A stretch of DNA of 60,140 nt from a virus. Where the stretch lies: positions 1 through 60,140 of the IMG/VR virus record IMGVR_UViG_3300047175_000060; one strand, 5' to 3'. How positions within the stretch are numbered: position 1 is the stretch's first letter; each line of letters begins with the position of its first letter. Shown one piece after another: positions 1 through 60,140 of this stretch. A program made the position numbers and the translations under genes. The notes beneath the pieces are model-generated. The model was not told the origin of the DNA. It did not search any database and was given only the letters and a program-made list of their open reading frames with translations.

Positions 1-406
1 CGAGGATCAACGCAAGCGCATGCTCATCGTAACGAAGTTGAGCTTAGCACATCGGGGAAACGAGGGCGAGGATCAACGCAAGCGCTTGTTGAGCGAAACC
101 GAGTGGCGCTTAGCACATCGGGGAAACGAGGGGGAGGATCAACTGATCCGCCAGACAAAGCACTCAAACTAGCGCTTAGCACATCGGGGAAACGAGGGGG
201 AGGATCAACACTCAAGCTAAACGTGTTCTCGCCGACGTTGCTTAGCACATCGGGGAAACGAGGGCGAGGATCAACTCAAAGAACTTGGCAGTAAGACAGA
301 CGGAGCCTAGCACATCGGGGAAACGAGGGGGAGGATCAACAGATCCCGATTGTCTATCCCCTGAGAACCAGCTTAGCACATGGGGGAAATGTGGGGAAGG
401 TGGCTC
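1..406 (-). CRISPR. CRISPR array, distal part (continues from window end)
   Basis: The array starts with the last 11 bases of a repeat, then has full 36-bp repeats at 42, 108, 174, 240 and 305, and a decayed last copy at about 371-406. Six spacers lie between them; five are 30 nt and one (276-304) is 29 nt. On the plus strand each repeat begins GCTTAGCACATCGGGGAAACG and ends with GGATCAAC; copies differ by GGGGG or GGGCG near the 3' end. The strand is given as minus because the tracrRNA anti-repeat upstream of cas9 is plus-strand, so functional crRNA repeats must begin GTTGATCC. The last copy has lost the GATCAAC end, which is typical of an array terminus. Confidence 0.95.
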
Positions 407-638
407 ACGGCGGCGCGTCTCCTTCGCGGCCCGGGTCGCCAGTCTCGATCAACACCGCCCCGTTGTCATTCCGATGGCACGAGGGGCAGCCGTGCTCCGC
501 CACCGCCTTCATGACTGCGACCGCCACGGTAAGCCGGCAGTCAACGGCGAAGTAATCGGTCCAGCGGTGGTCGCAATGCGCGCAGCGGAGCTGCATGGGC
601 TGGAAGTGCGGCGCATGGCGATCGTCAGGCATCGCCAA
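405..638 (-). CDS. Small CxxC zinc-ribbon-like protein
   Basis: A 77-residue protein of unknown function. Two CxxC pairs (CAHC near residue 19 and CPSC near 51) suggest a small zinc ribbon. Its last about 20 residues (ending TGDPGREGDAPP) are shared with the gene at 1626-1856 because this 3' end is duplicated together with the adjacent decayed CRISPR repeat. It is the last gene of the leftward early operon and overlaps the next upstream gene by 14 bases. The array begins right after its stop codon. Confidence 0.6.
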   Translation of the reverse strand: MAMPDDRHAPHFQPMQLRCAHCDHRWTDYFAVDCRLTVAVAVMKAVAEHGCPSCHRNDNGAVLIETGDPGREGDAPP

Positions 639-852
639 CCCTCGCGATCGGCCAACTTACAGTGCCGTCTTCCAGCATCGCGCGCAGGCCCGGCGCCTGA
701 TAGTCCAGCCGATCATCTCGCAGGAGCTTCTCCTTGGTCCAGCCGGCAGCCGCGAGCACGCCCACGGCCTTTATGGCCCGCTCGTGCGTGATCGGACTGC
801 CAGGCTTGGTCACGTCCTGATCGCAACACAAGCATTTTATCGGCCCACTCAC
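625..852 (-). CDS. Small CxxC protein, unknown function
   Basis: A 75-residue unknown protein with an N-terminal CLCC motif (residues 7-10) that may bind metal. It sits in a tightly packed leftward operon and overlaps the start of the following gene by 14 bases and the stop of the preceding one by 4 bases, as expected for translationally coupled phage early genes. No family was recognised. Confidence 0.55.
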   Translation of the reverse strand: MSGPIKCLCCDQDVTKPGSPITHERAIKAVGVLAAAGWTKEKLLRDDRLDYQAPGLRAMLEDGTVSWPIARVGDA

Positions 853-1145
853 CGCGCTTCCCCTGCGTCTCTCCGCCGGGCGATGACGCCCCTGGCAGCC
901 TCGACCGAGCGCCGCACACGCCGCAGAACAATCTGGTGCTGCCGATCGGCGAGCGCCAGCTTGCGGTCGAACTCCATCAGGAGACGGTGATTAAACGCGC
1001 GTGATGGCGGATTTCCGGGAAATCTTGGCATGGCGCTTGTTCCGATCTGGTCCGATCCAGCGGCAAGATTAGCAAGTCCCGCAATGGGCTTGAAGCGGAC
1101 TAATCCATCGTCGTCACCTTCGCCCAAGATCACCCGGAAGGCCAT
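849..1145 (-). CDS. Hypothetical early protein
   Basis: Up to 98 residues. An internal methionine (MEFDRKLALADRQ) about 56 residues in may be the true start, since the C-terminal 42 residues look like a basic helical domain. Its stop overlaps the next start by 4 bases. Function unknown. Confidence 0.45.
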   Translation of the reverse strand: MAFRVILGEGDDDGLVRFKPIAGLANLAAGSDQIGTSAMPRFPGNPPSRAFNHRLLMEFDRKLALADRQHQIVLRRVRRSVEAARGVIARRRDAGEAR

Positions 1146-1185
1146 CTTTCCCCCGGCATCAGCGCGATGGCGGCGAGCAAGCGGG

Positions 1186-1464
1186 TCACTCCCATGGCTC
1201 CAGCGCGCCGCCGAACTGGTTGCGATATCGCGCGTCCATTTCCAGAACGTCCTGCAGCCGTACAGGCAGTTCCGGCAGGCGGCCTCGCCTCGCCGCAGTG
1301 CCCGGGATCGCCCTAGTGCAAATCATCAGCGCGTTCGCCCTGGAGTAGCGACCGGCTTCCGACAGGCGCCGCGTATAGCCGTTCCCGCCCGGACACCACC
1401 ATGCGAGGTGCTCGTCGGACCAGATAAGGTAGATGTCGGGCTCGTCACTCATGTCCCGCTCCAT
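1186..1464 (-). CDS. Hypothetical protein, YLIWSDEH-type small domain
   Basis: A 92-residue protein whose N-terminal half (DIYLIWSDEHLAWWCPGG, then GYT) resembles a short tryptophan-rich module often seen in phages and proteobacterial genomes without a known role. The likelier start is the second methionine (MSDEPDIYL), preceded by a purine-rich stretch. It lies between the array end and the isolated repeat pair at 1525, inside the segment bounded by the duplicated repeat and gene 3' end. Confidence 0.55.
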   Translation of the reverse strand: MERDMSDEPDIYLIWSDEHLAWWCPGGNGYTRRLSEAGRYSRANALMICTRAIPGTAARRGRLPELPVRLQDVLEMDARYRNQFGGALEPWE

Positions 1465-1524
1465 TCCGATGCTCCGAAAGCGAACGCGGTCAACGTTTTT
1501 GGCAAGCTGCCGCTCTCACCGAAG

Positions 1525-1628
1525 GCTTAGCACATCGGGGAAAATCTGGGGAAGGGTCAACAACATTGGCCTCCTGTTGTTCCGCTTCTTCGGTTAGCAC
1601 GTTGGGGAAATGTGGGGGAGGTGGCTTA
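1525..1628 (-). CRISPR. Two-repeat CRISPR remnant with one 30-nt spacer
   Basis: A repeat-like copy at 1525-1561 (37 bp, retaining GCTTAGCACATCGGGGAAAA and GGGTCAAC) is followed by a 30-bp interval (1562-1591), exactly the spacer length of the main array, and then a decayed copy at 1592-1628. The second copy and about 60 bases after it closely match the decayed terminal repeat at 371 and its flank. This looks like a stranded piece of the same array, separated by about 1.1 kb of early genes. Confidence 0.8.
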
Positions 1629-1856
1629 CGGCGGCGCGTCTCCTTCGCGGCCCGGGTCGCCAGTCTTGATCAACACCGCCCGGTCGTCATCAGCCACCGC
1701 GAGCGCGGCATAGATGGCCTCGGTCATCCGCGCGTCCTGCTCGACAAACGGCAAAAATTTGCCGTGTTTGCGAACTAACCAAATCTCCTCCCCATACCAA
1801 ACCCGCAGTGCTGCTTCGGTCATCGCGTCGGTGACGACCAAAGAATGGTCGGTCAT
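1626..1856 (-). CDS. Hypothetical early protein
   Basis: A 76-residue unknown protein. Its C-terminal residues (AVLIKTGDPGREGDAPP) are nearly identical to those of the gene at 405-638, while the N-terminal parts are unrelated. This marks the edge of a duplication that includes a decayed CRISPR repeat. It overlaps the upstream gene by 4 bases. Confidence 0.55.
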   Translation of the reverse strand: MTDHSLVVTDAMTEAALRVWYGEEIWLVRKHGKFLPFVEQDARMTEAIYAALAVADDDRAVLIKTGDPGREGDAPP

Positions 1857-2206
1857 CGGCGGGAAACCTCGTCGCGCGTCAGCACGCGGTGAGCGCCGTT
1901 GTCCCAGACGCTGTATCCGGCATCCGCGACGCCGCGGCCCAGCAGCCTGCGATCCGTCTCTTCCGACAGATCGCGCAGGAACGCGCTCCGCTCCTCCGCC
2001 GCGTTTTGGCGGTAGGCCGCACGCTCCTGCTCAATGCGCCGGTCCATTTCCGCGCGGATCGCCAACCGACGCTGATCAAACTGCACCCAGCTCACCTTGT
2101 CCTGCAACCACGGGCGGTACAGCCGGTACAGCCGATCCTCCAACTCGTAGAAATGCCGGCGAATCTCCCGGACGTTGGCGCTGTAAATCTTCGCTGCTTG
2201 GCTCAT
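1853..2206 (-). CDS. Hypothetical helical early protein
   Basis: A 117-residue, strongly charged protein rich in Arg, Glu and Gln, predicted mostly helical (for example a stretch near RAEMDRRIEQERAAYRQ). No family recognised. It follows the recombination genes in the same leftward operon with a 50-base gap, and its stop overlaps the next start (ATGA). Confidence 0.6.
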   Translation of the reverse strand: MSQAAKIYSANVREIRRHFYELEDRLYRLYRPWLQDKVSWVQFDQRRLAIRAEMDRRIEQERAAYRQNAAEERSAFLRDLSEETDRRLLGRGVADAGYSVWDNGAHRVLTRDEVSRR

Positions 2207-2255
2207 CGGGTGTCCTCCCAGATGCGCCCGGGGCCAATCCCCAGGCGCTCAAACC

Positions 2256-3335
2256 TCAGGCTGCGGCGGCTTCTGTTTCGGCGCCTTCATCTGCCGCCCG
2301 TTTTAACCCGAACGGGTCTTCGGACAATGCCTCGTTGCTCAACTCGTCGGCTTTCTGCGCAAGCGCCTTCAGTTCTTCGATGATCGGGCGCACGACGCCG
2401 CGCGCTTGTTTTCCGACATCGCTCTGCCACCACACGGTAAACGCCTCCGTTCCACGGCGGGCCACATCGCGAGCGGCATCCATGACCTGCTTTTGCTTCT
2501 GGGCGTTCCCGCTGCCCTTCGACCACTCGGCCATCGCGCGTCCGGTTTCCTCGGTGATCGGGCGCGTGGGGTCAAACAAACCCTTGAACTGGTCGGCCAT
2601 CTTGATCTGGTGAACGGGGCAACCAGGCGCCGCCGGGTCAAGGATGACCATCGCCGTCAACTCAAACATCAGGTCGCTGTCGGTCTCCGGGTTCCAGGGC
2701 ACATCCGCGCGGCGCGTCTTAGTCCTGAAAGCGTTCGTGGCGTTCTCGCCAAAACCCTTCTGCATGACCGGCTTGGCCCGGGTGCAGATGACGAAGTTGG
2801 TCTTCGCGCGGATGATTCGATCAACGAGGCGGCGATACTGCGGCTTAACCTCAGCCCAGGCGAGTTGTGAAAACTTGTCTCGCTCGACGGTCCACTTGCC
2901 ATTCGCCCGTTTCTCGGCCTCGGCCACCAGACGATCCAGCGCCATTTGGTGCATTTCAAGCAGGCCGCCGACGCCTGCCCAGCTATGTGAGAAGCTGTCA
3001 ATCACCACGGCCGGGAGTTGCACATGCTCGGCGGCGTCGATCATCTCAAGCCAACGCTCAATGGTGAACCCGACGACCTCGCCCGCGTCATTCAGCGCGG
3101 TGAAATCGCTGTGCATCATCTCGGGGAATGCCTCCCGATAGTGAAGGCCACGCCGGTTTTCCGTGTCCACAAAGCCGAACGGAGCGGACTTCTCGCCGGT
3201 TATTTCCCGCACGATCCCGCGCGCCAGGCGCATGGCAGAAACGGTTTTCCCGGTCCCTGACGAGCCCGAAATTCCAACAGCTATTGGAAGCGGCTCGCTG
3301 ATCTGATGCGCGGGCACAAATCGAATGACGCTCAT
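2256..3335 (-). CDS. RecA-like P-loop ATPase, phage recombinase (Sak4-like)
   Basis: A 359-residue ATPase. Walker A is GSSGTGKT at residues 24-31 and Walker B is VVIDS at about 110-114, followed by SFSHSW. It has the size and architecture of phage AAA/RecA-core proteins of the Sak4 type that act in single-strand annealing or strand exchange. The adjacent upstream gene encodes a RecE-like exonuclease, so the pair most likely forms a phage recombination module. The C-terminal about 60 residues are low complexity (Glu/Ala). Assignment to Sak4 rather than another phage AAA ATPase rests on context and motif spacing. Confidence 0.75.
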   Translation of the reverse strand: MSVIRFVPAHQISEPLPIAVGISGSSGTGKTVSAMRLARGIVREITGEKSAPFGFVDTENRRGLHYREAFPEMMHSDFTALNDAGEVVGFTIERWLEMIDAAEHVQLPAVVIDSFSHSWAGVGGLLEMHQMALDRLVAEAEKRANGKWTVERDKFSQLAWAEVKPQYRRLVDRIIRAKTNFVICTRAKPVMQKGFGENATNAFRTKTRRADVPWNPETDSDLMFELTAMVILDPAAPGCPVHQIKMADQFKGLFDPTRPITEETGRAMAEWSKGSGNAQKQKQVMDAARDVARRGTEAFTVWWQSDVGKQARGVVRPIIEELKALAQKADELSNEALSEDPFGLKRAADEGAETEAAAA

Positions 3336-3338
3336 GGC

Positions 3339-4298
3339 TTACTTTCCTGCAAGTTGATAGGGGCGCTGACGCCCAATGTTAATGATGTCCGCGCCGCGCT
3401 GGGTTTTGTAATCGGCCTCGAATATCTCGCGCTCCAGCCAGCGCGACTGATAGAACTCGGGCAGCTTTATCTGAACTACCTCAAGCGGATATCCGGGCCA
3501 GTCATTGGTTTCCAAGCAGTCACGAAAAATCTCGCGCGCGCGGCGGATGCGTTTCTCCGCCATCATGAGGTCTTCGCCTGACAATTCCACCACACAGATT
3601 TCGTGCGGCGGTTCTTTTTCCACGAAGATAAAGCGGAACGGCCGATCCTCTCCCGTCGCGGCCTTCCACACCTCGCGATAGTGCTGGGCCTGGATGTCGT
3701 AGCCGTATTCCATGATGGCGCGGGTGATCTTGTCCGGATTGGCATCCGTCGTGGTTTTGAGGTCATACAGCGGCCCGCGGCCCGTATTGGGCGCGTTGTC
3801 AACCAAACAGCGACACCACACGCCTTCGATCTGGGCAAAAGCCGCCGTCTCGGAATAGGTTGGGTTCAGCACAATGCCCATCTGGGTCAGGCGCGCAGTC
3901 ACCTTCAAGGCCATGGCTTTCATCTGCATGGCTTCATCCGCTTTGATCGGAGTTAGACCTCTGGCGCGCGCATCCTCGACGAAGGCTTTGGCTTCCTTGG
4001 TGTTCGCCGCTCCGTTTGAGGCAAGGATCTCCGCTGGGATCTGAATCCAGTCGCCACCCTTCCCAAGCACCTGACGATGGGCGGCTCTGCCGATGTCGAA
4101 GGTCTTTTTGTTGACCGGCTCCCAATTCGGATTGAGACGCCGGCTCGCGATCCAGCCGTGCAGAGGGCTCTGCGTCAGCAGTATCTTGGCGATCGTCGCT
4201 GACAACGAAGGATGCAAAGCGGGGTCCGCATGGTATGCGTCAGCGTCCAGATCGTAGACGCCCGGCGCCGTAATGACCTTGGATGCAATGTGATTCAC
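3339..4298 (-). CDS. RecE-like PD-(D/E)XK exonuclease
   Basis: About 319 residues. The PD-(D/E)XK core is visible as E150 (in YSETAAFA), D167 (CLVDNAP) and D179-x-K181 (LYDLKTTT), preceded by a GRAAH motif near residue 72, as in RecE/DUF3799 nucleases that resect double-stranded DNA. The GTG start is chosen because it overlaps the upstream stop as GTGA and has GGGAGG just before it; an ATG 15 bases further upstream is possible. It sits 3 bases before the ATPase start codon, supporting a joint recombination role. Confidence 0.8.
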   Translation of the reverse strand: MNHIASKVITAPGVYDLDADAYHADPALHPSLSATIAKILLTQSPLHGWIASRRLNPNWEPVNKKTFDIGRAAHRQVLGKGGDWIQIPAEILASNGAANTKEAKAFVEDARARGLTPIKADEAMQMKAMALKVTARLTQMGIVLNPTYSETAAFAQIEGVWCRCLVDNAPNTGRGPLYDLKTTTDANPDKITRAIMEYGYDIQAQHYREVWKAATGEDRPFRFIFVEKEPPHEICVVELSGEDLMMAEKRIRRAREIFRDCLETNDWPGYPLEVVQIKLPEFYQSRWLEREIFEADYKTQRGADIINIGRQRPYQLAGK

Positions 4299-4540
4299 GG
4301 CCTCCCCTCCCAATCGTCGCGGCCGGCGACGAAGCCAACGATGTTGCCTTTTGGCCGCACATCTGCGGCGGGGACAGTCAATTCAGCGCCGCCATTAAGG
4401 CGCAGACGGTAGCTGACGATGGTGCCGCGCTGCACGACGCGGCCGATGACGGTGGCAAATCCGCGAAAGTCGCCCATGCAGAAGCAGGGCCAGGGCGTGG
4501 GCTCACGGTGATCCACGGCGCCGTAGGAGGCGAGCTTCAT
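4295..4540 (-). CDS. Hypothetical early protein
   Basis: An 81-residue protein (start MKLASYGAV) with an apparent small beta-barrel pattern in its second half (VIGRVVQRGTIVSYRLRL, then TVPAADVRP). The ATG overlaps the upstream stop codon as ATGA, which decides the start. Function unknown. Confidence 0.6.
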   Translation of the reverse strand: MKLASYGAVDHREPTPWPCFCMGDFRGFATVIGRVVQRGTIVSYRLRLNGGAELTVPAADVRPKGNIVGFVAGRDDWEGRP

Positions 4541-4866
4541 GCCCAATTCTCCTCGTCGCGGATGCGCTGGGCGTCCGCATCGGCGATCATGTCGTCGAGC
4601 TTGTCGGGCGAGACCGTGGCGTCCTCAATCGCGGCGCGCACGGCCTCGTAGTCGATGCCGATGGCAAGAACCTCGGTGTCCTCCTCGGCATCCAGGATCG
4701 ACACAAGCACCTGGAGCGCCGCCTGTAGCCGATGCTGACGGTCGCTCTCTTCCGTCGCGATGTCGCTCCATGAGCGGTAGTGCGCGTCGATCATCGCCTG
4801 CGTCACGCCGGGCGAATAGTTGCAGTTGTCTTCCGGGCGCTCGGCGATGCACTCAGCCGGGTTCAT
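4537..4866 (-). CDS. Hypothetical early protein, paralogue of 5792-6103
   Basis: A 109-residue acidic protein. Its C-terminal half (IDYEAV, then IEDATVSPDKLDDMIADAD, ending DEENWA) aligns clearly with the gene at 5792-6103 (IDYEAL, ELENATIPAGKLADIISDAD, DEEDWA). The two appear to be duplicated copies of one gene within the operon. Function unknown. Confidence 0.65.
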   Translation of the reverse strand: MNPAECIAERPEDNCNYSPGVTQAMIDAHYRSWSDIATEESDRQHRLQAALQVLVSILDAEEDTEVLAIGIDYEAVRAAIEDATVSPDKLDDMIADADAQRIRDEENWA

Positions 4867-5615
4867 GGCGTCACCTCGACGGGAGCAGCGGCACCATCCA
4901 TCATCGCGCCGATGAGTGCCTCGAAGATGTGTTCATAGGCGGCATCGGCGGCGGCATAGGCGGCACGGGTGGCATCGGCGGCACCGGCACCGGCACCGGT
5001 ATAGGCGGTATAGGCGGCGGCACCGGCGGCGGCACCGGCGGCACCGGCGGCACCGGCGGCACCGGCGGCGGCATAGGCGGCACCGGCGGCACCGGCGGCA
5101 CCGGCACCGGCGGCGGCACCGGCGGCGGCACGGGCGGCGGCACGGGCGGCATCAAAATCTTTCTTCGAGCCGCCGTTGCGCAAAATCGCCATTACGCGCT
5201 CGCAAGCAAACTTGACCTCCGCCCAATACGGAGGTGCAGGATCCGGCTGAAGTTTAGTAGCCGAAGCAACCGCGTACTCAATCGACGCGGCCAGCGTCTT
5301 ACGTAGCACGCTTTTGTCTGTGTTCCCGTAGCGCAGCGCGAGCGCGAACCGGCGGCCATAGTCGGGGGCCTTCTTCGCGCTCACGCCATCGAACAGAGTC
5401 GGCAGCAGATGCGCCATCCAGGCCGGCATGATGTCGGCGGGGCAGTCGTCAGCGCCGTTGATGCCGGGGTGGATCGCGCCTAGGAGGCACGCGATCTCCC
5501 GACCATTGCGGTCAGTGCCATGCCACTTCGACTGCACGAGCCGCCCCTCGTCGGCGAAAGCGGTGATGCGGATTGCGGCGGTCTCACGGGTAATTTGGTG
5601 GATGTCGGGGGTCAT
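4863..5615 (-). CDS. Early protein with Ala/Gly low-complexity region
   Basis: A 250-residue protein. The N-terminal about 150 residues look globular and resemble small phage proteins of unknown function. Residues about 155-235 are an Ala/Gly/Tyr tract encoded by a GC-rich short tandem repeat, and the last 20 residues (EHIFEALIGAMMDG) are ordinary again. Start and stop overlap neighbouring genes by 4 bases. The tract could vary in length between isolates. Confidence 0.65.
   Translation of the reverse strand: MTPDIHQITRETAAIRITAFADEGRLVQSKWHGTDRNGREIACLLGAIHPGINGADDCPADIMPAWMAHLLPTLFDGVSAKKAPDYGRRFALALRYGNTDKSVLRKTLAASIEYAVASATKLQPDPAPPYWAEVKFACERVMAILRNGGSKKDFDAARAAARAAAGAAAGAGAAGAAGAAYAAAGAAGAAGAAGAAAGAAAYTAYTGAGAGAADATRAAYAAADAAYEHIFEALIGAMMDGAAAPVEVTP
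4940..5152. repeat. GC-rich short tandem repeat (GGCGGCACC-like)
   Basis: About 210 bases built from degenerate 6- and 9-base units such as GGCGGCACC and GGCGGCATA. It lies within the gene at 4863-5615, where it encodes Ala/Gly runs, and is the only long simple-sequence tract in the window. Confidence 0.85.
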
Positions 5616-5770
5616 CTCGTCTCCCTGGCGGCGGGGGCCGCTGTTGGTGTGGGGTATTTATGCTTCGGCGCCGGGACTCTTGCGGACTTTACCATCCAGA
5701 GCGCGTAGTGGCTGAGGGCATAGTCGGGAGCGCAGCTGGCGCGCTCCTCGGCTTCGATCCGATCGGACAT
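5612..5770 (-). CDS. Small hypothetical early protein (52 aa)
   Basis: Reading the minus strand gives MSDRIEAEERASC at the N-terminus and a Pro/Ala-rich tail ending AARETR. The TGA stop overlaps the ATG of the 250-residue gene downstream (ATGA), the same coupling used throughout the operon, and it fills an otherwise empty 175-base gap. Function unknown. Confidence 0.5.
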   Translation of the reverse strand: MSDRIEAEERASCAPDYALSHYALWMVKSARVPAPKHKYPTPTAAPAARETR

Positions 5771-5791
5771 GGGCTTGCCGCGCGGCCGCGC

Positions 5792-6103
5792 TCATGCCCA
5801 ATCCTCCTCGTCGCGGCGCATCTCGGCGCGATACTCGGCGGCGTCCTGGCGCGCATCCTGAAACGCCTGCTCATCGGCGTCCGAAATAATGTCGGCGAGC
5901 TTGCCCGCGGGGATCGTTGCGTTTTCAAGCTCAGAATCCAGCGCTTCGTAGTCGATCCGCGTCTGCATGTGCTCGTCGGTGTTCAAGAGCGCGCGCAAGG
6001 CTGCGATGGCGCTCTGGATTTTCGACTGCCGCTCGTGCTCGTCGGCCGCGGCGTCGGATTGCGGGCGACCCCAGTAGGCATCAATGTCGCGGATGTAGTT
6101 CAT
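5792..6103 (-). CDS. Hypothetical early protein, paralogue of 4537-4866
   Basis: A 103-residue acidic protein ending DEEDWA, related along its C-terminal half to the gene at 4537-4866. It overlaps the upstream gene by 4 bases. Function unknown. Confidence 0.65.
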   Translation of the reverse strand: MNYIRDIDAYWGRPQSDAAADEHERQSKIQSAIAALRALLNTDEHMQTRIDYEALDSELENATIPAGKLADIISDADEQAFQDARQDAAEYRAEMRRDEEDWA

Positions 6104-6330
6104 GACGCGGCGTCCTCATAAATGCGGTTGTATGCTGCGATAGCTTTCGTGATCCGTGCCTCAATCAGGTCGATCGCGTCCTCGTATCCTTCGCGGAACA
6201 GCGCTTCCGCCTCGGGGCGCGACAGCGGGCGCTTGAGCATCATCCGGACCGTGGCAAGCGCCTTCTGCGCGGCTTCGAGACGGTGGGACGAGTTTTGGTC
6301 GTAGATCGTGATGTCTTCGGGCATGGCCAT
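6100..6330 (-). CDS. First gene of the leftward early operon, unknown function
   Basis: A 76-residue protein starting MAMPEDITIYDQ; a longer in-frame start at 6393 would overlap the promoter/operator region and is less likely. The sequence is helical and charged. As the first gene after the operator cluster it should be among the earliest expressed. No family recognised. Confidence 0.6.
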   Translation of the reverse strand: MAMPEDITIYDQNSSHRLEAAQKALATVRMMLKRPLSRPEAEALFREGYEDAIDLIEARITKAIAAYNRIYEDAAS

Positions 6331-6373
6331 CTCGTTTCCCGTGCGGCACCTTGCCGCCCTGGATGTGGCGTGG

Positions 6374-6402
6374 TGTTTACCAGCAGTAAGCAATCATGGC
6401 AA
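6374..6402 (-). promoter_or_regulatory. Leftward early promoter overlapped by an operator
   Basis: On the minus strand TTGCCA (6402-6397), a 17-base spacer and TAAACA (6379-6374) make a reasonable sigma-70 promoter about 45 bases before the first gene. The operator TTTACCAGCAGTAAGC lies inside it (6376-6391), so repressor binding would block the promoter. Confidence 0.55.
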
Positions 6403-6426
6403 GCGGAAACGCGGGAAAAATCGTCT

Positions 6427-6451
6427 CTTGGTAAGTTTTCCTGCTTACCAG
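6427..6451. promoter_or_regulatory. Second operator (inverted GGTAAG/CTTACC)
   Basis: CTTGGTAAG and GCTTACCAG face each other across 7 bases, using the same half-sites as the operators at 6376 and 7226. A further half-site GGTAAGC lies at about 6474. This gives a multi-site operator upstream of the leftward operon. Confidence 0.5.
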
Positions 6452-6783
6452 TGTTGGAAATCCCTGCCGCCAGGGTAAGCGGACGGGGGCTTATGCCGTC
6501 CGGACAGGGGGGGCGCATCAAAAAGGCTTCAGCGTCCAGAACGAGCGCCTTCGAAATTTCGTGGTTGGTATGCTTCTGGAACCTCGCTTGTTTACCCGCC
6601 AGCTTGCGCCGACGGCGTTTCGCGGCCTTGGTGGCGCACTTCTGAAAAAGACGGCTTGCATACCGCAAATCTTCGTGACAGCGGCTAGGTAAAAGCCGAT
6701 AGTGCGCTCCCTCAGGCCGATGCTCAAGCGTAAGGATAGCGCCTATGGCTAAGCTGGATGCGCCCTCGACGGGCGCTGCGTCG
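6452..6783. other. Stretch without a confident gene
   Basis: About 330 bases between the leftward operators and the 3' end of the repressor gene. Several short frames are open on the minus strand (for example one beginning MRYASRLFQKC), but none has a convincing ribosome site or family match, so I leave it unassigned. Confidence 0.4.
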
Positions 6784-7164
6784 CTAGACCTCGGCTGGGC
6801 TGCGTTTCTGCTTCTTAACTCGACCCATATTTGCGGTCATCTCAAGCAGCTGCAGGCAGTTCTGCTTGCCGATCTCGGGCAACTTTCGGAAACTCATCAA
6901 AAGTTGGATCTCGTCGGGATCGCTGACGGTCAGCGATTGGACTGAGCTGAATCCCGTCCGCGAAATGGCATCCATACTGATGCCGGTCTCTTCTGATATG
7001 CGTTTGAGGGTTTTCACGCTCGGCGTCTTAATGTGGCTTTCCCATGCACCGACAAGCCCGGCTGACACGCCCAAACGCTCTGCGAATTGACGCTGCGTAA
7101 GGCCCATCTGGGCGCGGGCAAGGCGAATCCTGAGCCCGACTTGTTGGTCTGCAAACTTCTCCAC
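6784..7164 (-). CDS. CI-like helix-turn-helix repressor
   Basis: About 126 residues with a Cro/C1-type HTH near the N-terminus (LRIRLARAQMGLTQRQFAE followed by LGVSAGLVGAWE). The C-terminal half (LTVSDPDEIQLLMSFRKL) is short and lacks a visible LexA-type cleavage domain. The GTG start lies 6 bases after a TATACT box, suggesting a leaderless mRNA; an ATG 18 bases upstream is the alternative. It is divergent from a Cro-like gene and flanked by TTTACCAG-type operators, so it probably governs both early operons. Confidence 0.75.
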   Translation of the reverse strand: MEKFADQQVGLRIRLARAQMGLTQRQFAERLGVSAGLVGAWESHIKTPSVKTLKRISEETGISMDAISRTGFSSVQSLTVSDPDEIQLLMSFRKLPEIGKQNCLQLLEMTANMGRVKKQKRSPAEV

Positions 7165-7198
7165 GGGCCGAGTATAACCCATCGGCGTGGTGTCCGGG

Positions 7199-7242
7199 AG
7201 TAAGCAAAAGGTGTTGCTGACGCGCTTTACCAGTGGTAAGCC
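7199..7242 (+). promoter_or_regulatory. Rightward operator and promoter region
   Basis: TTTACCAGTGGTAAGC at 7226-7241 contains the perfect palindrome TTACCAGTGGTAA and matches the leftward operator at 6376. A single half-site (AGTAAGC) lies at about 7199-7206. A weak promoter TTGCTG, 17 bases, TAAGCC (7214-7242) overlaps it; the Cro-like ATG lies 8 bases downstream, so this transcript would also be nearly leaderless. Confidence 0.5.
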
Positions 7243-7249
7243 AAGCGCC

Positions 7250-7453
7250 ATGAGGGACCAAGCCATACTCCGCATCAGCTCCGTGCCTGGTCTCCGCGCG
7301 AAGATCGCGCGTGAGCTGGGCGTGACGCGACCCGCGATCCTGAAGTGGCGCCAGGTTCCGGCCGAGCGGCTGCCCGAGGTGGAACGCATCACCGGCATTC
7401 CGCGGCACGAGCTTCGGCCCGACATCTGCACACCGCCCTCAGCCGGGAGATGA
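7250..7453 (+). CDS. Cro/YdaS-like DNA-binding protein
   Basis: 67 residues with a compact HTH of the YdaS/Cro type (IARELGVTRPAILKWRQVP, then RLPEVERITGIPRHELRPDI). It is the first gene of the rightward early operon, directly after the operator and opposite the CI-like repressor, the classic Cro position. The stop overlaps the next start (ATGA). Confidence 0.75.
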   Translation: MRDQAILRISSVPGLRAKIARELGVTRPAILKWRQVPAERLPEVERITGIPRHELRPDICTPPSAGR

Positions 7454-7689
7454 GCACCGCAGCGCACGGGACGCGGTGGCTGAGGGGGGTGTTCCGCGTC
7501 CCTTACCGGCTGCTGACCGTGTACCGGGCTCGTCGCCTCGATGCGCTTGTCCGTCGCCTTGAGCGGGAACGGGCGCGCTGTGACGACACCGAAATGGCGG
7601 TGCTGCGGCTGCGGAAGAAGCAGGGTCTGCGCGTGCCAGAGCGCAGCGATTGGTCGGCACCGGCGACGCGGAGCCAACGGTGGCGCTGA
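7450..7689 (+). CDS. Hypothetical basic early protein
   Basis: 79 residues, very Arg-rich (YRARRLDALVRRLERERARC), predicted helical. It begins on the ATGA overlap with the Cro-like gene. Function unknown; nucleic-acid binding is possible from charge alone. Confidence 0.55.
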   Translation: MSTAAHGTRWLRGVFRVPYRLLTVYRARRLDALVRRLERERARCDDTEMAVLRLRKKQGLRVPERSDWSAPATRSQRWR

Positions 7690-8012
7690 CTCTCACACGC
7701 GACAGTCTGGTCGACATCCATCCGCGGGCGCAGGAAATCTTTGATCTGGCTCAGACTGGCGCGACTTGGCGAGTAATCGCGTCGAAGACCGGCATGACCG
7801 AAAACGGCGTGTATCTTGTGGTGCGCAGTTTGCGTGCCGCGGGCTTGTTAAAGCGCCGTTCGGCGAACAAGGCGCGCGGCCCAGCCAAGCAAGTGGACGC
7901 CAATATAGGTCGCAGCACCAAGCTCAAATGCCTGTGCTGTTCGAAGGTGTTCCCGTCCGCGGATAGGCGGTCCAACCGGATTTGCAAACGGTGTAAGGGC
8001 GACGCCGCGTGA
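7680..8012 (+). CDS. Winged-helix-like protein with zinc finger
   Basis: About 110 residues from a GTG start with GGAG upstream; a TTG 30 bases earlier is also open. The N-terminal part (EIFDLAQTGATWRVIASKTG) reads as an HTH, and the C-terminus has CLCC and CKRC pairs that could form a zinc site. Probably an early regulator; no specific family assigned. Confidence 0.55.
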   Translation: MALTLTRDSLVDIHPRAQEIFDLAQTGATWRVIASKTGMTENGVYLVVRSLRAAGLLKRRSANKARGPAKQVDANIGRSTKLKCLCCSKVFPSADRRSNRICKRCKGDAA

Positions 8013-8332
8013 CGCGCCCGCCCCTTCGCGTCGTCTATGTCGGCCGCGCGACCAGTGCGGCATTGGCCGTCATCTGCACCAGTTGCTACGCCGAGATCTG
8101 CGAGCCGTGCCGACCCATGGCGCACATGCGACTTGGCACGCATCAGTGCCGCGTCGACTTGGCTGAGGCCATCGGCCTGCGGGACATCTCAGCCTTGCCC
8201 CTATTCGAATCACCCGCATCTGCGGGCGATGCCGCGCAGCAGGGCTCAACTGCTGCTCTTGGACGGTTCCTCCCTAAACTTGCCGCCGGCGCTTCGGTGT
8301 CGCCGGTTTTTTTTGGAAGCGAAACGCCGTGA
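8009..8332 (+). CDS. Cys-rich early protein
   Basis: 107 residues from a GTG that overlaps the preceding stop (GTGA). CTSC and CEPC pairs near residues 23-34 suggest a zinc-binding knuckle. Function unknown. Confidence 0.5.
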   Translation: MTRPPLRVVYVGRATSAALAVICTSCYAEICEPCRPMAHMRLGTHQCRVDLAEAIGLRDISALPLFESPASAGDAAQQGSTAALGRFLPKLAAGASVSPVFFGSETP

Positions 8333-8538
8333 GACGCACACAGGCCAAGCAATCCCTCGCATTTGATGCGCCGCGGACTCTTGCGGGAACGCCTTGCCAT
8401 TCATGCGCCGTCATGGGCGTGACGATTCTGGCGTTTGGTCGCAACGACAATGGCGCCATTGAAGCGGCGTTCTGCGGGCACGACTGCGCCCGGGCAGAAG
8501 GCTGGCCGTGGCTTGCGAGCAAGAGAAGCGCTTCTTGA
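8329..8538 (+). CDS. Small zinc-binding protein
   Basis: 69 residues with CHSC and FCGHDC motifs, likely coordinating zinc. It starts on a GTGA overlap and its 3' end overlaps the GcrA gene by 31 bases. Function unknown. Confidence 0.5.
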   Translation: MRRTQAKQSLAFDAPRTLAGTPCHSCAVMGVTILAFGRNDNGAIEAAFCGHDCARAEGWPWLASKRSAS

Positions 8539-8960
8539 CCGGCGCATCTCCCGCGTGGACGCCCGAGGCAGACGCGGAACTGACGCGCCTGTGGTCCGAT
8601 CCGACGCTGAGTGCGCGCGCAATCGGCATTCGCATGGGACGCACGAAGAATGCGGTCGTCGGTCGAACCCATCGTTTGCAACTGCCTCCGCGCGGTTCGC
8701 CGCTCGGCAAGAACGCCGCGGCGTCGAGGGCTGGGAAGCCCAAGCCCGTCACGCGCAAAGCGATGGCTGCGGAAGTTGTGCCCACAGCATCCGAGCCCGC
8801 CACAGTGTTCCGCGCGCCAAGGGGCGGTTTGTGCCAGTGGATTGAGGGCTCCGGGCCGGCGTGGCGGTTCTGCAATCAGCCGACCATCTCGGGGTCGAGC
8901 TGGTGCGCCTCGCATCATGCACGGTGCTTCGCAAAGCCGCGTGCTGAGAGGGCGGCATGA
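8508..8960 (+). CDS. gcrA: GcrA-family transcriptional regulator
   Basis: 150 residues. The N-terminal domain (WTPEADAELTRLWSDP followed by SARAIGIRMGRTKNAVVGR) matches GcrA, the alphaproteobacterial cell-cycle regulator that binds sigma-70 holoenzyme at methylated GAnTC promoters. The C-terminal part (GGLCQWIEGSGP, then RFCNQPTISGSSWCASH) is the conserved GcrA zinc/sigma-binding end. A phage copy could redirect host cell-cycle promoters or serve phage promoters. GTG start inside the preceding gene. Confidence 0.85.
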   Translation: MACEQEKRFLTGASPAWTPEADAELTRLWSDPTLSARAIGIRMGRTKNAVVGRTHRLQLPPRGSPLGKNAAASRAGKPKPVTRKAMAAEVVPTASEPATVFRAPRGGLCQWIEGSGPAWRFCNQPTISGSSWCASHHARCFAKPRAERAA

Positions 8961-9166
8961 AACTAACCTGCGATCAGGCGCGCCTGTTGGCCGATCTCTC
9001 GCGCGGTTACGGGTGTTTTATTCAGCAGGACAATTTGGCGACCCTCGCGTGGCTGGGTCTCGCGGAGGTCTACGATCGCTGCTGGCTGTCTCAACGCCTC
9101 AAATATCGGATCACGGACGCGGGGCTTGAAGAAGCGAAGCGGAGGGAGGCATCCCGTGCCGCTTAA
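8957..9166 (+). CDS. Small winged-helix-like protein
   Basis: 69 residues with a pattern typical of small winged-helix proteins (LATLAWLGLAEVYDRCWL, then YRITDAGLEEAKRR). Start overlaps the gcrA stop (ATGA). Function unknown. Confidence 0.55.
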   Translation: MKLTCDQARLLADLSRGYGCFIQQDNLATLAWLGLAEVYDRCWLSQRLKYRITDAGLEEAKRREASRAA

Positions 9167-9608
9167 GCCCGAAGAGGTTTTGCAGATCGCCGTGCTCAAG
9201 CTGGCGCGCGAAGTCATCACCGCACCGCACAGGCTTCGTGCGTTCGATCGGTCGCGTGACTTTAGCGGTCGCGCTCACATCTTCCAGAAGAACAAGGGCA
9301 TCAGGACCGGCACGCCGGACCTTGAACTAATCGTCGACGGCAGGTCGGTGAACCTCGAGCTGAAGGCGCCGGGAACCCGACACCTTGCAAGCGGCCAGCC
9401 GTCGCAGGTGCAGTACGAGGAGATGCGTCTCCTCGAGGCGGCGGGTGCCTATGCCGGCGTCGCTTGGTCCTGCGCCGAAGTGGTGGCGCACTGGCGCGCA
9501 GCAGGCGTGCCGCTCGTCTCGATCGCCGACGAGATCGCCGCCGGGCGCGACCGGACGATCGAATGCGGCCCGACGATGACGGCGCGACGCGGAAAGCGCG
9601 CGGCATGA
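9156..9608 (+). CDS. VRR-NUC domain nuclease
   Basis: 150 residues. The core GTPDLELIVDGRSVNLELKA carries the PD-(D/E)XK signature (D, then ExK), followed by SGQPSQVQYEEMRLLEAAG as in stand-alone VRR-NUC phage nucleases, usually involved in processing replication or recombination intermediates. The GTG start is preceded by GGAGGGAGG at ideal spacing. Confidence 0.85.
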   Translation: MPLKPEEVLQIAVLKLAREVITAPHRLRAFDRSRDFSGRAHIFQKNKGIRTGTPDLELIVDGRSVNLELKAPGTRHLASGQPSQVQYEEMRLLEAAGAYAGVAWSCAEVVAHWRAAGVPLVSIADEIAAGRDRTIECGPTMTARRGKRAA

Positions 9609-10108
9609 ATGGCACCCCTGCCACTCTGCCGCCCGAATGGGTGCGGGCGGCCAATCCGCCGACCGCATCTGCTCCGCCGGCCGCGAAGATCACGTGGCTC
9701 CGCGAGTTCGGGCGCTCCAACGCGACGTTTCTGGCGCTGACGGACCTTTACGGGCTTGAGGCGCCTGAGCACCGCTATGGTATCGACGTGCGGCTAGGCG
9801 GCGAGGCGATGACCGTTCTGATCTGCGCGCTGATGGCCGAAAGGATCGGCGAGGAGCGGAACATGGGCGGGATCGCGGGTCGCGCCGAATGGGCTCAGGC
9901 GCAATGCCGCGCGCATCAGTTCGCGGAGGCGTTGCGCAAGGCCGTCTGGCCGCTGGGCCGGGACGGAGCTGCCGGCGGCGAGATCATCGCGCGCGCTCGC
10001 GCCGTCAACGCGCGACACGGCATGGAATTGTCCTCTGGTGATCTTCTCGCCATCACGCGAAAAATAGCGATCGCAGCCGCCACCGGGCGGAGGCCGCATG
10101 GCCGTTGA
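9605..10108 (+). CDS. Hypothetical early protein
   Basis: 167 residues, starting MNGTPATLPPEW on an ATGA overlap with the nuclease. The middle is helical (MTVLICALMAERIGEERNM). It precedes the RepA-like ATPase by an 11-base overlap and may take part in replication. No family recognised. Confidence 0.6.
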   Translation: MNGTPATLPPEWVRAANPPTASAPPAAKITWLREFGRSNATFLALTDLYGLEAPEHRYGIDVRLGGEAMTVLICALMAERIGEERNMGGIAGRAEWAQAQCRAHQFAEALRKAVWPLGRDGAAGGEIIARARAVNARHGMELSSGDLLAITRKIAIAAATGRRPHGR

Positions 10109-11348
10109 CTATGTCGATCCCATTTGGGGACCAGCGGGGCCACCAGAACGCAGGGCCAAGCTCTCGGTCGTCACCGACGATAAGCCGCAAGAAGCATTCG
10201 TTCTCCAGCGCGCGAGACTTCCCAACCCAAAGTCGATCCCGCCGCGGCGCTGGCTTTACGGCACGCATCTGCTGCGGGGTTTTGTGAGCGTTCTGGTCGC
10301 CCCTGGTGGCACTGGCAAGTCATCCTATGCGATGGCGGTCGGGTTATGCTTGGCGACAGGCCAGGACTTCCTGGGGGAGCACATTTTCCAACGCGTCAAT
10401 GTGGCGTGCCTCAACCTTGAAGACCCGATCGATGAGCTTGATCGGCGCCTCGCTGCGCTGATGATCCGCCACCGCATCGACGAGACCGAGGTAGACGGTC
10501 GGTTTTTTATGCATTCCGGCGAGACAAGGCGCGTCGTCATGGCGGCACTCAGCGCCGACGGCTATTCGGTCGTCCACCCGGACGAGGCTGCTCTCACGGC
10601 CGAGCTGAAGCAGCATGACGTAGGGATGATCATCGTCGATCCGTTCGCGGAGAGCCACAGCCTGGAGGAGAACAGCAACCCTCAGATGATCAGCGCCGCC
10701 GCAGCATGGCGCCGTGTAGCCAGGGCTGGCGACTGCGCCGTCCTGCTGGTCCATCACGTGCGCAAGGGCACGGTGACCGACATTGATGGCGCCCGCGGCG
10801 CCAAGGCCCTCACGGACAGCGCCAGGGTCGGCATGCTGATGTCTGGCATGTCGGTCGAGGACGCCGAGAGCTTTGGCATCAAGGAAGACCAGAGAGGGCG
10901 CTACGTGCGCCTCGACGACGCCAAGGCCAATCTGGCGCCCAAAGCGTCCAAGGCCCGCTGGTTCGAACTGGATCGCGTTGACCTTGAGAACGCCACCCCA
11001 GACTACCCGGGCGGCGATCATGTCGCTGCGATCGTCTCATGGACGCCTCCCAGCCTGTGGGCCAGCCACACGGGCGAAGACCTCAACCTCGTGCTCGACA
11101 AGATCGCAGCCGGCCCGAAGCCAGATCAGTTCTACAGCACCAATCGCCGCGGCGGCGGAGCCAGGTGGGTCGGCAACGTCCTGGTTGACATGCTGGAGAT
11201 TGAGGAGGGCCAAGCCAAGCAGATGGTCGCCAAGTGGCTTGAGACCGGCCTTCTCAAGCTCGACACCTTCAAGGACCCGAACACCCGGAAACTCGTCGAA
11301 GGTGTGATCGTGGACGACAGCAAGAGGCCTTCACGCGATGCGCGCTGA
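10098..11348 (+). CDS. RepA-like AAA ATPase / replicative helicase
   Basis: 416 residues. Walker A is APGGTGKS at residues 68-75, Walker B is GMIIVDPF near 175-182, followed by LLVHHVRKG and DSARVG, the signature order of RSF1010-RepA/DnaB-core helicases. The C-terminal part has a winged-helix look (VLVDMLEIEEGQAKQMVAKW). No DNA polymerase or primase was seen in the window, so the phage would use this protein plus host replication enzymes. The iteron cluster immediately downstream supports an initiation role. Confidence 0.8.
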   Translation: MAVDYVDPIWGPAGPPERRAKLSVVTDDKPQEAFVLQRARLPNPKSIPPRRWLYGTHLLRGFVSVLVAPGGTGKSSYAMAVGLCLATGQDFLGEHIFQRVNVACLNLEDPIDELDRRLAALMIRHRIDETEVDGRFFMHSGETRRVVMAALSADGYSVVHPDEAALTAELKQHDVGMIIVDPFAESHSLEENSNPQMISAAAAWRRVARAGDCAVLLVHHVRKGTVTDIDGARGAKALTDSARVGMLMSGMSVEDAESFGIKEDQRGRYVRLDDAKANLAPKASKARWFELDRVDLENATPDYPGGDHVAAIVSWTPPSLWASHTGEDLNLVLDKIAAGPKPDQFYSTNRRGGGARWVGNVLVDMLEIEEGQAKQMVAKWLETGLLKLDTFKDPNTRKLVEGVIVDDSKRPSRDAR

Positions 11349-11634
11349 TCTCTTTGTGAACGCTCCGTCAGCTTCCGCAGACAGTCCCCTGCGCGCAAAA
11401 CTTATGGCGCACGTTATGGCGCAGATATGGCGCATTTGTTGCGCAGCTTCGACCGGCGGAGAGGCGGTTGCGGCCTCGGTGCGCCGTTGCGCCATAAACC
11501 CCCCTATCGGGGGGTGTTTATGGCGACTGAATATGGCGCAGCAGTCCGAGGGGCCGCGCAACACCGCCCCTCGTAGCCGATTTTATGGAGCGTTTATGGC
11601 GCACGTTATGGCGCACGCAGAGGAGCAATCATGA
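11338..11634 (+). CDS. Doubtful ORF across the iteron region
   Basis: A 98-codon open frame overlaps the end of the ATPase gene. It repeats MAHVMA because it runs through TATGGCGCA units, and it contains an IS right-end relic and a large dyad. The frame may be open only because of the repeat composition; I consider the DNA structure the more likely function. Confidence 0.25.
   Translation: MRADLFVNAPSASADSPLRAKLMAHVMAQIWRICCAASTGGEAVAASVRRCAINPPIGGCLWRLNMAQQSEGPRNTAPRSRFYGAFMAHVMAHAEEQS
11356..11384 (-). mobile_element. Relic of an IS605-type right end
   Basis: CTCCGTCAGCTTCCGCAGAC (11364-11383) is identical to the right-end hairpin region beside the tnpB at 34480-35616 (34444-34463), including the flanking GTGA. 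On the minus strand it ends in GTTCAC, similar to the ends of both tnpB elements here. No tnpB remains nearby. Confidence 0.6.
11403..11615. repeat. Iteron cluster TATGGCGCA, candidate replication origin
   Basis: Six exact direct copies of TATGGCGCA (11403, 11415, 11426, 11532, 11595, 11607), one inverted copy (11488) and two near copies (11519, 11584). They surround a dyad in which CGCCATAAA plus six C is mirrored by six G plus TTTATGGCG around TATC (11490-11525). The cluster directly follows the RepA-like ATPase gene, as iteron origins often do. Confidence 0.65.
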
Positions 11635-11869
11635 CCCCCGCCCGAGACGCCCGCGGACGGTTCGCCGCCAGCAGCACTGCTGACATGGACCAGCGCGCCG
11701 CAGACGCAGCGCTAAGCACCGACGAGTTCACACTCGACGTATCCAGCATCACCGTCAGCGCCCCGCTGTTCTGCCGGAGCTGCCGCGAGCCCATTCAGGA
11801 CCGCTCTGTCGCCCCTCCGCCATACGCTTCGCGCGCGCGAGCAGGGCGTTTCCAGGTCGACGCCCCTGC
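11631..11869 (+). other. Open frame of uncertain status
   Basis: An ATG on an ATGA overlap opens MTPARDARGRFAAS, with a possible CRSC motif further on. The frame stays open for 377 codons only because it runs antisense to three well-supported leftward genes; only the first about 80 codons are free of overlap. It could be the 5' part of a decayed gene. Confidence 0.3.
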
Positions 11870-12058
11870 TCAATGCCCTCCAGCGTGGTCCGCGCGCTCC
11901 AGCAAAAGCTCGACAGTCACCTCAGTGTGGCCAGTGATGGTACGTGTGCCGGCTAGTAACCGCTCCAACTGGCGCGTGCTAATTTTGAGCGTGTTCGCAA
12001 ATTCCTGTTGGGTGAGGCCGAGCTTTTTTTGCGCGGCGCGGAGGTCGGCCGGCGTCAT
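11870..12058 (-). CDS. Small XRE-family HTH protein
   Basis: 62 residues starting MTPADLRAAQKKLGLTQQEF, followed by ISTRQLERLLAG, a clear XRE helix-turn-helix. The start lies one base from the upstream stop. Probably a small regulator of the terminase region. Confidence 0.7.
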   Translation of the reverse strand: MTPADLRAAQKKLGLTQQEFANTLKISTRQLERLLAGTRTITGHTEVTVELLLERADHAGGH

Positions 12059-12059
12059 G

Positions 12060-12353
12060 TCAGGCAAGCCCCAGCTCATCAGCGACGAGGCAAAGACGTT
12101 CGTCGGCCCATTCTCCTCGCCCCTCTCCGCGCGCTCCGATGACACGGTAAAGCGCATCAGACAGCAAATCGCTTTCGTAGATAATCGCCGCGGCGATGTG
12201 CGCCTGCTCGGCCCAAATCACGGTTGCCTTCCAAGCCTCGCCCAGAGGCCACCTATCGCCTTCGTTCATGTTGTCGTACCAGCATTGGATGATGTCATCG
12301 ACGTAATCGGTCATCGCCTTGATGGCGGCGCGGCTCATTGCGGGTGTGTTCAT
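12060..12353 (-). CDS. Hypothetical protein
   Basis: 97 residues, acidic and tryptophan-rich (MTDYVDDIIQCWYDNMNEGD). No family recognised. It lies just upstream of the small HTH gene and is likely co-transcribed with it. Confidence 0.6.
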   Translation of the reverse strand: MNTPAMSRAAIKAMTDYVDDIIQCWYDNMNEGDRWPLGEAWKATVIWAEQAHIAAAIIYESDLLSDALYRVIGARGEGRGEWADERLCLVADELGLA

Positions 12354-12380
12354 TGTCTTTCTCCTGGGTTGCGTGTGGGG

Positions 12381-12644
12381 TCAGGCGGTGAGTTCGGAAA
12401 ACCAACGCGAGCCAGCCGCGCCCCAACAGAAATCCTCGGCGTCGTGAAGCCCGTTGTTCGTGACGTTTTCCCAGATGTCGAGCGGCGTGACACGGTCCCG
12501 GAAATCCCCGTTCCAGAAATCCTCGGCTTCAGCCTCGTCGCGGGCGAAGAACGCGATCGCCTCCATGATCTCGGGCGAGGTCTCGCGGCTGGCGCCGGAA
12601 GCAATGAAAGCCTGGCCGACATCGGTCTCGTTGAACTTCGTCAT
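12381..12644 (-). CDS. Hypothetical acidic protein
   Basis: 87 residues from MTKFNETDVGQAF. The start is favoured over an upstream ATG because GAGGAGA lies 6 bases before it. It contains a conserved-looking acidic and aromatic core (FFARDEAEAEDFWNGDFRD). Function unknown. Confidence 0.65.
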   Translation of the reverse strand: MTKFNETDVGQAFIASGASRETSPEIMEAIAFFARDEAEAEDFWNGDFRDRVTPLDIWENVTNNGLHDAEDFCWGAAGSRWFSELTA

Positions 12645-12760
12645 CGTCCGTCTCCTCGTTTGAGCGGGCCATCCCGTCTTGATCACCTGTGTATACCGGC
12701 CACTGGCCGGGGAGTCAATGGCGTATTTGAGCGGGTCGGTATTTTTGTGCAAGCGCCACC

Positions 12761-13156
12761 ATGAGCAAACTGACGCCCAAGCAGGAGCGCTTTGTCGCCG
12801 AGTATCTCATCGACCTGAACGGAACTAAGGCCGCTATCAGGGCTGGCTATAGCTCGCGCACTGCCAATGAGCAGGCAGCAAGGCTGTTAGCAAAAGATAG
12901 CATTTCAGAAGTTCTCGGAATGGCCAGAAATGCCATATCAGAAAGAACGGAACTGACTCAGGACGAGGTGATCGCGGGGTTACGCTTCGAGGCCACGAAC
13001 ACAGGCGACGGCTCCTCGCACAGCGCGCGGGTGGCGGCATGGACGCAGCTCGGCAAGCACCTCGGCATGTTCAGGGACAAGGTCGAGCACAGCGGTAATT
13101 TGAGTATTGCTGCGCTGATCGAGGCGAGCTTCGTCAAACCTTTTGGTGACGGCTGA
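12761..13156 (+). CDS. terS: Terminase small subunit
   Basis: 131 residues beginning MSKLTPKQERFVAEYLID, then NGTKAAIRAGYSSRTANEQA, the hallmark of Terminase_2-type small subunits, with LGKHLGMFRDK toward the C-terminus. It recognises the packaging site and hands DNA to TerL. It is separated from terL by about 1.9 kb of leftward genes, an unusual split. Confidence 0.9.
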   Translation: MSKLTPKQERFVAEYLIDLNGTKAAIRAGYSSRTANEQAARLLAKDSISEVLGMARNAISERTELTQDEVIAGLRFEATNTGDGSSHSARVAAWTQLGKHLGMFRDKVEHSGNLSIAALIEASFVKPFGDG

Positions 13157-13209
13157 GCCAAATCCATGTGCCATCTTGAGATACTTTGTTCGCCGATTGC
13201 AATTATCCA

Positions 13210-13248
13210 GTTTGGTATCGCGCAGCTTAAATCCTAGCGATACCAAAC
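13210..13248. repeat. Perfect 12-bp inverted repeat after terS
   Basis: GTTTGGTATCGC and GCGATACCAAAC pair perfectly around a 15-base loop. It could act as a terminator between convergent genes, though no T tract follows. The left arm plus loop (27 bases) match 50694-50720, inside the holin-like gene, at 26 positions. Confidence 0.7.
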
Positions 13249-13261
13249 CCGATTCCGGACT

Positions 13262-13462
13262 TTAGGCCGAGCTCCGCCAGCGCTTAGGTGCGGGTGGCAT
13301 TATCTTATGCACCTGTCTGCACTCCTCCAGCCAGCTCGCCACGGCCGGCGGCACATAGCGCCAGCGCTGGAGCACACTACGGTCCGCGCCGAGCTTGTCA
13401 GCGAGATCTGACCATGACCATCCGAGCTCGGCCATGGCTGATCGCATTTCTTCTGGCGTCAT
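13262..13462 (-). CDS. Small HTH protein
   Basis: 66 residues starting MTPEEMRSAMAELGWSWSDL, followed by LGADRSVLQRWRYVP, consistent with a small XRE-like HTH. One of at least four tiny HTH genes in this genome. Confidence 0.65.
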   Translation of the reverse strand: MTPEEMRSAMAELGWSWSDLADKLGADRSVLQRWRYVPPAVASWLEECRQVHKIMPPAPKRWRSSA

Positions 13463-13481
13463 GTCGGGCCGCCATTGTCTT

Positions 13482-13625
13482 CTAGCTCCGCAGTTCTTCG
13501 AGCATTTGGCGCTCGAAATATATCGCCTCGATAACGTCCTCAGTCTGCTCCCACGACATCATGATAGCGATCAGCATGACCGCATCCTCTATGCTGTGGT
13601 GATATGTGCGCTTTGTGTAGGTCAT
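13482..13625 (-). CDS. Small hypothetical protein
   Basis: 47 residues from MTYTKRTYHHSIEDAV. A textbook AAGGAGGTTT ribosome site precedes this ATG, so the longer upstream frame is not used. Function unknown. Confidence 0.6.
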   Translation of the reverse strand: MTYTKRTYHHSIEDAVMLIAIMMSWEQTEDVIEAIYFERQMLEELRS

Positions 13626-13704
13626 TTGGGAAACCTCCTTGTTTCGAGCGGCCATCCCGTCTCGATGACTGGAACATACGGCCAATGGCCGCATCTGTCA
13701 ACCG

Positions 13705-13899
13705 CTATTCCGCGGCTACCTCAGTTTTTTCCGCAGCCGCATCCAGCAGGTCGAGGATCGTCTCGACGGTGCCAGGTATCCCGCGCTCGCCGAGCGCCCA
13801 CCGCTGCACGGTGCGTGGGTCCACGCGCGCTAGCCGCCCGAACGCCTGCTGGGATAGGTTGAGGGCTGTGAGTCGGGCACGGAAGTGGTCGGAGGTCAT
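13705..13899 (-). CDS. Small XRE-like HTH protein
   Basis: 64 residues; LTALNLSQQAFGRLARVDPR followed by TVQRWALGERG is a clear HTH. Function as regulator inferred from the fold only. Confidence 0.65.
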   Translation of the reverse strand: MTSDHFRARLTALNLSQQAFGRLARVDPRTVQRWALGERGIPGTVETILDLLDAAAEKTEVAAE

Positions 13900-13918
13900 G
13901 TCAACCGCCTCCTGTGCA

Positions 13919-14743
13919 CTACCAGTTGGCCGGGATGACGCTACCCGTCGAGCGGTCCTTAACCATTGGCCATGCGGCAGACAGCGCCGCCAATGTGATC
14001 ATCTCGCGGATCAAGGCCGGCGTCTCGGCGAGGGTCGATCTGCGCAGCTTACGGTGCCGTCCATCAGGACCAATCCCGAAGTGTCGCTCAACCAACGTGA
14101 TCGTGCCATCGCCATTGTAAATGTAATCGTGGTGTCCGGCCTTGACGACCTGACCGATGCAGAGTCCCTGCTTGACAGCCTCACGGACTGCATCGACGGG
14201 ACGGCGGTCCAAAGCGGGGTCGCGACGCTCAGGCACTTGATCGTCGATACCGACGCCCCAGACCCTGCGTTGCAGGATGTCCTCGACCATCGCCTCACGC
14301 TCATCAACCGGGACGACATAGGACTGCGGCCGACGAGCGCCGGGCTCATCAACGGGCGGCTTGGCCGATTTGAGGATGTGACGCTCCACCATCTCAGGGA
14401 GCGCGCAGGAGAGCACGTCGCGATTGTCGATCCACCATTTTGCGTCCGTCAGCGCGTCGATGGCCTGAGCCAAGCGCGTCGCACGGCGGCCAAGCAAACC
14501 ATTAAAATCGTCGAATTCTTGGCAAGAGCCATGGCCGTTGCGGAATTTGCCATCAAGCAGCGCGCGCATCCGCTGCTCACATGCGTCGATAGCATCGGCC
14601 CTGATCCGATCGGCCCAAGCGATCTGCTTTGCAGAGCCTGTGAGCGCCGGAAAACCCACGGCCGCAAACGTAAGGCCGTTCGAAATGGCGACCTCGGCAT
14701 CACGCGGGTTGCGCTCTACAATCTGGGCGGTGATCTGGGTCAT
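13919..14743 (-). CDS. Hypothetical protein with TGSAKQIAWA motif
   Basis: 274 residues. Near residue 35 it has LTGSAKQIAWADRIRADAI, a motif found in various uncharacterised bacterial and phage proteins. The C-terminal region has a beta-rich patch (YIYNGDGTITLVERHFG). The product cannot be named with confidence. Confidence 0.65.
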   Translation of the reverse strand: MTQITAQIVERNPRDAEVAISNGLTFAAVGFPALTGSAKQIAWADRIRADAIDACEQRMRALLDGKFRNGHGSCQEFDDFNGLLGRRATRLAQAIDALTDAKWWIDNRDVLSCALPEMVERHILKSAKPPVDEPGARRPQSYVVPVDEREAMVEDILQRRVWGVGIDDQVPERRDPALDRRPVDAVREAVKQGLCIGQVVKAGHHDYIYNGDGTITLVERHFGIGPDGRHRKLRRSTLAETPALIREMITLAALSAAWPMVKDRSTGSVIPANW

Positions 14744-14746
14744 GGT

Positions 14747-14968
14747 TTAGACCCGATTCCCGTTTGCATCATAATCACCAGGATAGGCGCAAACCTCAAT
14801 CATACGGGCGAGCACCACATCGTAGTCAGCGTGATCGAAAAATTCGATTTCGACACCGCCTTCGTAGTGATCGTCCTGATTATCTTGCCAAGCGCGCCCA
14901 ACAAAATAAGGCCCGCGCAATTTCTCGGTCGTAATAGCCTCGATTTTGTAGCCGCGAATAGGTGCCAT
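14747..14968 (-). CDS. Hypothetical acidic protein
   Basis: 73 residues from MAPIRGYKIEAITTEK, with GAGGAGA shortly upstream deciding the start. Strongly acidic middle (DNQDDHYEGGVEIEFFDHAD). Function unknown. Confidence 0.6.
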   Translation of the reverse strand: MAPIRGYKIEAITTEKLRGPYFVGRAWQDNQDDHYEGGVEIEFFDHADYDVVLARMIEVCAYPGDYDANGNRV

Positions 14969-15093
14969 TGTCCGTCTCCTCAAACCGCCCGGCGTCATTG
15001 CCGCTGCGGCGCATCCTATATACGGCCGATGGCCGCATTGGTCAAGCGGGAATTGTCATTGTCAGCGAATTTTTTTGCAATCGGAGCCAGCCT

Positions 15094-16503
15094 ATGACCA
15101 AAGCCCCTGACGGCGTCCGCCGGTGGCGTGAGCGGCCCGACCTCTTCGTCCGCGAGGTGCTCGGCGTCACGCCCGATCCCTGGCAGGACGACGTGCTGCG
15201 CGCCTTTCCGACCAATCAGCGCCTCGCGATGCAGGCGTGCAAAGGCCCTGGCAAGACGGCCCTGCTCGCATGGCTCGCGTGGAACTTCCTCGCGACCCGG
15301 CCTTACCCCAAGATCGCCGCGACCTCGATCACCGCGGATACGCTCGCCGACACGCTCTGGTCGGAGATGGCCAAGTGGCAGGCGAAGAGCCCGTTCCTGC
15401 TGGCCGCCTTCGAATGGCAGAAGACGCGCATCTTCTCCCGCGAGCATCCCGAGACGTGGTGGATGTCGGCGCGGTCCTGGTCGAAGACGGCGGACGCGAA
15501 CCAACAGGCGAACACGCTCGCTGGTTTGCACGCCGACTACATCCTGTTCCTGATCGACGAGGCGGGCGGCATTCCCGATGCCGTCATGGCGGCGGCCGAG
15601 GCGGCGCTGTCGTCCTGCATTGAGGGCCATCTGGTCATCGCCGGCAACCCGACGCATCTGTCCGGGCCGCTCTATCGCGCGGCGACGACCGAGCGGCGTC
15701 TGTGGCATGTGACCGAGATTACCTCGGACCCCGATGACCCCAAACGCACCCCGCGCGTGTCTGTGCAATGGGCGCGCGAGCAGATCGAGAAGTACGGGCG
15801 CGACAATCCCTGGGTACTCATCAACATCTTCGGCAAATTCCCACCGTCGTCGCTGAACGTCCTGATCGGCCCGGACGAGGTCACGGCCTCGTTCAGGCGC
15901 TACTATCGCGAGGCGGATGTCGCGGCCGCGCCGCGTGTGCTCGGCGTGGACGTGGCGCGCGAGGGCGACGATGCGAGCGTCATCGCCAAGCGCCAGGGCC
16001 TGCAGGTGTTCCCGACGCGGAAGTTCCGCAATATCGACGGCATTCAGGGCGCGGGCTTGGTTGCCCGCGAATGGACCGACTGGAACGCCCAAGCGTGCTT
16101 CATCGACATGACCGGCGGCTTCGGCTCCAGTTGGTTCGACCAACTCACCCTGCTCGGCCGCGCGCCGATCTCGGTGCTGTTCAGCGGCCAGGCGGTGCAG
16201 GTCGATCGCTACTACAACAAGCGGACAGAGATGTATTTCGAGTTCATTGAGTGGATCAAGCGCGGCGGCGCGCTCCCCGAGAGCCCCGAAATCATGGGTG
16301 CGCTGACGCAGACGGAGTACTACTTCAAGGGCGATCGGCTGATCCTCCAGCCCAAGGAGCTGATCAAGCAAAAGCTCGGTTACAGCCCGGACGAGGCGGA
16401 CGCCATCGTCATGACCTTCGCGGCGCCGGTCAGCCCGCCGGCACCGGCGCATCGGGCGCGACAACTGCACCTCGCGACGGCGGACTGGAAAGCGTTCGAT
16501 TGA
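15094..16503 (+). CDS. terL: Terminase large subunit
   Basis: 469 residues. ATPase: Walker A ACKGPGKT (48-55) and Walker B LFLIDEAG (about 151-158). Nuclease: GVDVAREGDD (about 284-293) and FIDMTGGFGS supply the acidic RNase-H-like residues. It powers packaging through the portal. The ATG is preceded by GGAGCC; further upstream frames run into the divergent small gene and are not used. Confidence 0.95.
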   Translation: MTKAPDGVRRWRERPDLFVREVLGVTPDPWQDDVLRAFPTNQRLAMQACKGPGKTALLAWLAWNFLATRPYPKIAATSITADTLADTLWSEMAKWQAKSPFLLAAFEWQKTRIFSREHPETWWMSARSWSKTADANQQANTLAGLHADYILFLIDEAGGIPDAVMAAAEAALSSCIEGHLVIAGNPTHLSGPLYRAATTERRLWHVTEITSDPDDPKRTPRVSVQWAREQIEKYGRDNPWVLINIFGKFPPSSLNVLIGPDEVTASFRRYYREADVAAAPRVLGVDVAREGDDASVIAKRQGLQVFPTRKFRNIDGIQGAGLVAREWTDWNAQACFIDMTGGFGSSWFDQLTLLGRAPISVLFSGQAVQVDRYYNKRTEMYFEFIEWIKRGGALPESPEIMGALTQTEYYFKGDRLILQPKELIKQKLGYSPDEADAIVMTFAAPVSPPAPAHRARQLHLATADWKAFD

Positions 16504-16553
16504 GACCATCAGCCTTTTTCGGTATTGTTTGGATCACATGAGGAGTTTGACCG

Positions 16554-16757
16554 ATGTCGTTTGGAAGAAGTTCAGCACCGGCCGCGCCACCACCGCCTGC
16601 CCCGCCGCCCGCTTTGGCGCAGGTAAGTCCGACGACGGCGAGCGCGCAGACCGCGGCTGCGGCTGCGGCTGGGAACATGGGCTTCAACAGCACCGTACGC
16701 ACGGGTCCTTTGGGGGCGCCACCCCCGAGCACGGCTGCCAAGACGCTCGGATCGTGA
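16554..16757 (+). CDS. Small Pro/Ala-rich protein before portal
   Basis: 67 residues beginning MSFGRSSAPAAPPPPAP, with GAGGAG before the ATG. Such short low-complexity genes commonly sit between terminase and portal in podoviruses. Its stop overlaps the HNH gene start (GTGA). Role unknown. Confidence 0.65.
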   Translation: MSFGRSSAPAAPPPPAPPPALAQVSPTTASAQTAAAAAAGNMGFNSTVRTGPLGAPPPSTAAKTLGS

Positions 16758-17227
16758 CCGTGCTCACTGCCGAACGGTTACGGGAGCTTTACAGCTACGA
16801 TCCCGAAACTGGCCTGTTCGCCGCGGTCAATCCCGAGGCAACTGCGTTTTGGCAGGACCATGGCTATATGCGCGCGATGATCGACGGCAAGAAGTATTAC
16901 GCGCATCGCTTGGCATGGCTCTTTGTGACTGGCGAGTGGCCTTTGCATGTCGTTGACCACGAAGACTTGGACGGTCTCAACAATCGCTGGCGGAACATCC
17001 GAAACGCGACGCGATCCGACAATCAAGCCAACCGTTCAATTACGACCGGCAGCAAAACTGGCATCAAGGGCGTGAGCTTGTGCCGCTCGACCGGACGCTA
17101 TCGCGCCGACATCCAAGTTCGGGGTAAGCGCATCAACCTCGGCAGGTCGGACACGATAGAGGGCGCCAAGGCGCTTTATGATGCGGCCGCCGAGAAGCAT
17201 TTCGGCAAATTCGCGAGGGTTGCGTGA
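16754..17227 (+). CDS. HNH endonuclease with AP2 domain
   Basis: 157 residues from GTG. The HNH core is VDHEDLDGLNNRW (about 67-79) followed by NIRNATRSDNQAN; an AP2-like DNA-binding part (GIKGVSLCRSTGRYRADIQV) completes the usual free-standing homing endonuclease layout. It is wedged between overlapping genes ahead of the portal gene, a common insertion place. Confidence 0.85.
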   Translation: MTVLTAERLRELYSYDPETGLFAAVNPEATAFWQDHGYMRAMIDGKKYYAHRLAWLFVTGEWPLHVVDHEDLDGLNNRWRNIRNATRSDNQANRSITTGSKTGIKGVSLCRSTGRYRADIQVRGKRINLGRSDTIEGAKALYDAAAEKHFGKFARVA

Positions 17228-19062
17228 TGCCAGACGGAAGTCAGGATTTCTCCAAGCCCGTAAATTACGAGTTAATGACGAGCACGCTGCTGTCGCGGCA
17301 GCCGGCGCATCTGCCCGATGACAGACCTGATCCAGTCAAGGGCTGGCAAATAACGTATAATCACCTGCAAACTCGCCTGAACACTCTCAGAACATGGCGT
17401 TACTCTTGGTGGTGCTATTGGGGAAAGCTGGCTGAATACTTCAGTCCTAGAAGGTGGATATATTTAGCGGTTTCAAACCGAACCTGGCGCGGATCTCCGA
17501 TCAACGACCAGATCGTGGACTCTACTGGGCTGCAGGCGGTGCGGACCTGCGCAGGCGGCATGTGGTCCGGCCTCACCAATCCCAACGCGCCCTGGTTCAA
17601 GCTCGGCTCGACCGTTAGCTGGGTCAAGCAGGACGCCGCCGCGAAAGCGTGGTTCGAGAGCACGCAGCAGCGCATCTATGCGGTCCTCGCGCAGTCCAAT
17701 TTCTACGACATCATGCACCAAGCCTTCGCCGACGAAGTTATCATCGGCACGTCCCCGGTCATCTGCTACGAGGACTTTGACGATGTCGTGCGGTTTTACT
17801 TGCCGTGCGCTGGCGAATACTACCTCGGCATCGGCCCGCGCCTGACCCACGACACATTCGCCCGCGAATTCACGCTGACCTGCCTACAGATCGTCGAGAT
17901 GTTCGGACTGGAGAACTGCCCCGACGACGTGCAGACGCTGTGGTTCTCCGAGGGCGGCTCGCTCGACCAGGAATTCGTGGTCTGCCACATGATCGAGCCT
18001 AACTACGCGCTCGCCGACCGGAAATCGAGGAAAGGCACCGTGCAGATGGTGCCGTCCTCGTTCCCATACCGCGAACTGTACTGGATCAAGGGCAACAAGG
18101 GCTTGCGTCCGCTCTCGGCGCGCGGCTTCATGAGCTTTCCCGTGGGCGTGTTCATGTGGTCGCAGGTGCAGAACGACGCCTATGGCCGCAGCCCCTGCAT
18201 GGACGCGCTCGGCGACAACAAGCAGGTCCAGAAGGAGACGCTGCGCAAGGCGGAATTCATCGAGAAGGGCGTCCGCCCGCCGATGGGTGCCAATGTGCAG
18301 ATGAAGAACGAGCCGGCCAGCATCCAGCCGGCGCACATCACCTACGTGACCGCCGATCAGACCGGAAAAGGCTTCTGGCCGCTGTTCGAGCCCAACCCGG
18401 CCTGGCTGCCGGCGCTCACCGCCGACATCGAGCTGGTCAATCAGCGCATCGAGAAGTGCCTGTTTGTCGACGTGTTCATGGCGATCACCCAGATGGCCGG
18501 CGTGCAACCGCGCAACGAATTGGAGCTGACGCAGCGCAACTTGGAACGCCTGCAATCGCTCGGCCCGGTCATCACCTCGACCGAGGGCACCTTGTCCGTG
18601 CTGCTCCAGCGCGTGCTCGACATCATGATCCGGAGGAAGATGATCGACCCGCTGCCGCCGTCGCTCCAAGGCGTGCCGCTCAAGGTGTCGTTCATCTCGC
18701 TGATGCGGATGGCGCAGCAGGCGGCTCAGGGAGTTTCCATCAAGGATGTTTTGGCGACGGCGGGTTCGTTGGAATCTGCCGCTCAGGCCGCCGGGCTGCC
18801 CTCGCCGATCCGGGTGATTAATCTCGACGCGGCGATGCGCGAGTACAGCGAGATCTCTAATTTTCCAATATCGGCAATCTACACCGAGGAAGAAGTTGCC
18901 GCGAACGACAAGCTACACGCTCAAGCCCAGCAGGCGGCGCAGCAAGGTCCGAATCTCATGGCGGCCGTGCAAGCTGCCCACACTTTGTCTCAAACGAGCA
19001 CGGGCGCAGGCACCGCGTTGAGTGCGGCCGCCAACGCGATGGGTGGCTCTTTGGGCGGCTGA
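17224..19062 (+). CDS. Portal / head-to-tail connecting protein
   Basis: 612 residues, the length of podovirus head-to-tail connectors. Characteristic segments include SPRRWIYL, PINDQIVDSTG and AVRTCAGGMWSGLTNPNAPW near the N-terminus, and NELELTQRNLERLQSLGPV toward the C-terminus. It forms the dodecameric portal through which TerL pumps DNA. The first about 90 codons are less GC-rich than the rest, hinting at mosaicism. Confidence 0.9.
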   Translation: MMPDGSQDFSKPVNYELMTSTLLSRQPAHLPDDRPDPVKGWQITYNHLQTRLNTLRTWRYSWWCYWGKLAEYFSPRRWIYLAVSNRTWRGSPINDQIVDSTGLQAVRTCAGGMWSGLTNPNAPWFKLGSTVSWVKQDAAAKAWFESTQQRIYAVLAQSNFYDIMHQAFADEVIIGTSPVICYEDFDDVVRFYLPCAGEYYLGIGPRLTHDTFAREFTLTCLQIVEMFGLENCPDDVQTLWFSEGGSLDQEFVVCHMIEPNYALADRKSRKGTVQMVPSSFPYRELYWIKGNKGLRPLSARGFMSFPVGVFMWSQVQNDAYGRSPCMDALGDNKQVQKETLRKAEFIEKGVRPPMGANVQMKNEPASIQPAHITYVTADQTGKGFWPLFEPNPAWLPALTADIELVNQRIEKCLFVDVFMAITQMAGVQPRNELELTQRNLERLQSLGPVITSTEGTLSVLLQRVLDIMIRRKMIDPLPPSLQGVPLKVSFISLMRMAQQAAQGVSIKDVLATAGSLESAAQAAGLPSPIRVINLDAAMREYSEISNFPISAIYTEEEVAANDKLHAQAQQAAQQGPNLMAAVQAAHTLSQTSTGAGTALSAAANAMGGSLGG

Positions 19063-19253
19063 TTTGCCACCCGCCCCATTGTGGGGTTGGTCTGCATCCG
19101 GACCTCCGGGTTCTGCCACGTCCAGATTTCGCCGTCGTCTTGGGCGACGATCCATTGGACGTGGTGTTCGTCGCTGGGATTGATCATGAACAGCGCGTAG
19201 CCCTTGCCGCGCGGGGTCACGAGCGGGATCGTCGGGTTGAGCTGAAGGATCAC
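18990..19253 (-). CDS. Small conserved phage protein on the opposite strand
   Basis: 87 residues, beginning MILQLNPTIPLVTPRGKGYA and continuing LFMINPSDEHHVQWIV. This module recurs next to capsid genes of other podoviruses. The last about 24 codons overlap the portal 3' end antisense. Function unknown. Confidence 0.65.
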   Translation of the reverse strand: MILQLNPTIPLVTPRGKGYALFMINPSDEHHVQWIVAQDDGEIWTWQNPEVRMQTNPTMGRVANQPPKEPPIALAAALNAVPAPVLV

Positions 19254-19260
19254 GGCGCCA

Positions 19261-19476
19261 TCACTCCACCCTCACCGTCTCGCGGTTAGCCCAGGCGTCC
19301 AGGTCGACCTTTCGATACCGCACTGTGCGCCATCGCGTGCGCGTGAACGACGGGCCGGCACCGCGGTTGTTGTTGCTCCGCAGATTGGCCAGCGTTCGGT
19401 GACTGACGAAGCACCCGAGGCTCGCAAGATACTCCGCTGCCTGTTTGCTACAAAGCCATTCGTTCTCCGGCATCAC
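19261..19476 (-). CDS. Excisionase-like HTH protein
   Basis: 71 residues (WLCSKQAAEYLASLGCFV, then SHRTLANLRSNNNRGAGP, RYRKVDLDAW), the pattern of MerR/excisionase-type winged HTH proteins. No integrase was found, so it is more likely a regulator than a true Xis. Confidence 0.7.
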   Translation of the reverse strand: MMPENEWLCSKQAAEYLASLGCFVSHRTLANLRSNNNRGAGPSFTRTRWRTVRYRKVDLDAWANRETVRVE

Positions 19477-19579
19477 TATGAATCACCATTAATGAATGTA
19501 ATCACCTAGCTACACGATATCACACGAATGCAGTAAGTACTGATTGTTCGAACTCACAATTGATTTTACGGCATGTGCT
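19477..19579. promoter_or_regulatory. AT-rich divergent intergenic region
   Basis: About 100 bases of unusually AT-rich sequence between the leftward HTH gene and the rightward capsid genes, with a CATTAATG palindrome near its left end. It is a good candidate for divergent or late promoters, but no clear -35/-10 pair stands out. Confidence 0.35.
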
Positions 19580-20038
19580 ATGGGCGCATTGACCGAGTCC
19601 GAAATCTTTGGGTGCATGTACGAGAACCTGAATCTCGCGGCTCAGCACGCCGTTGATCTGGCGAAACTGCCCGCTCAGGGTCCGACCTATAGCCAATTTC
19701 GCGAGGAAATGCTGCTCGTCGAGGGCTGTTGCCGCCAAGCCAGTGCTTGGCGCGAAGACACCCGCTGGTTGCAGGTTGGCCTCGTCATCGCGGAGGCGCT
19801 TCAGCGCACCGGCTCATGGCTGCGCGGTTACCGCGTCGAGGGCCAGATGGGCAAGGTCTTCTACTCGCGCGACCTCTATCTGATGCTCGCCGACAATCTC
19901 CGCGGCATCGCCCGCGTCATTGAGGGCCTGCAGCACAACGCGACGGGCCGCGTCGGCATGATCCTGCCCGAGCCTGGCAAGGTAATCCGCACCGAAAGCA
20001 GACCGGTGCAGGTGCTCGGGCAGTCCAAGACCGCGTGA
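19580..20038 (+). CDS. Hypothetical protein upstream of scaffold
   Basis: 152 residues from MGALTESEIFGCMYENL; a TTG 36 bases upstream is the alternative. Helical, with a conserved look around KLPAQGPTYSQFREEMLLVEG. Its stop overlaps the next gene start. Virion or assembly role inferred from position. Confidence 0.65.
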   Translation: MGALTESEIFGCMYENLNLAAQHAVDLAKLPAQGPTYSQFREEMLLVEGCCRQASAWREDTRWLQVGLVIAEALQRTGSWLRGYRVEGQMGKVFYSRDLYLMLADNLRGIARVIEGLQHNATGRVGMILPEPGKVIRTESRPVQVLGQSKTA

Positions 20039-20436
20039 TTGATGACGACGAGCCCGACACCGCTGACCTCCAGCCAGCCGAGGGTATCGGCAACGCCGCC
20101 GATCCGCGCGCAATGCGAGTGGCTGCCGAGAAACGCGAGGAACAGGAAGCGGTTGGCGATTCGTTCTGGCGCGGCGTGCTTTCGACCGTTGTCGGCCGGC
20201 GTGAAATCTGGGGCGTGCTGGCAAGCGCCTGCACCTTCGAAGAGCGCTTTGCCTGCGGTCCCAACGGCGCGCCGCAACCCGAGGCGACGTGGTTCAAGGC
20301 GGGCGAGCAATCCTTCGGCCTGCGGTTTTACCTCAAGCTCCAGTTCATCGACCGCGAAGCCGTCTGGCGCATGCATGACGAGTGCGATCCTCGCTACGCG
20401 CGCCCGGGCAAGCGTCGCCGCAAGAGGCCGAGCTGA
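20035..20436 (+). CDS. Bbp19-like protein
   Basis: 133 residues from GTG. WRGVLSTVVGRREIWGVLAS, then ACTFEERF, SFGLRFYLKLQFIDREAVW and MHDE follow the pattern of Bbp19-family proteins found between portal and scaffold in BPP-1-like podoviruses. Exact role unknown. Confidence 0.65.
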   Translation: MIDDDEPDTADLQPAEGIGNAADPRAMRVAAEKREEQEAVGDSFWRGVLSTVVGRREIWGVLASACTFEERFACGPNGAPQPEATWFKAGEQSFGLRFYLKLQFIDREAVWRMHDECDPRYARPGKRRRKRPS

Positions 20437-21269
20437 TGTCTGATCCGACCGCACCCGCACCCGTCGAGACGCCCGCGCCGGCTGAGACGCCCGCGCCTGC
20501 GGCTCCCGTCGAGACCTCGCCTGCGCCCGAGGCGACCGCCTTCGTTCCGCACACCGAAACGCCGTCGCTGCTGCAGACGATCAAGGCGCCGGGCGAAGTC
20601 GGTGCGGAGCCGAAACCCGCCGATCCGGCTGCGCCTGCGGTCGAGCCGAAACCCGCCGAAGCGGCACCTGTCGAGCCGAAGACCGCCGAGGCCAAACCCC
20701 CCGAACCGGCACCGGCGGCGCTGGAACCGATCGTCTACCCTGAATGGAAGCTCCCCGAGGGCGTGCAGCCGGACCGCGAGGCGCTCAGCCAGTATAGCGC
20801 CATCCTCGCCGAGCACCGCATTGCGCCCGAGGTCGGCCAAGCGCTGCTGGATAAGCACACCGCCGCAATGCAGCAGTATGCGGAGCATCTGTCGCGCGAG
20901 CAGCACCGCGTCTTCGGCGAGACGCGGGCGCAGTGGAACCGCGAGATCATGGCGGATCCAGAACTCGGCGGCGCCGGCCACCAGACGGCGATGGGTGCGA
21001 TCGCCCGCATGCGCGATCGTTTCATCTCCTCCGCGCGACCGGGCACCGAGCAATACAAGTCCGACGAGCAGGCTTTCAACCAGTTCCTGGCCATCACCGG
21101 CGCGGGCGACCACCCGCAGTTCCACAAGATGCTGCACCGGATCGCGGCCGTGCTTGATGAGCCGCGCCTGCCTCCACCCAATGCCGGCCCCCCTCCGAAC
21201 GGCGGCGCACCGAAGAAGAGCGGCATGGCGTCGATTTACAAACAAACGGACGCCCGTGCTGGGCATTAG
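20436..21269 (+). CDS. Scaffolding protein
   Basis: 277 residues. The first about 95 are Pro/Ala/Glu-rich (VETPAPAETPAP), the middle is helical (MQQYAEHLSREQHRVFGET), and it lies directly before the capsid gene. Composition, size and position are those of podovirus scaffold proteins that template procapsid assembly. Confidence 0.85.
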   Translation: MSDPTAPAPVETPAPAETPAPAAPVETSPAPEATAFVPHTETPSLLQTIKAPGEVGAEPKPADPAAPAVEPKPAEAAPVEPKTAEAKPPEPAPAALEPIVYPEWKLPEGVQPDREALSQYSAILAEHRIAPEVGQALLDKHTAAMQQYAEHLSREQHRVFGETRAQWNREIMADPELGGAGHQTAMGAIARMRDRFISSARPGTEQYKSDEQAFNQFLAITGAGDHPQFHKMLHRIAAVLDEPRLPPPNAGPPPNGGAPKKSGMASIYKQTDARAGH

Positions 21270-21278
21270 CTTTTAGGA

Positions 21279-22328
21279 GTGCGTGTCATCGCCACCGGGT
21301 CCTGGCCAACTCTGCTTGATGTCGCTCTTCGCTCCGACCCGGATGGCAACATCCCGGTCATGGCAGAGATGTTGTCACAGTGCAACGAGATCATGGACGA
21401 TGCGCCCTACATCGAGGCCAACGAGATGGCCGGGCACATGTTCACTTTCCGCACGAGCATTCCGGCGGGCACTTGGCGCACCTATAACCAAGGCACGCCC
21501 TACGGCAAATCGACCGTCGGCAAGGCGCGCGTGGGCTTGGGCATGCTGGAGGATTGGAGCCAAGTCGATCGCAGCCTCGCGCGCCACTCCGGGAACGTGG
21601 AGAAGTTCCGCGCCTCCGAGGATGTCGCGTTCCTGGAAGGCATGAGCCAGACGATCGTGCAGACGATCTTCTACGGCAATACCAAGGTTAACCCGAGCAC
21701 CTTCATGGGGCTCTCGCCCTTCTACAACACGGTAAACACGGCGACCGCGGACAATGCGGCGAACGTGCTCAACGGGGGCGGCACCGGCTCCAGCAACGCC
21801 TCGCTCTGGCTGATCGGCTGGGGCGAGGACAGCATCAGCTTGCTCTATCCGCGCGGATCGCAGGCGGGGCTTGAGGTCGAGGACCGCGGCGATGTGGTGC
21901 CGGGCTACGACAGCTTCGGCAATCCCTTCCCGGCCTATACGACGCTGTTCCACCAGGAGATCGGGCTGATGCCGAAGGACTGGCGCTATGCGTCGCGCCT
22001 CGCCAACCTCGACGTGACCGCCGCCGGGCTCGCCGGCCCGAATGCCTACGACATCTTCGCCGGCATCGACGACATGTATCTGCTGTTCCCCGAGTTCTCG
22101 GCGATGACGAGCGGCATCACCAAAACCGATGCAAGCTACTCGACCAAGGTTCGCGGCGTGCTCTACGCCAACCGCACGATCAGGCACTGGATGAACATCC
22201 AGGCGATGCGCAACCGCAACGTGCTGCTGCGGTTGGAGGACTACGCCGGCAAGGTGACGGATAATTACAGAGGCGTACCGATTAAGACCTGCGACCAACT
22301 TTTAATTACGGAATCGCAAGTAGTTTAG
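21279..22328 (+). CDS. Major capsid protein
   Basis: 349 residues from GTG. LDVALRSDPDGNIPVMAEML followed by SQCNEIMDDAPYIEAN, then FRTSIPAGTWRTYNQGTPYG matches BPP-1/Bbp17-type major capsid proteins. The C-terminal region (LLRLEDYAGKVTDNYRGVPI) is equally typical. AGGAG lies very close to the GTG, so the initiator could be a few codons downstream. Confidence 0.9.
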   Translation: MRVIATGSWPTLLDVALRSDPDGNIPVMAEMLSQCNEIMDDAPYIEANEMAGHMFTFRTSIPAGTWRTYNQGTPYGKSTVGKARVGLGMLEDWSQVDRSLARHSGNVEKFRASEDVAFLEGMSQTIVQTIFYGNTKVNPSTFMGLSPFYNTVNTATADNAANVLNGGGTGSSNASLWLIGWGEDSISLLYPRGSQAGLEVEDRGDVVPGYDSFGNPFPAYTTLFHQEIGLMPKDWRYASRLANLDVTAAGLAGPNAYDIFAGIDDMYLLFPEFSAMTSGITKTDASYSTKVRGVLYANRTIRHWMNIQAMRNRNVLLRLEDYAGKVTDNYRGVPIKTCDQLLITESQVV

Positions 22329-22365
22329 CTGCCGTTTGCAGACGCAACCAGAAGGGATTATCGTT

Positions 22366-22908
22366 ATGCTAACGGATGCATTATTGGCGTTTTTGCCGCA
22401 GGGCTCCAACCTCTCCATCGTCGGCGCGACCGGCGCGTCGTTCCCGTCCAACGTGGTCGACCTGCTCGGCGTCGGCGTGGGACAGTCCCCGCCGAACATC
22501 ATCGGCACGCAGAACGCGACCTTCGGTTCCGACACCGGCATCGGCACCGAGCGTCCGCTGGTGCTCGTGACCGTCGGCACCGCCTTCACCACCGCGGATG
22601 CCGCCACGCTCACCGTGCAGTTCCAGGGAGCGCCCGATAGCGGTGCGGCGGGCGGCTACCAGCCCGGCACTTGGCAGACCTTCGCGCAGTCGCCGACCTT
22701 GACGGCCGCGCAGCTCACCGCACAGCAAGACATCCGCCTCGATTGGCCGGCGGCCTTCCCGGACAATGAGCAGCCCCGGTTTCTGCGCCTGCTGTTCACC
22801 ACCGCGACCGGCACACAGTTCACCGCCGGCACGATCGCCTACGCCGTCGTGACGATGGCGCGCGACGACCAGAGCAACAAGTTTGCTCAGCGTAACTTTA
22901 GTGTGTAG
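22366..22908 (+). CDS. Bbp16-family capsid cement protein
   Basis: 180 residues from MLTDALLAFLPQG, with AAGGGA upstream. VVDLLGVGVG, GTERPLVLVTVGTAFTTADA and ATLTVQFQGAPDSG match the Bbp16 cement family that decorates and stabilises the capsid. Follows the capsid gene as in BPP-1. Confidence 0.8.
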   Translation: MLTDALLAFLPQGSNLSIVGATGASFPSNVVDLLGVGVGQSPPNIIGTQNATFGSDTGIGTERPLVLVTVGTAFTTADAATLTVQFQGAPDSGAAGGYQPGTWQTFAQSPTLTAAQLTAQQDIRLDWPAAFPDNEQPRFLRLLFTTATGTQFTAGTIAYAVVTMARDDQSNKFAQRNFSV

Positions 22909-22911
22909 CCC

Positions 22912-23712
22912 ATGAGCCGTCCCCCAAGGAGCGCATACGTGACCGAAACCGACTTCACGCAGACGCCGCAGTTCGCGGCGGCCGTGGAGGCAGCCGCCGC
23001 CGCCGCTGTCGCCAAGGCGCTCGAAGGCATGCGCGCGCACGGCGCCATACCGGACAGCACTGGCGGCGCGCAGGCGCTGCTCAGCCAACTCGCGCTCACG
23101 CTCGCCGAGGTCAACAACCAGGGCCAGCCCAACAAGATCGTGGTCGACCCGATCGTCATGCGTCAGCGCGCCGAGGCGCATCACCGCATGGTCGGTCTGC
23201 TGGTCGAGGCGCATGCCAATGCCCAGGCCGCCGCCGCGCGCGGCGACACGGCCGAGGAGCGCCGCTGGAAGCCGCGATATCGCCTGCTCAAGGAAAGCTA
23301 CCTCGGCGACCGGGTCGTGAACCCGTTCCGCGTCGGCCGCGACAAGGAGGCGATCCCGCAGGAAATCACCTGGAGCCGCGCGCCGAACCTCTCAATGAAA
23401 CCGTTGAACGCCATCGCCAAGCAGGTATTCGCCGAATTCCGCGCCTCGATCGGCAATGTCGAGAAGGTCACGGACGCATCAAGCCCGCTGATGTCGATCA
23501 CGGCCGGCGGGCTGATCGTCCACGGCATTGCTCTGGGCCGCCGCCAAGTCACGATGGAAGACGACGCCATCGACGCCGATGAGCCGTCGTATTCCTCCGA
23601 CCTTGATGTCATCACCAATGACGACCCGCGCAACCGCAACCGTCGCGTGCTGGGCACGCTCGCCGAGCCCGCCACGTTGGGCGCCAGCGACAGGCCGGAA
23701 GCGAGGGTCTGA
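22912..23712 (+). CDS. Hypothetical virion-region protein
   Basis: 266 residues. Helical N-terminal half (AAVEAAAAAAVAKALEG), middle with LLKESYLGDRVVNPFRVGRD. No family recognised. Late-operon position suggests a structural or assembly role. Confidence 0.65.
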   Translation: MSRPPRSAYVTETDFTQTPQFAAAVEAAAAAAVAKALEGMRAHGAIPDSTGGAQALLSQLALTLAEVNNQGQPNKIVVDPIVMRQRAEAHHRMVGLLVEAHANAQAAAARGDTAEERRWKPRYRLLKESYLGDRVVNPFRVGRDKEAIPQEITWSRAPNLSMKPLNAIAKQVFAEFRASIGNVEKVTDASSPLMSITAGGLIVHGIALGRRQVTMEDDAIDADEPSYSSDLDVITNDDPRNRNRRVLGTLAEPATLGASDRPEARV

Positions 23713-23715
23713 CCG

Positions 23716-24606
23716 TTGGGCATTCCGGCACCCCTCGGCGTCGGCGCGTCGGGCCTGCCATTGGCAAGCGATCAAGCCAATGCCGTGCTGTCGGGAATCT
23801 TCCTCGCCGTGGGGCCGAGCCAGCCCTTCGCGTTCCGCGGGCCGATGAACGTCGAGATCGTCGCCGAGCTAACGGACGCACTGACGACCACGGCCGGCTC
23901 GCTGACGGCCGCCGTCGCCACCGGCACGGGTTTGGCCGCGGGCGACGCCATTGCCAGCACGCTCGTGCCCTACGGCACCACCATCGCCGCGATAACCGGC
24001 ACGGCCGTGACGCTCGCCGTCCCGCCCGTCACGCTCACGGGCCTCACTCAGAACGGCGGCAACACCATTTCCGGCCTCTCCAGCACGACGGGTCTGGTCG
24101 GCGCCACCGTGACCGGCCCAGGCATTGCCGCCGGCACGACGGTGCTCTCGGTGCAGCAGGCGGCCATTTCGCCCGTGGGCACGCAAGGATCGGGCGTCAC
24201 GGCGTTCCAGCCGGGCATCGTGGTGCTCTCGGCAACCACGACCGCCAACCTCAATCCCGCCAACGTCGGCGTTCCCTACGTGTTCACCCGCACCGGCAAC
24301 GCCATCACCGCCTCTGGCACGGACGCCGCTGCCACATTCCGAGGCGCCGCCATCGTCTGGGTCGGCACCGTGCAGCTGGAGCGCTCCTTTACCGGCGGCC
24401 AGAGCTGGTCGGTCGCAAACACCGGCGGCTCCGGCACGCTCGCCCAGTACACCGCCGGAACGCCGGTGAATTTCTCCTTCGGCGAGCCCGAACGGAACGT
24501 CCTCTACCGGCTCAACTGCACCGCCTACACCTCTGGCACCATCCGCTATCGCATCTCCGAGACCGGCGCGGCGGCTGAATCGCTGTCCATTCCGCTTCTG
24601 GCATGA
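23716..24606 (+). CDS. Beta-rich decoration-like protein
   Basis: 296 residues from TTG. Rich in Gly, Thr, Ala and Val (TGLTQNGGNTISGLSSTTG), probably an all-beta virion protein. Ends with YRISETGAAAESLSIPLLA. Function unknown; a head decoration role is inferred. Confidence 0.6.
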   Translation: MGIPAPLGVGASGLPLASDQANAVLSGIFLAVGPSQPFAFRGPMNVEIVAELTDALTTTAGSLTAAVATGTGLAAGDAIASTLVPYGTTIAAITGTAVTLAVPPVTLTGLTQNGGNTISGLSSTTGLVGATVTGPGIAAGTTVLSVQQAAISPVGTQGSGVTAFQPGIVVLSATTTANLNPANVGVPYVFTRTGNAITASGTDAAATFRGAAIVWVGTVQLERSFTGGQSWSVANTGGSGTLAQYTAGTPVNFSFGEPERNVLYRLNCTAYTSGTIRYRISETGAAAESLSIPLLA

Positions 24607-24616
24607 GGATCACGAC

Positions 24617-25126
24617 ATGACCGCAGCCCTCTACCAACCCGGCGCGGTTCAGATCACGTCGCCAACAGGCAGTGAGCGCATCTTCGTGGACGATGGCGGT
24701 TCCAGCAACGCTTGGATGAACGGCAATTCCCTCCTGGCGCTCGGAACGACCTCGGCGCGGGTCTACAACACGAGCACTTTGGCCGCCTCCGGCGCGCTCA
24801 CGGCCGCTCAAATCACAGGCGGCACGGACACCGTGTTCCTAGCCATGACAGGCACCTTCTCGGGCGCGGCCAACATTCAGCTGCCGACTGTGGCGTCTGT
24901 AGTCGCTGCGCTATCGACGCAGCAGGGCGTCGGGTCGACCTGGGTTCTCCGTGTGATCAATCCCTCAGTTGAGCCACTCACCGTCACGACAAACACCGGG
25001 TGGACGATCGGCACGGGCAGCTACGCACTGCTGACCGAAACCTTCCGCGATTTTCTCATCACCATCACCTCGGCGACGACGGCGACGTTTCAAGATGTCG
25101 GCGGCGCCGGCACCACGGCGGAGTAG
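24617..25126 (+). CDS. Hypothetical beta-rich virion protein
   Basis: 169 residues, all-beta composition, no recognisable family. It sits 10 bases after the preceding gene. The C-terminal half (TETFRDFLITITSATTATF) resembles the short jelly-roll-like parts of phage fibres or decorations. Confidence 0.6.
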   Translation: MTAALYQPGAVQITSPTGSERIFVDDGGSSNAWMNGNSLLALGTTSARVYNTSTLAASGALTAAQITGGTDTVFLAMTGTFSGAANIQLPTVASVVAALSTQQGVGSTWVLRVINPSVEPLTVTTNTGWTIGTGSYALLTETFRDFLITITSATTATFQDVGGAGTTAE

Positions 25127-25134
25127 GAACACAC

Positions 25135-25632
25135 ATGAAAACCCTAGCATTTCTGGCGCTGATCGCACTCGTCTTTGGTTTCACAGATGCGCATGCGCAG
25201 ACGCCGTATGTCCCGTCGAATCAGCCGATTCCGGTGCCGTATCTCGGGAACACAACGCAGACCGACGCGATCCCCGATGTGCCGAGCGGTCGCCCGAGCG
25301 CGCAGCAGTATTTCGTGACGCCGGGCCAGATCGCGGGCGCGCCGTCCTACGTCTACAACGTGCCCGTGACGGCCTTCGCGCTCACCTTCGCGAACAACCA
25401 GGATTGGTTCATTCTCAATCCGGCCGGCACGCTCGCGACGGGTGCCGTCACCTTTGCGCCCAACCCATCCGATGCACAGCGCGAATGCGTGGTGTCGAGC
25501 CAGATCGTGACCGCCATGACCTTCACGGCCAACACCGGCCAAACGGTGGTCGGCGCACCCACCGCGCTCGCGGTCGGCACGGCGGTTTGCTTCACCTACG
25601 TGGCGCCGCTCGCCACCTGGTTCAAAGCGTAG
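25135..25632 (+). CDS. Predicted exported phage protein
   Basis: 165 residues with a clear N-terminal signal peptide (MKTLAFLALIALVFGF, then cleavage after DAHA). The mature part is beta-rich. A signal peptide on a gene inside a head-tail operon is unusual; the protein may act in the periplasm or on the cell surface during infection. Start fixed by the signal peptide. Confidence 0.65.
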   Translation: MKTLAFLALIALVFGFTDAHAQTPYVPSNQPIPVPYLGNTTQTDAIPDVPSGRPSAQQYFVTPGQIAGAPSYVYNVPVTAFALTFANNQDWFILNPAGTLATGAVTFAPNPSDAQRECVVSSQIVTAMTFTANTGQTVVGAPTALAVGTAVCFTYVAPLATWFKA

Positions 25633-25689
25633 CGCCGCGCGTCAGTGCCGCGCCCGACCCTCACGGACGTAGCGAGCAGGAGCCAGGCG

Positions 25690-25902
25690 GTGGCGAAGAA
25701 GAAGTGGATCCAGGCGGCGATCCCGGACTCTCACAAAGGTGCGTTTCGGGCCAAGGCCAAGGCTGCCGGCGAGAGCACGCGCGCGTTTGCCGAAGAGAAG
25801 AAGGACGCGCCCGGCAAGACCGGAGCGCAGGCGCGTTTGGCGTTGACGCTTATGGCGATGCCCCGCAAGCGCGCGATCAAATACAAATCGATGGGCAAAT
25901 AG
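25690..25902 (+). CDS. Small basic conserved phage protein
   Basis: 70 residues from GTG with GGAG upstream: KKKWIQAAIPDSHKGAFRAK, ending KTGAQARLALTLMAM and a basic tail. This WIQAAI/ARLALTL layout recurs in many podovirus late operons with no assigned function. A longer GTG start at 25645 is less likely. Confidence 0.65.
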   Translation: MAKKKWIQAAIPDSHKGAFRAKAKAAGESTRAFAEEKKDAPGKTGAQARLALTLMAMPRKRAIKYKSMGK

Positions 25903-25903
25903 C

Positions 25904-26278
25904 ATGGCACGCGAGATGAGATATAAGGGCGCCGAAGGCGAGGAAAAGCCCAAACCCGCGATGAGGACCGAAGAGAAGTCCAAGCCGGCCGAGAAGAAGG
26001 CGGACACCGGCCGCGAGATGATGTCGCGTCACGCCGAGGAACGTGAAGCACTTCACACCGCGCACCGCACCGAGCGGCGCGACATGCACGGCAACCAGCG
26101 CGCCGAGCGCGACCAGATGCACAAACGGCACGAGGAGCAGCACCAAGCCCTGCACGACAAGCAGCAGGCCGAGATGGCGCAGATGCAGCCCGGTGGTGCG
26201 CCCGACGCTGGCAACACGCCGCCCGCACCGGCAGCGCCAGCGGCACCCGCGCCCGAGGCGCCGGCAGCGGGGATGTGA
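25904..26278 (+). CDS. Charged coiled-coil protein
   Basis: 124 residues, almost entirely Glu/Lys/Arg/His (RTERRDMHGNQRAERDQMHK) with a Pro/Ala tail. Likely an extended helix. Function unknown; position among capsid accessory genes suggests a head role. Confidence 0.55.
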   Translation: MAREMRYKGAEGEEKPKPAMRTEEKSKPAEKKADTGREMMSRHAEEREALHTAHRTERRDMHGNQRAERDQMHKRHEEQHQALHDKQQAEMAQMQPGGAPDAGNTPPAPAAPAAPAPEAPAAGM

Positions 26279-26282
26279 CGCG

Positions 26283-26591
26283 ATGGCATGGTCAAAGCTG
26301 ATCGACATGGAGATGGACGACGAGGACCAGCTTGACGCCATCATGCCAATTCCGATGGCAGATCGGCCAAGATACCCGTACGGCCTCCGCATATGTCTCT
26401 GCGATTCCGAGCTGACGAAGCTCAATCTCGACGCTGATTGCAACGTCGGAGACATGATCGACCTTCGGTGCTTTGCCGTCGTGACCAGCGTTTCCAAAAA
26501 CGAGACGGAGGGCGGCTCTCAGTCACGAGTGGAGCTGCAGATAACCCGGATGGCGGTCGAGGACGAAATGACCGAGTCCGAGAACGACTGA
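26283..26591 (+). CDS. Capsid staple-like protein
   Basis: 102 residues. DRPRYPYGLRICLCDSELTK, VGDMIDLRCFAVVTSVS and RVELQITRMAVEDEM match small capsid-staple proteins of podoviruses that tie capsid subunits together. Preceded closely by the charged protein gene. Confidence 0.7.
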   Translation: MAWSKLIDMEMDDEDQLDAIMPIPMADRPRYPYGLRICLCDSELTKLNLDADCNVGDMIDLRCFAVVTSVSKNETEGGSQSRVELQITRMAVEDEMTESEND

Positions 26592-26613
26592 CCCGCCACC
26601 CAAGGATTACGTC

Positions 26614-28107
26614 ATGAAGGCCGTCCTCCGCGCAACTCGCCTCGTGGTCATCGCGCTCGCGGTCATTGCCGCACCCGCGGCGGTCCATGCCCAGTCGGCC
26701 CTGCTTCAGGGCGGCCCGGTCACGCCCGGCCACATCCCGATGTACATCAACGGCTATTCGCAGCAGCCGATCGTGATCGACAGCGGGCCGGCGGCAGGTG
26801 GTCTGGCTGGCACCGGCCTGAGCGAATTGGGGCTGACCGCGCGCGGGAACGGCACACCACCCTACGCGAATGCCGGCACGGGCAATCTCGGCACGAACTT
26901 CTGCGACTATGACGCGCCGACCACCAATGCGACCGGCTACCACTCGCTCTGTTTCTCGCCCAACGCGCAAGGCGGCGGCCTGATTGCGTACAATGCCTTC
27001 GGCACCGCCTCCCCGCTGCCCTTCACGATTGAGGTGAACGGCCAGAACTTTACCTTCCCTGGCTATGTGAACTGCATCGGCTGCGGCACGATTTCGAGCC
27101 AGAATGCCAACAATGTCGCGATCACGGGCGGCACGATTGCTATTCCCCCAGGCAACACCTTTTGGGGCACCCCAGGGGGTCCATATGCAACCATCCAGAA
27201 ACTGGCGGATCGCTTATTTGTCGGGCCAGCGGCAGCTATGGATGGCATCTTCTATCCATCCGGTTGCCCAACATGTGGATCGGGTGCGCTCAGCAAGCTG
27301 ACTTGGTTCGACCTCCTATCAAACCAGTCTTACAACGGCGGCGTCGGCGTTTTCTCCAATGCCGGCTTCAGTCAGATGGTTGTGCTGCAGAACCCAACGA
27401 GCGCCGATGCCGAAGGCGCCTATCCCAGCCCCGCGCTCGTGGTCGCCGCCGAGACGTTGAATAGCCCGACCGGATCAACGGTCGAGGCGCTCGACCTCAC
27501 GGCCGTCAACAATTCCGTTTCGGGTCAAAACCCCGGCGCTTGGGCGCTTTACATTGAGGCGCACCGCGTCGGCACATCGACGACGAACACCTATGGCATT
27601 GAGGACGAGGTTCGGAACTCGACGAGCCTGACCAGCTGGGACCCGTTCACGACAAACGGCGCTGGTAGCATCGGGCTGGAATTTGGGTGCGGAGCGGGGT
27701 TGTCCTCAACGGGTCAATACGGTTGCACGGTCGGCGAGTATTTCGCGGCCAACCCTGAGCCTTGGCAGACGGGTATCTTGTTCTTTCCGGGCTCAATCGC
27801 GGCATCAGGCCCCTCTAGCAGCGTCCCCGCGATTGCCATGCCACCGAGCTATTCCATTCTCTGGTACACCGCAAGCAACACACTCGGGGCGACCGTCACC
27901 GGCTTCTCTGGAGGAGCTTTGGGACTAAGTTCGGTTGGCACTTTTTCCATAACAACCGGCGGTGCGGTTGCCATGACAATCAGTTCTATACAAGCAACCA
28001 CATTTAATGGAAGCGTCACAATTACCACGCTTCCAGCGGGCACTCCGGCGACATATGCGTGCTTCAACTCAGCGCATACTCTGATTTCCAGCGCGACCGC
28101 ATGTTAA
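26614..28107 (+). CDS. Exported tail-fibre/spike-like protein
   Basis: 497 residues with a signal peptide (MKAVLRATRLVVIALAVIAA, cleavage after VHA). The mature part is Gly/Thr/Asn-rich and beta-structured like phage fibres, ending with TTLPAGTPATYACFNSAH, a C-terminal motif related to the end of the spike at 47343 (ALVTDATSPTFLGTL). How an exported protein would join virions made in the cytoplasm is unclear. Confidence 0.6.
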   Translation: MKAVLRATRLVVIALAVIAAPAAVHAQSALLQGGPVTPGHIPMYINGYSQQPIVIDSGPAAGGLAGTGLSELGLTARGNGTPPYANAGTGNLGTNFCDYDAPTTNATGYHSLCFSPNAQGGGLIAYNAFGTASPLPFTIEVNGQNFTFPGYVNCIGCGTISSQNANNVAITGGTIAIPPGNTFWGTPGGPYATIQKLADRLFVGPAAAMDGIFYPSGCPTCGSGALSKLTWFDLLSNQSYNGGVGVFSNAGFSQMVVLQNPTSADAEGAYPSPALVVAAETLNSPTGSTVEALDLTAVNNSVSGQNPGAWALYIEAHRVGTSTTNTYGIEDEVRNSTSLTSWDPFTTNGAGSIGLEFGCGAGLSSTGQYGCTVGEYFAANPEPWQTGILFFPGSIAASGPSSSVPAIAMPPSYSILWYTASNTLGATVTGFSGGALGLSSVGTFSITTGGAVAMTISSIQATTFNGSVTITTLPAGTPATYACFNSAHTLISSATAC

Positions 28108-28116
28108 TGTTACAAA

Positions 28117-28377
28117 ATGGAAACAATCATGAAGAACGTGATAGTTGCCGCTGCGGTCGTCCTGGCCCCGGTGTCCGCGCTTGCCCAACAGTCCTCGGCG
28201 CAACCCTCCTCGCAGGCTCAGCTATTCGCGGCCAATCATCAGCTGCAAATGTGCCTGTCGGATGACAACGGCGTAACCTCGCGCGCCTACGACATCGAAA
28301 CGCAGCTCCAGGCCGCGCAGAAGCAGATTGAAACGCTTCAAGCGCAACTGGCGGCGCGGTCTCTGAAAGTAAAATGA
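28117..28377 (+). CDS. Small exported coiled-coil protein
   Basis: Up to 86 residues; translation could also begin at the ATG 12 bases later, right before the signal peptide (KNVIVAAAVVLAPVSALAQ). The C-terminus is a short coiled coil (LQAAQKQIETLQAQLAA). It shares a stretch of nucleotide identity with the similar exported gene at 48940-49179. Confidence 0.6.
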   Translation: METIMKNVIVAAAVVLAPVSALAQQSSAQPSSQAQLFAANHQLQMCLSDDNGVTSRAYDIETQLQAAQKQIETLQAQLAARSLKVK

Positions 28378-28952
28378 TCCCAGCCCTCACCAGCCAGATC
28401 GTCGCCAACAACGCCATCCAGCTCATCGGCGACAATTCTCCGTTGGTCTCGGCCGGTGCGCCGAACTTCGACCAGTCGCCGGCTGGTGTGGCGCTGCAGC
28501 AGCTCTATGCGCCGACGGTCGCCACCGTCATGCGGCAGTTCGGATGGGATCTGGCGCGCAACACGCAGCCACTCGTCGCGACGGGGAACGCGGCACCTTT
28601 CCCGTGGGCGCATGAATACACCTACCCCGCGAACTGCCTCGAATTGCTTCAAGTGGCGCCTCCGTCTGTGACCGATCCGAACGACCCGCTGCCGGTGAAT
28701 TGGTCGGTCGGCAACGACGTGGTCGGCGGCGCCCAGGTCAAGGTGATCTTCGCGAACCTCGCGACAGCCTTGGCCGTCTACAACAACGGCCCGGCCGAGA
28801 ACACCTGGGACCCGCTCTTCACCGAAGCCGTCGTGCGCCTGCTGGCATCCAAGCTTGCGATGGCGATCGGCGGGCGTTCCGACACAGCGCAGACGCTGCT
28901 CCAGTCCGGCTCCGCCATGGAGCAGATCGGCGAAACCCGCGGTGATGTCTGA
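28374..28952 (+). CDS. Adaptor-like protein 1 (tail tubular A-like)
   Basis: 192 residues, first of four tandem relatives. Shares the FGWDLARNTQPL, PFPWAHEYTYPANCLELLQV and WDPLFTEAVVRLLASKLA layout of T7 gp11-type head-tail adaptors, which connect the portal to the tail nozzle. Confidence 0.7.
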   Translation: MIPALTSQIVANNAIQLIGDNSPLVSAGAPNFDQSPAGVALQQLYAPTVATVMRQFGWDLARNTQPLVATGNAAPFPWAHEYTYPANCLELLQVAPPSVTDPNDPLPVNWSVGNDVVGGAQVKVIFANLATALAVYNNGPAENTWDPLFTEAVVRLLASKLAMAIGGRSDTAQTLLQSGSAMEQIGETRGDV

Positions 28953-29512
28953 TGGCCAGTTCCGTCAATTCGCCGGAGGACGTGATCAATCTCAGTCTGG
29001 TCCGGATGGGCTACAAGACCCGGATCGGCTCAATCTGGGAAGGCTCGATGGCGGCCAAGAAGGCCCTCGACATCTACGCCCAGACCCGCGATGCGGTGCT
29101 GCGCGAGGGCGACTGGCAATTCGCCGAGCAGATCACCGCCGCCACCCTGACCGGCAACGCCGCGCCGTTCCCGTGGTCCTTCGAATACGTCTATCCGACC
29201 AACTGCATCAAGGTTCGGAACCTGTTCAGCTCCACCTATGCGGCCGACACGAACAATCCCACGCCGACGCTCTGGACGGTCGCGGATAATGCGGCGGCCC
29301 AGAAGGTGATCTGGTCGAAGGCCGCTGGTGCCACGCTGGTCTACACCGCGCAGGTGACGAACCCTGCCAACTGGGAGCCGGGCTTTGTCGAGGCGCTTGT
29401 GGCGGCCCTGGCGCGCCGGCTGGCGGCCGTCCTGGTCAGTCCGCAGGTGGCACAGGCCGAAGGCGATGACGAAAGCGCGATGTTCAAGAACGCCGAGAGC
29501 GAGGTCGGATGA
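28952..29512 (+). CDS. Adaptor-like protein 2
   Basis: 186 residues; SPEDVINLSLVRMGYKTRIG followed by EGDWQFAEQ, then PFPWSFEYVYPTNCIKVRNL and the helical WEPGFVEALVAALARRLAAV end. Overlaps its neighbours by one and four bases. Confidence 0.75.
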   Translation: MASSVNSPEDVINLSLVRMGYKTRIGSIWEGSMAAKKALDIYAQTRDAVLREGDWQFAEQITAATLTGNAAPFPWSFEYVYPTNCIKVRNLFSSTYAADTNNPTPTLWTVADNAAAQKVIWSKAAGATLVYTAQVTNPANWEPGFVEALVAALARRLAAVLVSPQVAQAEGDDESAMFKNAESEVG

Positions 29513-30123
29513 CCAGCGTCGTCACTTGCCCGGAGGACGTGGTCAACATCGCCTTGATGCGGATCGGCTACGACGGTCGGGTCAACAACCTGTTTGAGGG
29601 CACCAAGCACGCGACGGCCGCACTCAACATCTATGCTCAGACGCGGGACGAGATGCTGCGCGGCTTCGACTGGAGCTTTGCCGAGCGCAATGTCGCCATG
29701 ACGCTGATCAAACAGGCCCCAGCCGGCGGGTATTTTCCGCCGAATATGTGGTCGAGCGCCTATCCTCCGGTTCCATGGCTTTTTGAGATCCAGTACCCGG
29801 CCGACTGCCTCAAAGTCCGCGCGGTCAAGAATGTCCCGGTCTTCGTGCCGGACTTTGACCCGCAGCCCTACCAATTCTCGGTCGACAACGACAACGCGCT
29901 GGCCGAGCCGAGCAAGGTCATCCTCTGCAACGTCTACCCTGGGCTGGTCGTCTACACCGGCCAGATAACCGACCCGCTGGATTGGGAGCCCGACTTCACC
30001 GAGGCGCTGGCGGCCGCGCTGGGCCGCCGCCTGGCGCCGCTCCTGGTGGGCATGCAAGGCGCGCAGATGGAGGCGCAGGACCAGCAGCAGGCGGCCATCC
30101 TCGCTGAGAACACGAGGGGCTGA
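29509..30123 (+). CDS. Adaptor-like protein 3
   Basis: 204 residues; CPEDVVNIALMRIGYDGRV, LNIYAQTRDEMLRGFDWSFA and PVPWLFEIQYPADCLKVRAV are clear counterparts of the preceding gene, as is WEPDFTEALAAALGRRLAPL. Same family. Confidence 0.75.
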   Translation: MTSVVTCPEDVVNIALMRIGYDGRVNNLFEGTKHATAALNIYAQTRDEMLRGFDWSFAERNVAMTLIKQAPAGGYFPPNMWSSAYPPVPWLFEIQYPADCLKVRAVKNVPVFVPDFDPQPYQFSVDNDNALAEPSKVILCNVYPGLVVYTGQITDPLDWEPDFTEALAAALGRRLAPLLVGMQGAQMEAQDQQQAAILAENTRG

Positions 30124-30125
30124 CG

Positions 30126-31004
30126 ATGGCCAATCTGCCGAGCGACATCGCTTCCCAGGTGCTCGACGCGATCGGCTCCGAGTATGTGCTCGGCGACATC
30201 AGCGAGGGCTCGCGCGAAGGCCAAGTTATACTGAGAGCCTATGGTCAATGTCTTCGCCAACTGCTTCGTGGCGCACCGTGGGACTTCGCTCGCGCAACCG
30301 CGCCCCTGCAATTACTGGCGGATGCGACCGGACAAACCCCGAATGTCGGCACGGTGGTTCCGTCTGGGTATCAGTATGAATATGCGTATCCTGTGGATTG
30401 TCTGAAAATCCGCTTCATCCAGCGCAACCACCAATACCCTGCCAGCGCCTTCCCGCCGGGCAACATTTCGATCCCGCCGAATTTGCCGATGACGACAAAC
30501 ATGAGCCCGGGCTTTCCGGGTTCGCGTCCGCGTCCGGCGCGGTTCGTCATCGCGACGGACAGCAATTACCCGGCGGGGCCTGGCGCGTTGACCTGGGACA
30601 CGCAAGGCGTTGGACCCAACAGCCGCACCGTCATCCTGACCGATGTGAAGGACGCGCACGCGACCTATACCGCGCTGATCCTCTATCCGTCGCAGTGGGA
30701 CAGTCTCTTTCGTGCGGCGCTCGTCGCCTACATCGCGAGCGAGGTGGCGCTGCCGCTGACGGCAAACAAGGCGTTCGGGCTGCAACTGCGCAACCAGCAG
30801 ATCGCCATCGCGAAAGCGAAAGTCGAGATGGCGCGTTTGGTTGATGGAAACGAGGCCACCACCGCCGTAGATCTGTACCCAGATTGGATGACGGCTCGGC
30901 AAACCGGTGGAGGATTTACAGGCGCGCGCCTCGGACTAGGGGGCTGCGGTTACGGGGGCAACTCCTGGGATTCAATTTCGTTTGCGGATGGAACGGCATA
31001 TTGA
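30126..31004 (+). CDS. Adaptor-like protein 4
   Basis: 292 residues, the longest of the four. SDIASQVLDAIGSEYVLGDI, LRQLLRGAPWDFARATAPL and YEYAYPVDCLKIRFIQ align with the others; the C-terminal extension is Gly-rich. Likely the copy that contacts the nozzle, by position. Confidence 0.75.
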   Translation: MANLPSDIASQVLDAIGSEYVLGDISEGSREGQVILRAYGQCLRQLLRGAPWDFARATAPLQLLADATGQTPNVGTVVPSGYQYEYAYPVDCLKIRFIQRNHQYPASAFPPGNISIPPNLPMTTNMSPGFPGSRPRPARFVIATDSNYPAGPGALTWDTQGVGPNSRTVILTDVKDAHATYTALILYPSQWDSLFRAALVAYIASEVALPLTANKAFGLQLRNQQIAIAKAKVEMARLVDGNEATTAVDLYPDWMTARQTGGGFTGARLGLGGCGYGGNSWDSISFADGTAY

Positions 31005-31025
31005 CCTTCCTTCGGCATTTGGTCA

Positions 31026-31060
31026 GGGATGCAGTAGCGGTTGGCGCCGCTCTGCATCCC
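31026..31060. other. Strong intergenic hairpin before the nozzle gene
   Basis: GGGATGCAG pairs perfectly with CTGCATCCC, and AGCGG with CCGCT inside it, leaving a six-base loop. No T tract follows, so it is more likely an RNA-processing or stabilising structure than a classic terminator. Confidence 0.65.
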
Positions 31061-31090
31061 GATTATGCAAACTGGACGGGTGCATAGTCA

Positions 31091-34000
31091 ATGGCTACGC
31101 CATTCATAAAGAATTCATTTGTTACGGGAGAGTTATCACCGGAGCTATACGGAAGGACTGATCTACAAAAATATCAGTCGGGTGCCGCAACTTTACGAAA
31201 CTGCTACGTAAATTACAGGGGTGGTGCCAACTCCCGCGCGGGAACCAAGTTCTGCGACTACTCCAAGCAGACCGGGCAGCCCTATCCGCCGCGCCTGATC
31301 CCGTTTCAGTTCTCGGTCAACCAGGGCCTGATCCTAGAGTTCGGCAACAATTACATGCGCGTCCTGTCGGATGGCGCCTATGTGACCGGCAACCCCATGA
31401 CTATATCCGCCATTAGCCAAGCGGACCCTGCCGTCGTGTCATTCGACTCGACGTTCAGCGATGGCGATTGGGTCTACATATCCGGCGTCGCGGGCATGAC
31501 GGAACTGAACGGGCGCACTTTCGTCATTCAGGCCGCCGGAATCGGGACATTCGCAATCTACGACGTGTTCGGCAATGCGATCAATTCGACCGGCTACACC
31601 GCTTATACCGGCGGCGGCACAGCAGCCATGATCTATACCCTGACCACGCCTTACGCGGCTGCGGACTTGCCCTGGCTTAAGTTCACCCAAAGCGCCGATG
31701 TCATGTCCTTTGCCTGCTGGAACCAAGATACGCTCACGGAATATACTCCGAACGACCTGACGCGCTTTGCTGACAATGATTGGACAATTGCCGAAATCAG
31801 CGTCGGGGCAGCCATCGCAAGCCCCACTGACCTTTCGTGCGTGGGCTATGGCGGCTACAACGAGCTCGGCACGTTTGTGACTTACTATTATGTTACGGCC
31901 GTTGATGCCGCTACCGGAGAGGAAAGTGCCCCGACGCAAACCGCTTGCGTCAACGGCCTGCTCGGAGAAGCAAATCCAAGCACCATGCTCGCCAATTCAA
32001 ACAATCTCGTGTGGCAAGGATTGGCCGGCGCGCAGTATTACAACATCTACGCCGAGACGGCGGCGCCAATTATTGCAACGGGCGGCGTCTGCCCGCCTCC
32101 GACGTTCATTGCCGGATTCATCGGGCAGTCCAATGGCCGCACGTTTTCGGATGCGGGCATATCACCGGACTTTTCCCAAGGGCCGCCGGAGCACACAAAT
32201 CCGTTTGCCCCAGGCACAATCACGGCCGCAAGCATGACGGCTGGTGGCTCTGGCTACAATGCCGACGCCGTAAACCCGCTTGGCACCACCGCTGCCGTCA
32301 CAACGTCCACCGGCAGCGGTGCAGTGCTTTACCCGATTTATTACGCGGTCACGCCATTTTCGATCGCGTCAATCTATGTCGCAAGCGGCGGTGAGTATTA
32401 CGAATCCGGAAATACCGTCACGATCAGCGGCACGGGCACAGGTGCCACAGCCACCCTGACATTCGGACCCGAGACCGGCACCTATCCGGGCGTCGTTGCC
32501 TATTTCCAGCAGCGCCGCGTCTATGCCAGTACGCAGAACAACCCCGACACCTATTTCTTCTCTCAGAACGGGCTTTATCTGAACTTCGACACGCATTTTC
32601 CGGTGGTCGCCGATGATGCCATCACCGGATCGCCCTGGTCCGTGCTCGTCGACGGCATCCAATGGATGATCAATATGCCCGGCGGCCTTGTGGTGCTCAC
32701 CGGCACTTCCGCGTGGCAGTTGACCGGCACCGGCGGCTCATCGCTCAACCCGGTTGCAATCACGCCCGCTTCGCAGCAAGCGCAGCCCCAGGCCTTCAAC
32801 GGCGTGTCGCCGCTTGTCCCGCCGATCAAGATTGATTACCAGATCCTCTACGTGCAGTCGAAGGGCTCAATCGTCCGTGAATTCAGCTACCAGTTCTACA
32901 CCAACATCTATACCGGCATTGATTTGACGGAACTGTCGTCGCAGCTGTTTGACGGCTACCAAGCCGTCCAATGGGCCTACGCGGAGGAGCCCAACAAGAT
33001 CATCTGGTATGTTCGCGATGATGGCGTGCTGCTGTCGCTCACCTATCTCAAGGCCGAGGAAGTGTCAGCTTGGGCGCGCCACGACACCAACGGGTCTTTC
33101 GTGAGCATCGCCACCTGCACGGAATTGCCTGTCGATGCCGTCTACTTGGCCGTGGAGCGCGTCATCAACGGCCAAGCCAGCTACATGATCGAGCGCATGG
33201 ACAACCGGGACTGGCCGACCATCGAAGCCGCCTGGTGCGTCGATGCCGGGCTGTCGCTCGCGCAGCCCGAACCGGCCGCCGCGCTCAGCGCCACGTCGCC
33301 CACTGGCCTCGGCGCGCTGACCGGCGTCACAGGCCTTGCCGGCGGATCGGGCTATTCCGCGGCCACCTATGCCGTCATCGTCGATGACCACGGTCAGGGT
33401 CCGGGGTCGGGCGCGGTCACGGCGCTCACGATCGCAGACGGCGTGATCACCGCCGTCGCCTTCACGAGCCAGGGCGCGGGCTACACCTATCCGTCGATCG
33501 ATTTCGTCGATCCGGCGGGCAGCGCGGGCGGCGCGGGCGCGGGCGCGACCGTCACCCTCAACAACGCCGCTACCTTCGTGGCGACGGCCGCGGTGTTCTC
33601 TTCCGCGAATGTCGGCAGCGTCATTCGCATGGGCGGCGGCATCGCCGCGATCACGGCCTACGTCTCGCCGACCGAGGTCGTGGCCGACATCCTGGTGCCG
33701 ATCACCGCCGTCTATCCCAATAGCCGCAGCCCGTCCGCTCAGCCGGCTGTCGTGCCCCAGGCATCCGGGTCTTGGACGCTTACGGAACCGACAACGGTCA
33801 TCAGCGGCCTTCAGCATCTCGTGGGCGCGACCGTGACGGGCCTCGCAGACGGGAACGTCATTCCGCCGCAGGTCGTGGCCCTCGACGGCACCATCACGCT
33901 TGCCACCCCGGCCTCGGCGGTGACGGTGGGGCTAGGCTTCACCGCTCAGTTGCAGAACGTCTACTGGGACTATCAGGGCGCCGTCAGTCAGGGGCGCCGC

Positions 34001-34393
34001 AAGCGCGTCGTCGCGGCGACGGTGCGCGCGACGCTGTCGCGAGACATGGAGATCGGCACCAACCAGCCCGATGGGGCGGCGCTGTCGCCCGCGCAGATTG
34101 ATGTCTATTGGGGCGGCATGCAGCCGGTCCCGAACCGTCGGCTCAAGACCTATAACGGGCTGGCCGCGCCGCTTTTCACCGGCGACACGCGGCTGCCGGT
34201 TTCGGGCAACATGGACACGCGCGGGCAAGTCGCGCTGCAGCAGTCCAACCCAGTGCCGATGAACATCTCCGCCATCATCACGGAAATCCTGGAGGGCGAC
34301 ACCGAGTCGGGCAAGAGCGGCGGCGAACAGCCGGCGGGCGGCGGCGCTTCTGGGAGCGCAGGCACTGGCTTCTATGTCGCGCCGCTCGCATGA
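31091..34393 (+). CDS. Tail nozzle / tail tubular protein B-like
   Basis: 1100 residues. The start TPFIKNSFVTGELSPELYGR followed by TDLQKYQSGAATLRNCYV is typical of podovirus gp12-like nozzle (tail hub) proteins, as are PPRLIPFQFSVNQGLILEFG and the C-terminal RRLKTYNGLAAPLFTGDTRL. Gly-rich insertions around 370-460 and 740-820 make it longer than T7 gp12. The opening codons are AT-richer than the rest. Confidence 0.85.
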   Translation: MATPFIKNSFVTGELSPELYGRTDLQKYQSGAATLRNCYVNYRGGANSRAGTKFCDYSKQTGQPYPPRLIPFQFSVNQGLILEFGNNYMRVLSDGAYVTGNPMTISAISQADPAVVSFDSTFSDGDWVYISGVAGMTELNGRTFVIQAAGIGTFAIYDVFGNAINSTGYTAYTGGGTAAMIYTLTTPYAAADLPWLKFTQSADVMSFACWNQDTLTEYTPNDLTRFADNDWTIAEISVGAAIASPTDLSCVGYGGYNELGTFVTYYYVTAVDAATGEESAPTQTACVNGLLGEANPSTMLANSNNLVWQGLAGAQYYNIYAETAAPIIATGGVCPPPTFIAGFIGQSNGRTFSDAGISPDFSQGPPEHTNPFAPGTITAASMTAGGSGYNADAVNPLGTTAAVTTSTGSGAVLYPIYYAVTPFSIASIYVASGGEYYESGNTVTISGTGTGATATLTFGPETGTYPGVVAYFQQRRVYASTQNNPDTYFFSQNGLYLNFDTHFPVVADDAITGSPWSVLVDGIQWMINMPGGLVVLTGTSAWQLTGTGGSSLNPVAITPASQQAQPQAFNGVSPLVPPIKIDYQILYVQSKGSIVREFSYQFYTNIYTGIDLTELSSQLFDGYQAVQWAYAEEPNKIIWYVRDDGVLLSLTYLKAEEVSAWARHDTNGSFVSIATCTELPVDAVYLAVERVINGQASYMIERMDNRDWPTIEAAWCVDAGLSLAQPEPAAALSATSPTGLGALTGVTGLAGGSGYSAATYAVIVDDHGQGPGSGAVTALTIADGVITAVAFTSQGAGYTYPSIDFVDPAGSAGGAGAGATVTLNNAATFVATAAVFSSANVGSVIRMGGGIAAITAYVSPTEVVADILVPITAVYPNSRSPSAQPAVVPQASGSWTLTEPTTVISGLQHLVGATVTGLADGNVIPPQVVALDGTITLATPASAVTVGLGFTAQLQNVYWDYQGAVSQGRRKRVVAATVRATLSRDMEIGTNQPDGAALSPAQIDVYWGGMQPVPNRRLKTYNGLAAPLFTGDTRLPVSGNMDTRGQVALQQSNPVPMNISAIITEILEGDTESGKSGGEQPAGGGASGSAGTGFYVAPLA

Positions 34394-34438
34394 CACAGTT
34401 TGAGGTCATTGAGGCCAAGCCATACCATTGCGGCCAGG
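34390..34438 (+). pseudogene. 5' fragment of a second GNAT gene, cut by a tnpB element
   Basis: The frame starts MTQFEVIEAKPYHCGQ, closely matching MTEFRIIEAKPFHCGQ of the intact gene at 35834, and then runs into the right end of the tnpB element. The DNA differs from the intact copy at many positions, so these were distinct paralogues, one now lost. Confidence 0.65.
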
Positions 34439-34479
34439 TGACAACTCCGTCAGCTTCCGCAGACGGCTTCTCAGACAAG

Positions 34480-35616
34480 CTATGCGGCAACCCGCTGGCT
34501 TGGCGCCTGACAGCCGTGCCCCGGCTGGAAGTTTGCCCGTTGGAGGATGACGCGAGCGGCGGCGAGGTCTCTGTCAAGGACACATCCGCAGTCACATCGG
34601 TGCATCCTTTCGGCGAGTGTCTTGCGCTTGATCGTGCCGCAATCCGGGCAGGTTTGAGAGCTGCCGTATGGGGCGACCAACGTGACTATAGTACCGGCGC
34701 ATTCTGCCTTGTACCGAACATGCTGGGCGATCTGACTCCACGCGGCATTGTAGACGGACTTGGCCAGCATTCCTGCGGCCAGTCCTTTGATGTTCAGGTC
34801 CTCCATCGCGATGTGCGAGTAGCGGTCAACGATCTGACGGGACAGCTTGTGCGAAAAGTCCCGGCGTTGGTTGGCGGTCTTGGCGCTATGCCGGGCCAGC
34901 CGCAGCTTCGCCTTCAGGCGCCGCTTGCTGCCTCGCTTGCACCGGGACAGCGCCCGTTGCAGTCGCCGCTGTCGCTTCGACGCCAGCTTCGTATGCTGAG
35001 GCGTTGGCACCGTCTCGCCGTTGGACAGCGCCACAAGCGATGTGAGTCCAAGGTCGATGCCGATCGGCGCGAACGGCCGCTCCGCAGCCGCCACGTCCGG
35101 CAATTCGATCTGGAAGCAGACATACCATTTGCCGCACGCCCGGCTGACGACGGCCGCGCCGACCTTGGCGTTGGACGGAAGATCGCGATGCCACCTCACC
35201 TTGATCTCGCTCGGGATGCCGACGATGCCGATCTTTCCGCTCTTGCGGATCGTAAGCCCGTCGCCGACCCGAAAGTCGGCGCTGTCAAACATCGACTTGG
35301 CGCGGAATCTTGGGAAACCCGCTTTGCCACCGCGTTTTATCCGGCCAAAGAACGCGCTGAACGCCTTGTCGAGCCGACGCAAGACTTGCTGTTCAGCACT
35401 AAAGCTGAAACCGGCCAGCCGTTCGTCGCACTCTCGGACGGCCTTCAACTCGGCAGCCTGATTGCCGTATCGCAGGCTGACCGCGCGCCGCTGGTAGGCC
35501 TCGATACGCTGTTGAAGGCCTGCGTTGTAAAGATCGCAGAACGAGCCAAGCATGTCCGTCAGGGCGGCTTCCTGCTTCAACGTCGTATAAAGGCGATACT
35601 TGTAGGTCAAATTCAT
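34480..35616 (-). CDS. tnpB: TnpB, RNA-guided nuclease
   Basis: 378 residues. The RuvC-like active site is complete: D188 (IGIDLGLTS), E272 (IAMEDLNIKG) and D350 (LDRDLAAAR). The zinc finger is CPDCG (323-326) and CDCGC (341-343). TnpB uses an omega RNA made from the element's 3' end to cut target DNA and maintain the element. The start ATG overlaps the stop of the RHH gene (ATGA), so the two are translationally coupled. The guide would be read from DNA beyond about 34438, i.e. from the broken GNAT gene. Confidence 0.92.
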   Translation of the reverse strand: MNLTYKYRLYTTLKQEAALTDMLGSFCDLYNAGLQQRIEAYQRRAVSLRYGNQAAELKAVRECDERLAGFSFSAEQQVLRRLDKAFSAFFGRIKRGGKAGFPRFRAKSMFDSADFRVGDGLTIRKSGKIGIVGIPSEIKVRWHRDLPSNAKVGAAVVSRACGKWYVCFQIELPDVAAAERPFAPIGIDLGLTSLVALSNGETVPTPQHTKLASKRQRRLQRALSRCKRGSKRRLKAKLRLARHSAKTANQRRDFSHKLSRQIVDRYSHIAMEDLNIKGLAAGMLAKSVYNAAWSQIAQHVRYKAECAGTIVTLVAPYGSSQTCPDCGTIKRKTLAERMHRCDCGCVLDRDLAAARVILQRANFQPGHGCQAPSQRVAA

Positions 35617-35747
35617 TCGCCGCGCGTTTCCCGATACTGGTCTACGATGCGGCGAATAAGGTCAGACACCGAAATGCCTAAGCGCTCGGCCTCCTTTCTT
35701 AGAAAGGAAACCTGCGGTTCCGTCATTGAGACCATTTGCTTATGCAT
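35613..35747 (-). CDS. Small ribbon-helix-helix-like protein coupled to tnpB
   Basis: 44 residues; MTEPQVSFLRKEAERLGISV followed by SDLIRRIVDQY has the RHH (CopG/MetJ-type) pattern. An ATG 6 bases upstream is also in frame. Its TGA overlaps the tnpB ATG, so it may repress the operon or act with TnpB; the latter is speculative. Confidence 0.7.
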   Translation of the reverse strand: MHKQMVSMTEPQVSFLRKEAERLGISVSDLIRRIVDQYRETRGE

Positions 35748-35833
35748 TGGCATGGGGACTACATATCCACTACAGGGGTATTTTTCAAGGACTAATAAAG
35801 CAATCTTTAGTCCCTTTGGTGGGCCACCGTGCG

Positions 35834-37270
35834 ATGACTGAATTCCGAATCATCGAAGCTAAACCTTTTCATTGCGGCCAAATGGCCCGCATCGTGCGGC
35901 ACGAATATCGCGACCGTTTCGAGGCCATGGGCTTCAATGCCCATCGCGAGCTGCGGATTGAGTTCGATCGGTCGCATTTTCGGCGGGCTTGGCTGATCGA
36001 CGGCAAGCTGGCCGGGCTCGGGGGCGTGTCTGGCGCGCAACTGTCCAGCAGCAGCACGATCTGGCTGGCACTGTCCGAGGCGGCCATGAAGCACCCCTTG
36101 GCGGTCATCCGCGAGGCCCGCCGGCAGTTTGCCCAGATCATGGAGACCAAGACGACGCTGCAGGCGCGCATCCTGCCCGGGGACGAGCGCGCGCGGCGCT
36201 TCGCGGCCTTTATGGGATTCCGCCCGGCTGGCGAGGGACTGATCGAATACCGCCGGGTCTGGCCCGAGGTCGCCGACCCTTTCGTGGTGTTCTCGTTACC
36301 CCGATCCCGGTCGCGCTGGTTGTCCCGCTTCCTTGCGGACAACGGCATCGACTGCGCGCACGACCTGCCGGTGAGCGTCGGATCGGTCGATGAGCTGTGC
36401 GATGTGCTGCGCCGCGGCGGCTCGGTCGAGACCGGCTTGACGCGCGCTTGGCGCATCCTGCGGCAGCGTTTTCCGGGCATTCGCTTCGCGGTCGTGCGCC
36501 GGCCGATCGCCGAGGTGAAGCAGAGCGCCGCGCGGTTCGGCTGGGTTTTCCCCAATGGATACTTGGAGGCGGAAGAGCGGCGGCTGGCGGACATCTCGGC
36601 GCTGCCCGGCACTCTGACGGTGGACTTTGCCGACCTGTCGAGCGAGGCCCCGTGCCGCACGCTCTATGAGCACTGCACCGGGCGGCTGATGCCGGCGCGG
36701 CATTGGGCCGAGCTTAGGAGCAAGAACATCCAGATCGACATGAACGACCGGATGGGTCTGCTGATCCAGAACAAACACCGCATGTGTGCGCTCTTCGATG
36801 AGATCGCCGCCACGATTACCATTCAGCGCGAATGCTTCGACACCTTCTATCGTGATGGTGCGGGGCTATTCCGGGATCATTATGAGGAAGCGGGTAGCTT
36901 CGACGGCCTGCCGCTTGATCCGAATGTTGAAATGGCAAAACAACTTGAGGTGGATGGCAATTTCCTTGCCGTTACCGCCCGAAAGGGCGATAAGATGATC
37001 GGATATATCGTCTTTTTGGTGAATCCGAGTTTTGAAAGCCGCCACGTCATGCTTGGCTTCCAGAACATCTTCTACGTCAAGCCGGAGCATCGCGGGGGGT
37101 TGGGGCGGCAACTGCACAAGGCGGCGGTCGCCATCCTGAAAGCGCAAGGTGTCCAGATGCTGATTATGCGATCCGGCGTGCGCGCGCGCGGGCCGTCGCA
37201 GAAGTTTCTGTTCGAACGCCTGGGCGCCAAGCCAATGGGGCAGCTCTACGCGCTCCCGCTGGAGGGTTAA
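35834..37270 (+). CDS. GNAT-sulfotransferase-GNAT fusion protein
   Basis: 478 residues in three parts. Residues 1-145: a GNAT-like domain as in T7-type gp13-position proteins (EFRIIEAKPFHCGQMARIV). About 150-340: a sulfotransferase-like domain with the PAPS loop VFSLPRSRSRWLSRF and the 3'-phosphate motif FAVVRRPIAEVKQSAARFG (about 218). About 365-478: a second GNAT domain with the acetyl-CoA loop VKPEHRGGLGRQLH (about 415-428). It lies between nozzle and ejection proteins. Such a fusion could modify host or virion molecules; the substrate is unknown. Confidence 0.75.
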   Translation: MTEFRIIEAKPFHCGQMARIVRHEYRDRFEAMGFNAHRELRIEFDRSHFRRAWLIDGKLAGLGGVSGAQLSSSSTIWLALSEAAMKHPLAVIREARRQFAQIMETKTTLQARILPGDERARRFAAFMGFRPAGEGLIEYRRVWPEVADPFVVFSLPRSRSRWLSRFLADNGIDCAHDLPVSVGSVDELCDVLRRGGSVETGLTRAWRILRQRFPGIRFAVVRRPIAEVKQSAARFGWVFPNGYLEAEERRLADISALPGTLTVDFADLSSEAPCRTLYEHCTGRLMPARHWAELRSKNIQIDMNDRMGLLIQNKHRMCALFDEIAATITIQRECFDTFYRDGAGLFRDHYEEAGSFDGLPLDPNVEMAKQLEVDGNFLAVTARKGDKMIGYIVFLVNPSFESRHVMLGFQNIFYVKPEHRGGLGRQLHKAAVAILKAQGVQMLIMRSGVRARGPSQKFLFERLGAKPMGQLYALPLEG

Positions 37271-37867
37271 GTGGGCATTGGGGCGGCCACCGCCATAGGG
37301 ACAACGGCAGCAGCTATTGGGTCCGCCGCAGCGGGAGCGGCGCCAACAATCGGAGCCATCGGGAGTGTAGCGGGTCTAGCCGGCGCCGCCACCTCCGCCA
37401 TCGGTTCCATCCAGCAGGGCAATTACTCGGCCCAGGTCGCGAGGAACAACGCGACGATTGCCAGGCAATCCGAGGCCTATTCGGCGCAGGCCGGGACGGT
37501 CGCGGCCGAAAATCAGAGCCTGCAAAACGCCTCCCAGCTTGGGCAGCTGAAGGCAAACCAGGCGGCCAACAACATCAACACCAACACCGGATCGGCGCTT
37601 CAAGTGCAGGAAGGCCAGGAAGCGGCCGGCGAACTCGACACGCAGACGACACTGCACAATGCGCTGCTGCAGGCCTATGGCTACCAGACGCAGGCCACGA
37701 GCCAGACCGCTCAGGCGCAGCAGGACACCGCCTCTGGCACTGAGGGCGCAGCCGCGGGTCTTCTGGGCAGCATCTCGTCCGTGGGCTTCAAATTGGGCGG
37801 TCTTGGTCAATCGGGGAGTTCAATTGCGACTGACGGTGGCAATACCGGCTGGGTGAATACGACCTGA
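37271..37867 (+). CDS. Internal virion / ejection protein (gp14-like)
   Basis: 198 residues from GTG. Gly/Ala-rich hydrophobic N-terminus (AAAIGSAAAGAAPTIGAIGS) then a Gln/Asn/Ala-rich helix, the usual profile of T7 gp14-like core proteins that enter the outer membrane during ejection. Next to the other two ejection genes, overlapping the next by one base. Confidence 0.75.
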   Translation: MGIGAATAIGTTAAAIGSAAAGAAPTIGAIGSVAGLAGAATSAIGSIQQGNYSAQVARNNATIARQSEAYSAQAGTVAAENQSLQNASQLGQLKANQAANNINTNTGSALQVQEGQEAAGELDTQTTLHNALLQAYGYQTQATSQTAQAQQDTASGTEGAAAGLLGSISSVGFKLGGLGQSGSSIATDGGNTGWVNTT

Positions 37868-40020
37868 TGGCCGCCATCCCTGACACAATCGTCCTGCCGT
37901 CCGTCACGCCGCGGATCGACGCGCCCGATACGCAACAGGACGTGCAGCCTCTTGCGGCGGAAGGGCTGCAAAAGATCGGCGATGCTTCACTCAAGACCGG
38001 CCAGTTTTTTGGCCAGCTTCAGACCACAGACGTGCTGAATCAGGCTGGCAGCCAAGCTGACGCGGTTCTCGACCACGTCATGCAGCTCCGGGGTCAGGAT
38101 GCGTTGACCGCAATCCCCGCCGCGCAGAAGCAGGTTCAAGACATCTACAGCAAAGCTCGCTCTCAATTAGGTTCGCTTGACCAGATCGGACAATTTGACC
38201 AGACGGCTGGTCAGATGGTCACGCGCTATTATGGGCGGTATTTTGCGGAAAAGGGGCAGGAAGCTCAGGTTGAATATGCCGGCGCCACCAATCAGCAGCT
38301 CGTGGATACTTCCAATCATCAATCATACGCGGCGACGACCTTAAGCGATCCCGCGGCGTCGGATGCGAGCTTTCAAGATTCGCTCAAAACCGGCAGATCG
38401 GCAGCCGTTCAGGCAACCCAGCTCGCAGGAAATGAGAAGGACCCTGCAATCGTCACCGACGCGGTGCGCCAAAGCGATAGCAGGCAGGCGTCGATTTTTA
38501 TTGAGGGGTGGTTGAACAAAAACCCAACCGTTGGTGCGCAGTTCCTTCAGAAATACGCGCCGATGCTTGACCCACAAGCATACCAGACGCTGTACCGGGC
38601 CGCGCGAAGCGCCACGTTGCCGATGGACTCCAATGCCATTGCGGACGGGGTTCTCGGCATTGCCGGGCCGCAGGCGACCAGCGGCGGAACTGCCGCGACG
38701 GGTGGTCAGCGTCCGGTAAACAACCCCGGCAATCTTCGGGTGCCAGGATCAAAGACTGACTTTCAGCAATTCCCAACCCAGCAGGCCGGGGTCCAAGCGC
38801 TTCAGGATCAGCTTATCCTTGATAATAAGCCGGTCGCGCAAGGTGGCCATGGCTTAACGACGCTGGCCCAGATCATAGGCGATCCAGTCCATGGATGGGC
38901 GCCTTCCACCGAGAACAACACTGCGGCGTATATTGCAAACGTCTCGTCGTGGACGGGTATTGACCCAAACAAACCGATCGACCTTTCTGACCCAGCAACA
39001 CGTAATGCCGTGACTGCCGCGATCATCCGGCAAGAGGGTGGGAGCAGAAGCACCGGCGGCGCCCAAGCGCTTCAGGAGATGGGTGCAAATTTGCCGGCTC
39101 TGATGGACCAAGCCGGCCAGCAGGCGATGAAGCTGCATCCGGACGATGCGGACAACGCCTATCAATCGGCGTCCTATGCGGTCTATCGCAAATACCAATC
39201 GATGGTTGTGTCCAATGACGCGGCACAAAAGGCCAACCTGTTGACCGTGGCCAATGCGGTGACGCAAGGCAAGTTCACCGATCCGGATCAGATTTTTAAG
39301 GCGGGCGGTGCGACTGCGCAAGCCTGGGTCAACTTGGATCCTGACGCCCGAGCTACGGTGTTCACGCTGATGAAGCACAATCTGCCGGGTGCCGATGTCG
39401 TTTGGTCGCCGCAGGCGCAGTCCATGAGCGATCAGCTTGTTGGGCTTTCGATCACCGATCCGGCGGCGTTTCGGAAGGTCAACCTGCTTGATCCGCATTA
39501 CCTTGATGTGATGCCGCACGACATGATCAGCGCTCTGTCCAATCGGCAGACGGATGCGATGGCGACCGCGTCGAGAGGGGTAAGTGATGACGATATTCGC
39601 TCGGCGCTTTCCTTCGTTTCGCCGCTGGCAATTTCTGGTGGCATCAATCCCAAGGCGATAGAGGGCACGTCGGATTACCAGACGTATCAGCAGTTCGTGG
39701 GGGCCTTCACGGCCGATGTGAGCGCCTATTTTGATCAGCACAGCCGGATGCCGGACGCCGCGACGCAACAGCAAATTGCACGCCGCCTTCTGATCAAGGG
39801 AACGGTCGCCGGAACAGGCAGCATGTTCTTCGGCCCAAAGTCCGAATATCTGTTCGAGGCCGAAGGTCAGGGCGGCAATTTGCCGGGCTTTCAGGCAATC
39901 ATACCGCCGGATCAGCTATCGGCGATCAATACGGCCTACAGCAAGATGTACGGGCACCCGCCAGACATGGCGACCGCGACGCAGCTGTATCTTGAGTCTC
40001 TGGCGCCCAAACCCCAATGA
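37867..40020 (+). CDS. Internal virion protein with muralytic-like domain (gp15 position)
   Basis: 717 residues. Around 283-395, NNPGNLRVPGS, FQQFPTQQAGVQALQDQLIL and AAIIRQEGG resemble the lysozyme-like module of phage structural proteins that locally open peptidoglycan. The rest is helical with repeated DP motifs. Position corresponds to T7 gp15. Confidence 0.75.
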   Translation: MAAIPDTIVLPSVTPRIDAPDTQQDVQPLAAEGLQKIGDASLKTGQFFGQLQTTDVLNQAGSQADAVLDHVMQLRGQDALTAIPAAQKQVQDIYSKARSQLGSLDQIGQFDQTAGQMVTRYYGRYFAEKGQEAQVEYAGATNQQLVDTSNHQSYAATTLSDPAASDASFQDSLKTGRSAAVQATQLAGNEKDPAIVTDAVRQSDSRQASIFIEGWLNKNPTVGAQFLQKYAPMLDPQAYQTLYRAARSATLPMDSNAIADGVLGIAGPQATSGGTAATGGQRPVNNPGNLRVPGSKTDFQQFPTQQAGVQALQDQLILDNKPVAQGGHGLTTLAQIIGDPVHGWAPSTENNTAAYIANVSSWTGIDPNKPIDLSDPATRNAVTAAIIRQEGGSRSTGGAQALQEMGANLPALMDQAGQQAMKLHPDDADNAYQSASYAVYRKYQSMVVSNDAAQKANLLTVANAVTQGKFTDPDQIFKAGGATAQAWVNLDPDARATVFTLMKHNLPGADVVWSPQAQSMSDQLVGLSITDPAAFRKVNLLDPHYLDVMPHDMISALSNRQTDAMATASRGVSDDDIRSALSFVSPLAISGGINPKAIEGTSDYQTYQQFVGAFTADVSAYFDQHSRMPDAATQQQIARRLLIKGTVAGTGSMFFGPKSEYLFEAEGQGGNLPGFQAIIPPDQLSAINTAYSKMYGHPPDMATATQLYLESLAPKPQ

Positions 40021-43000
40021 GCGGAAACGAAACCGATCTGCCTGACGTGGAGCCGGAAGCGCTTGTGCCGTCGGCCGGTTCTGGGGTGCCGTCGCCCGCG
40101 CCGGCTGCGGCGTCCGGTGGTGGTCTGCCGCCAAACATCACACCCGGGGATGCCGAAGAAGCGGGCTCTGCGGGTGCCACGCCGCCGCCGCCGCCGGCTA
40201 AACCGCAGGTGCAGCCAGCCGCACCGCCAAATGCCTTGGCCGCGTCGGGTGCGGGAGTGCCGCTACCGACCAGCCCTGACTTTTGGACTGCGCAGATCGC
40301 GCGCATGGCGGACCAGCAACGCGGTCAGGCGACATCGAACCTGGTCAGTGCGCAGGACGTGGATCCTGACAAGGCGGCAGCTGCCCGCACCTTGGCGCCG
40401 TTGCTTGGACTGCCGGCAGTTGCCATGGAGGACAATCCATCATTCTGGCAGCAGCAGGCGGATTTGCGGGTTGCGCGGGGTGTCATGAGCACCGATCAGC
40501 AATTGCAGAAATGGCTGGCATCGGATCCAGGCAACGCCAAGGTTGCGCAAGGCGACGTTCCGCAGCTTGGGCTGATCGGGCGGCTGTGGAACGGGTTCAG
40601 TGAAGGCTTCACGCAGTCAATGTTGGAGCAGCGCATCGGCGAGCTTGGGTTTTCGGAGCAGACTGGAACTGCTTCCCCAAGGCAGATAAACCTTCTCCAA
40701 ACGTTCAAAGAGCAGGCCGCCGCGCAGCCCAAAGAAAAGGGCACGGCCGCGCATATCGGCGGGTTTCTGGGCGGAACGGCGCAGATGTTTGCCAACGCCC
40801 TGCCGGAAGCAGCTGCGGGTGCCGCGGCTGGCGGCGCGACGGGCGCCTTGGCGGGTGGTGTCGGCGCGATTCCGGGTGCGATCGGCGGTGCGGCGGTTGG
40901 CCTCACCGCCGGCGTTGCCGGGCAAAGCGCCATCGAAACATCGGGGCAGACCTATGACACGCTGAGCGATGCGAAGGACAAGCTGGGGCGGCCCATCCCG
41001 GAGGCAACCAAGCAAGCGGCGTCCGTGCTGTCCGGTGTGGTCACAGGCGCTTTGGCGACGGTCGGCGGTGACGTGCTGAGCGCGCCGGTCAAGGCAATGG
41101 TGGCGCCGTTCGTGCGCGACGTTGCATCTGAGGCGGCGACCCGTCCGACACTGGCGCGCGCACTCGGCACTTTCGCCAAAAGCGTCGTGAAAGCCGGGGT
41201 GACGGGTGCGATCGTCAATGGCGGGATGACAACGGTGCAGGCGATTGCGCCGCAGGTCGCGGAGGCGGTGACATCGCCGAATTTCGAGACGGCGTTCAAC
41301 GATCCCGAGATGCGGCAGCAGCTGGTCAACCAGGTGGTGAACTCCTTGGAGGTGGGGGCGCTGGCGTTCCCGCTCATGGAATTGCCCATGCGCGGGGTGA
41401 GCCTCTATGCCGATGTGGTTCGGGCTCGCGCTGCCGCCCGCAGCGTTAGCCAATGGGCAAAGATGATTGACGCCGCGGCCAGGAGCAAAACCCGCCAGCG
41501 CGCGCCGGATGCGTTTTCGGCGCTGATGCAGATGCACGCCGCGGCCGGCGACGTGAACAGCATCTATGTGCCGGCCGAGCGCGTGGCCGAACTCTACCAG
41601 GGCATGCAGACGCGGCCAGGCGAAGCCTTGGACCCTTTTGCCTTCGTGCCGGACATGCAGGAGCAGATGGACCAGGGTTTGCTGACCGGCGGGGATGTGC
41701 AGATCCCGATGGCGCAGTTTGTCGCGCACCTTGCCGGAACGGACATTGAGCGCAACTTGCGTCCTGATATCCGTTTTGCCCCGGATGGCTTTACGTTGCG
41801 TGAGGCTTTGGAGCTGCAAAACCATCCGCCGGCCGATCTGACTGGCTTGACGGATGAAGATGCCGGCGATGTGGGCGTCGATCATTGGGGCGCGGCAATC
41901 CAAGCGGTCAAGGCCGACATCACCGATCAACTGCGCCGCGCGGGGTTCACCCCAAACGTTGCCGAGCAATACGCCACGCTGATCGCAGCGCGGTATGGTG
42001 CGCGCGGTGATGATTTTGCTCAGTCGCCTCTGGATCTGTATCGACAGGAAGGCCTGCAGGTGCTGCGGGAGGATCAGCCGCGCGTTGGTCCCGCGACCTA
42101 TAGCGGGATTGACGAGGCCATAGACAGCTTGCGGCGCGGCGACAGGCAGCCAAGCGACCGGCAACTCTATGGTCCAAGCCTGCTGGAATACCTGACCGGC
42201 GGTTCATTGGGTCAGGGCATGAACCGCGCCCATGAACTTTCAGAAGGCGGCCGGCGCGAAGCCGCAGGCGGCATTCAGGACACGGGCGGCGATATTGCCG
42301 CGATGGGCGGGAACGAGTGGCACCGAGGCCAGCCGGGTCGGCGCAAGCTGATCAACCCGGAGGGCATGCGCATTGAGGAAGCAGCTCAGCGAGCCCATGA
42401 CGCAGGTTATTTCCCGGACCATCCGGACGTGCCGGACATCAATGAGTTTCTGTCGGCGTTGCAGGATGAGTTGAACGGCCGGCAGCGCTATGTGCCGCCG
42501 GAAGGTGAAGCGCTGAAGCGCGAGCAGTCGCGCGCCGTTTCCGAGCAGCTGCGGCAGTTCCTAGATGAGCGCGGCATTGACATTCAGACCGCCACCAATG
42601 CCGAGATCAAGCAGGCGCTGGATGAGGCGCGGGGTGGCGGTGAGGCATTGGATCTATACCAAAGCCACAAAAGTGTAACCAATGATGTTAACGAGTTCGA
42701 CAAGCTGGCAACGGACATCATAAAGAAGGCGGAATATGATCACTACGGTCTTAGGGCCGTATCGCCAAACGAGATGACGGGCGAAAGCATTCGTGTAAAG
42801 CCCGGAGACGAATTGCCGTCATCCTATCGGTGGGAAGATGGAACGCCAACGGAGGAGCAACTTTCGGGCGTTTCGGCGCTTCACCTTAGCAAAAAGATGT
42901 CGGTCTTTAAAGGAATCGCGGCCCTCGACCCGTATTTGATTCATAAAGACACGCAGATTGCGCTCGTTGGAGCGCACTATATGGAACACGGAGAGGACGA

Positions 43001-46000
43001 AGGAGAGGCCGTACTTCGCAATGGTCGGGTGCTTGCCGTTCTCAATCGCGGGAGCGAAGCCGGTCAAACCCTGAATCAGCCGGATGGCAGCTTTGGTATG
43101 CGGGGGTCGATCACGCTCGGCAGCGGTGAGCGGATCGTGCGTCTGTTCAAGGGGTCTGACCGCTCGACGTTTTTGCACGAGATGGGTCATCAGTTCCTCG
43201 ACGAGCTGCTGCGCGATGCGATGCGCGATGACGCGCCGGATGATCTTAAGGCCGACGCCGCAACGGTTCGGAAATGGCTCGGCCTAAAAGATGGCGAGAT
43301 GCCGGGCGTCGATGGCCACGAGAAGTTCGCCACCGGGTTTGAAACCTACCTCATGGAGGGCAAAGCGCCGTCCGTCGAGCTTCAGACTGCTTTCCAGAAG
43401 TTCGCGGCTTGGTTGACGCGCATCTATCGGACGATCACCGCCATCGGCTCGCCGATCACGCCGGACATGCGCGGGGTCATGGACCGGCTGCTTGCCACCG
43501 ATGACGCGATTGCCGAGGCGCGGCAGGGATTGAATCTGAACCCGCTGTTCAAGACCGCGGAAGACGCCCGCATGACCAAGGGCGAATTCGCCGCTTACAC
43601 GGGCATGATCCGCAAAGCCCAGGCACAAGCCTATGACCGGGTGCTCAAGCGCACCATGCGGACGGAAGCGCTCAAGCACAAAGCCGAGTGGAAAGCTGAA
43701 TCCGAATCCGTGCGGCCAGAGATTGAGGCGCAGGTGAAAAGCCGGCCGGCGCTTCAGGCGTGGCATTTGCTGGCTTACGGAAAGGACATCCTGGATCCGG
43801 ATCGCGAGGTGGTGGCGACCAAGCTCGATCTGGCGGTGGCGCGGGACATGCTAGGGGCATCGTTTCCGCGCCTGCCACGCGGACTGACCGCGAAAGAGGG
43901 CGGCATTCACCCCGATGCGCTGGCCCCGGCTTTCGGCTACGAATCCGGCGAGGCAATGCTGCGCGACATCGTGAACGAGAATGTGGGCCGGGAGGAAGCG
44001 GCGGCACAGACGGGTCGCGCCCTGCCGCTCAACAAATACATCGCGGCGCTGGTGGATCAGGGCATTGATGAGCAGCTTGAGCAGTTGTTCGGGGATCCTC
44101 TGACCGATGGCACGGTGGAGGAAACCGCGCTGGCCGCGGCTCATAATGAGGGGCAGCGCGACGTTCTGGCAGCCGAGATGCGCCAGCTTGGCAAGCAGGC
44201 CGGTCAGAAGCCGCCCTATACCGTGCAGCAGGTCACGCAATGGGTGCGCGCATCGCTCGCCAATACGCCGATCAGCCGGGCCATCAGCGTCGCGAAATAC
44301 CGGCGAGCCGAGGCCCAAGCTGGGCGTGAGACGGAGCGGTTTCTGCTGGCCAAGAACCCGATCGAGGCGTTCAAGGCCAAGCAGCGCCAAATGATCGCGC
44401 ATGCCTTTGCCACGGAAGCCGAGAGGCTGCAGCGGGAATGGCAGCGGACCACGACCTATTGGCGGAACGTTGGCAAGACGGCGACGCGGTCTGGGACGGC
44501 GCAGCCATTCGTGGATCAGACGCACCGCATCCTGGAGCGGCTCGGGGTGACCGTGCAGCGCGACCCGGGCGAGCTATCGCGCGCGCTGGCGGGTAAACCG
44601 CTGGCAGAGTTCCAAGATGAACAGAGCCGGCTGGGTGTGGACCTCATGGTTCCGGATTTCCTGCGGGATGCGGCATTCCGGCAGAACTACGAGGGGCTGA
44701 CATCGGATCAGTTTGAAGCCGCGCGTGATGCGGTGCGGTCACTGCTGCATGCCGGGCGCCGGCAGAATGAAGCGGATGTGGCCGGGCGCCGCGTGGCGCT
44801 GGACGATTTGGCCGACCAGATTCAAGACTCGACGGCCATGCTCCCGGATGTGGTGCGGCCCACCGCTTACATCACGCCGGGCGCCGTCGAAGGTGGGATG
44901 CGCGCTGCCAAGGATCTGCTCGCGAATGGTTTGGGCGGGTTGCGCATGGTGGAACATTTGCTGGTGCAGCTCGACGGCGGCAAACCGGGGCCGCTTCATG
45001 CCGCCTTGTTCGCGCCGATGAAGCGTGCGGCCGAGGTAAAGCGTGGGTTCATTGAGCTAAAAAACAGCCTCCTGAAAGAAGCGCTCGATGCGATGCCGGC
45101 CGACTACAAGGCCACGCTCAAGAACTTGGTTGAGGTACCCGGTCTGACCGACCCAAAGACCGGCAAAAACATTGTCCTGACCCGTGACAATTTGCTGGCC
45201 TTGGCGATGAACATCGGCAATGCGGGGGAGGACTCCAACCTCGGCAAGCTGGCGGCCGGCTTTGGTTGGGATCCTGATGCCGTCATTCCGGCACTCGAAC
45301 AGGTCATGACCAAGACGGATTTCGATTTCGCGCAACGTGTGGGCGACCTCTACGAGCGGTTCCGTGAGCCGCTGGATCAGATGAGCCGGGACATGACGGG
45401 GGTCGGGCTGAAATTTGTCGAGCCGACGCCCTTCTCGACGCGGTTTGGCGATTACCGCGGCTGGTATTTTCCGATCATTTATGACCAGTTCGAAAATCCA
45501 GACGTGTTCATGAAAGAGGACCCGTCCAGCCCCTTTGGGGGGAGCCAGTACTTCCGTGCCACCACAAGGTCAGGCAGCACCATAGCGCGCACCGGATACA
45601 AGGGTCGGCTGGAGTTTGATTTGCGCAACGTCGCGACCAGGATCGACCAGACTTTGCACGATATCGCTTTCCGCCGCGCTGTGTCCGATGCCTATAAAGT
45701 GCTGACCCATAAGCGCATCCGGCAAACCATCATCGACAAGGCCGGCCAGCATTCGTACGATTACCTCAACGATTGGCTGCGTTCCGTGGCCCGCAGTGCC
45801 AACGTGGACGACAAGGCGGTGCAAGGGCTCAACCGGGTGATGCGCTATTTTCGCAGCGGGCTCGGCGCGACCTACATCGCGTTTAATCCGATCACGGCGT
45901 TGCTGCATGGTCCGACCGCGTTCCTGCACGGAATGGGCGAGGTTGGTCTGAAGTATTGGACGGGCGCCGCGCGCGATCTTATGGGCTCGCTGTTTTCGTC

Positions 46001-46943
46001 GGGAGAGTCGCAAAAATTCGTCCAGGACAACTCTTATGAGGTGAGGACATACACGCAGCACCTTGGCGAGCAGTCAGCTCAGAACATGCGTCGGTTGCTT
46101 GCTCAGGATACTTTGCTCGCTAAAGCGCGATCCAAGGGCGAAGTGCTCGGCGACTACGCACTGAGCAAAATGCTCAATATGTCGGCGCATATCGTGTTCC
46201 TGGCACGCTACCGGCAGGCGATGGACAGCGGCATGACCAGCGCTGAAGCAGCGGCCGAGGGCGACCGCGCGGTGCGGTTTGCTCATGGCGGCAAAGACAC
46301 AATGGACCAAGCGGCGCTGTTCCGTGCGAACAATGAGTTCGTGCGCAGCATGGTTCAGTTTGCCAGCTTCTTCAACACGATGTTCAACCGATCGGTGGAT
46401 ATCGTCAGCACCGGCGCGCGTGGGATGCGGTCGTATCGGGCCGGCGATCGAGAGGGTGCCCGGCGCGACTTTGCCGACGTGATGGGTAAGGCGTTCACCT
46501 ATTGGTTCCTGACCTCGGCGCTTGGTGCGGGTGTGCGCGGATATATTCAAGGGCAGAAGCCGCAGGATGAAAGCTGGCCGGCTTATTATGCCGAGATGTT
46601 CGGTCTCGACATGACATCCATGGTGCCGGAATTGGAGCAGACGGCATCGCTTTTATTTGGCGTGGAGCGCAGCACCGTGTCAGGAACCCCGGTGACGCAG
46701 GCCGTGCAGGAAATGGGTTCCGTGGTAAGGAATATGGACCACCTTGCCGAAGGCATTCCGATGTCAAAACGCTGGCTGCAGAACGACATTGAGGCCGTTG
46801 GCACGTTTACCCATCTGCCCGGTGGCTTGGTGATCGGCCGAGCGGCTCAGTCCGTGCTGGATGATCTGGACGGCGACGTTGATCCGCAAGGGTTCAGCGG
46901 TTTCGTGAGGGGCCTGCTGTTCGGGCCGCCGAAAGGAAGCTAG
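40017..46943 (+). CDS. Giant internal virion/ejection protein with zincin motif
   Basis: 2308 residues, in the place of T7 gp16. Pro/Ala-rich N-terminus, then a Gly/Ala hydrophobic segment (about 270-310). A zinc-protease signature HEMGH lies at 1054-1058 (TFLHEMGHQFLDELL), followed by EKFATGFETYLMEGK. The C-terminal third holds polyvalent-protein-type modules (LPDVVRPTAYI; STRFGDYRGWYFPII) and membrane-like helices. It is likely ejected with the DNA, and its protease could process host or virion proteins. It overlaps the upstream gene by 4 bases. Confidence 0.8.
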   Translation: MSGNETDLPDVEPEALVPSAGSGVPSPAPAAASGGGLPPNITPGDAEEAGSAGATPPPPPAKPQVQPAAPPNALAASGAGVPLPTSPDFWTAQIARMADQQRGQATSNLVSAQDVDPDKAAAARTLAPLLGLPAVAMEDNPSFWQQQADLRVARGVMSTDQQLQKWLASDPGNAKVAQGDVPQLGLIGRLWNGFSEGFTQSMLEQRIGELGFSEQTGTASPRQINLLQTFKEQAAAQPKEKGTAAHIGGFLGGTAQMFANALPEAAAGAAAGGATGALAGGVGAIPGAIGGAAVGLTAGVAGQSAIETSGQTYDTLSDAKDKLGRPIPEATKQAASVLSGVVTGALATVGGDVLSAPVKAMVAPFVRDVASEAATRPTLARALGTFAKSVVKAGVTGAIVNGGMTTVQAIAPQVAEAVTSPNFETAFNDPEMRQQLVNQVVNSLEVGALAFPLMELPMRGVSLYADVVRARAAARSVSQWAKMIDAAARSKTRQRAPDAFSALMQMHAAAGDVNSIYVPAERVAELYQGMQTRPGEALDPFAFVPDMQEQMDQGLLTGGDVQIPMAQFVAHLAGTDIERNLRPDIRFAPDGFTLREALELQNHPPADLTGLTDEDAGDVGVDHWGAAIQAVKADITDQLRRAGFTPNVAEQYATLIAARYGARGDDFAQSPLDLYRQEGLQVLREDQPRVGPATYSGIDEAIDSLRRGDRQPSDRQLYGPSLLEYLTGGSLGQGMNRAHELSEGGRREAAGGIQDTGGDIAAMGGNEWHRGQPGRRKLINPEGMRIEEAAQRAHDAGYFPDHPDVPDINEFLSALQDELNGRQRYVPPEGEALKREQSRAVSEQLRQFLDERGIDIQTATNAEIKQALDEARGGGEALDLYQSHKSVTNDVNEFDKLATDIIKKAEYDHYGLRAVSPNEMTGESIRVKPGDELPSSYRWEDGTPTEEQLSGVSALHLSKKMSVFKGIAALDPYLIHKDTQIALVGAHYMEHGEDEGEAVLRNGRVLAVLNRGSEAGQTLNQPDGSFGMRGSITLGSGERIVRLFKGSDRSTFLHEMGHQFLDELLRDAMRDDAPDDLKADAATVRKWLGLKDGEMPGVDGHEKFATGFETYLMEGKAPSVELQTAFQKFAAWLTRIYRTITAIGSPITPDMRGVMDRLLATDDAIAEARQGLNLNPLFKTAEDARMTKGEFAAYTGMIRKAQAQAYDRVLKRTMRTEALKHKAEWKAESESVRPEIEAQVKSRPALQAWHLLAYGKDILDPDREVVATKLDLAVARDMLGASFPRLPRGLTAKEGGIHPDALAPAFGYESGEAMLRDIVNENVGREEAAAQTGRALPLNKYIAALVDQGIDEQLEQLFGDPLTDGTVEETALAAAHNEGQRDVLAAEMRQLGKQAGQKPPYTVQQVTQWVRASLANTPISRAISVAKYRRAEAQAGRETERFLLAKNPIEAFKAKQRQMIAHAFATEAERLQREWQRTTTYWRNVGKTATRSGTAQPFVDQTHRILERLGVTVQRDPGELSRALAGKPLAEFQDEQSRLGVDLMVPDFLRDAAFRQNYEGLTSDQFEAARDAVRSLLHAGRRQNEADVAGRRVALDDLADQIQDSTAMLPDVVRPTAYITPGAVEGGMRAAKDLLANGLGGLRMVEHLLVQLDGGKPGPLHAALFAPMKRAAEVKRGFIELKNSLLKEALDAMPADYKATLKNLVEVPGLTDPKTGKNIVLTRDNLLALAMNIGNAGEDSNLGKLAAGFGWDPDAVIPALEQVMTKTDFDFAQRVGDLYERFREPLDQMSRDMTGVGLKFVEPTPFSTRFGDYRGWYFPIIYDQFENPDVFMKEDPSSPFGGSQYFRATTRSGSTIARTGYKGRLEFDLRNVATRIDQTLHDIAFRRAVSDAYKVLTHKRIRQTIIDKAGQHSYDYLNDWLRSVARSANVDDKAVQGLNRVMRYFRSGLGATYIAFNPITALLHGPTAFLHGMGEVGLKYWTGAARDLMGSLFSSGESQKFVQDNSYEVRTYTQHLGEQSAQNMRRLLAQDTLLAKARSKGEVLGDYALSKMLNMSAHIVFLARYRQAMDSGMTSAEAAAEGDRAVRFAHGGKDTMDQAALFRANNEFVRSMVQFASFFNTMFNRSVDIVSTGARGMRSYRAGDREGARRDFADVMGKAFTYWFLTSALGAGVRGYIQGQKPQDESWPAYYAEMFGLDMTSMVPELEQTASLLFGVERSTVSGTPVTQAVQEMGSVVRNMDHLAEGIPMSKRWLQNDIEAVGTFTHLPGGLVIGRAAQSVLDDLDGDVDPQGFSGFVRGLLFGPPKGS

Positions 46944-46945
46944 GC

Positions 46946-47104
46946 ATGACGAAGACGATTGCCGCAAAACCCAAGCAAAACCCCAGAAAGTTTACTGCGC
47001 GTAACTGGAAGCGTGGGCCGCTGGCGAAGCATGGCTTGACGGCCGGCAAGACGCCCGCTCACAACGACAAAGCAAGCGAGAAGGCGGAGGGCAAACCCGG
47101 ATGA
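46946..47104 (+). CDS. Small basic protein (52 aa)
   Basis: Reads MTKTIAAKPKQNPRKFTARN then WKRGPLAKHGLTAGKTPAHN and a short Lys/Glu tail. Its TGA overlaps the next ATG (ATGA) and it begins 3 bases after the giant gene's stop. Very basic; function unknown. Confidence 0.65.
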   Translation: MTKTIAAKPKQNPRKFTARNWKRGPLAKHGLTAGKTPAHNDKASEKAEGKPG

Positions 47105-47346
47105 GCACCAGCTATCTCCCCGGCTCATTGATCGTTCTGAACTTGGACGGAGACGAGTACGTCTCAATCGACAATGGCGGCAGCGTCGATGCAAAGACGA
47201 CCACGGCGGCCATTGCGGCATTGGTGGGGGATAACCCCGAGGTGTTCCTGACGGCGCTGACGGCGGCCGTTGCGCTTTTGCCGACGACGTTGCCGGCCAC
47301 GTCCGGCGTACTATGGCTCAACGGCGGAGTTCTGCAGCTCTCATGA
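47101..47346 (+). CDS. Small virion-region protein
   Basis: 81 residues; YLPGSLIVLNLDGDEYVSID, then a hydrophobic C-terminal half. Overlaps both neighbours by 4 bases. Function unknown; possibly a fibre chaperone by position. Confidence 0.6.
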   Translation: MSTSYLPGSLIVLNLDGDEYVSIDNGGSVDAKTTTAAIAALVGDNPEVFLTALTAAVALLPTTLPATSGVLWLNGGVLQLS

Positions 47347-48917
47347 AGCACTTTATGCGACTTCTCATTTTCATTTTGCTGGCGGCCCTCGTGCCGCTCC
47401 ACGCTTTCGCCGCGTCGCCCAATCCAGGCAACCCGGTGTTCGGTAATCTTACGGCAACCGGCACAGTGTCGGGTGCTGGGTTCACCAACTTCGTCAATGC
47501 CCAAGCGCCGGTCGCCGCCTGGGCCGGCAGCGGGTTCGGGTATACTGTTGCACCCACGATCACACAGGTGCTTTCATCTCTTTCCAATCAGAACACCAAC
47601 AATCCCAGCATCCCGGCGTGCCCTGTCGCCAACTGCCCCACCCCGTTCACGATCAATCTGACCGGGTTTATTTTGCAAGGTAAGACGTTGCTCAGTTCGT
47701 CATATGCCGAAAGCGAGGCAGTGTTCGGTCTGTATGTCAACACCGGGCAACCAAATGGCCAAAAGCCAGCTGTCTATATTGGCGCCGTGCAGGGGCCGCT
47801 CGGCGGAAGCACGTGGTCCCTCAACACGGACGTGGTGCGCGGCGGCGTGCCAAGCGGCACGGGCGGCCCGGGCGGCATCGGCTCCTCGGCGCCGGAGCCC
47901 ACGCCCGGCTCAATCGCCGCTGCGAACAGCACGATCGGCTATGAGCTTGACTATACAAACTGGGATCAGGACAGTGGCGAGGCCGGAAGCGGCGGCCCAT
48001 TCACACCCGGAATGTATATCCATAACCAGTCGCTGTATCCGAGCACGGCCGCCATCTACATGGACAGCAATCCTGAGAATGTTGGCAATAACAATTACGG
48101 TTGGCATTATGGTGTGTTCATCAACGATACTTACACCGTGCAAGACGCGGGATTTTTTGAATCGACGCATTCAACGCAGGGCTTCCAAGCCAATGGCACG
48201 CATGCAGGTGCGGATTTCAATTCCAATGGCACTTCAAGCGCCTACGGTTTTTATTCGAACGGCTCTGACACGACGGCCGCGGGGTTTTTTGGAGGCACGT
48301 CGCCGATCGGGATGGACCTAGTTGGCACGAATGCTACCGAGACCCTGAACATCAATACCGGCAGCCCGCTCGCGATCAACATTTCCGGCGCTCATTCGAA
48401 CGAGGACATTGACGACGGCGGGACGGGCCCGGCCGGCTTGGCGCTTAATTCGACGCACACGCTCGCTGATATCTACATCGGGAGCGCCAGCACGAACGGC
48501 ATCGACATTTTCGGCAGCCACGCCGGCCAAGACATCCAAGACGCCTCGTCTAGCGCTCTGGTGATAGGCATCTCCGGCACGCATACGGTGGGCAGTATCT
48601 ACGATACCTCGACCACGCCTTCCGCCATCACGCTGAGCGGCACCTATGGCACAGCCGCCATCAACACGGCGTCAGCCACCACCGGCATCGGCTTGGAGAC
48701 AGGCGCCGGGCAATCGGTTCTCGTGGGCGGCGTGGTCAAGACGGTCGTCACCACCGTCTCCGCATTGAACAGCAGCTATCCTTGCGGCTCCACGCTGAAA
48801 GGCTCCCGAGCGCTTGTCACTGACGCCACGTCGCCGACTTTTCTCGGCACGCTCACCGGGGGAGGCAGCGTCGTCGCGCCCACCGTATGCAACGGCACAT
48901 CCTGGATCCCAGGCTAA
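47343..48917 (+). CDS. Exported spike/fibre-like protein
   Basis: 524 residues with signal peptide (MKHFMRLLIFILLAALVPLH, cleavage after AFA). The mature part contains fibre-style GNLTATGTVSGAGF and a series of NG/TT repeats (SAYGFYSNGSDTTAAGFFGG), likely beta-helical. Likely the receptor-binding spike, although the signal peptide is odd for that role. Confidence 0.65.
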   Translation: MKHFMRLLIFILLAALVPLHAFAASPNPGNPVFGNLTATGTVSGAGFTNFVNAQAPVAAWAGSGFGYTVAPTITQVLSSLSNQNTNNPSIPACPVANCPTPFTINLTGFILQGKTLLSSSYAESEAVFGLYVNTGQPNGQKPAVYIGAVQGPLGGSTWSLNTDVVRGGVPSGTGGPGGIGSSAPEPTPGSIAAANSTIGYELDYTNWDQDSGEAGSGGPFTPGMYIHNQSLYPSTAAIYMDSNPENVGNNNYGWHYGVFINDTYTVQDAGFFESTHSTQGFQANGTHAGADFNSNGTSSAYGFYSNGSDTTAAGFFGGTSPIGMDLVGTNATETLNINTGSPLAINISGAHSNEDIDDGGTGPAGLALNSTHTLADIYIGSASTNGIDIFGSHAGQDIQDASSSALVIGISGTHTVGSIYDTSTTPSAITLSGTYGTAAINTASATTGIGLETGAGQSVLVGGVVKTVVTTVSALNSSYPCGSTLKGSRALVTDATSPTFLGTLTGGGSVVAPTVCNGTSWIPG

Positions 48918-48939
48918 CGCAATTTTCAAGGATTTGACC

Positions 48940-49179
48940 ATGGTTCGATATATTTTGCCCGCCCTCCTGCTCGCCACACCAGCTCTTGCGCAGCAAGCAG
49001 CTCCGCTGACGGCGGATCAGTGGAAGGCCGCCGCGCAGTCTTATCGGTCTGAGCTGCTGACGACGCAGGGGCAGCTCGATGATGCGGCGGCGCAAGTGGG
49101 CGTCGACACCCAGCAGATCACGCAGCTTCAAGCGCAACTGGCGGCGGCCAAGGGTGCTCCGAGGGACCTCAAAAAGTAG
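48940..49179 (+). CDS. Small exported coiled-coil protein, paralogue of 28117
   Basis: 79 residues; signal peptide VRYILPALLLATPALAQQ and a coiled-coil C-terminus (QQITQLQAQLAAAKG). It follows the spike gene exactly as its relative at 28117 follows the other exported fibre, so the pair fibre plus small exported protein occurs twice. Confidence 0.65.
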   Translation: MVRYILPALLLATPALAQQAAPLTADQWKAAAQSYRSELLTTQGQLDDAAAQVGVDTQQITQLQAQLAAAKGAPRDLKK

Positions 49180-49190
49180 ACGATGCGTTA

Positions 49191-49697
49191 GTGCAACAAA
49201 CTGTGGCATGGGTTGGCTGTCCTAACAGGGTGCTGCAAGTCGTGGAAGTTCAAGCTTGGGTCGCCTTGGCCGGCCTAATTGTTACGGTGTTTGGGGGGCT
49301 AGCCGGGGTGTTTGCGTATTTCCAAGGGCGGCTCACTGTGCTTACGGACAAGGGCGCCGGCGACTTGGCGGCGCTGCGCGACGACTTAAAAACGGACATC
49401 GAGCGCGTGCGAAGCCAGGAGGCGCAGTTGCGGGACCGGCTCAGCGTTGAGTGGCAGAAGTCAGTGACGGACATCGACAGCGAGCAGCGGCGCATAAGAG
49501 ACGGGAGTGCCACCAGGGTCGAAATGGCCGCGATGGAGGGCCGCATCAACGGATCGATCGGCAAGCTGGAGGCTCGCATAGACCGGATTGACACGAAGCT
49601 AGAGTCGCTGCCCGCCATGCACGCGATCATGACGACTCTCGTCGCGAGCGTGGATCGGCTGAGTGTCGCGGCCGGCGTGAGGAAGCCGGCGCCATGA
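49191..49697 (+). CDS. Membrane-anchored coiled-coil protein (spanin candidate)
   Basis: 168 residues from GTG. One membrane segment near the N-terminus (WVALAGLIVTVFGGLAGVFA) then a long coiled coil (RVRSQEAQLRDRLSVEWQKS). It immediately precedes the endolysin, so an inner-membrane spanin or Rz-like role is plausible, not proven. Confidence 0.6.
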   Translation: MQQTVAWVGCPNRVLQVVEVQAWVALAGLIVTVFGGLAGVFAYFQGRLTVLTDKGAGDLAALRDDLKTDIERVRSQEAQLRDRLSVEWQKSVTDIDSEQRRIRDGSATRVEMAAMEGRINGSIGKLEARIDRIDTKLESLPAMHAIMTTLVASVDRLSVAAGVRKPAP

Positions 49698-50242
49698 GCT
49701 TCGCGCAGGCCCTGGCGCTGACCGTTTCCCCGACGGTCGAAGGCGGCTTCATTAAGACATCGTCAGATCCCGGCAACTGGACCGGGGGCGCGGTTGGGTC
49801 GGGCGATTGCCTCGGCACCTTCGAGGGCATTAGCGCCGCGTTTCTCTGGTCGCTGCCGCCGGCCGATCCCTACTACCGGCGCGATCCGGGGGCCCTGACG
49901 CCGGACGACGTGCCGCTGATCTACAAGCCGCATTTCTGGGATGCCGTTCAGGGCGACCACCTGCCGCCCGCCGTCGCGGGCCTCGCCTTCGACATGGCCG
50001 TCAACCAGGGTCAAAGCTGGGCACCTCGGGCGCTGCAATCGGCGGTGGGCGTTTCCACCGATGGCGTGCTGGGGCCCAAGACCATGGCCGCAGCGAAGGC
50101 CGCCGATCCGGCCACACTCCACGCGACGCTCGGCTGGCTGCGCGAGTGCCGATACCGCACCGACCCCGAGTTCTCCGTCTTTGGGCACGGCTGGATCATC
50201 CGCCTGTGCCGCGTCATCGCCGCGACCGCGGCTTTCACTTGA
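49694..50242 (+). CDS. Endolysin, GH108 family
   Basis: 182 residues. TVEGGFIKTSSDPGNWTGG carries the catalytic Glu (E16) of the N-acetylmuramidase-like GH108 family (zliS type), followed by FDMAVNQGQSWAPRALQSAV, a peptidoglycan-binding-like C-terminal part. It degrades the cell wall at lysis. Overlaps the upstream gene by 4 bases. Confidence 0.9.
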   Translation: MSFAQALALTVSPTVEGGFIKTSSDPGNWTGGAVGSGDCLGTFEGISAAFLWSLPPADPYYRRDPGALTPDDVPLIYKPHFWDAVQGDHLPPAVAGLAFDMAVNQGQSWAPRALQSAVGVSTDGVLGPKTMAAAKAADPATLHATLGWLRECRYRTDPEFSVFGHGWIIRLCRVIAATAAFT

Positions 50243-50258
50243 ACAGGGAACGACCGCC

Positions 50259-50624
50259 ATGCTCATCACCCGTCTCATCGCCTGGTTCGGCATCATCGCC
50301 CTCGCCGGCTGCGCCGGCCAAGCCGCCACCGTCGCCACCGAAACGACGAAGACCACAGCCGTCGTCTCGACCGCGGAGGCCACAGCGTCAACGGCGCTGA
50401 CGGTCGCGGAAGCAAGCTTGGCCGCCTACGAGGCGACCAAGAACCCGAACGCCGCCGTCATCGCCGAGGCGACCAAGCTCGACACCGATGCGCGCGCCGC
50501 CATCGCGGCTTATGGGCCGGAAGCGACGGAAGCAATCGCCATGGCTAACGCCCTCGCCGAATACCTGCTGACTTCAGCGCCCGGCAACGGCGTGACGCCC
50601 TCGACCGTTCCGACCGCGGGCTGA
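50259..50624 (+). CDS. Phage lipoprotein (o-spanin candidate)
   Basis: 121 residues with a lipobox: hydrophobic N-terminus then IALAGCAGQ. Ala/Thr-rich helical remainder. Next to the endolysin, it may be the outer-membrane spanin partner; the length is somewhat larger than usual. Confidence 0.6.
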   Translation: MLITRLIAWFGIIALAGCAGQAATVATETTKTTAVVSTAEATASTALTVAEASLAAYEATKNPNAAVIAEATKLDTDARAAIAAYGPEATEAIAMANALAEYLLTSAPGNGVTPSTVPTAG

Positions 50625-50637
50625 GGAACATTCCACC

Positions 50638-51216
50638 ATGGACTGGACGCAAGAGATCACCTTCCTCACGCCGGTCCTCATCGCCGGAATTGGGTTTGGT
50701 GTCGCGCAGCTTAAATCCTATCAGGCGAGCGCTGCGGCTCAGAAGCACCAAGCCTTGAACTACCTCGCTGGGCTCGGCGTGCGGATCGGCGGCGATGCCA
50801 TGGCGTTGTTGCGCTCAACGCCGAACCTGACCCCGGCTGGCGCGTTATCCTGGGCGGTGAACGAGTTCCAGGCGACAGCACCCGATGCAATCTCTTCTCT
50901 GGGCGCGGATGCTACCTCGGCCGGCGTCGAAAACCTCGTGCGCCGCGGTATTCTGAGTTCGGCGCAGGGCGGCCCACTGGACGATGCGGCAACGGCTGTC
51001 ATCAAAGCGCTCGCTCCGTCTGCGGCCACGGCCAAGGTTTCGCCGAATCAGCTGGCCGCCGTCAGCGCGGCCGTCGCCTCCGCTGCGCCCATCACGATCG
51101 AGGCCGTGCGGGCGATGATCCAGGCGGCATTGGCCGCCCCTGCTACTCCGACCGATCCCACGGCTACGCCGCCCTCCCCTCCCCCAGTCGCCGCACCCGC
51201 GCCCGCGCAAACATAG
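50638..51216 (+). CDS. Holin-like membrane protein
   Basis: 192 residues; one N-terminal membrane segment (LTPVLIAGIGFGVAQLKSYQ), helical Ala-rich body and Pro-rich tail. Size and place fit a phage holin or accessory lysis protein. Codons 20-28 share 26 of 27 bases with the non-coding hairpin at 13210. Confidence 0.55.
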   Translation: MDWTQEITFLTPVLIAGIGFGVAQLKSYQASAAAQKHQALNYLAGLGVRIGGDAMALLRSTPNLTPAGALSWAVNEFQATAPDAISSLGADATSAGVENLVRRGILSSAQGGPLDDAATAVIKALAPSAATAKVSPNQLAAVSAAVASAAPITIEAVRAMIQAALAAPATPTDPTATPPSPPPVAAPAPAQT

Positions 51217-51225
51217 GAGACCACG

Positions 51226-51405
51226 ATGCTTTTGATCGTCATTCTCATCGTGCTTCTTCTGGGCGGCGGCGGATACTACAGCAGTCGTCAAGGTTGGGTG
51301 GGAGAAGGCGGCAACGCCGTCAACCTAGTCGTGCTCATCACAGTCCTCGTGGTGCTCGCGCTGCTGGGCCATGGTCTTGCCTCCGGCTACTTCGACCGGT
51401 TCTAG
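51226..51405 (+). CDS. Small two-helix membrane protein (59 aa)
   Basis: MLLIVILIVLLLGGGGYYSS, a short polar loop, then VVLITVLVVLALLG. Preceded by AGGAGA. Resembles tiny DUF3309-type membrane peptides. Possibly an additional holin or antiholin. Confidence 0.6.
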   Translation: MLLIVILIVLLLGGGGYYSSRQGWVGEGGNAVNLVVLITVLVVLALLGHGLASGYFDRF

Positions 51406-51630
51406 CCGGCGGCGCTCACAGGCGTTGAATTTCGTTCATCTCAAGCCTATTTAGAGCGGCCACCCCCGTGAAAGAAGCAGCGGCCCCTCGCCTCACCCAT
51501 GCCTCTGGCCCTCGGTGCTGAGAACGCCGGGGGCCACTCCCATTAAAGCTCGGGGCCGCCACCCCCGCGCCTTCACGATCTCGCCGCACCCGCGCAAGGG
51601 GCGCCTCGTAATCGTAATCGCCGGCTGCGC
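51406..51630. other. Intergenic region with terminator-like hairpin
   Basis: About 225 bases between convergent lysis and partition genes, with three imperfect copies of a GGCCACCCCC-like motif. At its right edge CCGGCTG pairs perfectly with CAGCCGG around six bases, overlapping the end of the partition gene. This probably separates the two transcription units. Confidence 0.45.
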
Positions 51631-51900
51631 TCACAGCCGGAACGCCCCTGCTGCCTCGTGCTTTGCGACATAATCCCGGATGGCGTCCAGCAACATCTCC
51701 TGCTGCGGCTTGCGCAGATCGACGCGCAGCTTCTGGAACGCAACGACGACCGAATCGGACGGGTCGTAATAGCCCCCGATATGGAGCTTGGCGGCGCGGC
51801 TCGGTTTGGGCGCCGTGGGCTTCGCTGCAACCGACGGCAATTCGGGTGCTTGGAGTGCGGGAACGGCAAGAACAGGGGCAAGCAAAGAGCGTCTAGCCAC
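51631..51900 (-). CDS. ParA partner, RHH centromere-binding protein
   Basis: About 89 residues from GTG. The C-terminal LHIGGYYDPSDSVVVAFQKL followed by MLLDAIRDYVAKHEA is the layout of small RHH ParB-like partners encoded after class Ib parA genes. The start overlaps the parA stop by 8 bases. It should bind the operator/centromere repeats upstream of parA. Confidence 0.75.
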   Translation of the reverse strand: MARRSLLAPVLAVPALQAPELPSVAAKPTAPKPSRAAKLHIGGYYDPSDSVVVAFQKLRVDLRKPQQEMLLDAIRDYVAKHEAAGAFRL

Positions 51901-52552
51901 GGGCGGCAACCTTCTTCTGTTGTGCTTCAGGTGTGCAGCACATATGAATTTGTGCAAAAGCCCAAGCCTGCAATTCTGCAACCTCTCCCGCCGCCTTGCC
52001 GTTTGGCTCGAACTCGCGGGTTGTCTTTCCCAAAGGCCAAGCCGCGCGGAAGGCGCTTCGCTCGCGCAGCACGACGGGGGCTATGGCAAGTCCGACGCCG
52101 GCTACGAGGGCGCGGGCATCATCCAGCAGGACCGTGGCGCCATGCGGAGCGGCATTGAAGACGACGAAAGCCGGGACGACCGCGGACTTGATAAGCTGCG
52201 CTGTGCGCTTGATGGCGTCGAGGTCCACGAGGCTGGGACGGCATGGCACCAGCACAAGGTCGGCTGCCTGGGCGGCGGTGTAGGCCTGCGGCCCGGCGGC
52301 CGGGGGTGTGTCGATCACAGCGAGGTCGAAGCCTTGAGCCGTCGCCGCCTTCAACGCCTCGCTTAGCCGGCGCTCCGTCAGAAACTCGACGTGGGGCAGC
52401 TCGGCGTTGCGCCTGTCAGCCCACATGACGGCGCTCTCTTGCGGGTCGAGGTCGAATACCGCCGCGCGGAGGCCCGCAGAAACGGCGAGATTGACCGCCA
52501 GGGTGCTTTTCCCGACACCGCCTTTCTGGGCAATGAACGCGATTGTCTTCAT
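51893..52552 (-). CDS. parA: ParA partition ATPase
   Basis: 219 residues with the deviant Walker A KGGVGKST (10-17), VFDLDPQESAVMWADRR and AVIDTPPAAGP (Walker B). It positions low-copy replicons on the nucleoid together with its RHH partner. In a phage this implies an extrachromosomal prophage stage. AAAGGA precedes the ATG. Confidence 0.92.
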   Translation of the reverse strand: MKTIAFIAQKGGVGKSTLAVNLAVSAGLRAAVFDLDPQESAVMWADRRNAELPHVEFLTERRLSEALKAATAQGFDLAVIDTPPAAGPQAYTAAQAADLVLVPCRPSLVDLDAIKRTAQLIKSAVVPAFVVFNAAPHGATVLLDDARALVAGVGLAIAPVVLRERSAFRAAWPLGKTTREFEPNGKAAGEVAELQAWAFAQIHMCCTPEAQQKKVAARG

Positions 52553-52583
52553 GAGTGCAGTCCTTTACACATGCACGCATTCA

Positions 52584-52607
52584 GGTGTGCAATCATGCAA
52601 TCATGCA
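52584..52607. promoter_or_regulatory. parA operator/centromere repeats
   Basis: Tandem 8-base units GGTGTGCA, ATCATGCA, ATCATGCA lie about 30 bases upstream of parA. A copy of TTCAGGTGTGCA also occurs inside the parA 3' end (about 51926). Such repeats are typical RHH binding sites for autoregulation and partition. Confidence 0.55.
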
Positions 52608-52619
52608 TTTATGACGTAT

Positions 52620-52944
52620 GGGTGTCAACAAGGCCGATACGGTAGAGTCCACAGACCCCGCTTCGTAATTGCCACAGTACGATCAAAGCCTTGCGGGCTC
52701 GTCCTAAGAGCGGCATGATTTCGTATTGAGTCGCGAGGATTGACCTGAACCCAGAGCCCTAGACAGCCGAAAGGCCGCCCGATGTCCAGTCGGACGGCCT
52801 CCCAAAGGCACCGGCAAAGCCGGGGACGCTGCACCTTGACCAGCGCAGTGTCCCTAAAATTTATCCTGCGCGCAAGCCCCAAATAGGGCGCGGGAGAGCT
52901 TTGTCTGCTGATCGGCGCGTCTCGGTCCAACCGAGTAGGTGCCC
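52620..52944. other. Gene-free region with two hairpins, possible replication control region
   Basis: No credible gene. AGGCCGCCCGA pairs with TCGGACGGCCT (52772-52800, one mismatch), followed by CCGGC/GCCGG around AAA (52811-52823). It lies between parA and a Rep-like gene, where plasmids often keep antisense RNAs or origin elements. The second hairpin lacks a T tract. Confidence 0.45.
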
Positions 52945-53424
52945 ATGCTTTCCGAGAAACAAGCCGCTGATATTGCTTACGAAGCCCGCCGGCGCATGAC
53001 CGCCGGGGAGATCGACACCTACGATTTTGCCGTGTTCGACGCCCTTCTATGGGGCGCGCGGCAGAAAGGGTGCGACCGCGTGCGCGTAACTTACAGTCGC
53101 CTTCAGAAGCTCGCTCACGTCTGCCGGGACAAGCTGGCGAGGTCGATCGCCAAGCTTGCCAAGCTCGGGCTGTTTCAAGTGGTCAAAAGCCGGGTGCTGG
53201 TGCTTATGGAAAACGGGGGAAAAACATGGAAACAGCTCGCCAACACCTACGTTTTTTCGGCCATTCGCCGGGAGTCTGTCAGACGGACTGAAAAGATCCA
53301 GCACACTAAGATTCTAAGGGAAGATGGGTTTCGAAAACCTGTGGATAACTCAGCGGCGGGTGAGCACCCGGCGCTTGCGGAGCGGAGAAGGGCAATGGAG
53401 GACCGGCTTCGATGGCCGAAGTGA
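52945..53424 (+). CDS. Rep-like winged-helix protein
   Basis: About 159 residues from ATG (a GTG 6 bases earlier is possible). DTYDFAVFDALLWGARQKGC, VTYSRLQKLAHVCRDKLARS and KLGLFQVVKSRVLVL form a winged helix like plasmid replication initiator-related proteins of alphaproteobacteria; ANTYVFSA follows. It could initiate plasmid-mode replication or be a regulator. Confidence 0.6.
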   Translation: MLSEKQAADIAYEARRRMTAGEIDTYDFAVFDALLWGARQKGCDRVRVTYSRLQKLAHVCRDKLARSIAKLAKLGLFQVVKSRVLVLMENGGKTWKQLANTYVFSAIRRESVRRTEKIQHTKILREDGFRKPVDNSAAGEHPALAERRRAMEDRLRWPK

Positions 53425-53696
53425 CGTTGGACTTGGACGCACGCGAGACGACAACCAAGCTGCATCACGCAATGCGAGACCGACTGCCGATGTGGACGGT
53501 GTATCGCCCGACCACCAAGGATCACTTCGGCAAATGGCTCGCGCGGATGCACTTCACCTTGCCCGAATGCGCGACGACCAATGCGATTGTGTTCGGGGCC
53601 ACTCTGGAAGAGGTCCGAGCCAAGCTGCCGCACGGCCTGGTGATGCTCACGCGCCATCCGGACGACGATCCGGTCATCGAGGAGGTGTGGTTGTGA
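53412..53696 (+). CDS. Hypothetical protein
   Basis: 94 residues starting MAEVTLDLDARETTTKLHHA. Overlaps the Rep-like gene by 13 bases and the next start by 4. Its first codons resemble the frame at 55128 (AEVT), suggesting a duplicated gene pair on either side of the tnpB element. Function unknown. Confidence 0.6.
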   Translation: MAEVTLDLDARETTTKLHHAMRDRLPMWTVYRPTTKDHFGKWLARMHFTLPECATTNAIVFGATLEEVRAKLPHGLVMLTRHPDDDPVIEEVWL

Positions 53697-53770
53697 ACGA
53701 AACTAGCGCGCAATCCCCTAGCTTTAGCTATGGGGTCAAGCGCCCTTGCGCATTATCCACTAAGCCGTAA
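53693..53770 (+). pseudogene. 5' stub of a gene split by the tnpB element
   Basis: A GTG with an excellent GAGGAGGTG site opens MNETSAQSPSFSYGVKRP and ends inside the left end of the IS. Beyond the right end, a frame continuing through EAPDADRQTALHALDKVRRA and ending MRWPK may be the rest of it. Confidence 0.45.
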
Positions 53771-55043
53771 AACCCCGTCCTTCAGGGCGGGGATATAAGG
53801 CGTTCTTGCTTATTAGACAGAAACGCGCTATGTCTAAGACATGCTCAATGCGACCAGAATCCGCTTCTATCCGACCGATCAGCAAGCCCAAGCCTTGGCT
53901 GTTCAGTTCGGCTGCGCGCGCTGGGTTTGGAACAACGCCCTTGACACAACTAGCACTCTCTACCGGGCGAGCGGAAAGGGCTTGAACTACCACGCGATGG
54001 CGATCCGGCTGCCAAAGCTGAAGCAGGAGTTTGAATGGCTCAGCGATGCTGATTCCCAGGCGCTTCAGCAGTCGTTGCAGAACTTGTCTCGTGCGTTCGA
54101 GAACTTCTTTGCTAAGCGGGGCAGGTATCCGCGCTTCAAGTCCAAACACGGACGCCAAGCGTTCCAGTATCCGCAGCGAGTGAAGATCGACGGTTCTCGC
54201 ATCTACCTGCCAAAAGTCGGCTGGGTGCAGTGCGTCGTCCATCGCGAGATCATCGGCAAGGTCAAGACAGTGACGGTCAGCAGCAATGCCTGCGGCCAGT
54301 TCTACGCCGCGATCCTGACAGACAACGACGATCCGATGCCCCGCGTCTCGACGGACGGAAAGGCCATCGGCATCGATGTCGGTCTGACGCATCTGGCCGT
54401 CACAAGCGACGGATCGAAGTTCGAGAACCCCCGCCATCTGCGCAAGGCGGAAAGGAACCTCAAGCGCAAACAGCGCAAGCTCTCGCGCAAGAAGAAAGGA
54501 TCGAACAGCCGGAACAAGGCCCGGCGGCTGGTCGCTCGCGCGCATGAGCGCGTCGCGTGTGCCAGGAAAGACCACCTTCACAAGCTGTCCCGTCGCATCG
54601 TCAACGAAAACCAAGTGATCGTCGTCGAGGACTTGCATGTGAAGGGCATCATGGCGAACCACAGCGTCGCCCGCGCCACGGCTGACGCGGGATGGGGCAT
54701 GTTCACGGGTTTTCTCGCATACAAGGCCGCACGCGCCGGTAAGGCGTTCGTCAAGTGCGACCGCTGGTATCCGAGTTCCAAGACGTGTTCCGCGTGTGGT
54801 TCGATCTGCGACAAGATGCCGCTGGATGTCCGAGCGTGGACGTGCGTTCATTGTGGCGCACACCACGACAGGGATATCAACGCGGCAAAGAACATCCGCG
54901 CCGAAGGGCTGCGGATATTGGCGGGCGGAGCGCTCGCTACTGTCAGTCGAGGCAATGTCAGTCCTAGCAAGAGGCGCAATCCTCGTGTCAAGGCAGTTGC
55001 CGTTGAAGCTGGAAGCTCCGTCCTTTAGGGCGGAGTAGTTCAC
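53760..55043 (+). mobile_element. IS1341-type tnpB element (IS605 family, no tnpA)
   Basis: Left end hairpin CCCCGTCC-TTCA-GGGCGGGG (53773-53792) and right end hairpin CTCCGTCC-TTTA-GGGCGGAG (55016-55035) followed by AGTTCAC at 55043, the usual termini of tnpB-only elements. The right end overlaps the last tnpB codons and would be the 3' part of its omega RNA. Another hairpin (53715-53735) may be an older end. The exact left edge is uncertain. Confidence 0.75.
53841..55028 (+). CDS. tnpB: TnpB, RNA-guided nuclease
   Basis: 395 residues with an intact RuvC-like site: D179 (IGIDVGLTH), E263 (VVEDLHVKG) and D345 (HDRDINAAK), and a zinc finger CSACG (316-319) / CVHCG (335-338). Only distantly similar to the other TnpB here. 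Its guide would derive from about 55044 onward, immediately upstream of the tracrRNA-cas9 region. Confidence 0.93.
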   Translation: MLNATRIRFYPTDQQAQALAVQFGCARWVWNNALDTTSTLYRASGKGLNYHAMAIRLPKLKQEFEWLSDADSQALQQSLQNLSRAFENFFAKRGRYPRFKSKHGRQAFQYPQRVKIDGSRIYLPKVGWVQCVVHREIIGKVKTVTVSSNACGQFYAAILTDNDDPMPRVSTDGKAIGIDVGLTHLAVTSDGSKFENPRHLRKAERNLKRKQRKLSRKKKGSNSRNKARRLVARAHERVACARKDHLHKLSRRIVNENQVIVVEDLHVKGIMANHSVARATADAGWGMFTGFLAYKAARAGKAFVKCDRWYPSSKTCSACGSICDKMPLDVRAWTCVHCGAHHDRDINAAKNIRAEGLRILAGGALATVSRGNVSPSKRRNPRVKAVAVEAGSSVL

Positions 55044-55127
55044 CTCTGTAGTGGAAGCGCCGGACGCTGATCGACAGACCGCGCTGCACGCCTTGGACAA
55101 GGTAAGAAGGGCTCGGGAGGTGATGCG

Positions 55128-55286
55128 GTGGCCGAAGTGACCGGGGACGACGCGGAGTCTTGGGAAACAGCACGCCAGCGGGCATTGACTCCCAAGCGTT
55201 TCAGCGGTGTTGTGCAGCCATCAACCTTAGCACATCGGGGAAACGTGGGGGTTGGTTTAACAAGCGCGTTCGCGCGCACCGAATAG
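55128..55286 (+). CDS. Short ORF running into the tracrRNA
   Basis: 52 codons from a GTG preceded by GGAGGTGA; starts AEVTGDDAESWETARQRALT. The strong ribosome site and similarity of the first residues to the gene at 53412 suggest a remnant of a duplicated gene whose 3' part is now the tracrRNA anti-repeat and first hairpin. It may be translated or simply decayed. Confidence 0.3.
   Translation: MAEVTGDDAESWETARQRALTPKRFSGVVQPSTLAHRGNVGVGLTSAFARTE
55185..55213 (+). promoter_or_regulatory. Putative tracrRNA promoter
   Basis: TTGACT at 55185-55190, 17 bases, TGTTGT at 55208-55213. Transcription would start near 55220, six bases before the anti-repeat. The -10 is weak, so confidence is moderate. 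Confidence 0.4.
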
Positions 55287-55315
55287 GCGGCGGCCCACGG
55301 GCCGTCGCCTCCTTC
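55220..55315 (+). ncRNA. tracrRNA: tracrRNA
   Basis: The anti-repeat (55226-55261) starts CTTAGCACATCGGGGAAACG and ends GGTTTAAC. It is complementary to a minus-strand crRNA repeat, with a U/UU bulge after eight positions and a U-U mismatch further in, the usual imperfect II-C duplex. The tail has GCGCG-TTCG-CGCGC (55264-55277) and a 10-bp GC stem (55286-55309) followed by TCCTTCT, a terminator-like end. It sits just upstream of cas9. Both 3' hairpins that Cas9 needs seem present. Confidence 0.85.
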
Positions 55316-55328
55316 TGAGGAACGGCTC

Positions 55329-58300
55329 ATGGCCTACCGCCTTGGTCTCGATCTTGGACCCAGCAGCATCGGCTGGGCTGCCTTGACGCTCGACGAAACG
55401 GGGGTGCCCTGCGGCGTGTTGGACCTCGGGGTGCGGATATTTTCGGACGGACGGCACCCAAAAGACGGCACCTCGCTTGCCGCGCAACGCCGTGGTCCGC
55501 GCGGCATGCGGCGCAATCGCGACCGCTACCTCCAGCGCCGAAAAGCACTCCTCAACGCCCTGACACGGGCCGGACTCATGCCGGCCGACGAGAGCGCGCG
55601 CACAGCCGTCGCGCGACTCGATCCCTGGTCCCTGCGCGCCGCTGCCCTCCAACGCGCGCTGCGGCCGGAGGAATTGGGACGCGCACTCTTCCATCTCAAC
55701 CAGCATCGAGGTTTCCGCTCCAACCGCAAGACCGACCTTGGGAACAAGCAGGGGCGTCTGATCGACGCGGCGGCGCGAGACACGGCACATCTCATGCACC
55801 AGACGGGACACCAGACGATCGGCGAGTGGCTAGCCGCGCGGCACGCCGAGCGTTTGCCCGTGCGCGTGCGGCTAGAGGGTTCGGGCAAGAACGCCCGATA
55901 CGAGTTCTATCCCCAACGCGCGATGGTCGAGGCCGAGTTTGATCTGATGTGGGCGGCTCAGGCCGAGTTCAACGCGGCGCTGAGCGACGAGCTGCGCGCC
56001 GAGTTGCGGCGCATCATCTTCCATCAGCGCCCCCTAAAACCGGCCGTCGTCGGCAAGTGCTGGCTGGAGCCGGGCGAAGATCGCGCGCCCCGCGGGCTGC
56101 CGACCACGCAGAGGTTTCGCATTGCTCAGACCGTCTCCCATCTGCGTGTCTCGCAGCCCGGATTGCCGGAACGGCGGCTGACGGCCAAGGAGCGCAATGC
56201 CCTGCTGGCGGTCCTTTACCTCGGCCGCGACCAGAAGCTGACGACATTGGCCAAAAAGCTGGGTCTGCCGCCCGAGACCGATTTCAACTACCGCGACGAC
56301 GTGCTGGTGGGGTGCCGCGTGGCCGCCAAACTCGGGAGCAAGGCCTGTCTTGGCCCCGAATGGCATGATCTGACCTTGGCGCAGCAGGACGCCGTCGCCC
56401 GCGCCCTGCTTGACGCCGAAGACGACGAGACCGCCATCGCGGCCTTGCAAGCCCTCGGCCTCAGCCAGGATATGGCCGAACGCGCCGCCAATGCGGCGTT
56501 GCCGGACGGTCACGCCGCATTGGCGTATCGCGCCCTGGCGAAGATCCTGCCGTTTCTAGAAGACGGGGAAACTTACAACCGCGCCGTGCAGCTCGCCGGC
56601 TATGAGCACCATTCCGATCGGCGCACGGGCGAGGAGCGGAACCGGCTGCCCTACTACGGCGAAGTGCTGTCGGCGCGCATCGGCACCGGCACGGGCGCCC
56701 TCGACGATAGCGACGAGAAGCGGCTGGGAAAAGCGCCGAACCCGACCGTCCATGTCGCCTTGAACCAGCTTCGCCATGTGGTGAACGCGGTGATTGAGCA
56801 GCATGGCCTGCCGGCTGAAATCGTCGTCAAGACCTCGCGAGAGGTGGGCCGGTCGGCGGAACAGCGCCGGGCCTACGAGGAGCAGCAAAGGACGAGACGC
56901 GCCGACAACGACCGTCGCCGCGCCGAAATCCTATCTCTTGGTTTCAAGGTCACGCGCGACAGTCTCATGCGGATGCGGCTGCTGGATGAGCAGGCGGACG
57001 ACCCCAAGCAGCGCTGTTGTCCTTACTCGGGCCAGTTCATCTCGCCGCGCCTGGCACTCTCCGACGCTATTGAGATGGACTACATCCTGCCGTTCTCGCT
57101 GTCGTTGGACGACAGCGCGGCCAATCGGGTGCTTACCACGCGGGAGGCGAATCGCCGCAAAGCCAACCGCACGCCTCATCAGGCTTTCGCCAACACCGAG
57201 GACTGGCCCGACATCTTGAAGCGGGTGGCGCTGCTGCCTGACACCAAGCGCTGGCGGTTCGCACCCGACGCGATGGCGAAGCTTGCCCAGGACTACATCC
57301 TTCATCGGTATCTGACCGACACCTCGACGATAGCGCGTTGGGCCGTTGAATATCTGAGCATCATCGCGCCAGAGAACGTCTGGGGTATCCCAGGTCGGCT
57401 GAGTTCGCTGTTGCGATACGAACTCGGCCTCCATTCGCTAAGCGCCCGGACGGATCACCGCCATCATGCGATCGACGGGGTTGTGGCGGCGCTGACCGAT
57501 CGGGCGATGTTGCAGCGTGTGGCGCGCGCAGCGAAGGCGTCCGAAGACCTCGGCTTGGGGCTCTCGCTCCAGATGGACGAGCCTTGGGATAACTTCGTTG
57601 CCGATGTCACGGACAAACTAGCTGCCGTCACGGTTTCGATCAAAGCCGATACCGGCTGGCAAGGGGCGCTTCATAACGACAGCAATTACGGCCTCATTCA
57701 CGGGGCGGCCCCCGCCGAGCATAACGTCGTCATCCGCCGTCCTATCCTTACGCTTGCGGCTTGGGCGCCTGACGAAGCGCGCGAGGGCGTGCGTGATCCG
57801 GTGCTGGCCGCGAAGATTGCCGAAGTTTTGGAAGACGCGACCCCCGGCGAGCGAAAGTCACGATTGGCAGCGCTTGTGCATTCGGGCGGGTATCGGGTGA
57901 GGCGGGTGCGAACTACGGAGAAAGTGAAGGTGCGCGCGATCAAAGATCAAAAAAGCGGACAGCCGTATCGCGCGGTCAAGCTTGATGGCAACCACCGTTT
58001 CGAGGTCTGGCGCCGGCCAAGCGGCGAGTTGGAGACATGCATTGTCACGACGTTTGATGCAGCGCAAGCGGCAGAGGCGGCCCGGCTCGGCCGACCTGCC
58101 CCGAAGCAGACAAGGCACCCGGCGTCCAAGCTGATCCTTCAGGCCCATAAGAATGACATGCTGGCATTCGGGCATGGCGACCGGCGCCGCATTCTCCGAG
58201 TCGTGAAAATGAGTGGCAATCTTTTGGTGCTGGCCGATCATCACGAATCCGGCAGTCTGCAAGAGCGGAACGGCGACAACAGCGACCCGTTCAAATATGT

Positions 58301-58394
58301 GTCTGCCAGCGTCCGCAGACTCGTGCGGGAGCAGGCTCGTAAAGTCTTTGTGCGGCCGGACGGACGCATCCTTGATCCTGGGTCTGTCTTTTGA
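55329..58394 (+). CDS. cas9: Cas9, type II-C, both nuclease sites altered (natural dead Cas9)
   Basis: 1021 residues, a normal compact II-C length, with no frameshift. RuvC-I D8 is intact (RLGLDLGPSSIGW), as are the Arg-rich bridge helix (about 50-80) and RuvC-III H713 and D716 (HRHHAIDGVV). RuvC-II reads IVVKTSREVGRS where Nme Cas9 has IHIETAREVGKS, so the catalytic Glu is K501. HNH reads EMDYILPFS where the family has EIDHALPFS, so the catalytic His is Y585; the HNH Asp (D584) and Asn remain. The C-terminal PAM-interacting region is full length. The protein should bind guide RNA and DNA but is expected to cut neither strand. GAGGA precedes the ATG. Confidence 0.95.
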   Translation: MAYRLGLDLGPSSIGWAALTLDETGVPCGVLDLGVRIFSDGRHPKDGTSLAAQRRGPRGMRRNRDRYLQRRKALLNALTRAGLMPADESARTAVARLDPWSLRAAALQRALRPEELGRALFHLNQHRGFRSNRKTDLGNKQGRLIDAAARDTAHLMHQTGHQTIGEWLAARHAERLPVRVRLEGSGKNARYEFYPQRAMVEAEFDLMWAAQAEFNAALSDELRAELRRIIFHQRPLKPAVVGKCWLEPGEDRAPRGLPTTQRFRIAQTVSHLRVSQPGLPERRLTAKERNALLAVLYLGRDQKLTTLAKKLGLPPETDFNYRDDVLVGCRVAAKLGSKACLGPEWHDLTLAQQDAVARALLDAEDDETAIAALQALGLSQDMAERAANAALPDGHAALAYRALAKILPFLEDGETYNRAVQLAGYEHHSDRRTGEERNRLPYYGEVLSARIGTGTGALDDSDEKRLGKAPNPTVHVALNQLRHVVNAVIEQHGLPAEIVVKTSREVGRSAEQRRAYEEQQRTRRADNDRRRAEILSLGFKVTRDSLMRMRLLDEQADDPKQRCCPYSGQFISPRLALSDAIEMDYILPFSLSLDDSAANRVLTTREANRRKANRTPHQAFANTEDWPDILKRVALLPDTKRWRFAPDAMAKLAQDYILHRYLTDTSTIARWAVEYLSIIAPENVWGIPGRLSSLLRYELGLHSLSARTDHRHHAIDGVVAALTDRAMLQRVARAAKASEDLGLGLSLQMDEPWDNFVADVTDKLAAVTVSIKADTGWQGALHNDSNYGLIHGAAPAEHNVVIRRPILTLAAWAPDEAREGVRDPVLAAKIAEVLEDATPGERKSRLAALVHSGGYRVRRVRTTEKVKVRAIKDQKSGQPYRAVKLDGNHRFEVWRRPSGELETCIVTTFDAAQAAEAARLGRPAPKQTRHPASKLILQAHKNDMLAFGHGDRRRILRVVKMSGNLLVLADHHESGSLQERNGDNSDPFKYVSASVRRLVREQARKVFVRPDGRILDPGSVF

Positions 58395-59284
58395 GCGGTT
58401 GTCCGATCGGCCGGATCGTCGAGGTCGCCGAGCCCGGACGATACCTCGCCAAGTCGCGCGGATTCCTGACCGTGACAGAGGGCGCCGAAGAACTGGGGCG
58501 CGTGCCGCTCGACGACATATCGGCGGTCATTGCCACATGCTCCGCCACGACAGTCTCGTGCGTGCTGCTGGCCGATTTGGCGATGCGTGGTATTCCGTTC
58601 GTGCTCAATGGTCCAAACTACGCGCCAGCAGCCATCCTTTGGCCGATCGCCGGCCATCATGCACAGCAACGCCGGTTTGAAATGCAGGCTGAAGCGGGCA
58701 GGCCTCTAAAAAAGCGTCTATGGGCGCTCGTGGTCGCTGCGAAGATCCGTGCTCAGGGCAACGCCTTGGCAGCAGCCGGCATGGCGTCAGGCGGGTTTGA
58801 ATTTTTGGCGCGCCAAGTCAAATCCGGCGACCCGAATAATCTTGAGGCACAGGCCGCTCGTCGATACTGGCCCTTGTTGATGGGTTCCGAGTTTCGCCGC
58901 GACGTTGCCGCAGACGGGGCCAATGCCATGCTCAACTACGGCTACGCGGTGCTGCGAGCCGCGACCGCTCGTGCAATCGTCGCCGCCGGCCTACACCCAG
59001 GTTTGGGCATCTTCCATCGCCATCCACACGATGCCATGCCGCTTGCCGACGATCTAATGGAGCCGTTTCGGCCCCTGGTTGATGGGATGGTGCGCGGGTT
59101 AATGCTTGAGGGTGAGAGTGTCATCACGCCCGATGTCAAACGGCGTTTGGCTGGGGTGCTTCATATGGATCAGACCACGGACGTTGGCACGACGCCGCTA
59201 GAGACGTGCATGCAGCGCCTAGCAACGAGCGTTGCCGAGAGCTTTTTAAGCGGCAAGCCTGAACTGGCGTTTCCTCATTTCTGA
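58391..59284 (+). CDS. cas1: Cas1 integrase
   Basis: 297 residues from TTG, overlapping the cas9 stop by 4 bases (TTGA). Active-site residues E152 (NNLEAQAARRYW), H209 (LGIFHR) and D220/D221 (LADDLMEPFRP) are conserved, so spacer integration should be possible. Family signature ATCSATTVSCVLLADLAMRG is normal for type II Cas1. Confidence 0.95.
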   Translation: MSGCPIGRIVEVAEPGRYLAKSRGFLTVTEGAEELGRVPLDDISAVIATCSATTVSCVLLADLAMRGIPFVLNGPNYAPAAILWPIAGHHAQQRRFEMQAEAGRPLKKRLWALVVAAKIRAQGNALAAAGMASGGFEFLARQVKSGDPNNLEAQAARRYWPLLMGSEFRRDVAADGANAMLNYGYAVLRAATARAIVAAGLHPGLGIFHRHPHDAMPLADDLMEPFRPLVDGMVRGLMLEGESVITPDVKRRLAGVLHMDQTTDVGTTPLETCMQRLATSVAESFLSGKPELAFPHF

Positions 59285-59309
59285 ACCGCCGCTCTCCGCG
59301 TATCGTTTC

Positions 59310-59615
59310 ATGTGGCTGGTGGTGATGTTTGATCTTCCGACGCACACAAAAGCGGAGCGGAAGGCGGCTGCAAAGTTCCGGGTGTGGCTACTCGACCAGG
59401 GCTACGAGATGAGCCAGTGGAGCGTCTATTTGAGGTTCGCGGCCGGCAAAGAACAGGTCGAAAGGCGCGTGCGGGACATCGACAAAGCCCGGCCGAGCAA
59501 AGGCGTCGTCCACGTCCTGGCCGTGACAGACCGCCAATTTGAGCAAATAACGGTGTTCCGCGGTGAAAAAACGGCCAAAAACCGGGGCCGACCAGACGAA
59601 CTTGCGCTGTTTTAG
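59310..59615 (+). CDS. cas2: Cas2
   Basis: 101 residues; WLVVMFDLPTHTKAERKAAA and VLAVTDRQFEQITVF are typical of type II-C Cas2, which dimerises between two Cas1 dimers during spacer integration. It is 25 bases after cas1. No csn2 or cas4 follows, which fits subtype II-C. Confidence 0.93.
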   Translation: MWLVVMFDLPTHTKAERKAAAKFRVWLLDQGYEMSQWSVYLRFAAGKEQVERRVRDIDKARPSKGVVHVLAVTDRQFEQITVFRGEKTAKNRGRPDELALF

Positions 59616-59667
59616 CGTAGCCGTTGACGCCAATCCCACTGCGAAATCAATGAGATCGACGACAACC
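59616..59667. other. Cas2-array junction
   Basis: 52 bases between the cas2 stop and the first repeat, too short for a classical leader and without an obvious promoter. The cas2-proximal repeats are the most uniform, so this may be the acquisition end. Confidence 0.4.
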
Positions 59668-60140
59668 GCTTAGCACATCGGGGAGATGCGGGGGAGGATC
59701 AACTACTTGTTGGTGTGGGTTCCATTCGGTTCGGCTTAGCACATCGGGGAGATGCGGGGGAGGATCAACTGGAAATGACGAACATGATCATTTGATCAAG
59801 CTTAGCACATCGGGGAGATGCGGGGGAGGATCAACTACATGGTCACGGATGTTCGTAGCCTTGGAGCTTAGCACATCGGGGAGATGCGGGGGAGGATCAA
59901 CTTGGAGCAAGATACTCGTTCGATAGCGGGGGCTTAGCACATCGGGGAGATGCGGGGGAGGATCAACACTTTTTCATTGCATATGGCACAAAGAGCAGCT
60001 TAGCACATCGGGGAGATGCGGGGGAAGGTCAACAGGAGGGACCGCGTATCTTGAAGCTCGTGCGCTTAGCACATCGGGGAAACGAGGGGGAGGATCAACG
60101 CAACCGAGTTTGTTTGCAAACCCATATGCGCTTAGCACAT
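59668..60140 (-). CRISPR. CRISPR array, cas2-proximal part
   Basis: Seven complete 36-bp repeats (59668, 59734, 59800, 59866, 59932, 59998, 60064), seven spacers of exactly 30 nt and the first 11 bases of an eighth repeat at the window edge. The first six repeats carry GGGGAGATGCGGGGG; the seventh has the GGGGAAACGAGGGGG variant that continues at the left end of the window. crRNAs should be read from the minus strand, beginning GTTGATCC. Confidence 0.97.

Follow-up and report, generated by a model that had tools for sequence, protein, structure and literature searches.

In SaPI and PICI elements the origin lies directly after the initiator-helicase gene, and in SaPI the C-terminal domain of Rep recognizes the iterons (PMC7581432, PMC6092414). 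The locus described below resembles these elements in layout, with a candidate origin 3' of a predicted initiator-helicase gene and two sets of short iterons. It differs in its motor, which appears to be of the RSF1010-RepA/DnaB type rather than one of the SaPI Rep types, and in its carriers, which are phages. PICI origins, as described there, have an AT-rich region between the iteron sets, whereas a GC-rich stem-loop occupies that place here.

RSF1010 (IncQ) shares with this locus the RepA fold, for which it provides the closest solved structure, as well as iterons and a stem-loop. The RSF1010 passages of PMC4234260 assign iteron recognition to RepC and priming at ssi to RepB'. Here, by contrast, the iteron-reading domain appears from sequence to be fused to RepA. 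The helicase of P4 alpha is of another type. The passages of PMC4234260 on P4 describe a likeness nonetheless, in that alpha binds origin repeats through a winged helix and the same protein unwinds and primes; alpha carries its own primase, and RepA here has no primase domain recognized by Pfam. A winged-helix replication protein with a stem-loop directly downstream is also described there for pRN1 ORF904 and the Bordetella phage BIP-1 protein. ORF904 differs in combining an SF3 helicase with a prim/pol, and the pRN1 origin is presented in PMC4234260 as having no iteron structure, unlike the array here. Initiator residues or domains that covary with origin repeats have been described for PLE RepA-ori and geminivirus Rep (PMC8263062, PMC10611410). 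In PLE it is the N-terminal DNA-binding domain that covaries, and geminivirus Rep is a rolling-circle protein; both proteins are unrelated to RepA of this locus. The open-licence literature that we searched held no described origin for this phage group. One study reportedly concerns extrachromosomal mycobacterial prophages.

We analyzed a window consisting of the whole of a 60,140-nucleotide viral record (IMG/VR IMGVR_UViG_3300047175_000060). We propose, with a probability of about 0.78, that an array at 11402-11615 is the replication origin of this phage and is recognized by the adjoining RepA. That estimate rests on the behavior of RepA residue 398, on a silent-site control, and on the layout of the array.

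A RepA-like ATPase with a predicted C-terminal winged helix

The protein encoded directly upstream of the array (Table 1) belongs to AAA_25 by Pfam (PF13481, 5.4e-41) and matches 1g8y, RSF1010 RepA, at 5.2e-22 in a profile comparison. Its AlphaFold model (mean pLDDT 80) matches 1nlf in Foldseek at 2.5e-12 and aligns with RSF1010 RepA with Z scores of 23.0-23.5 over 235-247 residues, in a whole-model search that mostly covered the ATPase part. By sequence and model the protein has an RSF1010-RepA-like fold, that of a RecA/DnaB-type ATPase, for which a hexameric state and helicase activity are predicted. Modeled alone, the C-terminal domain consists of three helices and a wing, with residues 349-356 forming the loop ahead of helix 2 and residues 393-398 the wing. 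Its top structural neighbors are winged-helix proteins, matched weakly (Z up to 7.3), and a Foldseek search with this domain at a threshold of 0.001 gave no match (best E 0.04).

The initial annotation had stated that no polymerase or primase is visible. We searched 20 records, namely the window and 19 of the records holding the 58 loci described below, for PF09250 (Prim-Pol), PF13362 (Toprim_3), and PF00136 (DNA_pol_B) and found none of the three in any record (0/20). The statement stands for those three families and part of the window ORFs. In contrast to RSF1010 with its RepB' primase, these records showed no PF09250 or PF13362 match.

An iteron array and a dyad follow repA

The sequence TATGGCGCA has seven exact copies in the window, all within 11403-11615: six on the plus strand (11403, 11415, 11426, 11532, 11595, and 11607) and one on the minus strand (11488). 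The shuffle expectation was 0.54, and seven or more copies arose in 0/100 shuffles. The dyad has 15-nt arms (11490-11504 and 11511-11525) that are 93% complementary and include a C6/G6 stem. Folded as RNA, the stretch 11470-11545 reached -42.1 kcal/mol (z -3.5), a value equaled in 1/200 shuffles. The first 10-bp iteron begins 53 nt past the repA stop. These results bear out the description given in the initial annotation of six iterons with one inverted copy and a large dyad directly after a RepA-like ATPase gene. An Rfam search of the window at gathering scores returned no match. An exact 20-base copy of 11363-11382, part of the stretch between repA and the iterons, lies at 34445-34464.

The initial annotation had named a conserved protein gene at 11338-11634 as a finding that would speak against an origin. 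We looked for such a gene and dropped the protein-coding reading: substitutions relative to the nearest relative are spread evenly over the three codon positions (23, 24, and 28), and gaps break the frame. Read through the array, this frame stays open in 9/33 relatives; the two alternative frames do so in 9 and 20.

Table 1. Proposed origin features and associated genes in the window
Feature	Position	Strand	Basis or remark
Companion gene	9605..10108	+	No Pfam or PHROG family; no sign of iteron reading
repA-like gene, RSF1010-RepA/DnaB-type ATPase with predicted C-terminal winged helix (residues about 326-405)	10098..11348	+	Pfam, structure comparison, AlphaFold
Codons of RepA residues 348-357, loop ahead of helix 2; sequence and length change with iteron bases 1-4	11139..11168	+	Covariation
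Codons of RepA residues 393-410, wing and beyond; residue 398 paired with iteron base 6	11274..11327	+	Covariation
Left iteron cluster, three copies (11402-11411, 11414-11423, 11425-11434)	11402..11434	+	Exact-repeat and finder scan
Proposed outer stem, left arm	11456..11487	+	Flank pairing across 34 loci
Inverted iteron, forming the left dyad arm	11488..11497	-	Repeat and dyad scan
GC stem-loop ACCCCCC-TATC-GGGGGGT, dyad center	11498..11515	.	Stem reached in 0/200 gap shuffles
Right dyad arm, partial iteron TTATGGCGAC	11518..11527	+	Dyad scan
Iteron ATATGGCGCA	11531..11540	+	Exact-repeat scan
Proposed outer stem, right arm (approximate; overlaps iteron at 11531)	11534..11569	+	Flank pairing
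Degenerate iteron TTATGGAGCG	11583..11592	+	Repeat scan
Right iteron cluster, two copies (11594-11603, 11606-11615)	11594..11615	+	Repeat scan
ParA-family partition ATPase, outside the origin; supports plasmid-like maintenance	51893..52552	-	NF041546, PF13614, PF01656

The array recurs after repA in related loci

A profile built from five RepA proteins retrieved 58 viral loci, three of which lack the end of repA (L128, L136, and L141); 56 rows were readable, including the window and duplicates. An array with a finder score of at least 20 was present at the 3' end of repA in 51 of these 56 rows (window and duplicate loci counted). The same score was reached in 0/448 dinucleotide shuffles (highest 16) and in 0/51 stretches further upstream (highest 13). 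Five rows (L101, L119, L120, L126, and L140) had no recognizable array, and neither did three more distant genes from the held-out set described below (L169-L171).

For subsequent comparisons we excluded the five rows without an array and four loci with a short RepA (L113, L133, L137, and L138) and thinned the remainder at 95% identity, which left 37 rows. In 33 of these 37 non-redundant loci the array begins no more than 60 nt from the repA stop. An array typically runs from direct 10-bp iterons through an inverted iteron, the GC stem-loop, and a direct iteron to further direct iterons, and at least two direct iterons flank the dyad on each side in 31/36 loci. There are 138 intervals of at most 16 bp between direct copies, 90 of them 11 or 12 bp long. 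The iterons share the register NNNYGNNGNN, in which the letters at bases 5, 8, and 4 are set by construction, because the finder required G5 and G8 and its seeds required T or C at base 4.

Distinct iteron 10-mers number 20 in the 37 loci and 36 in an enlarged set of 66 (see below). The nearest relative (L003), whose RepA is 86% identical, has the identical layout after repA, with AATTGGCGCA replacing the TTATGGCGCA of the window. Compared at the sequence level, then, the array switches as a unit with its layout kept, and among the loci it is the layout that is conserved and not the iteron letters.

Searches started from the array rather than from RepA gave a mixed yield. The sequence TATGGCGCANNTTATGGCGCA was found in eight stretches of viral contigs, four with a repA relative (L005, L007, and L010, which have identical arrays, and L011) and four without (L004, L006, L008, and L009). 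A search for the dyad pattern returned 25 viral stretches, six with a repA relative (L005, L007, L010, L011, L021, and L024), and 45 stretches in genomes, one with a repA relative (L076).

Comparative evidence for selection on stem-loop pairing

The dyad was detected in 36/37 loci, and 34 of the 36 have a perfect stem of at least 5 bp, with 32 distinct stem sequences. Shuffling the gaps gave as long a stem at most 13 times in 200 in any of the 34 loci. Loops containing TAA or TTA occur in 20/36 cases, ten of them TAAA, in a list that includes one spurious dyad (L116). The dyad finder failed at L115, where it returned none, and at L116, where the call at +460 was spurious. Read by eye, both loci have an inverted repeat around GGCCCTAAAGGGCC, which stands outside the counts.

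Beyond the stem itself, the left and right flanks of a locus pair with each other better than the mean of pairings with flanks from other loci in 28/34 loci (Wilcoxon p 1.7e-5). Stem sequences vary and pairing stays, a pattern that identifies the stem-loop as under selection for pairing. The DNA that separates the iteron sets has a GC fraction of 0.66 in the window and a median of 0.63 over 34 loci, none falling below 0.5, and we saw no AT-rich melting region there in the window or in the 34 loci.

Iteron letters covary with the C-terminal domain of RepA

We compared iteron distance between loci with protein distance, segment by segment. Whole RepA gave r 0.25 and residues 381-410 gave r 0.48 (partial 0.43, 0/2000 permutations). 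Residues 336-365 gave a partial correlation of 0.21 (4/2000 permutations), and residues 366-380, which hold most of the presumed recognition helix, had no link to the iterons (-0.02). The combined loop-plus-wing correlation of 0.43 was reached by 10 of 500 random pairs of RepA segments (maximum 0.51). Such a link could come from recombination, since these codons adjoin the array. However, the partial r for residues 396-410 was 0.54 with amino acids, against 0.00 with the silent third positions in these codons, and linkage therefore fails to explain that correlation.

Among 285 individual RepA columns, residue 398 ranked top for iteron base 6 (z 11.1) and for base 4, and residue 397 ranked top for base 9, with relatedness handled in these z values by sequence weights alone. 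For base 3, the ten best columns all lie at residue 340 or beyond, where 2.2 would be expected; that region supplies between 3 and 6 of the top ten for each of the other seven bases tested. High ranks also went to some columns of the ATPase part (A237 and E108 with base 2, A201 with base 7), and bases 2 and 7 each have their best column there. We conclude from these comparisons that the iteron letters track the C-terminal winged helix of RepA.

The same comparison bears on the companion gene directly upstream of repA. Its product could be the iteron-binding initiator, with RepA merely the helicase, as with RepC in RSF1010; we give this arrangement little credence. Related genes occupy that place in relatives, and RSF1010 keeps RepC and RepA separate (PMC4234260). 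Yet distances among homologs of the 9605 product did not correlate with iteron distance (r -0.03, partial -0.20, 30 loci), whereas those of RepA 381-410 do. That negative is weak, because the alignment was poor (mean column identity 27%). Seven of the 37 loci were excluded from it, five with a badly picked ORF (L087, L089, L097, L100, and L108) and two with none (L122 and L139). The homologs are 11-27% identical to the window protein, apart from that of the nearest relative (75%). A sequence match to the 9605 product was found in 7/20 records, window included; a search of the phage collection found nothing, and the viral contigs yielded no confirmed relative. The reader of the iterons is thus most likely RepA rather than the 9605 product, as far as sequence comparison can tell.

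Residue-base rules and their performance in held-out loci

To obtain held-out loci we searched 395 genomes of one order, with an Acetobacteraceae genome record as the entry point. Thirty-eight of the 395 matched at 1e-60, and 29 new loci were taken. Prediction rules were fixed ahead of inspecting the held-out proteins. The held-out set includes L113, L137, and L138, whose repeat strings, and not their C-termini, had been seen before the rules were made, and several of its loci are close relatives of one another. For six loci of the combined 66-row set (L153, L155, L159, L163, L164, and L167) the iteron consensus was set manually, with the proteins already known; the hand reading of L167 replaces an automatic call, and L169-L171 are excluded.

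In these 66 rows, lysine at residue 398 goes with G at base 6 in 48/48 loci, and a different residue (R or N) goes with a base other than G in 16/18, the exceptions being L094 and L113 (Fisher 1.8e-13, ignoring relatedness). On a tree built from RepA residues up to 320, residue 398 and base 6 each change 13 times. Well supported branches hold six independent changes, of which 5.6 agree on average and 0 oppose (median p 0.03); the sign test is borderline because many loci are related and the independent changes are so few. The corresponding test for base 3 was not significant (4.4/7 agree, none opposed, median p 0.125). His or Tyr at 352 or His or Gln at 351 accompanies G at base 3 in 13/16 loci, and where these are absent base 3 is not G in 50/50, under a combined rule formed with data already seen.

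Among held-out loci, K398 predicted G at base 6 in 17/17 automatically called loci, or 23/23 with six hand-read loci added, and R398 predicted a base other than G in 5/6. A second rule (R2), by which a one-residue insertion after G352 with Q, K, or R goes with AATTG, scored 4/13. It was right for L143, L144, L158, and L166 and wrong for L149, L150, L154, L157, and L159-L163, which means that as written it fails beyond its clades of origin. Four residues instead of three between 352 and 356 are found in 12/12 loci with AATT iterons and also in 19/54 others. Rules R3 and R6 held in one case each (L113 and L138, respectively).

Proposed initiation and competing explanations

The initial annotation had called the array a candidate phage-plasmid origin. 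Three lines of evidence support the origin part: the layout recurs after repA, the iterons covary with the C-terminal domain of RepA, and known origins sit directly behind initiator-helicase genes. The GC-skew check that had been proposed did not support the site, with the cumulative minimum at 35,945 and just a local maximum near 10-11 kb.

If the array is the origin, initiation might proceed as follows. RepA would bind the 10-bp iterons (TTATGGCGCA in the window) through its winged helix. The iterons lie about one helical turn apart, so RepA could assemble on either side of the central stem-loop, possibly as a ring. It would then load, perhaps once the dyad extrudes or melts, with opening expected at or near the dyad. 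RepA, as a putative helicase, would unwind the flanks for priming and synthesis, both carried out mostly by host enzymes, presumably the host primase and polymerase. The theta mode suggested in the initial annotation may apply. Assembly on either side and opening at the dyad are drawn by analogy with models for pRN1, SaPI, P4, and RSF1010.

We weighed several other functions for the array. It could be a control or incompatibility region bound by RepA (autoregulation, copy control, or partition) rather than the start of replication, which we consider unlikely. The window does have a ParA gene, and iterons act in control and partition in known plasmids. The ParA gene is 40 kb off, and a ParA-type match above the cut-off was found in 2/20 records, so the array is not tied to ParA. 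A central stem-loop with kept pairing also fits origins such as that of pRN1 better (PMC4234260).

It is quite improbable that the array is instead a packaging site (cos/pac) bound by the small terminase. The gene for the terminase small subunit lies 1.1 kb downstream of the array (12761-13156), ORFs read by eye as terminase subunits also come after the array in L007, and lambda cosB carries repeats. Against this, no terminase-like ORF was recognized by eye within 5 kb past the array in the nearest relative. The array also adjoins repA in 33/37 loci, and its covariation with the C-terminal domain of RepA shows in the protein and not at silent sites. A comparison of the window small subunit with six related records gave no match, which says little because several of the records are fragments and this subunit is variable. 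That the dyad is a terminator of the repA operon with incidental repeats is hardly credible: a terminator scan does list the stem (2 found vs 0.6 expected), yet the iteron itself makes up the T-rich tail, which varies along with it (e.g., AAATTGACG in L104 and AAACCG in L097), and the iterons, their spacing, and the covariation with RepA would stay unexplained.

Should the array be an origin read by RepA, the replication start and its reader would be identified for this phage group, and origin binding and unwinding, tasks divided between RepC and RepA in RSF1010, would reside in one RSF1010-RepA-type protein. With 36 natural iteron types aligned to their readers, a code of protein-DNA recognition could be tested directly, and there would be many candidates for orthogonal pairs of origin and initiator. 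A broader reading, which we advance tentatively and at somewhat less than even odds, is that a DnaB/RSF1010-RepA-type helicase fused to its own origin-recognition domain forms, with the adjoining array, a portable one-protein replicon of alphaproteobacterial phages, a cyanophage having an array of similar look. The specificity of this replicon would be fast-switching and partly readable (residue 398 paired with base 6, and G at base 3 paired with His or Gln at 351/352). Natural initiator-origin pairs would then number in the dozens and probably be orthogonal, and a stem-loop that is GC-rich and extrudes would stand in place of the usual AT-rich melting region. This raises the question of why specificity changes so fast; competition or incompatibility between co-infecting phages could drive the switching.

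Phage-plasmid features and wider distribution

The second part of the earlier proposal, that the element is a phage-plasmid, is plausible for this record. The window encodes phage structural genes (head-tail connector, TerL, major head, and tail genes) and a ParA that scores 7e-46 with NF041546, under its curated cut-off, and passes the cut-offs of PF13614 and PF01656. Searches of the record for tyrosine (PF00589) and serine (PF00239) recombinases gave no match. Both contig ends cut through a CRISPR array whose last right-hand repeat is the left-hand variant, the pattern that breaking a circle inside the array would leave; the molecule may thus be circular. A circular 53.8-kb Rhodoplanes record (L014, NZ_LR026982), listed as a plasmid and carrying phage structural genes, has iterons and a stem-loop at 11147-11400. 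Against a phage-plasmid assignment, just 2/20 records have a ParA-type match above the cut-off, and some copies of the module lie deep within long bacterial contigs (e.g., at position 652,392). The latter suggests integrated copies, and the module is accordingly not specific to phage-plasmids.

Short direct and inverted repeats come right after the ATPase gene in circular Rhodoplanes, Microvirga, and Methylobacterium records (RepA identity 31-34%), the repeats in L012-L016 being listed without a chance control. A toprim-domain gene sits directly before the ATPase gene in the Microvirga and Methylobacterium records; the window has no PF13362 match. Microcystis phage Mae-Yong1326-1 (L017) has GACTGGCGCA and a stem-loop at 6168-6427, directly after the gene for a RecA-family ATPase with 26% identity. 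A Rhizobium phage relative had no repeats within 181 bases at the end of the gene.

Other features of the window

A type II CRISPR-Cas system occupies 55329-60140 and 1-412, with Cas9 (TIGR01865, 2e-156), Cas1, and Cas2. Its array has 36-nt repeats and 29-30-nt spacers and suggests a circular element carrying the system; the spacers had no match elsewhere among the sequences compared. A lone degenerate CRISPR repeat (8/36 mismatches), possibly a tracrRNA anti-repeat, lies just before cas9 at 55225-55260, and further degenerate repeats are at 371, 1525, and 1592. Between ParA and Cas9 is an IS605 TnpB-like gene (53841-55028).

The region 1-8500 gave no near DNA match in the phage collection. 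Two minus-strand genes, Exonuclease VIII-like (3339-4313) and AAA_24-like (2256-3335, under the Pfam cut-off), are perhaps a phage recombination pair. A GcrA-like cell-cycle regulator (PF07750) is encoded at 8508-8960, just ahead of the replication genes. A GC-rich minisatellite of CGGCGGCAC-type units occupies 4934-5150, within a minus-strand ORF at 4863-5615.

Follow-up and report, generated by a model that had tools for sequence, protein, structure and literature searches.

Organization of the CRISPR-Cas locus

The DNA analyzed here, to which we refer as the window, is a 60,140-bp virus contig with a CRISPR-Cas locus that runs up to its right end and resumes at its left end, and with a putative tracrRNA directly upstream of cas9. 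Its relevant features are the following:

51893-52552, minus strand: gene of a ParA-type partition ATPase that shares 63% identity with ParA of Sphingomonas plasmids
55226-55261, plus strand: tracrRNA anti-repeat, pairing with the crRNA repeat read from the minus strand (duplex energy and shuffle score)
55255-55312, plus strand: tracrRNA tail (covariance model R1, 27.4 bits, E 1.9e-7, the top match in the window)
55264-55277, plus strand: hairpin 1 of the tail, UUCG-capped, 5 bp, GCGCG-UUCG-CGCGC (fold; covariance-model alignment)
55285-55310, plus strand: hairpin 2, GC-rich, terminator-like, 11 bp, with a weak U-run (fold; covariation in relatives)
55317-55322, plus strand: Shine-Dalgarno-like GAGGAA, between the tracrRNA and the cas9 ATG at 55329
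55329-58394, plus strand: cas9, 1021 aa, type II-C (TIGR01865, 522.9 bits)
58391-59284, plus strand: cas1, 297 aa, type II (TIGR03639, 211.4 bits)
59310-59615, plus strand: cas2, 101 aa (TIGR01573)
59668-60140, minus strand: right part of the CRISPR array, seven 36-nt repeats with 30-nt spacers; the contig end cuts an eighth repeat
1-410, minus strand: left part of the array, continuing the right part and ending in a degenerate terminal repeat (371-406)
1526-1633, minus strand: remnant mini-array of two degenerate repeats and one spacer; a copy of the far flank of the array comes after it

The cas genes are cas9, cas1, and cas2 only, and Cas9 is short, as is typical of type II-C; in the list of open reading frames, nothing is entered between cas2 and the array. 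Alignment shows the catalytic triad of Cas1 (E152, H209, and E224) to be intact. Counted across the contig ends, with the mini-array taken apart, the array has at least 13 repeats; those beside cas2 are identical, and the degenerate one stands at the far end, just as the cas-distal end repeat was the more degenerate one in 29 of 30 informative relatives. The sequence that follows the mini-array is a near-copy of that beyond the far end of the main array (1526-1760 and 371-470, array ends included), and the array end thus seems to have been duplicated together with its flank. For the 14 spacers, no convincing target was found in phage or plasmid collections or in the collected cas9 loci, and two of them, searched as exact 20-mers against the viral contigs, gave no target either.

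A probable phage replicon for the locus

The last 11 bases of the contig are the first 11 of the repeat and its first 11 bases are the repeat's last 11, both ends being parts of one array in the same orientation. Since they are the outer pieces of a single 36-nt repeat, the most economical interpretation is a circular record, opened within the array; this rests on the array ends, the source table giving the record no 'complete' mark. The genes include those of a repressor, an exonuclease, a primase-helicase, a terminase, an epsilon15-like portal, and capsid, tail, and lysis proteins. Judged by this content, the phage is a temperate podovirus, and the CRISPR locus very probably sits on its replicon. 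A prophage lying beside a host CRISPR locus, with the array as host flank, is disfavored, since the left end of the record begins within the array as well. The window has no match to tyrosine or serine recombinase/integrase families (PF00589 and PF00239), and the virion genes, ParA, the lack of a recognized integrase, and the inferred circle point together to a probable phage-plasmid. Related phages share with the window only the structural block at 15-47 kb, and in these records, several of which are fragments, neither cas9 nor ParA was found. A 2308-aa polyvalent phage protein with an LPD22 domain (40017-46943) is also found in related podoviruses.

An IS200/IS605-type TnpB gene (53841-55045) with a right-end-like hairpin (CTCCGTCCTTTAGGGCGGAG) lies between the ParA-side genes and the tracrRNA. 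Near parA, a 161-aa protein of no known family is encoded at 52939-53424, and a 28% identical homologue adjoins a repeat cluster on a different tailed phage, G015 (contig IMGVR_UViG_3300047326_000044); the protein may serve these elements in replication or regulation. G015 carries two long arrays and this short degenerate cluster (repeats at L136 7733-8368 and 12041-12482 and at L137 about 5130-5365), and its repeat differs from that of the window by one base. There is no cas9 on the G015 contig, where an array reaches the contig end at which cas genes would lie.

Identity of the tracrRNA upstream of cas9

The initial annotation had described the sequence ahead of cas9 as a complete plus-strand tracrRNA and not a stray repeat, in which an anti-repeat bearing a single additional base precedes a UUCG-capped hairpin and then a terminator-like, GC-rich one, all ahead of the ribosome site. 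Our analysis supports this description, with one qualification. The anti-repeat (CTTAGCACATCGGGGAAACGTGGGGGTTGGTTTAAC) indeed has one extra base relative to the array repeat (GCTTAGCACATCGGGGAGATGCGGGGGAGGATCAAC), and in the 1 kb upstream of cas9 it reached a local score of 21 against that repeat, the maximum of 1000 shuffles being 17. Its computed duplex with the minus-strand crRNA repeat has an energy of -51.1 kcal/mol, compared with a mean of -22.0 and a best value of -32.2 kcal/mol for 500 shuffled repeats, and both hairpins fold, the UUCG-capped one following the anti-repeat as described. The qualification concerns the terminator: hairpin 2 is present and covaries in relatives, but the U-run 3' of it is only CCUUCUGA, and a terminator scan called no terminator there. 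A promoter scan found no sigma-70-like promoter upstream of the tracrRNA.

For comparison, cas9 loci were gathered from 80 genome contigs, 8 viral contigs, and 9 plasmid loci, and the anti-repeats were located in them. The tracrRNA tails of 29 relatives, with the window excluded, were used to build a covariance model (R1). These tails share a conserved TTAACAAGC-hairpin-GCACCRAAU-terminator order, their common elements being TTAACAAG, then a variable small hairpin, GCACAAAAU, and the terminator hairpin, in which eight of eight modelled pairs covary. Of the relatives outside its training set, nearly all also have a tracrRNA ahead of cas9 that the model detects. Since a model built without the window matches it at E 1.9e-7, the plus-strand sequence at 55226-55310 can be assigned with great confidence to the tracrRNAs of the type II-C family. 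A second match (7800-7853, minus strand, E 0.33) is weak and was taken as chance. An Rfam search gave no match for the tracrRNA, which means little, as Rfam is not bound to contain a family for such tracrRNAs.

It is highly improbable that the sequence at 55226 is instead a stray repeat, or a decoy RNA consisting of one repeat, with no tracrRNA present. It shares the orientation of the array repeats, contrary to the anti-repeats of nearly all relatives, and G015 offers an example of scattered repeats of the same type; however, a conserved tracrRNA tail recognized by model R1 directly adjoins it on the 3' side, on which ground the stray-repeat identity was rejected, and two other loci (L056 and L074) combine the same tracrRNA direction with strong R1 scores.

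Direction of the tracrRNA and polarity of the crRNAs

In nearly all relatives the tracrRNA is encoded on the strand opposite to cas9 and points away from it, and among the loci compared it reads into cas9 only in the window and in L056 and L074, both from Sphingomonas. The orientation of the array repeats, on the other hand, is the same in the window and in all relatives, L056 and L074 included. This uniformity argues that the crRNAs of the window, like those of the relatives, are almost certainly minus-strand transcripts, opposed in direction to the cas genes. An array opposed to the cas operon, as deduced from the polarity of the anti-repeat and tail, agrees with the published rule for II-B and II-C loci, whose arrays are transcribed against the direction of the cas operon, with variable position and direction of the tracrRNA (PMC3936727). 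The polarity put forward initially is therefore borne out by the conservation of the tail, the R1 match, and the published rule. The accompanying likeness to Neisseria and Campylobacter holds for array polarity; in tracrRNA position and direction, C. jejuni and N. meningitidis differ from each other (PMC3936727).

Given the weak U-run and the end of hairpin 2 only 18 bases before the cas9 start, it is plausible that tracrRNA transcription runs through into cas9. Taken by itself, the RNA is rather unremarkable among II-C tracrRNAs apart from its uncommon direction.

Substitutions in both nuclease centers of Cas9

Alignment to NmeCas9 revealed that the window Cas9 does not hold the complete set of RuvC and HNH catalytic residues: the RuvC-II Glu is replaced by Lys (E501K; codon AAG, 56829-56831) and the HNH catalytic His by Tyr (H585Y; codon TAC, 57081-57083). 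Position 501 is Glu and position 585 is His in 93 of 93 relatives, and both residues are also kept in 8 further relatives, of which one is locus L015 again. The window deviates in only 3 of 84 near-invariant columns (E501K, H585Y, and F657I), two of them catalytic, and D8 of RuvC-I, D584 and N608 of HNH, and H713 and D716 of RuvC-III are present. The full-length AlphaFold2 model has a pLDDT of 85.4 and aligns structurally with Nme1Cas9 across 914 residues (Z 30), and the divergence of Cas9 matches that of Cas1 (mean residual -0.03, rank 10 of 80). As far as alignment and model can tell, the pattern is one of cutting lost and the remainder retained. In SpCas9, mutation of the equivalent residues (E762 and H840) to alanine eliminates cutting of the strand for which each is responsible. 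We consider it probable that the window Cas9 cleaves no target, although a Tyr in place of the HNH His, or a Lys in RuvC-II, could be compatible with some residual activity.

For each of the two catalytic substitutions, one G:C to A:T transition would suffice as an explanation, and both are known from one metagenomic contig; with one sequence and single transitions, a recent inactivation is indistinguishable from an established dead Cas9. The closest relative is only 44-46% identical, so the age or conservation of the dead state cannot be shown. Searches with window peptides gave no close relative in viral contigs (Cas9 and Cas1) or in genome contigs (Cas9 only), and a class-wide search of 385 genomes yielded nothing above 46% identity, with the caveat that intermediate relatives may have been missed because the alignment-guided genome scan motifs do not exactly match the window. 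No host with the repeat of the window was found in 402 genomes.

Several of the collected loci deserve mention in their own right. On a Marinibacterium anthonyi plasmid (CP031595.1; L009, 5001-8003), a Cas9 relative has Ser in place of the RuvC-I Asp and changed RuvC-III residues while keeping the HNH His; cas1 and cas2 are not annotated nearby, and it resembles the RuvC-dead pattern of II-C2. Two viral contigs (L091 and L092) encode a II-C Cas9 that retains the RuvC-II Glu and HNH His, and since an array begins 0-205 bases past cas9, cas1 and cas2 seem to be missing at that place. In plasmids of Azospirillum thermophilum and Sphingobium sp. RAC03 (L002 and L010), cas9 is split or shortened.

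Comparison with known systems

The window shares with alphaproteobacterial II-C loci the cas9-cas1-cas2-array order, a tracrRNA upstream of cas9 with the same tail, 36-nt repeats with 30-nt spacers, minus-strand crRNAs, and a degenerate cas-distal repeat. It differs from them in that its tracrRNA reads into cas9 with only a poor U-run, in that its Cas9 has lost the RuvC-II Glu and the HNH His, and in that it is a phage replicon. The sole naturally inactivated phage Cas9 in the literature found, that of II-C2, is likewise a phage-encoded II-C Cas9 with a tracrRNA and a disabled RuvC (in the window, by sequence), but it keeps an active HNH, has no CRISPR array, and is associated with an SNF2 helicase (PMC10910872, PMC12669027). 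The window, in contrast, has the HNH His substituted and possesses arrays, cas1, and cas2, and so corresponds to II-C2 in its RuvC-inactivated phage Cas9 and in neither the active HNH nor the missing array.

Other mobile-element CRISPR effectors bind without cleavage: Cas12m (type V-M) and plasmid-borne type IV-A silence by binding and do not cleave their targets (PMC11656645). Their effectors are unrelated to that of the window, and silencing is demonstrated there, whereas for the window it is inferred. A complete adaptive CRISPR-Cas system with its adaptation module is also carried by phage ICP1, but that system is of type I (I-F) and nuclease-competent (PMC11656645).

Discussion

These findings led us to hypothesize that the phage carries a natural nuclease-dead type II-C system which silences its targets by binding, a reading whose chances we judge to be evenly balanced. 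It draws on (i) the confidently predicted fold, (ii) the retention of 81 of 84 near-invariant columns, (iii) the intact Cas1 triad, and (iv) the identical cas-proximal repeats. In such a system, the tracrRNA would be read on the plus strand, into cas9, and the crRNAs on the minus strand, and their repeat parts would pair, as computed. By analogy with established type II biology, host RNase III would trim the tracrRNA:crRNA duplex and the phage Cas9 would be loaded with it. With a catalytic residue lost in both RuvC and HNH, the complex would most likely bind target DNA without cutting it, and, as with the inactivated Cas12m and the type IV-A systems, which have no nuclease, the bound Cas9 could silence genes of rival mobile elements or superinfecting phages. 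Cas1-Cas2, with the triad intact, could still add spacers. The protospacer search was null for the 14 spacers in the collections covered, which counts against this reading, and targets give no basis for choosing between it and the others.

One of these holds that the phage Cas9 and its tracrRNA act as an anti-CRISPR by mimicry, soaking up the crRNAs of a host II-C system with the same repeats and so protecting the phage. A precedent exists in a phage II-C Cas9 with dead RuvC whose tracrRNA matches host repeats (PMC10910872, PMC12669027), and the arrays of G015, one base off in their repeat and with no cas9 on the contig, indicate that different elements, which may live in one host, have this repeat type in common. 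Yet the precedent has no array and an active HNH, the window keeps cas1, cas2, and arrays that a pure sponge would not need, and the scanned genomes gave no host with this repeat, all of which makes this role unlikely. We hold it similarly improbable that the system is in decay, its Cas9 having been inactivated recently, for example in escape from self-targeting, and being now functionless. Such decay would fit two loss-type substitutions for which single transitions suffice, the split or truncated cas9 of some relatives on plasmids and contigs, and the null result for spacer targets. Against it, the cas9 reading frame is intact, the two changes fall in separate nuclease centers with 81 of 84 near-invariant columns kept, Cas9 is not accelerated relative to Cas1, and the tracrRNA, Cas1, and Cas2 are intact. 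Less probable still, and quite unlikely, is a Cas9 that remains active, or in which one substitution is a sequence error, so that the locus would confer ordinary phage-borne II-C immunity or encode a nickase: D8, D584, N608, H713, and D716 are present, and related Cas9 proteins on other viral contigs retain the Glu and His, but both substituted residues are invariant in the family, and the SpCas9 alanine changes mentioned above abolish cleavage.

Silencing by a nuclease-dead Cas9 is thus the reading that we put forward, and whether the dead protein was retained because silencing is useful is, in our estimation, a question with about equal weight on both sides. What is new here is a Cas9 substituted in both nuclease centers that occurs together with arrays and intact adaptation genes on a phage replicon. 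The reversed tracrRNA, lacking a strong terminator, suggests that guide supply and cas9 expression may be coupled, an idea open to testing. If the silencing reading is true, the phage would provide a natural dCas9 that comes ready-made with guide RNAs of its own, and type II would join the trend of Cas12m and type IV-A toward defense or competition by silencing without cutting.
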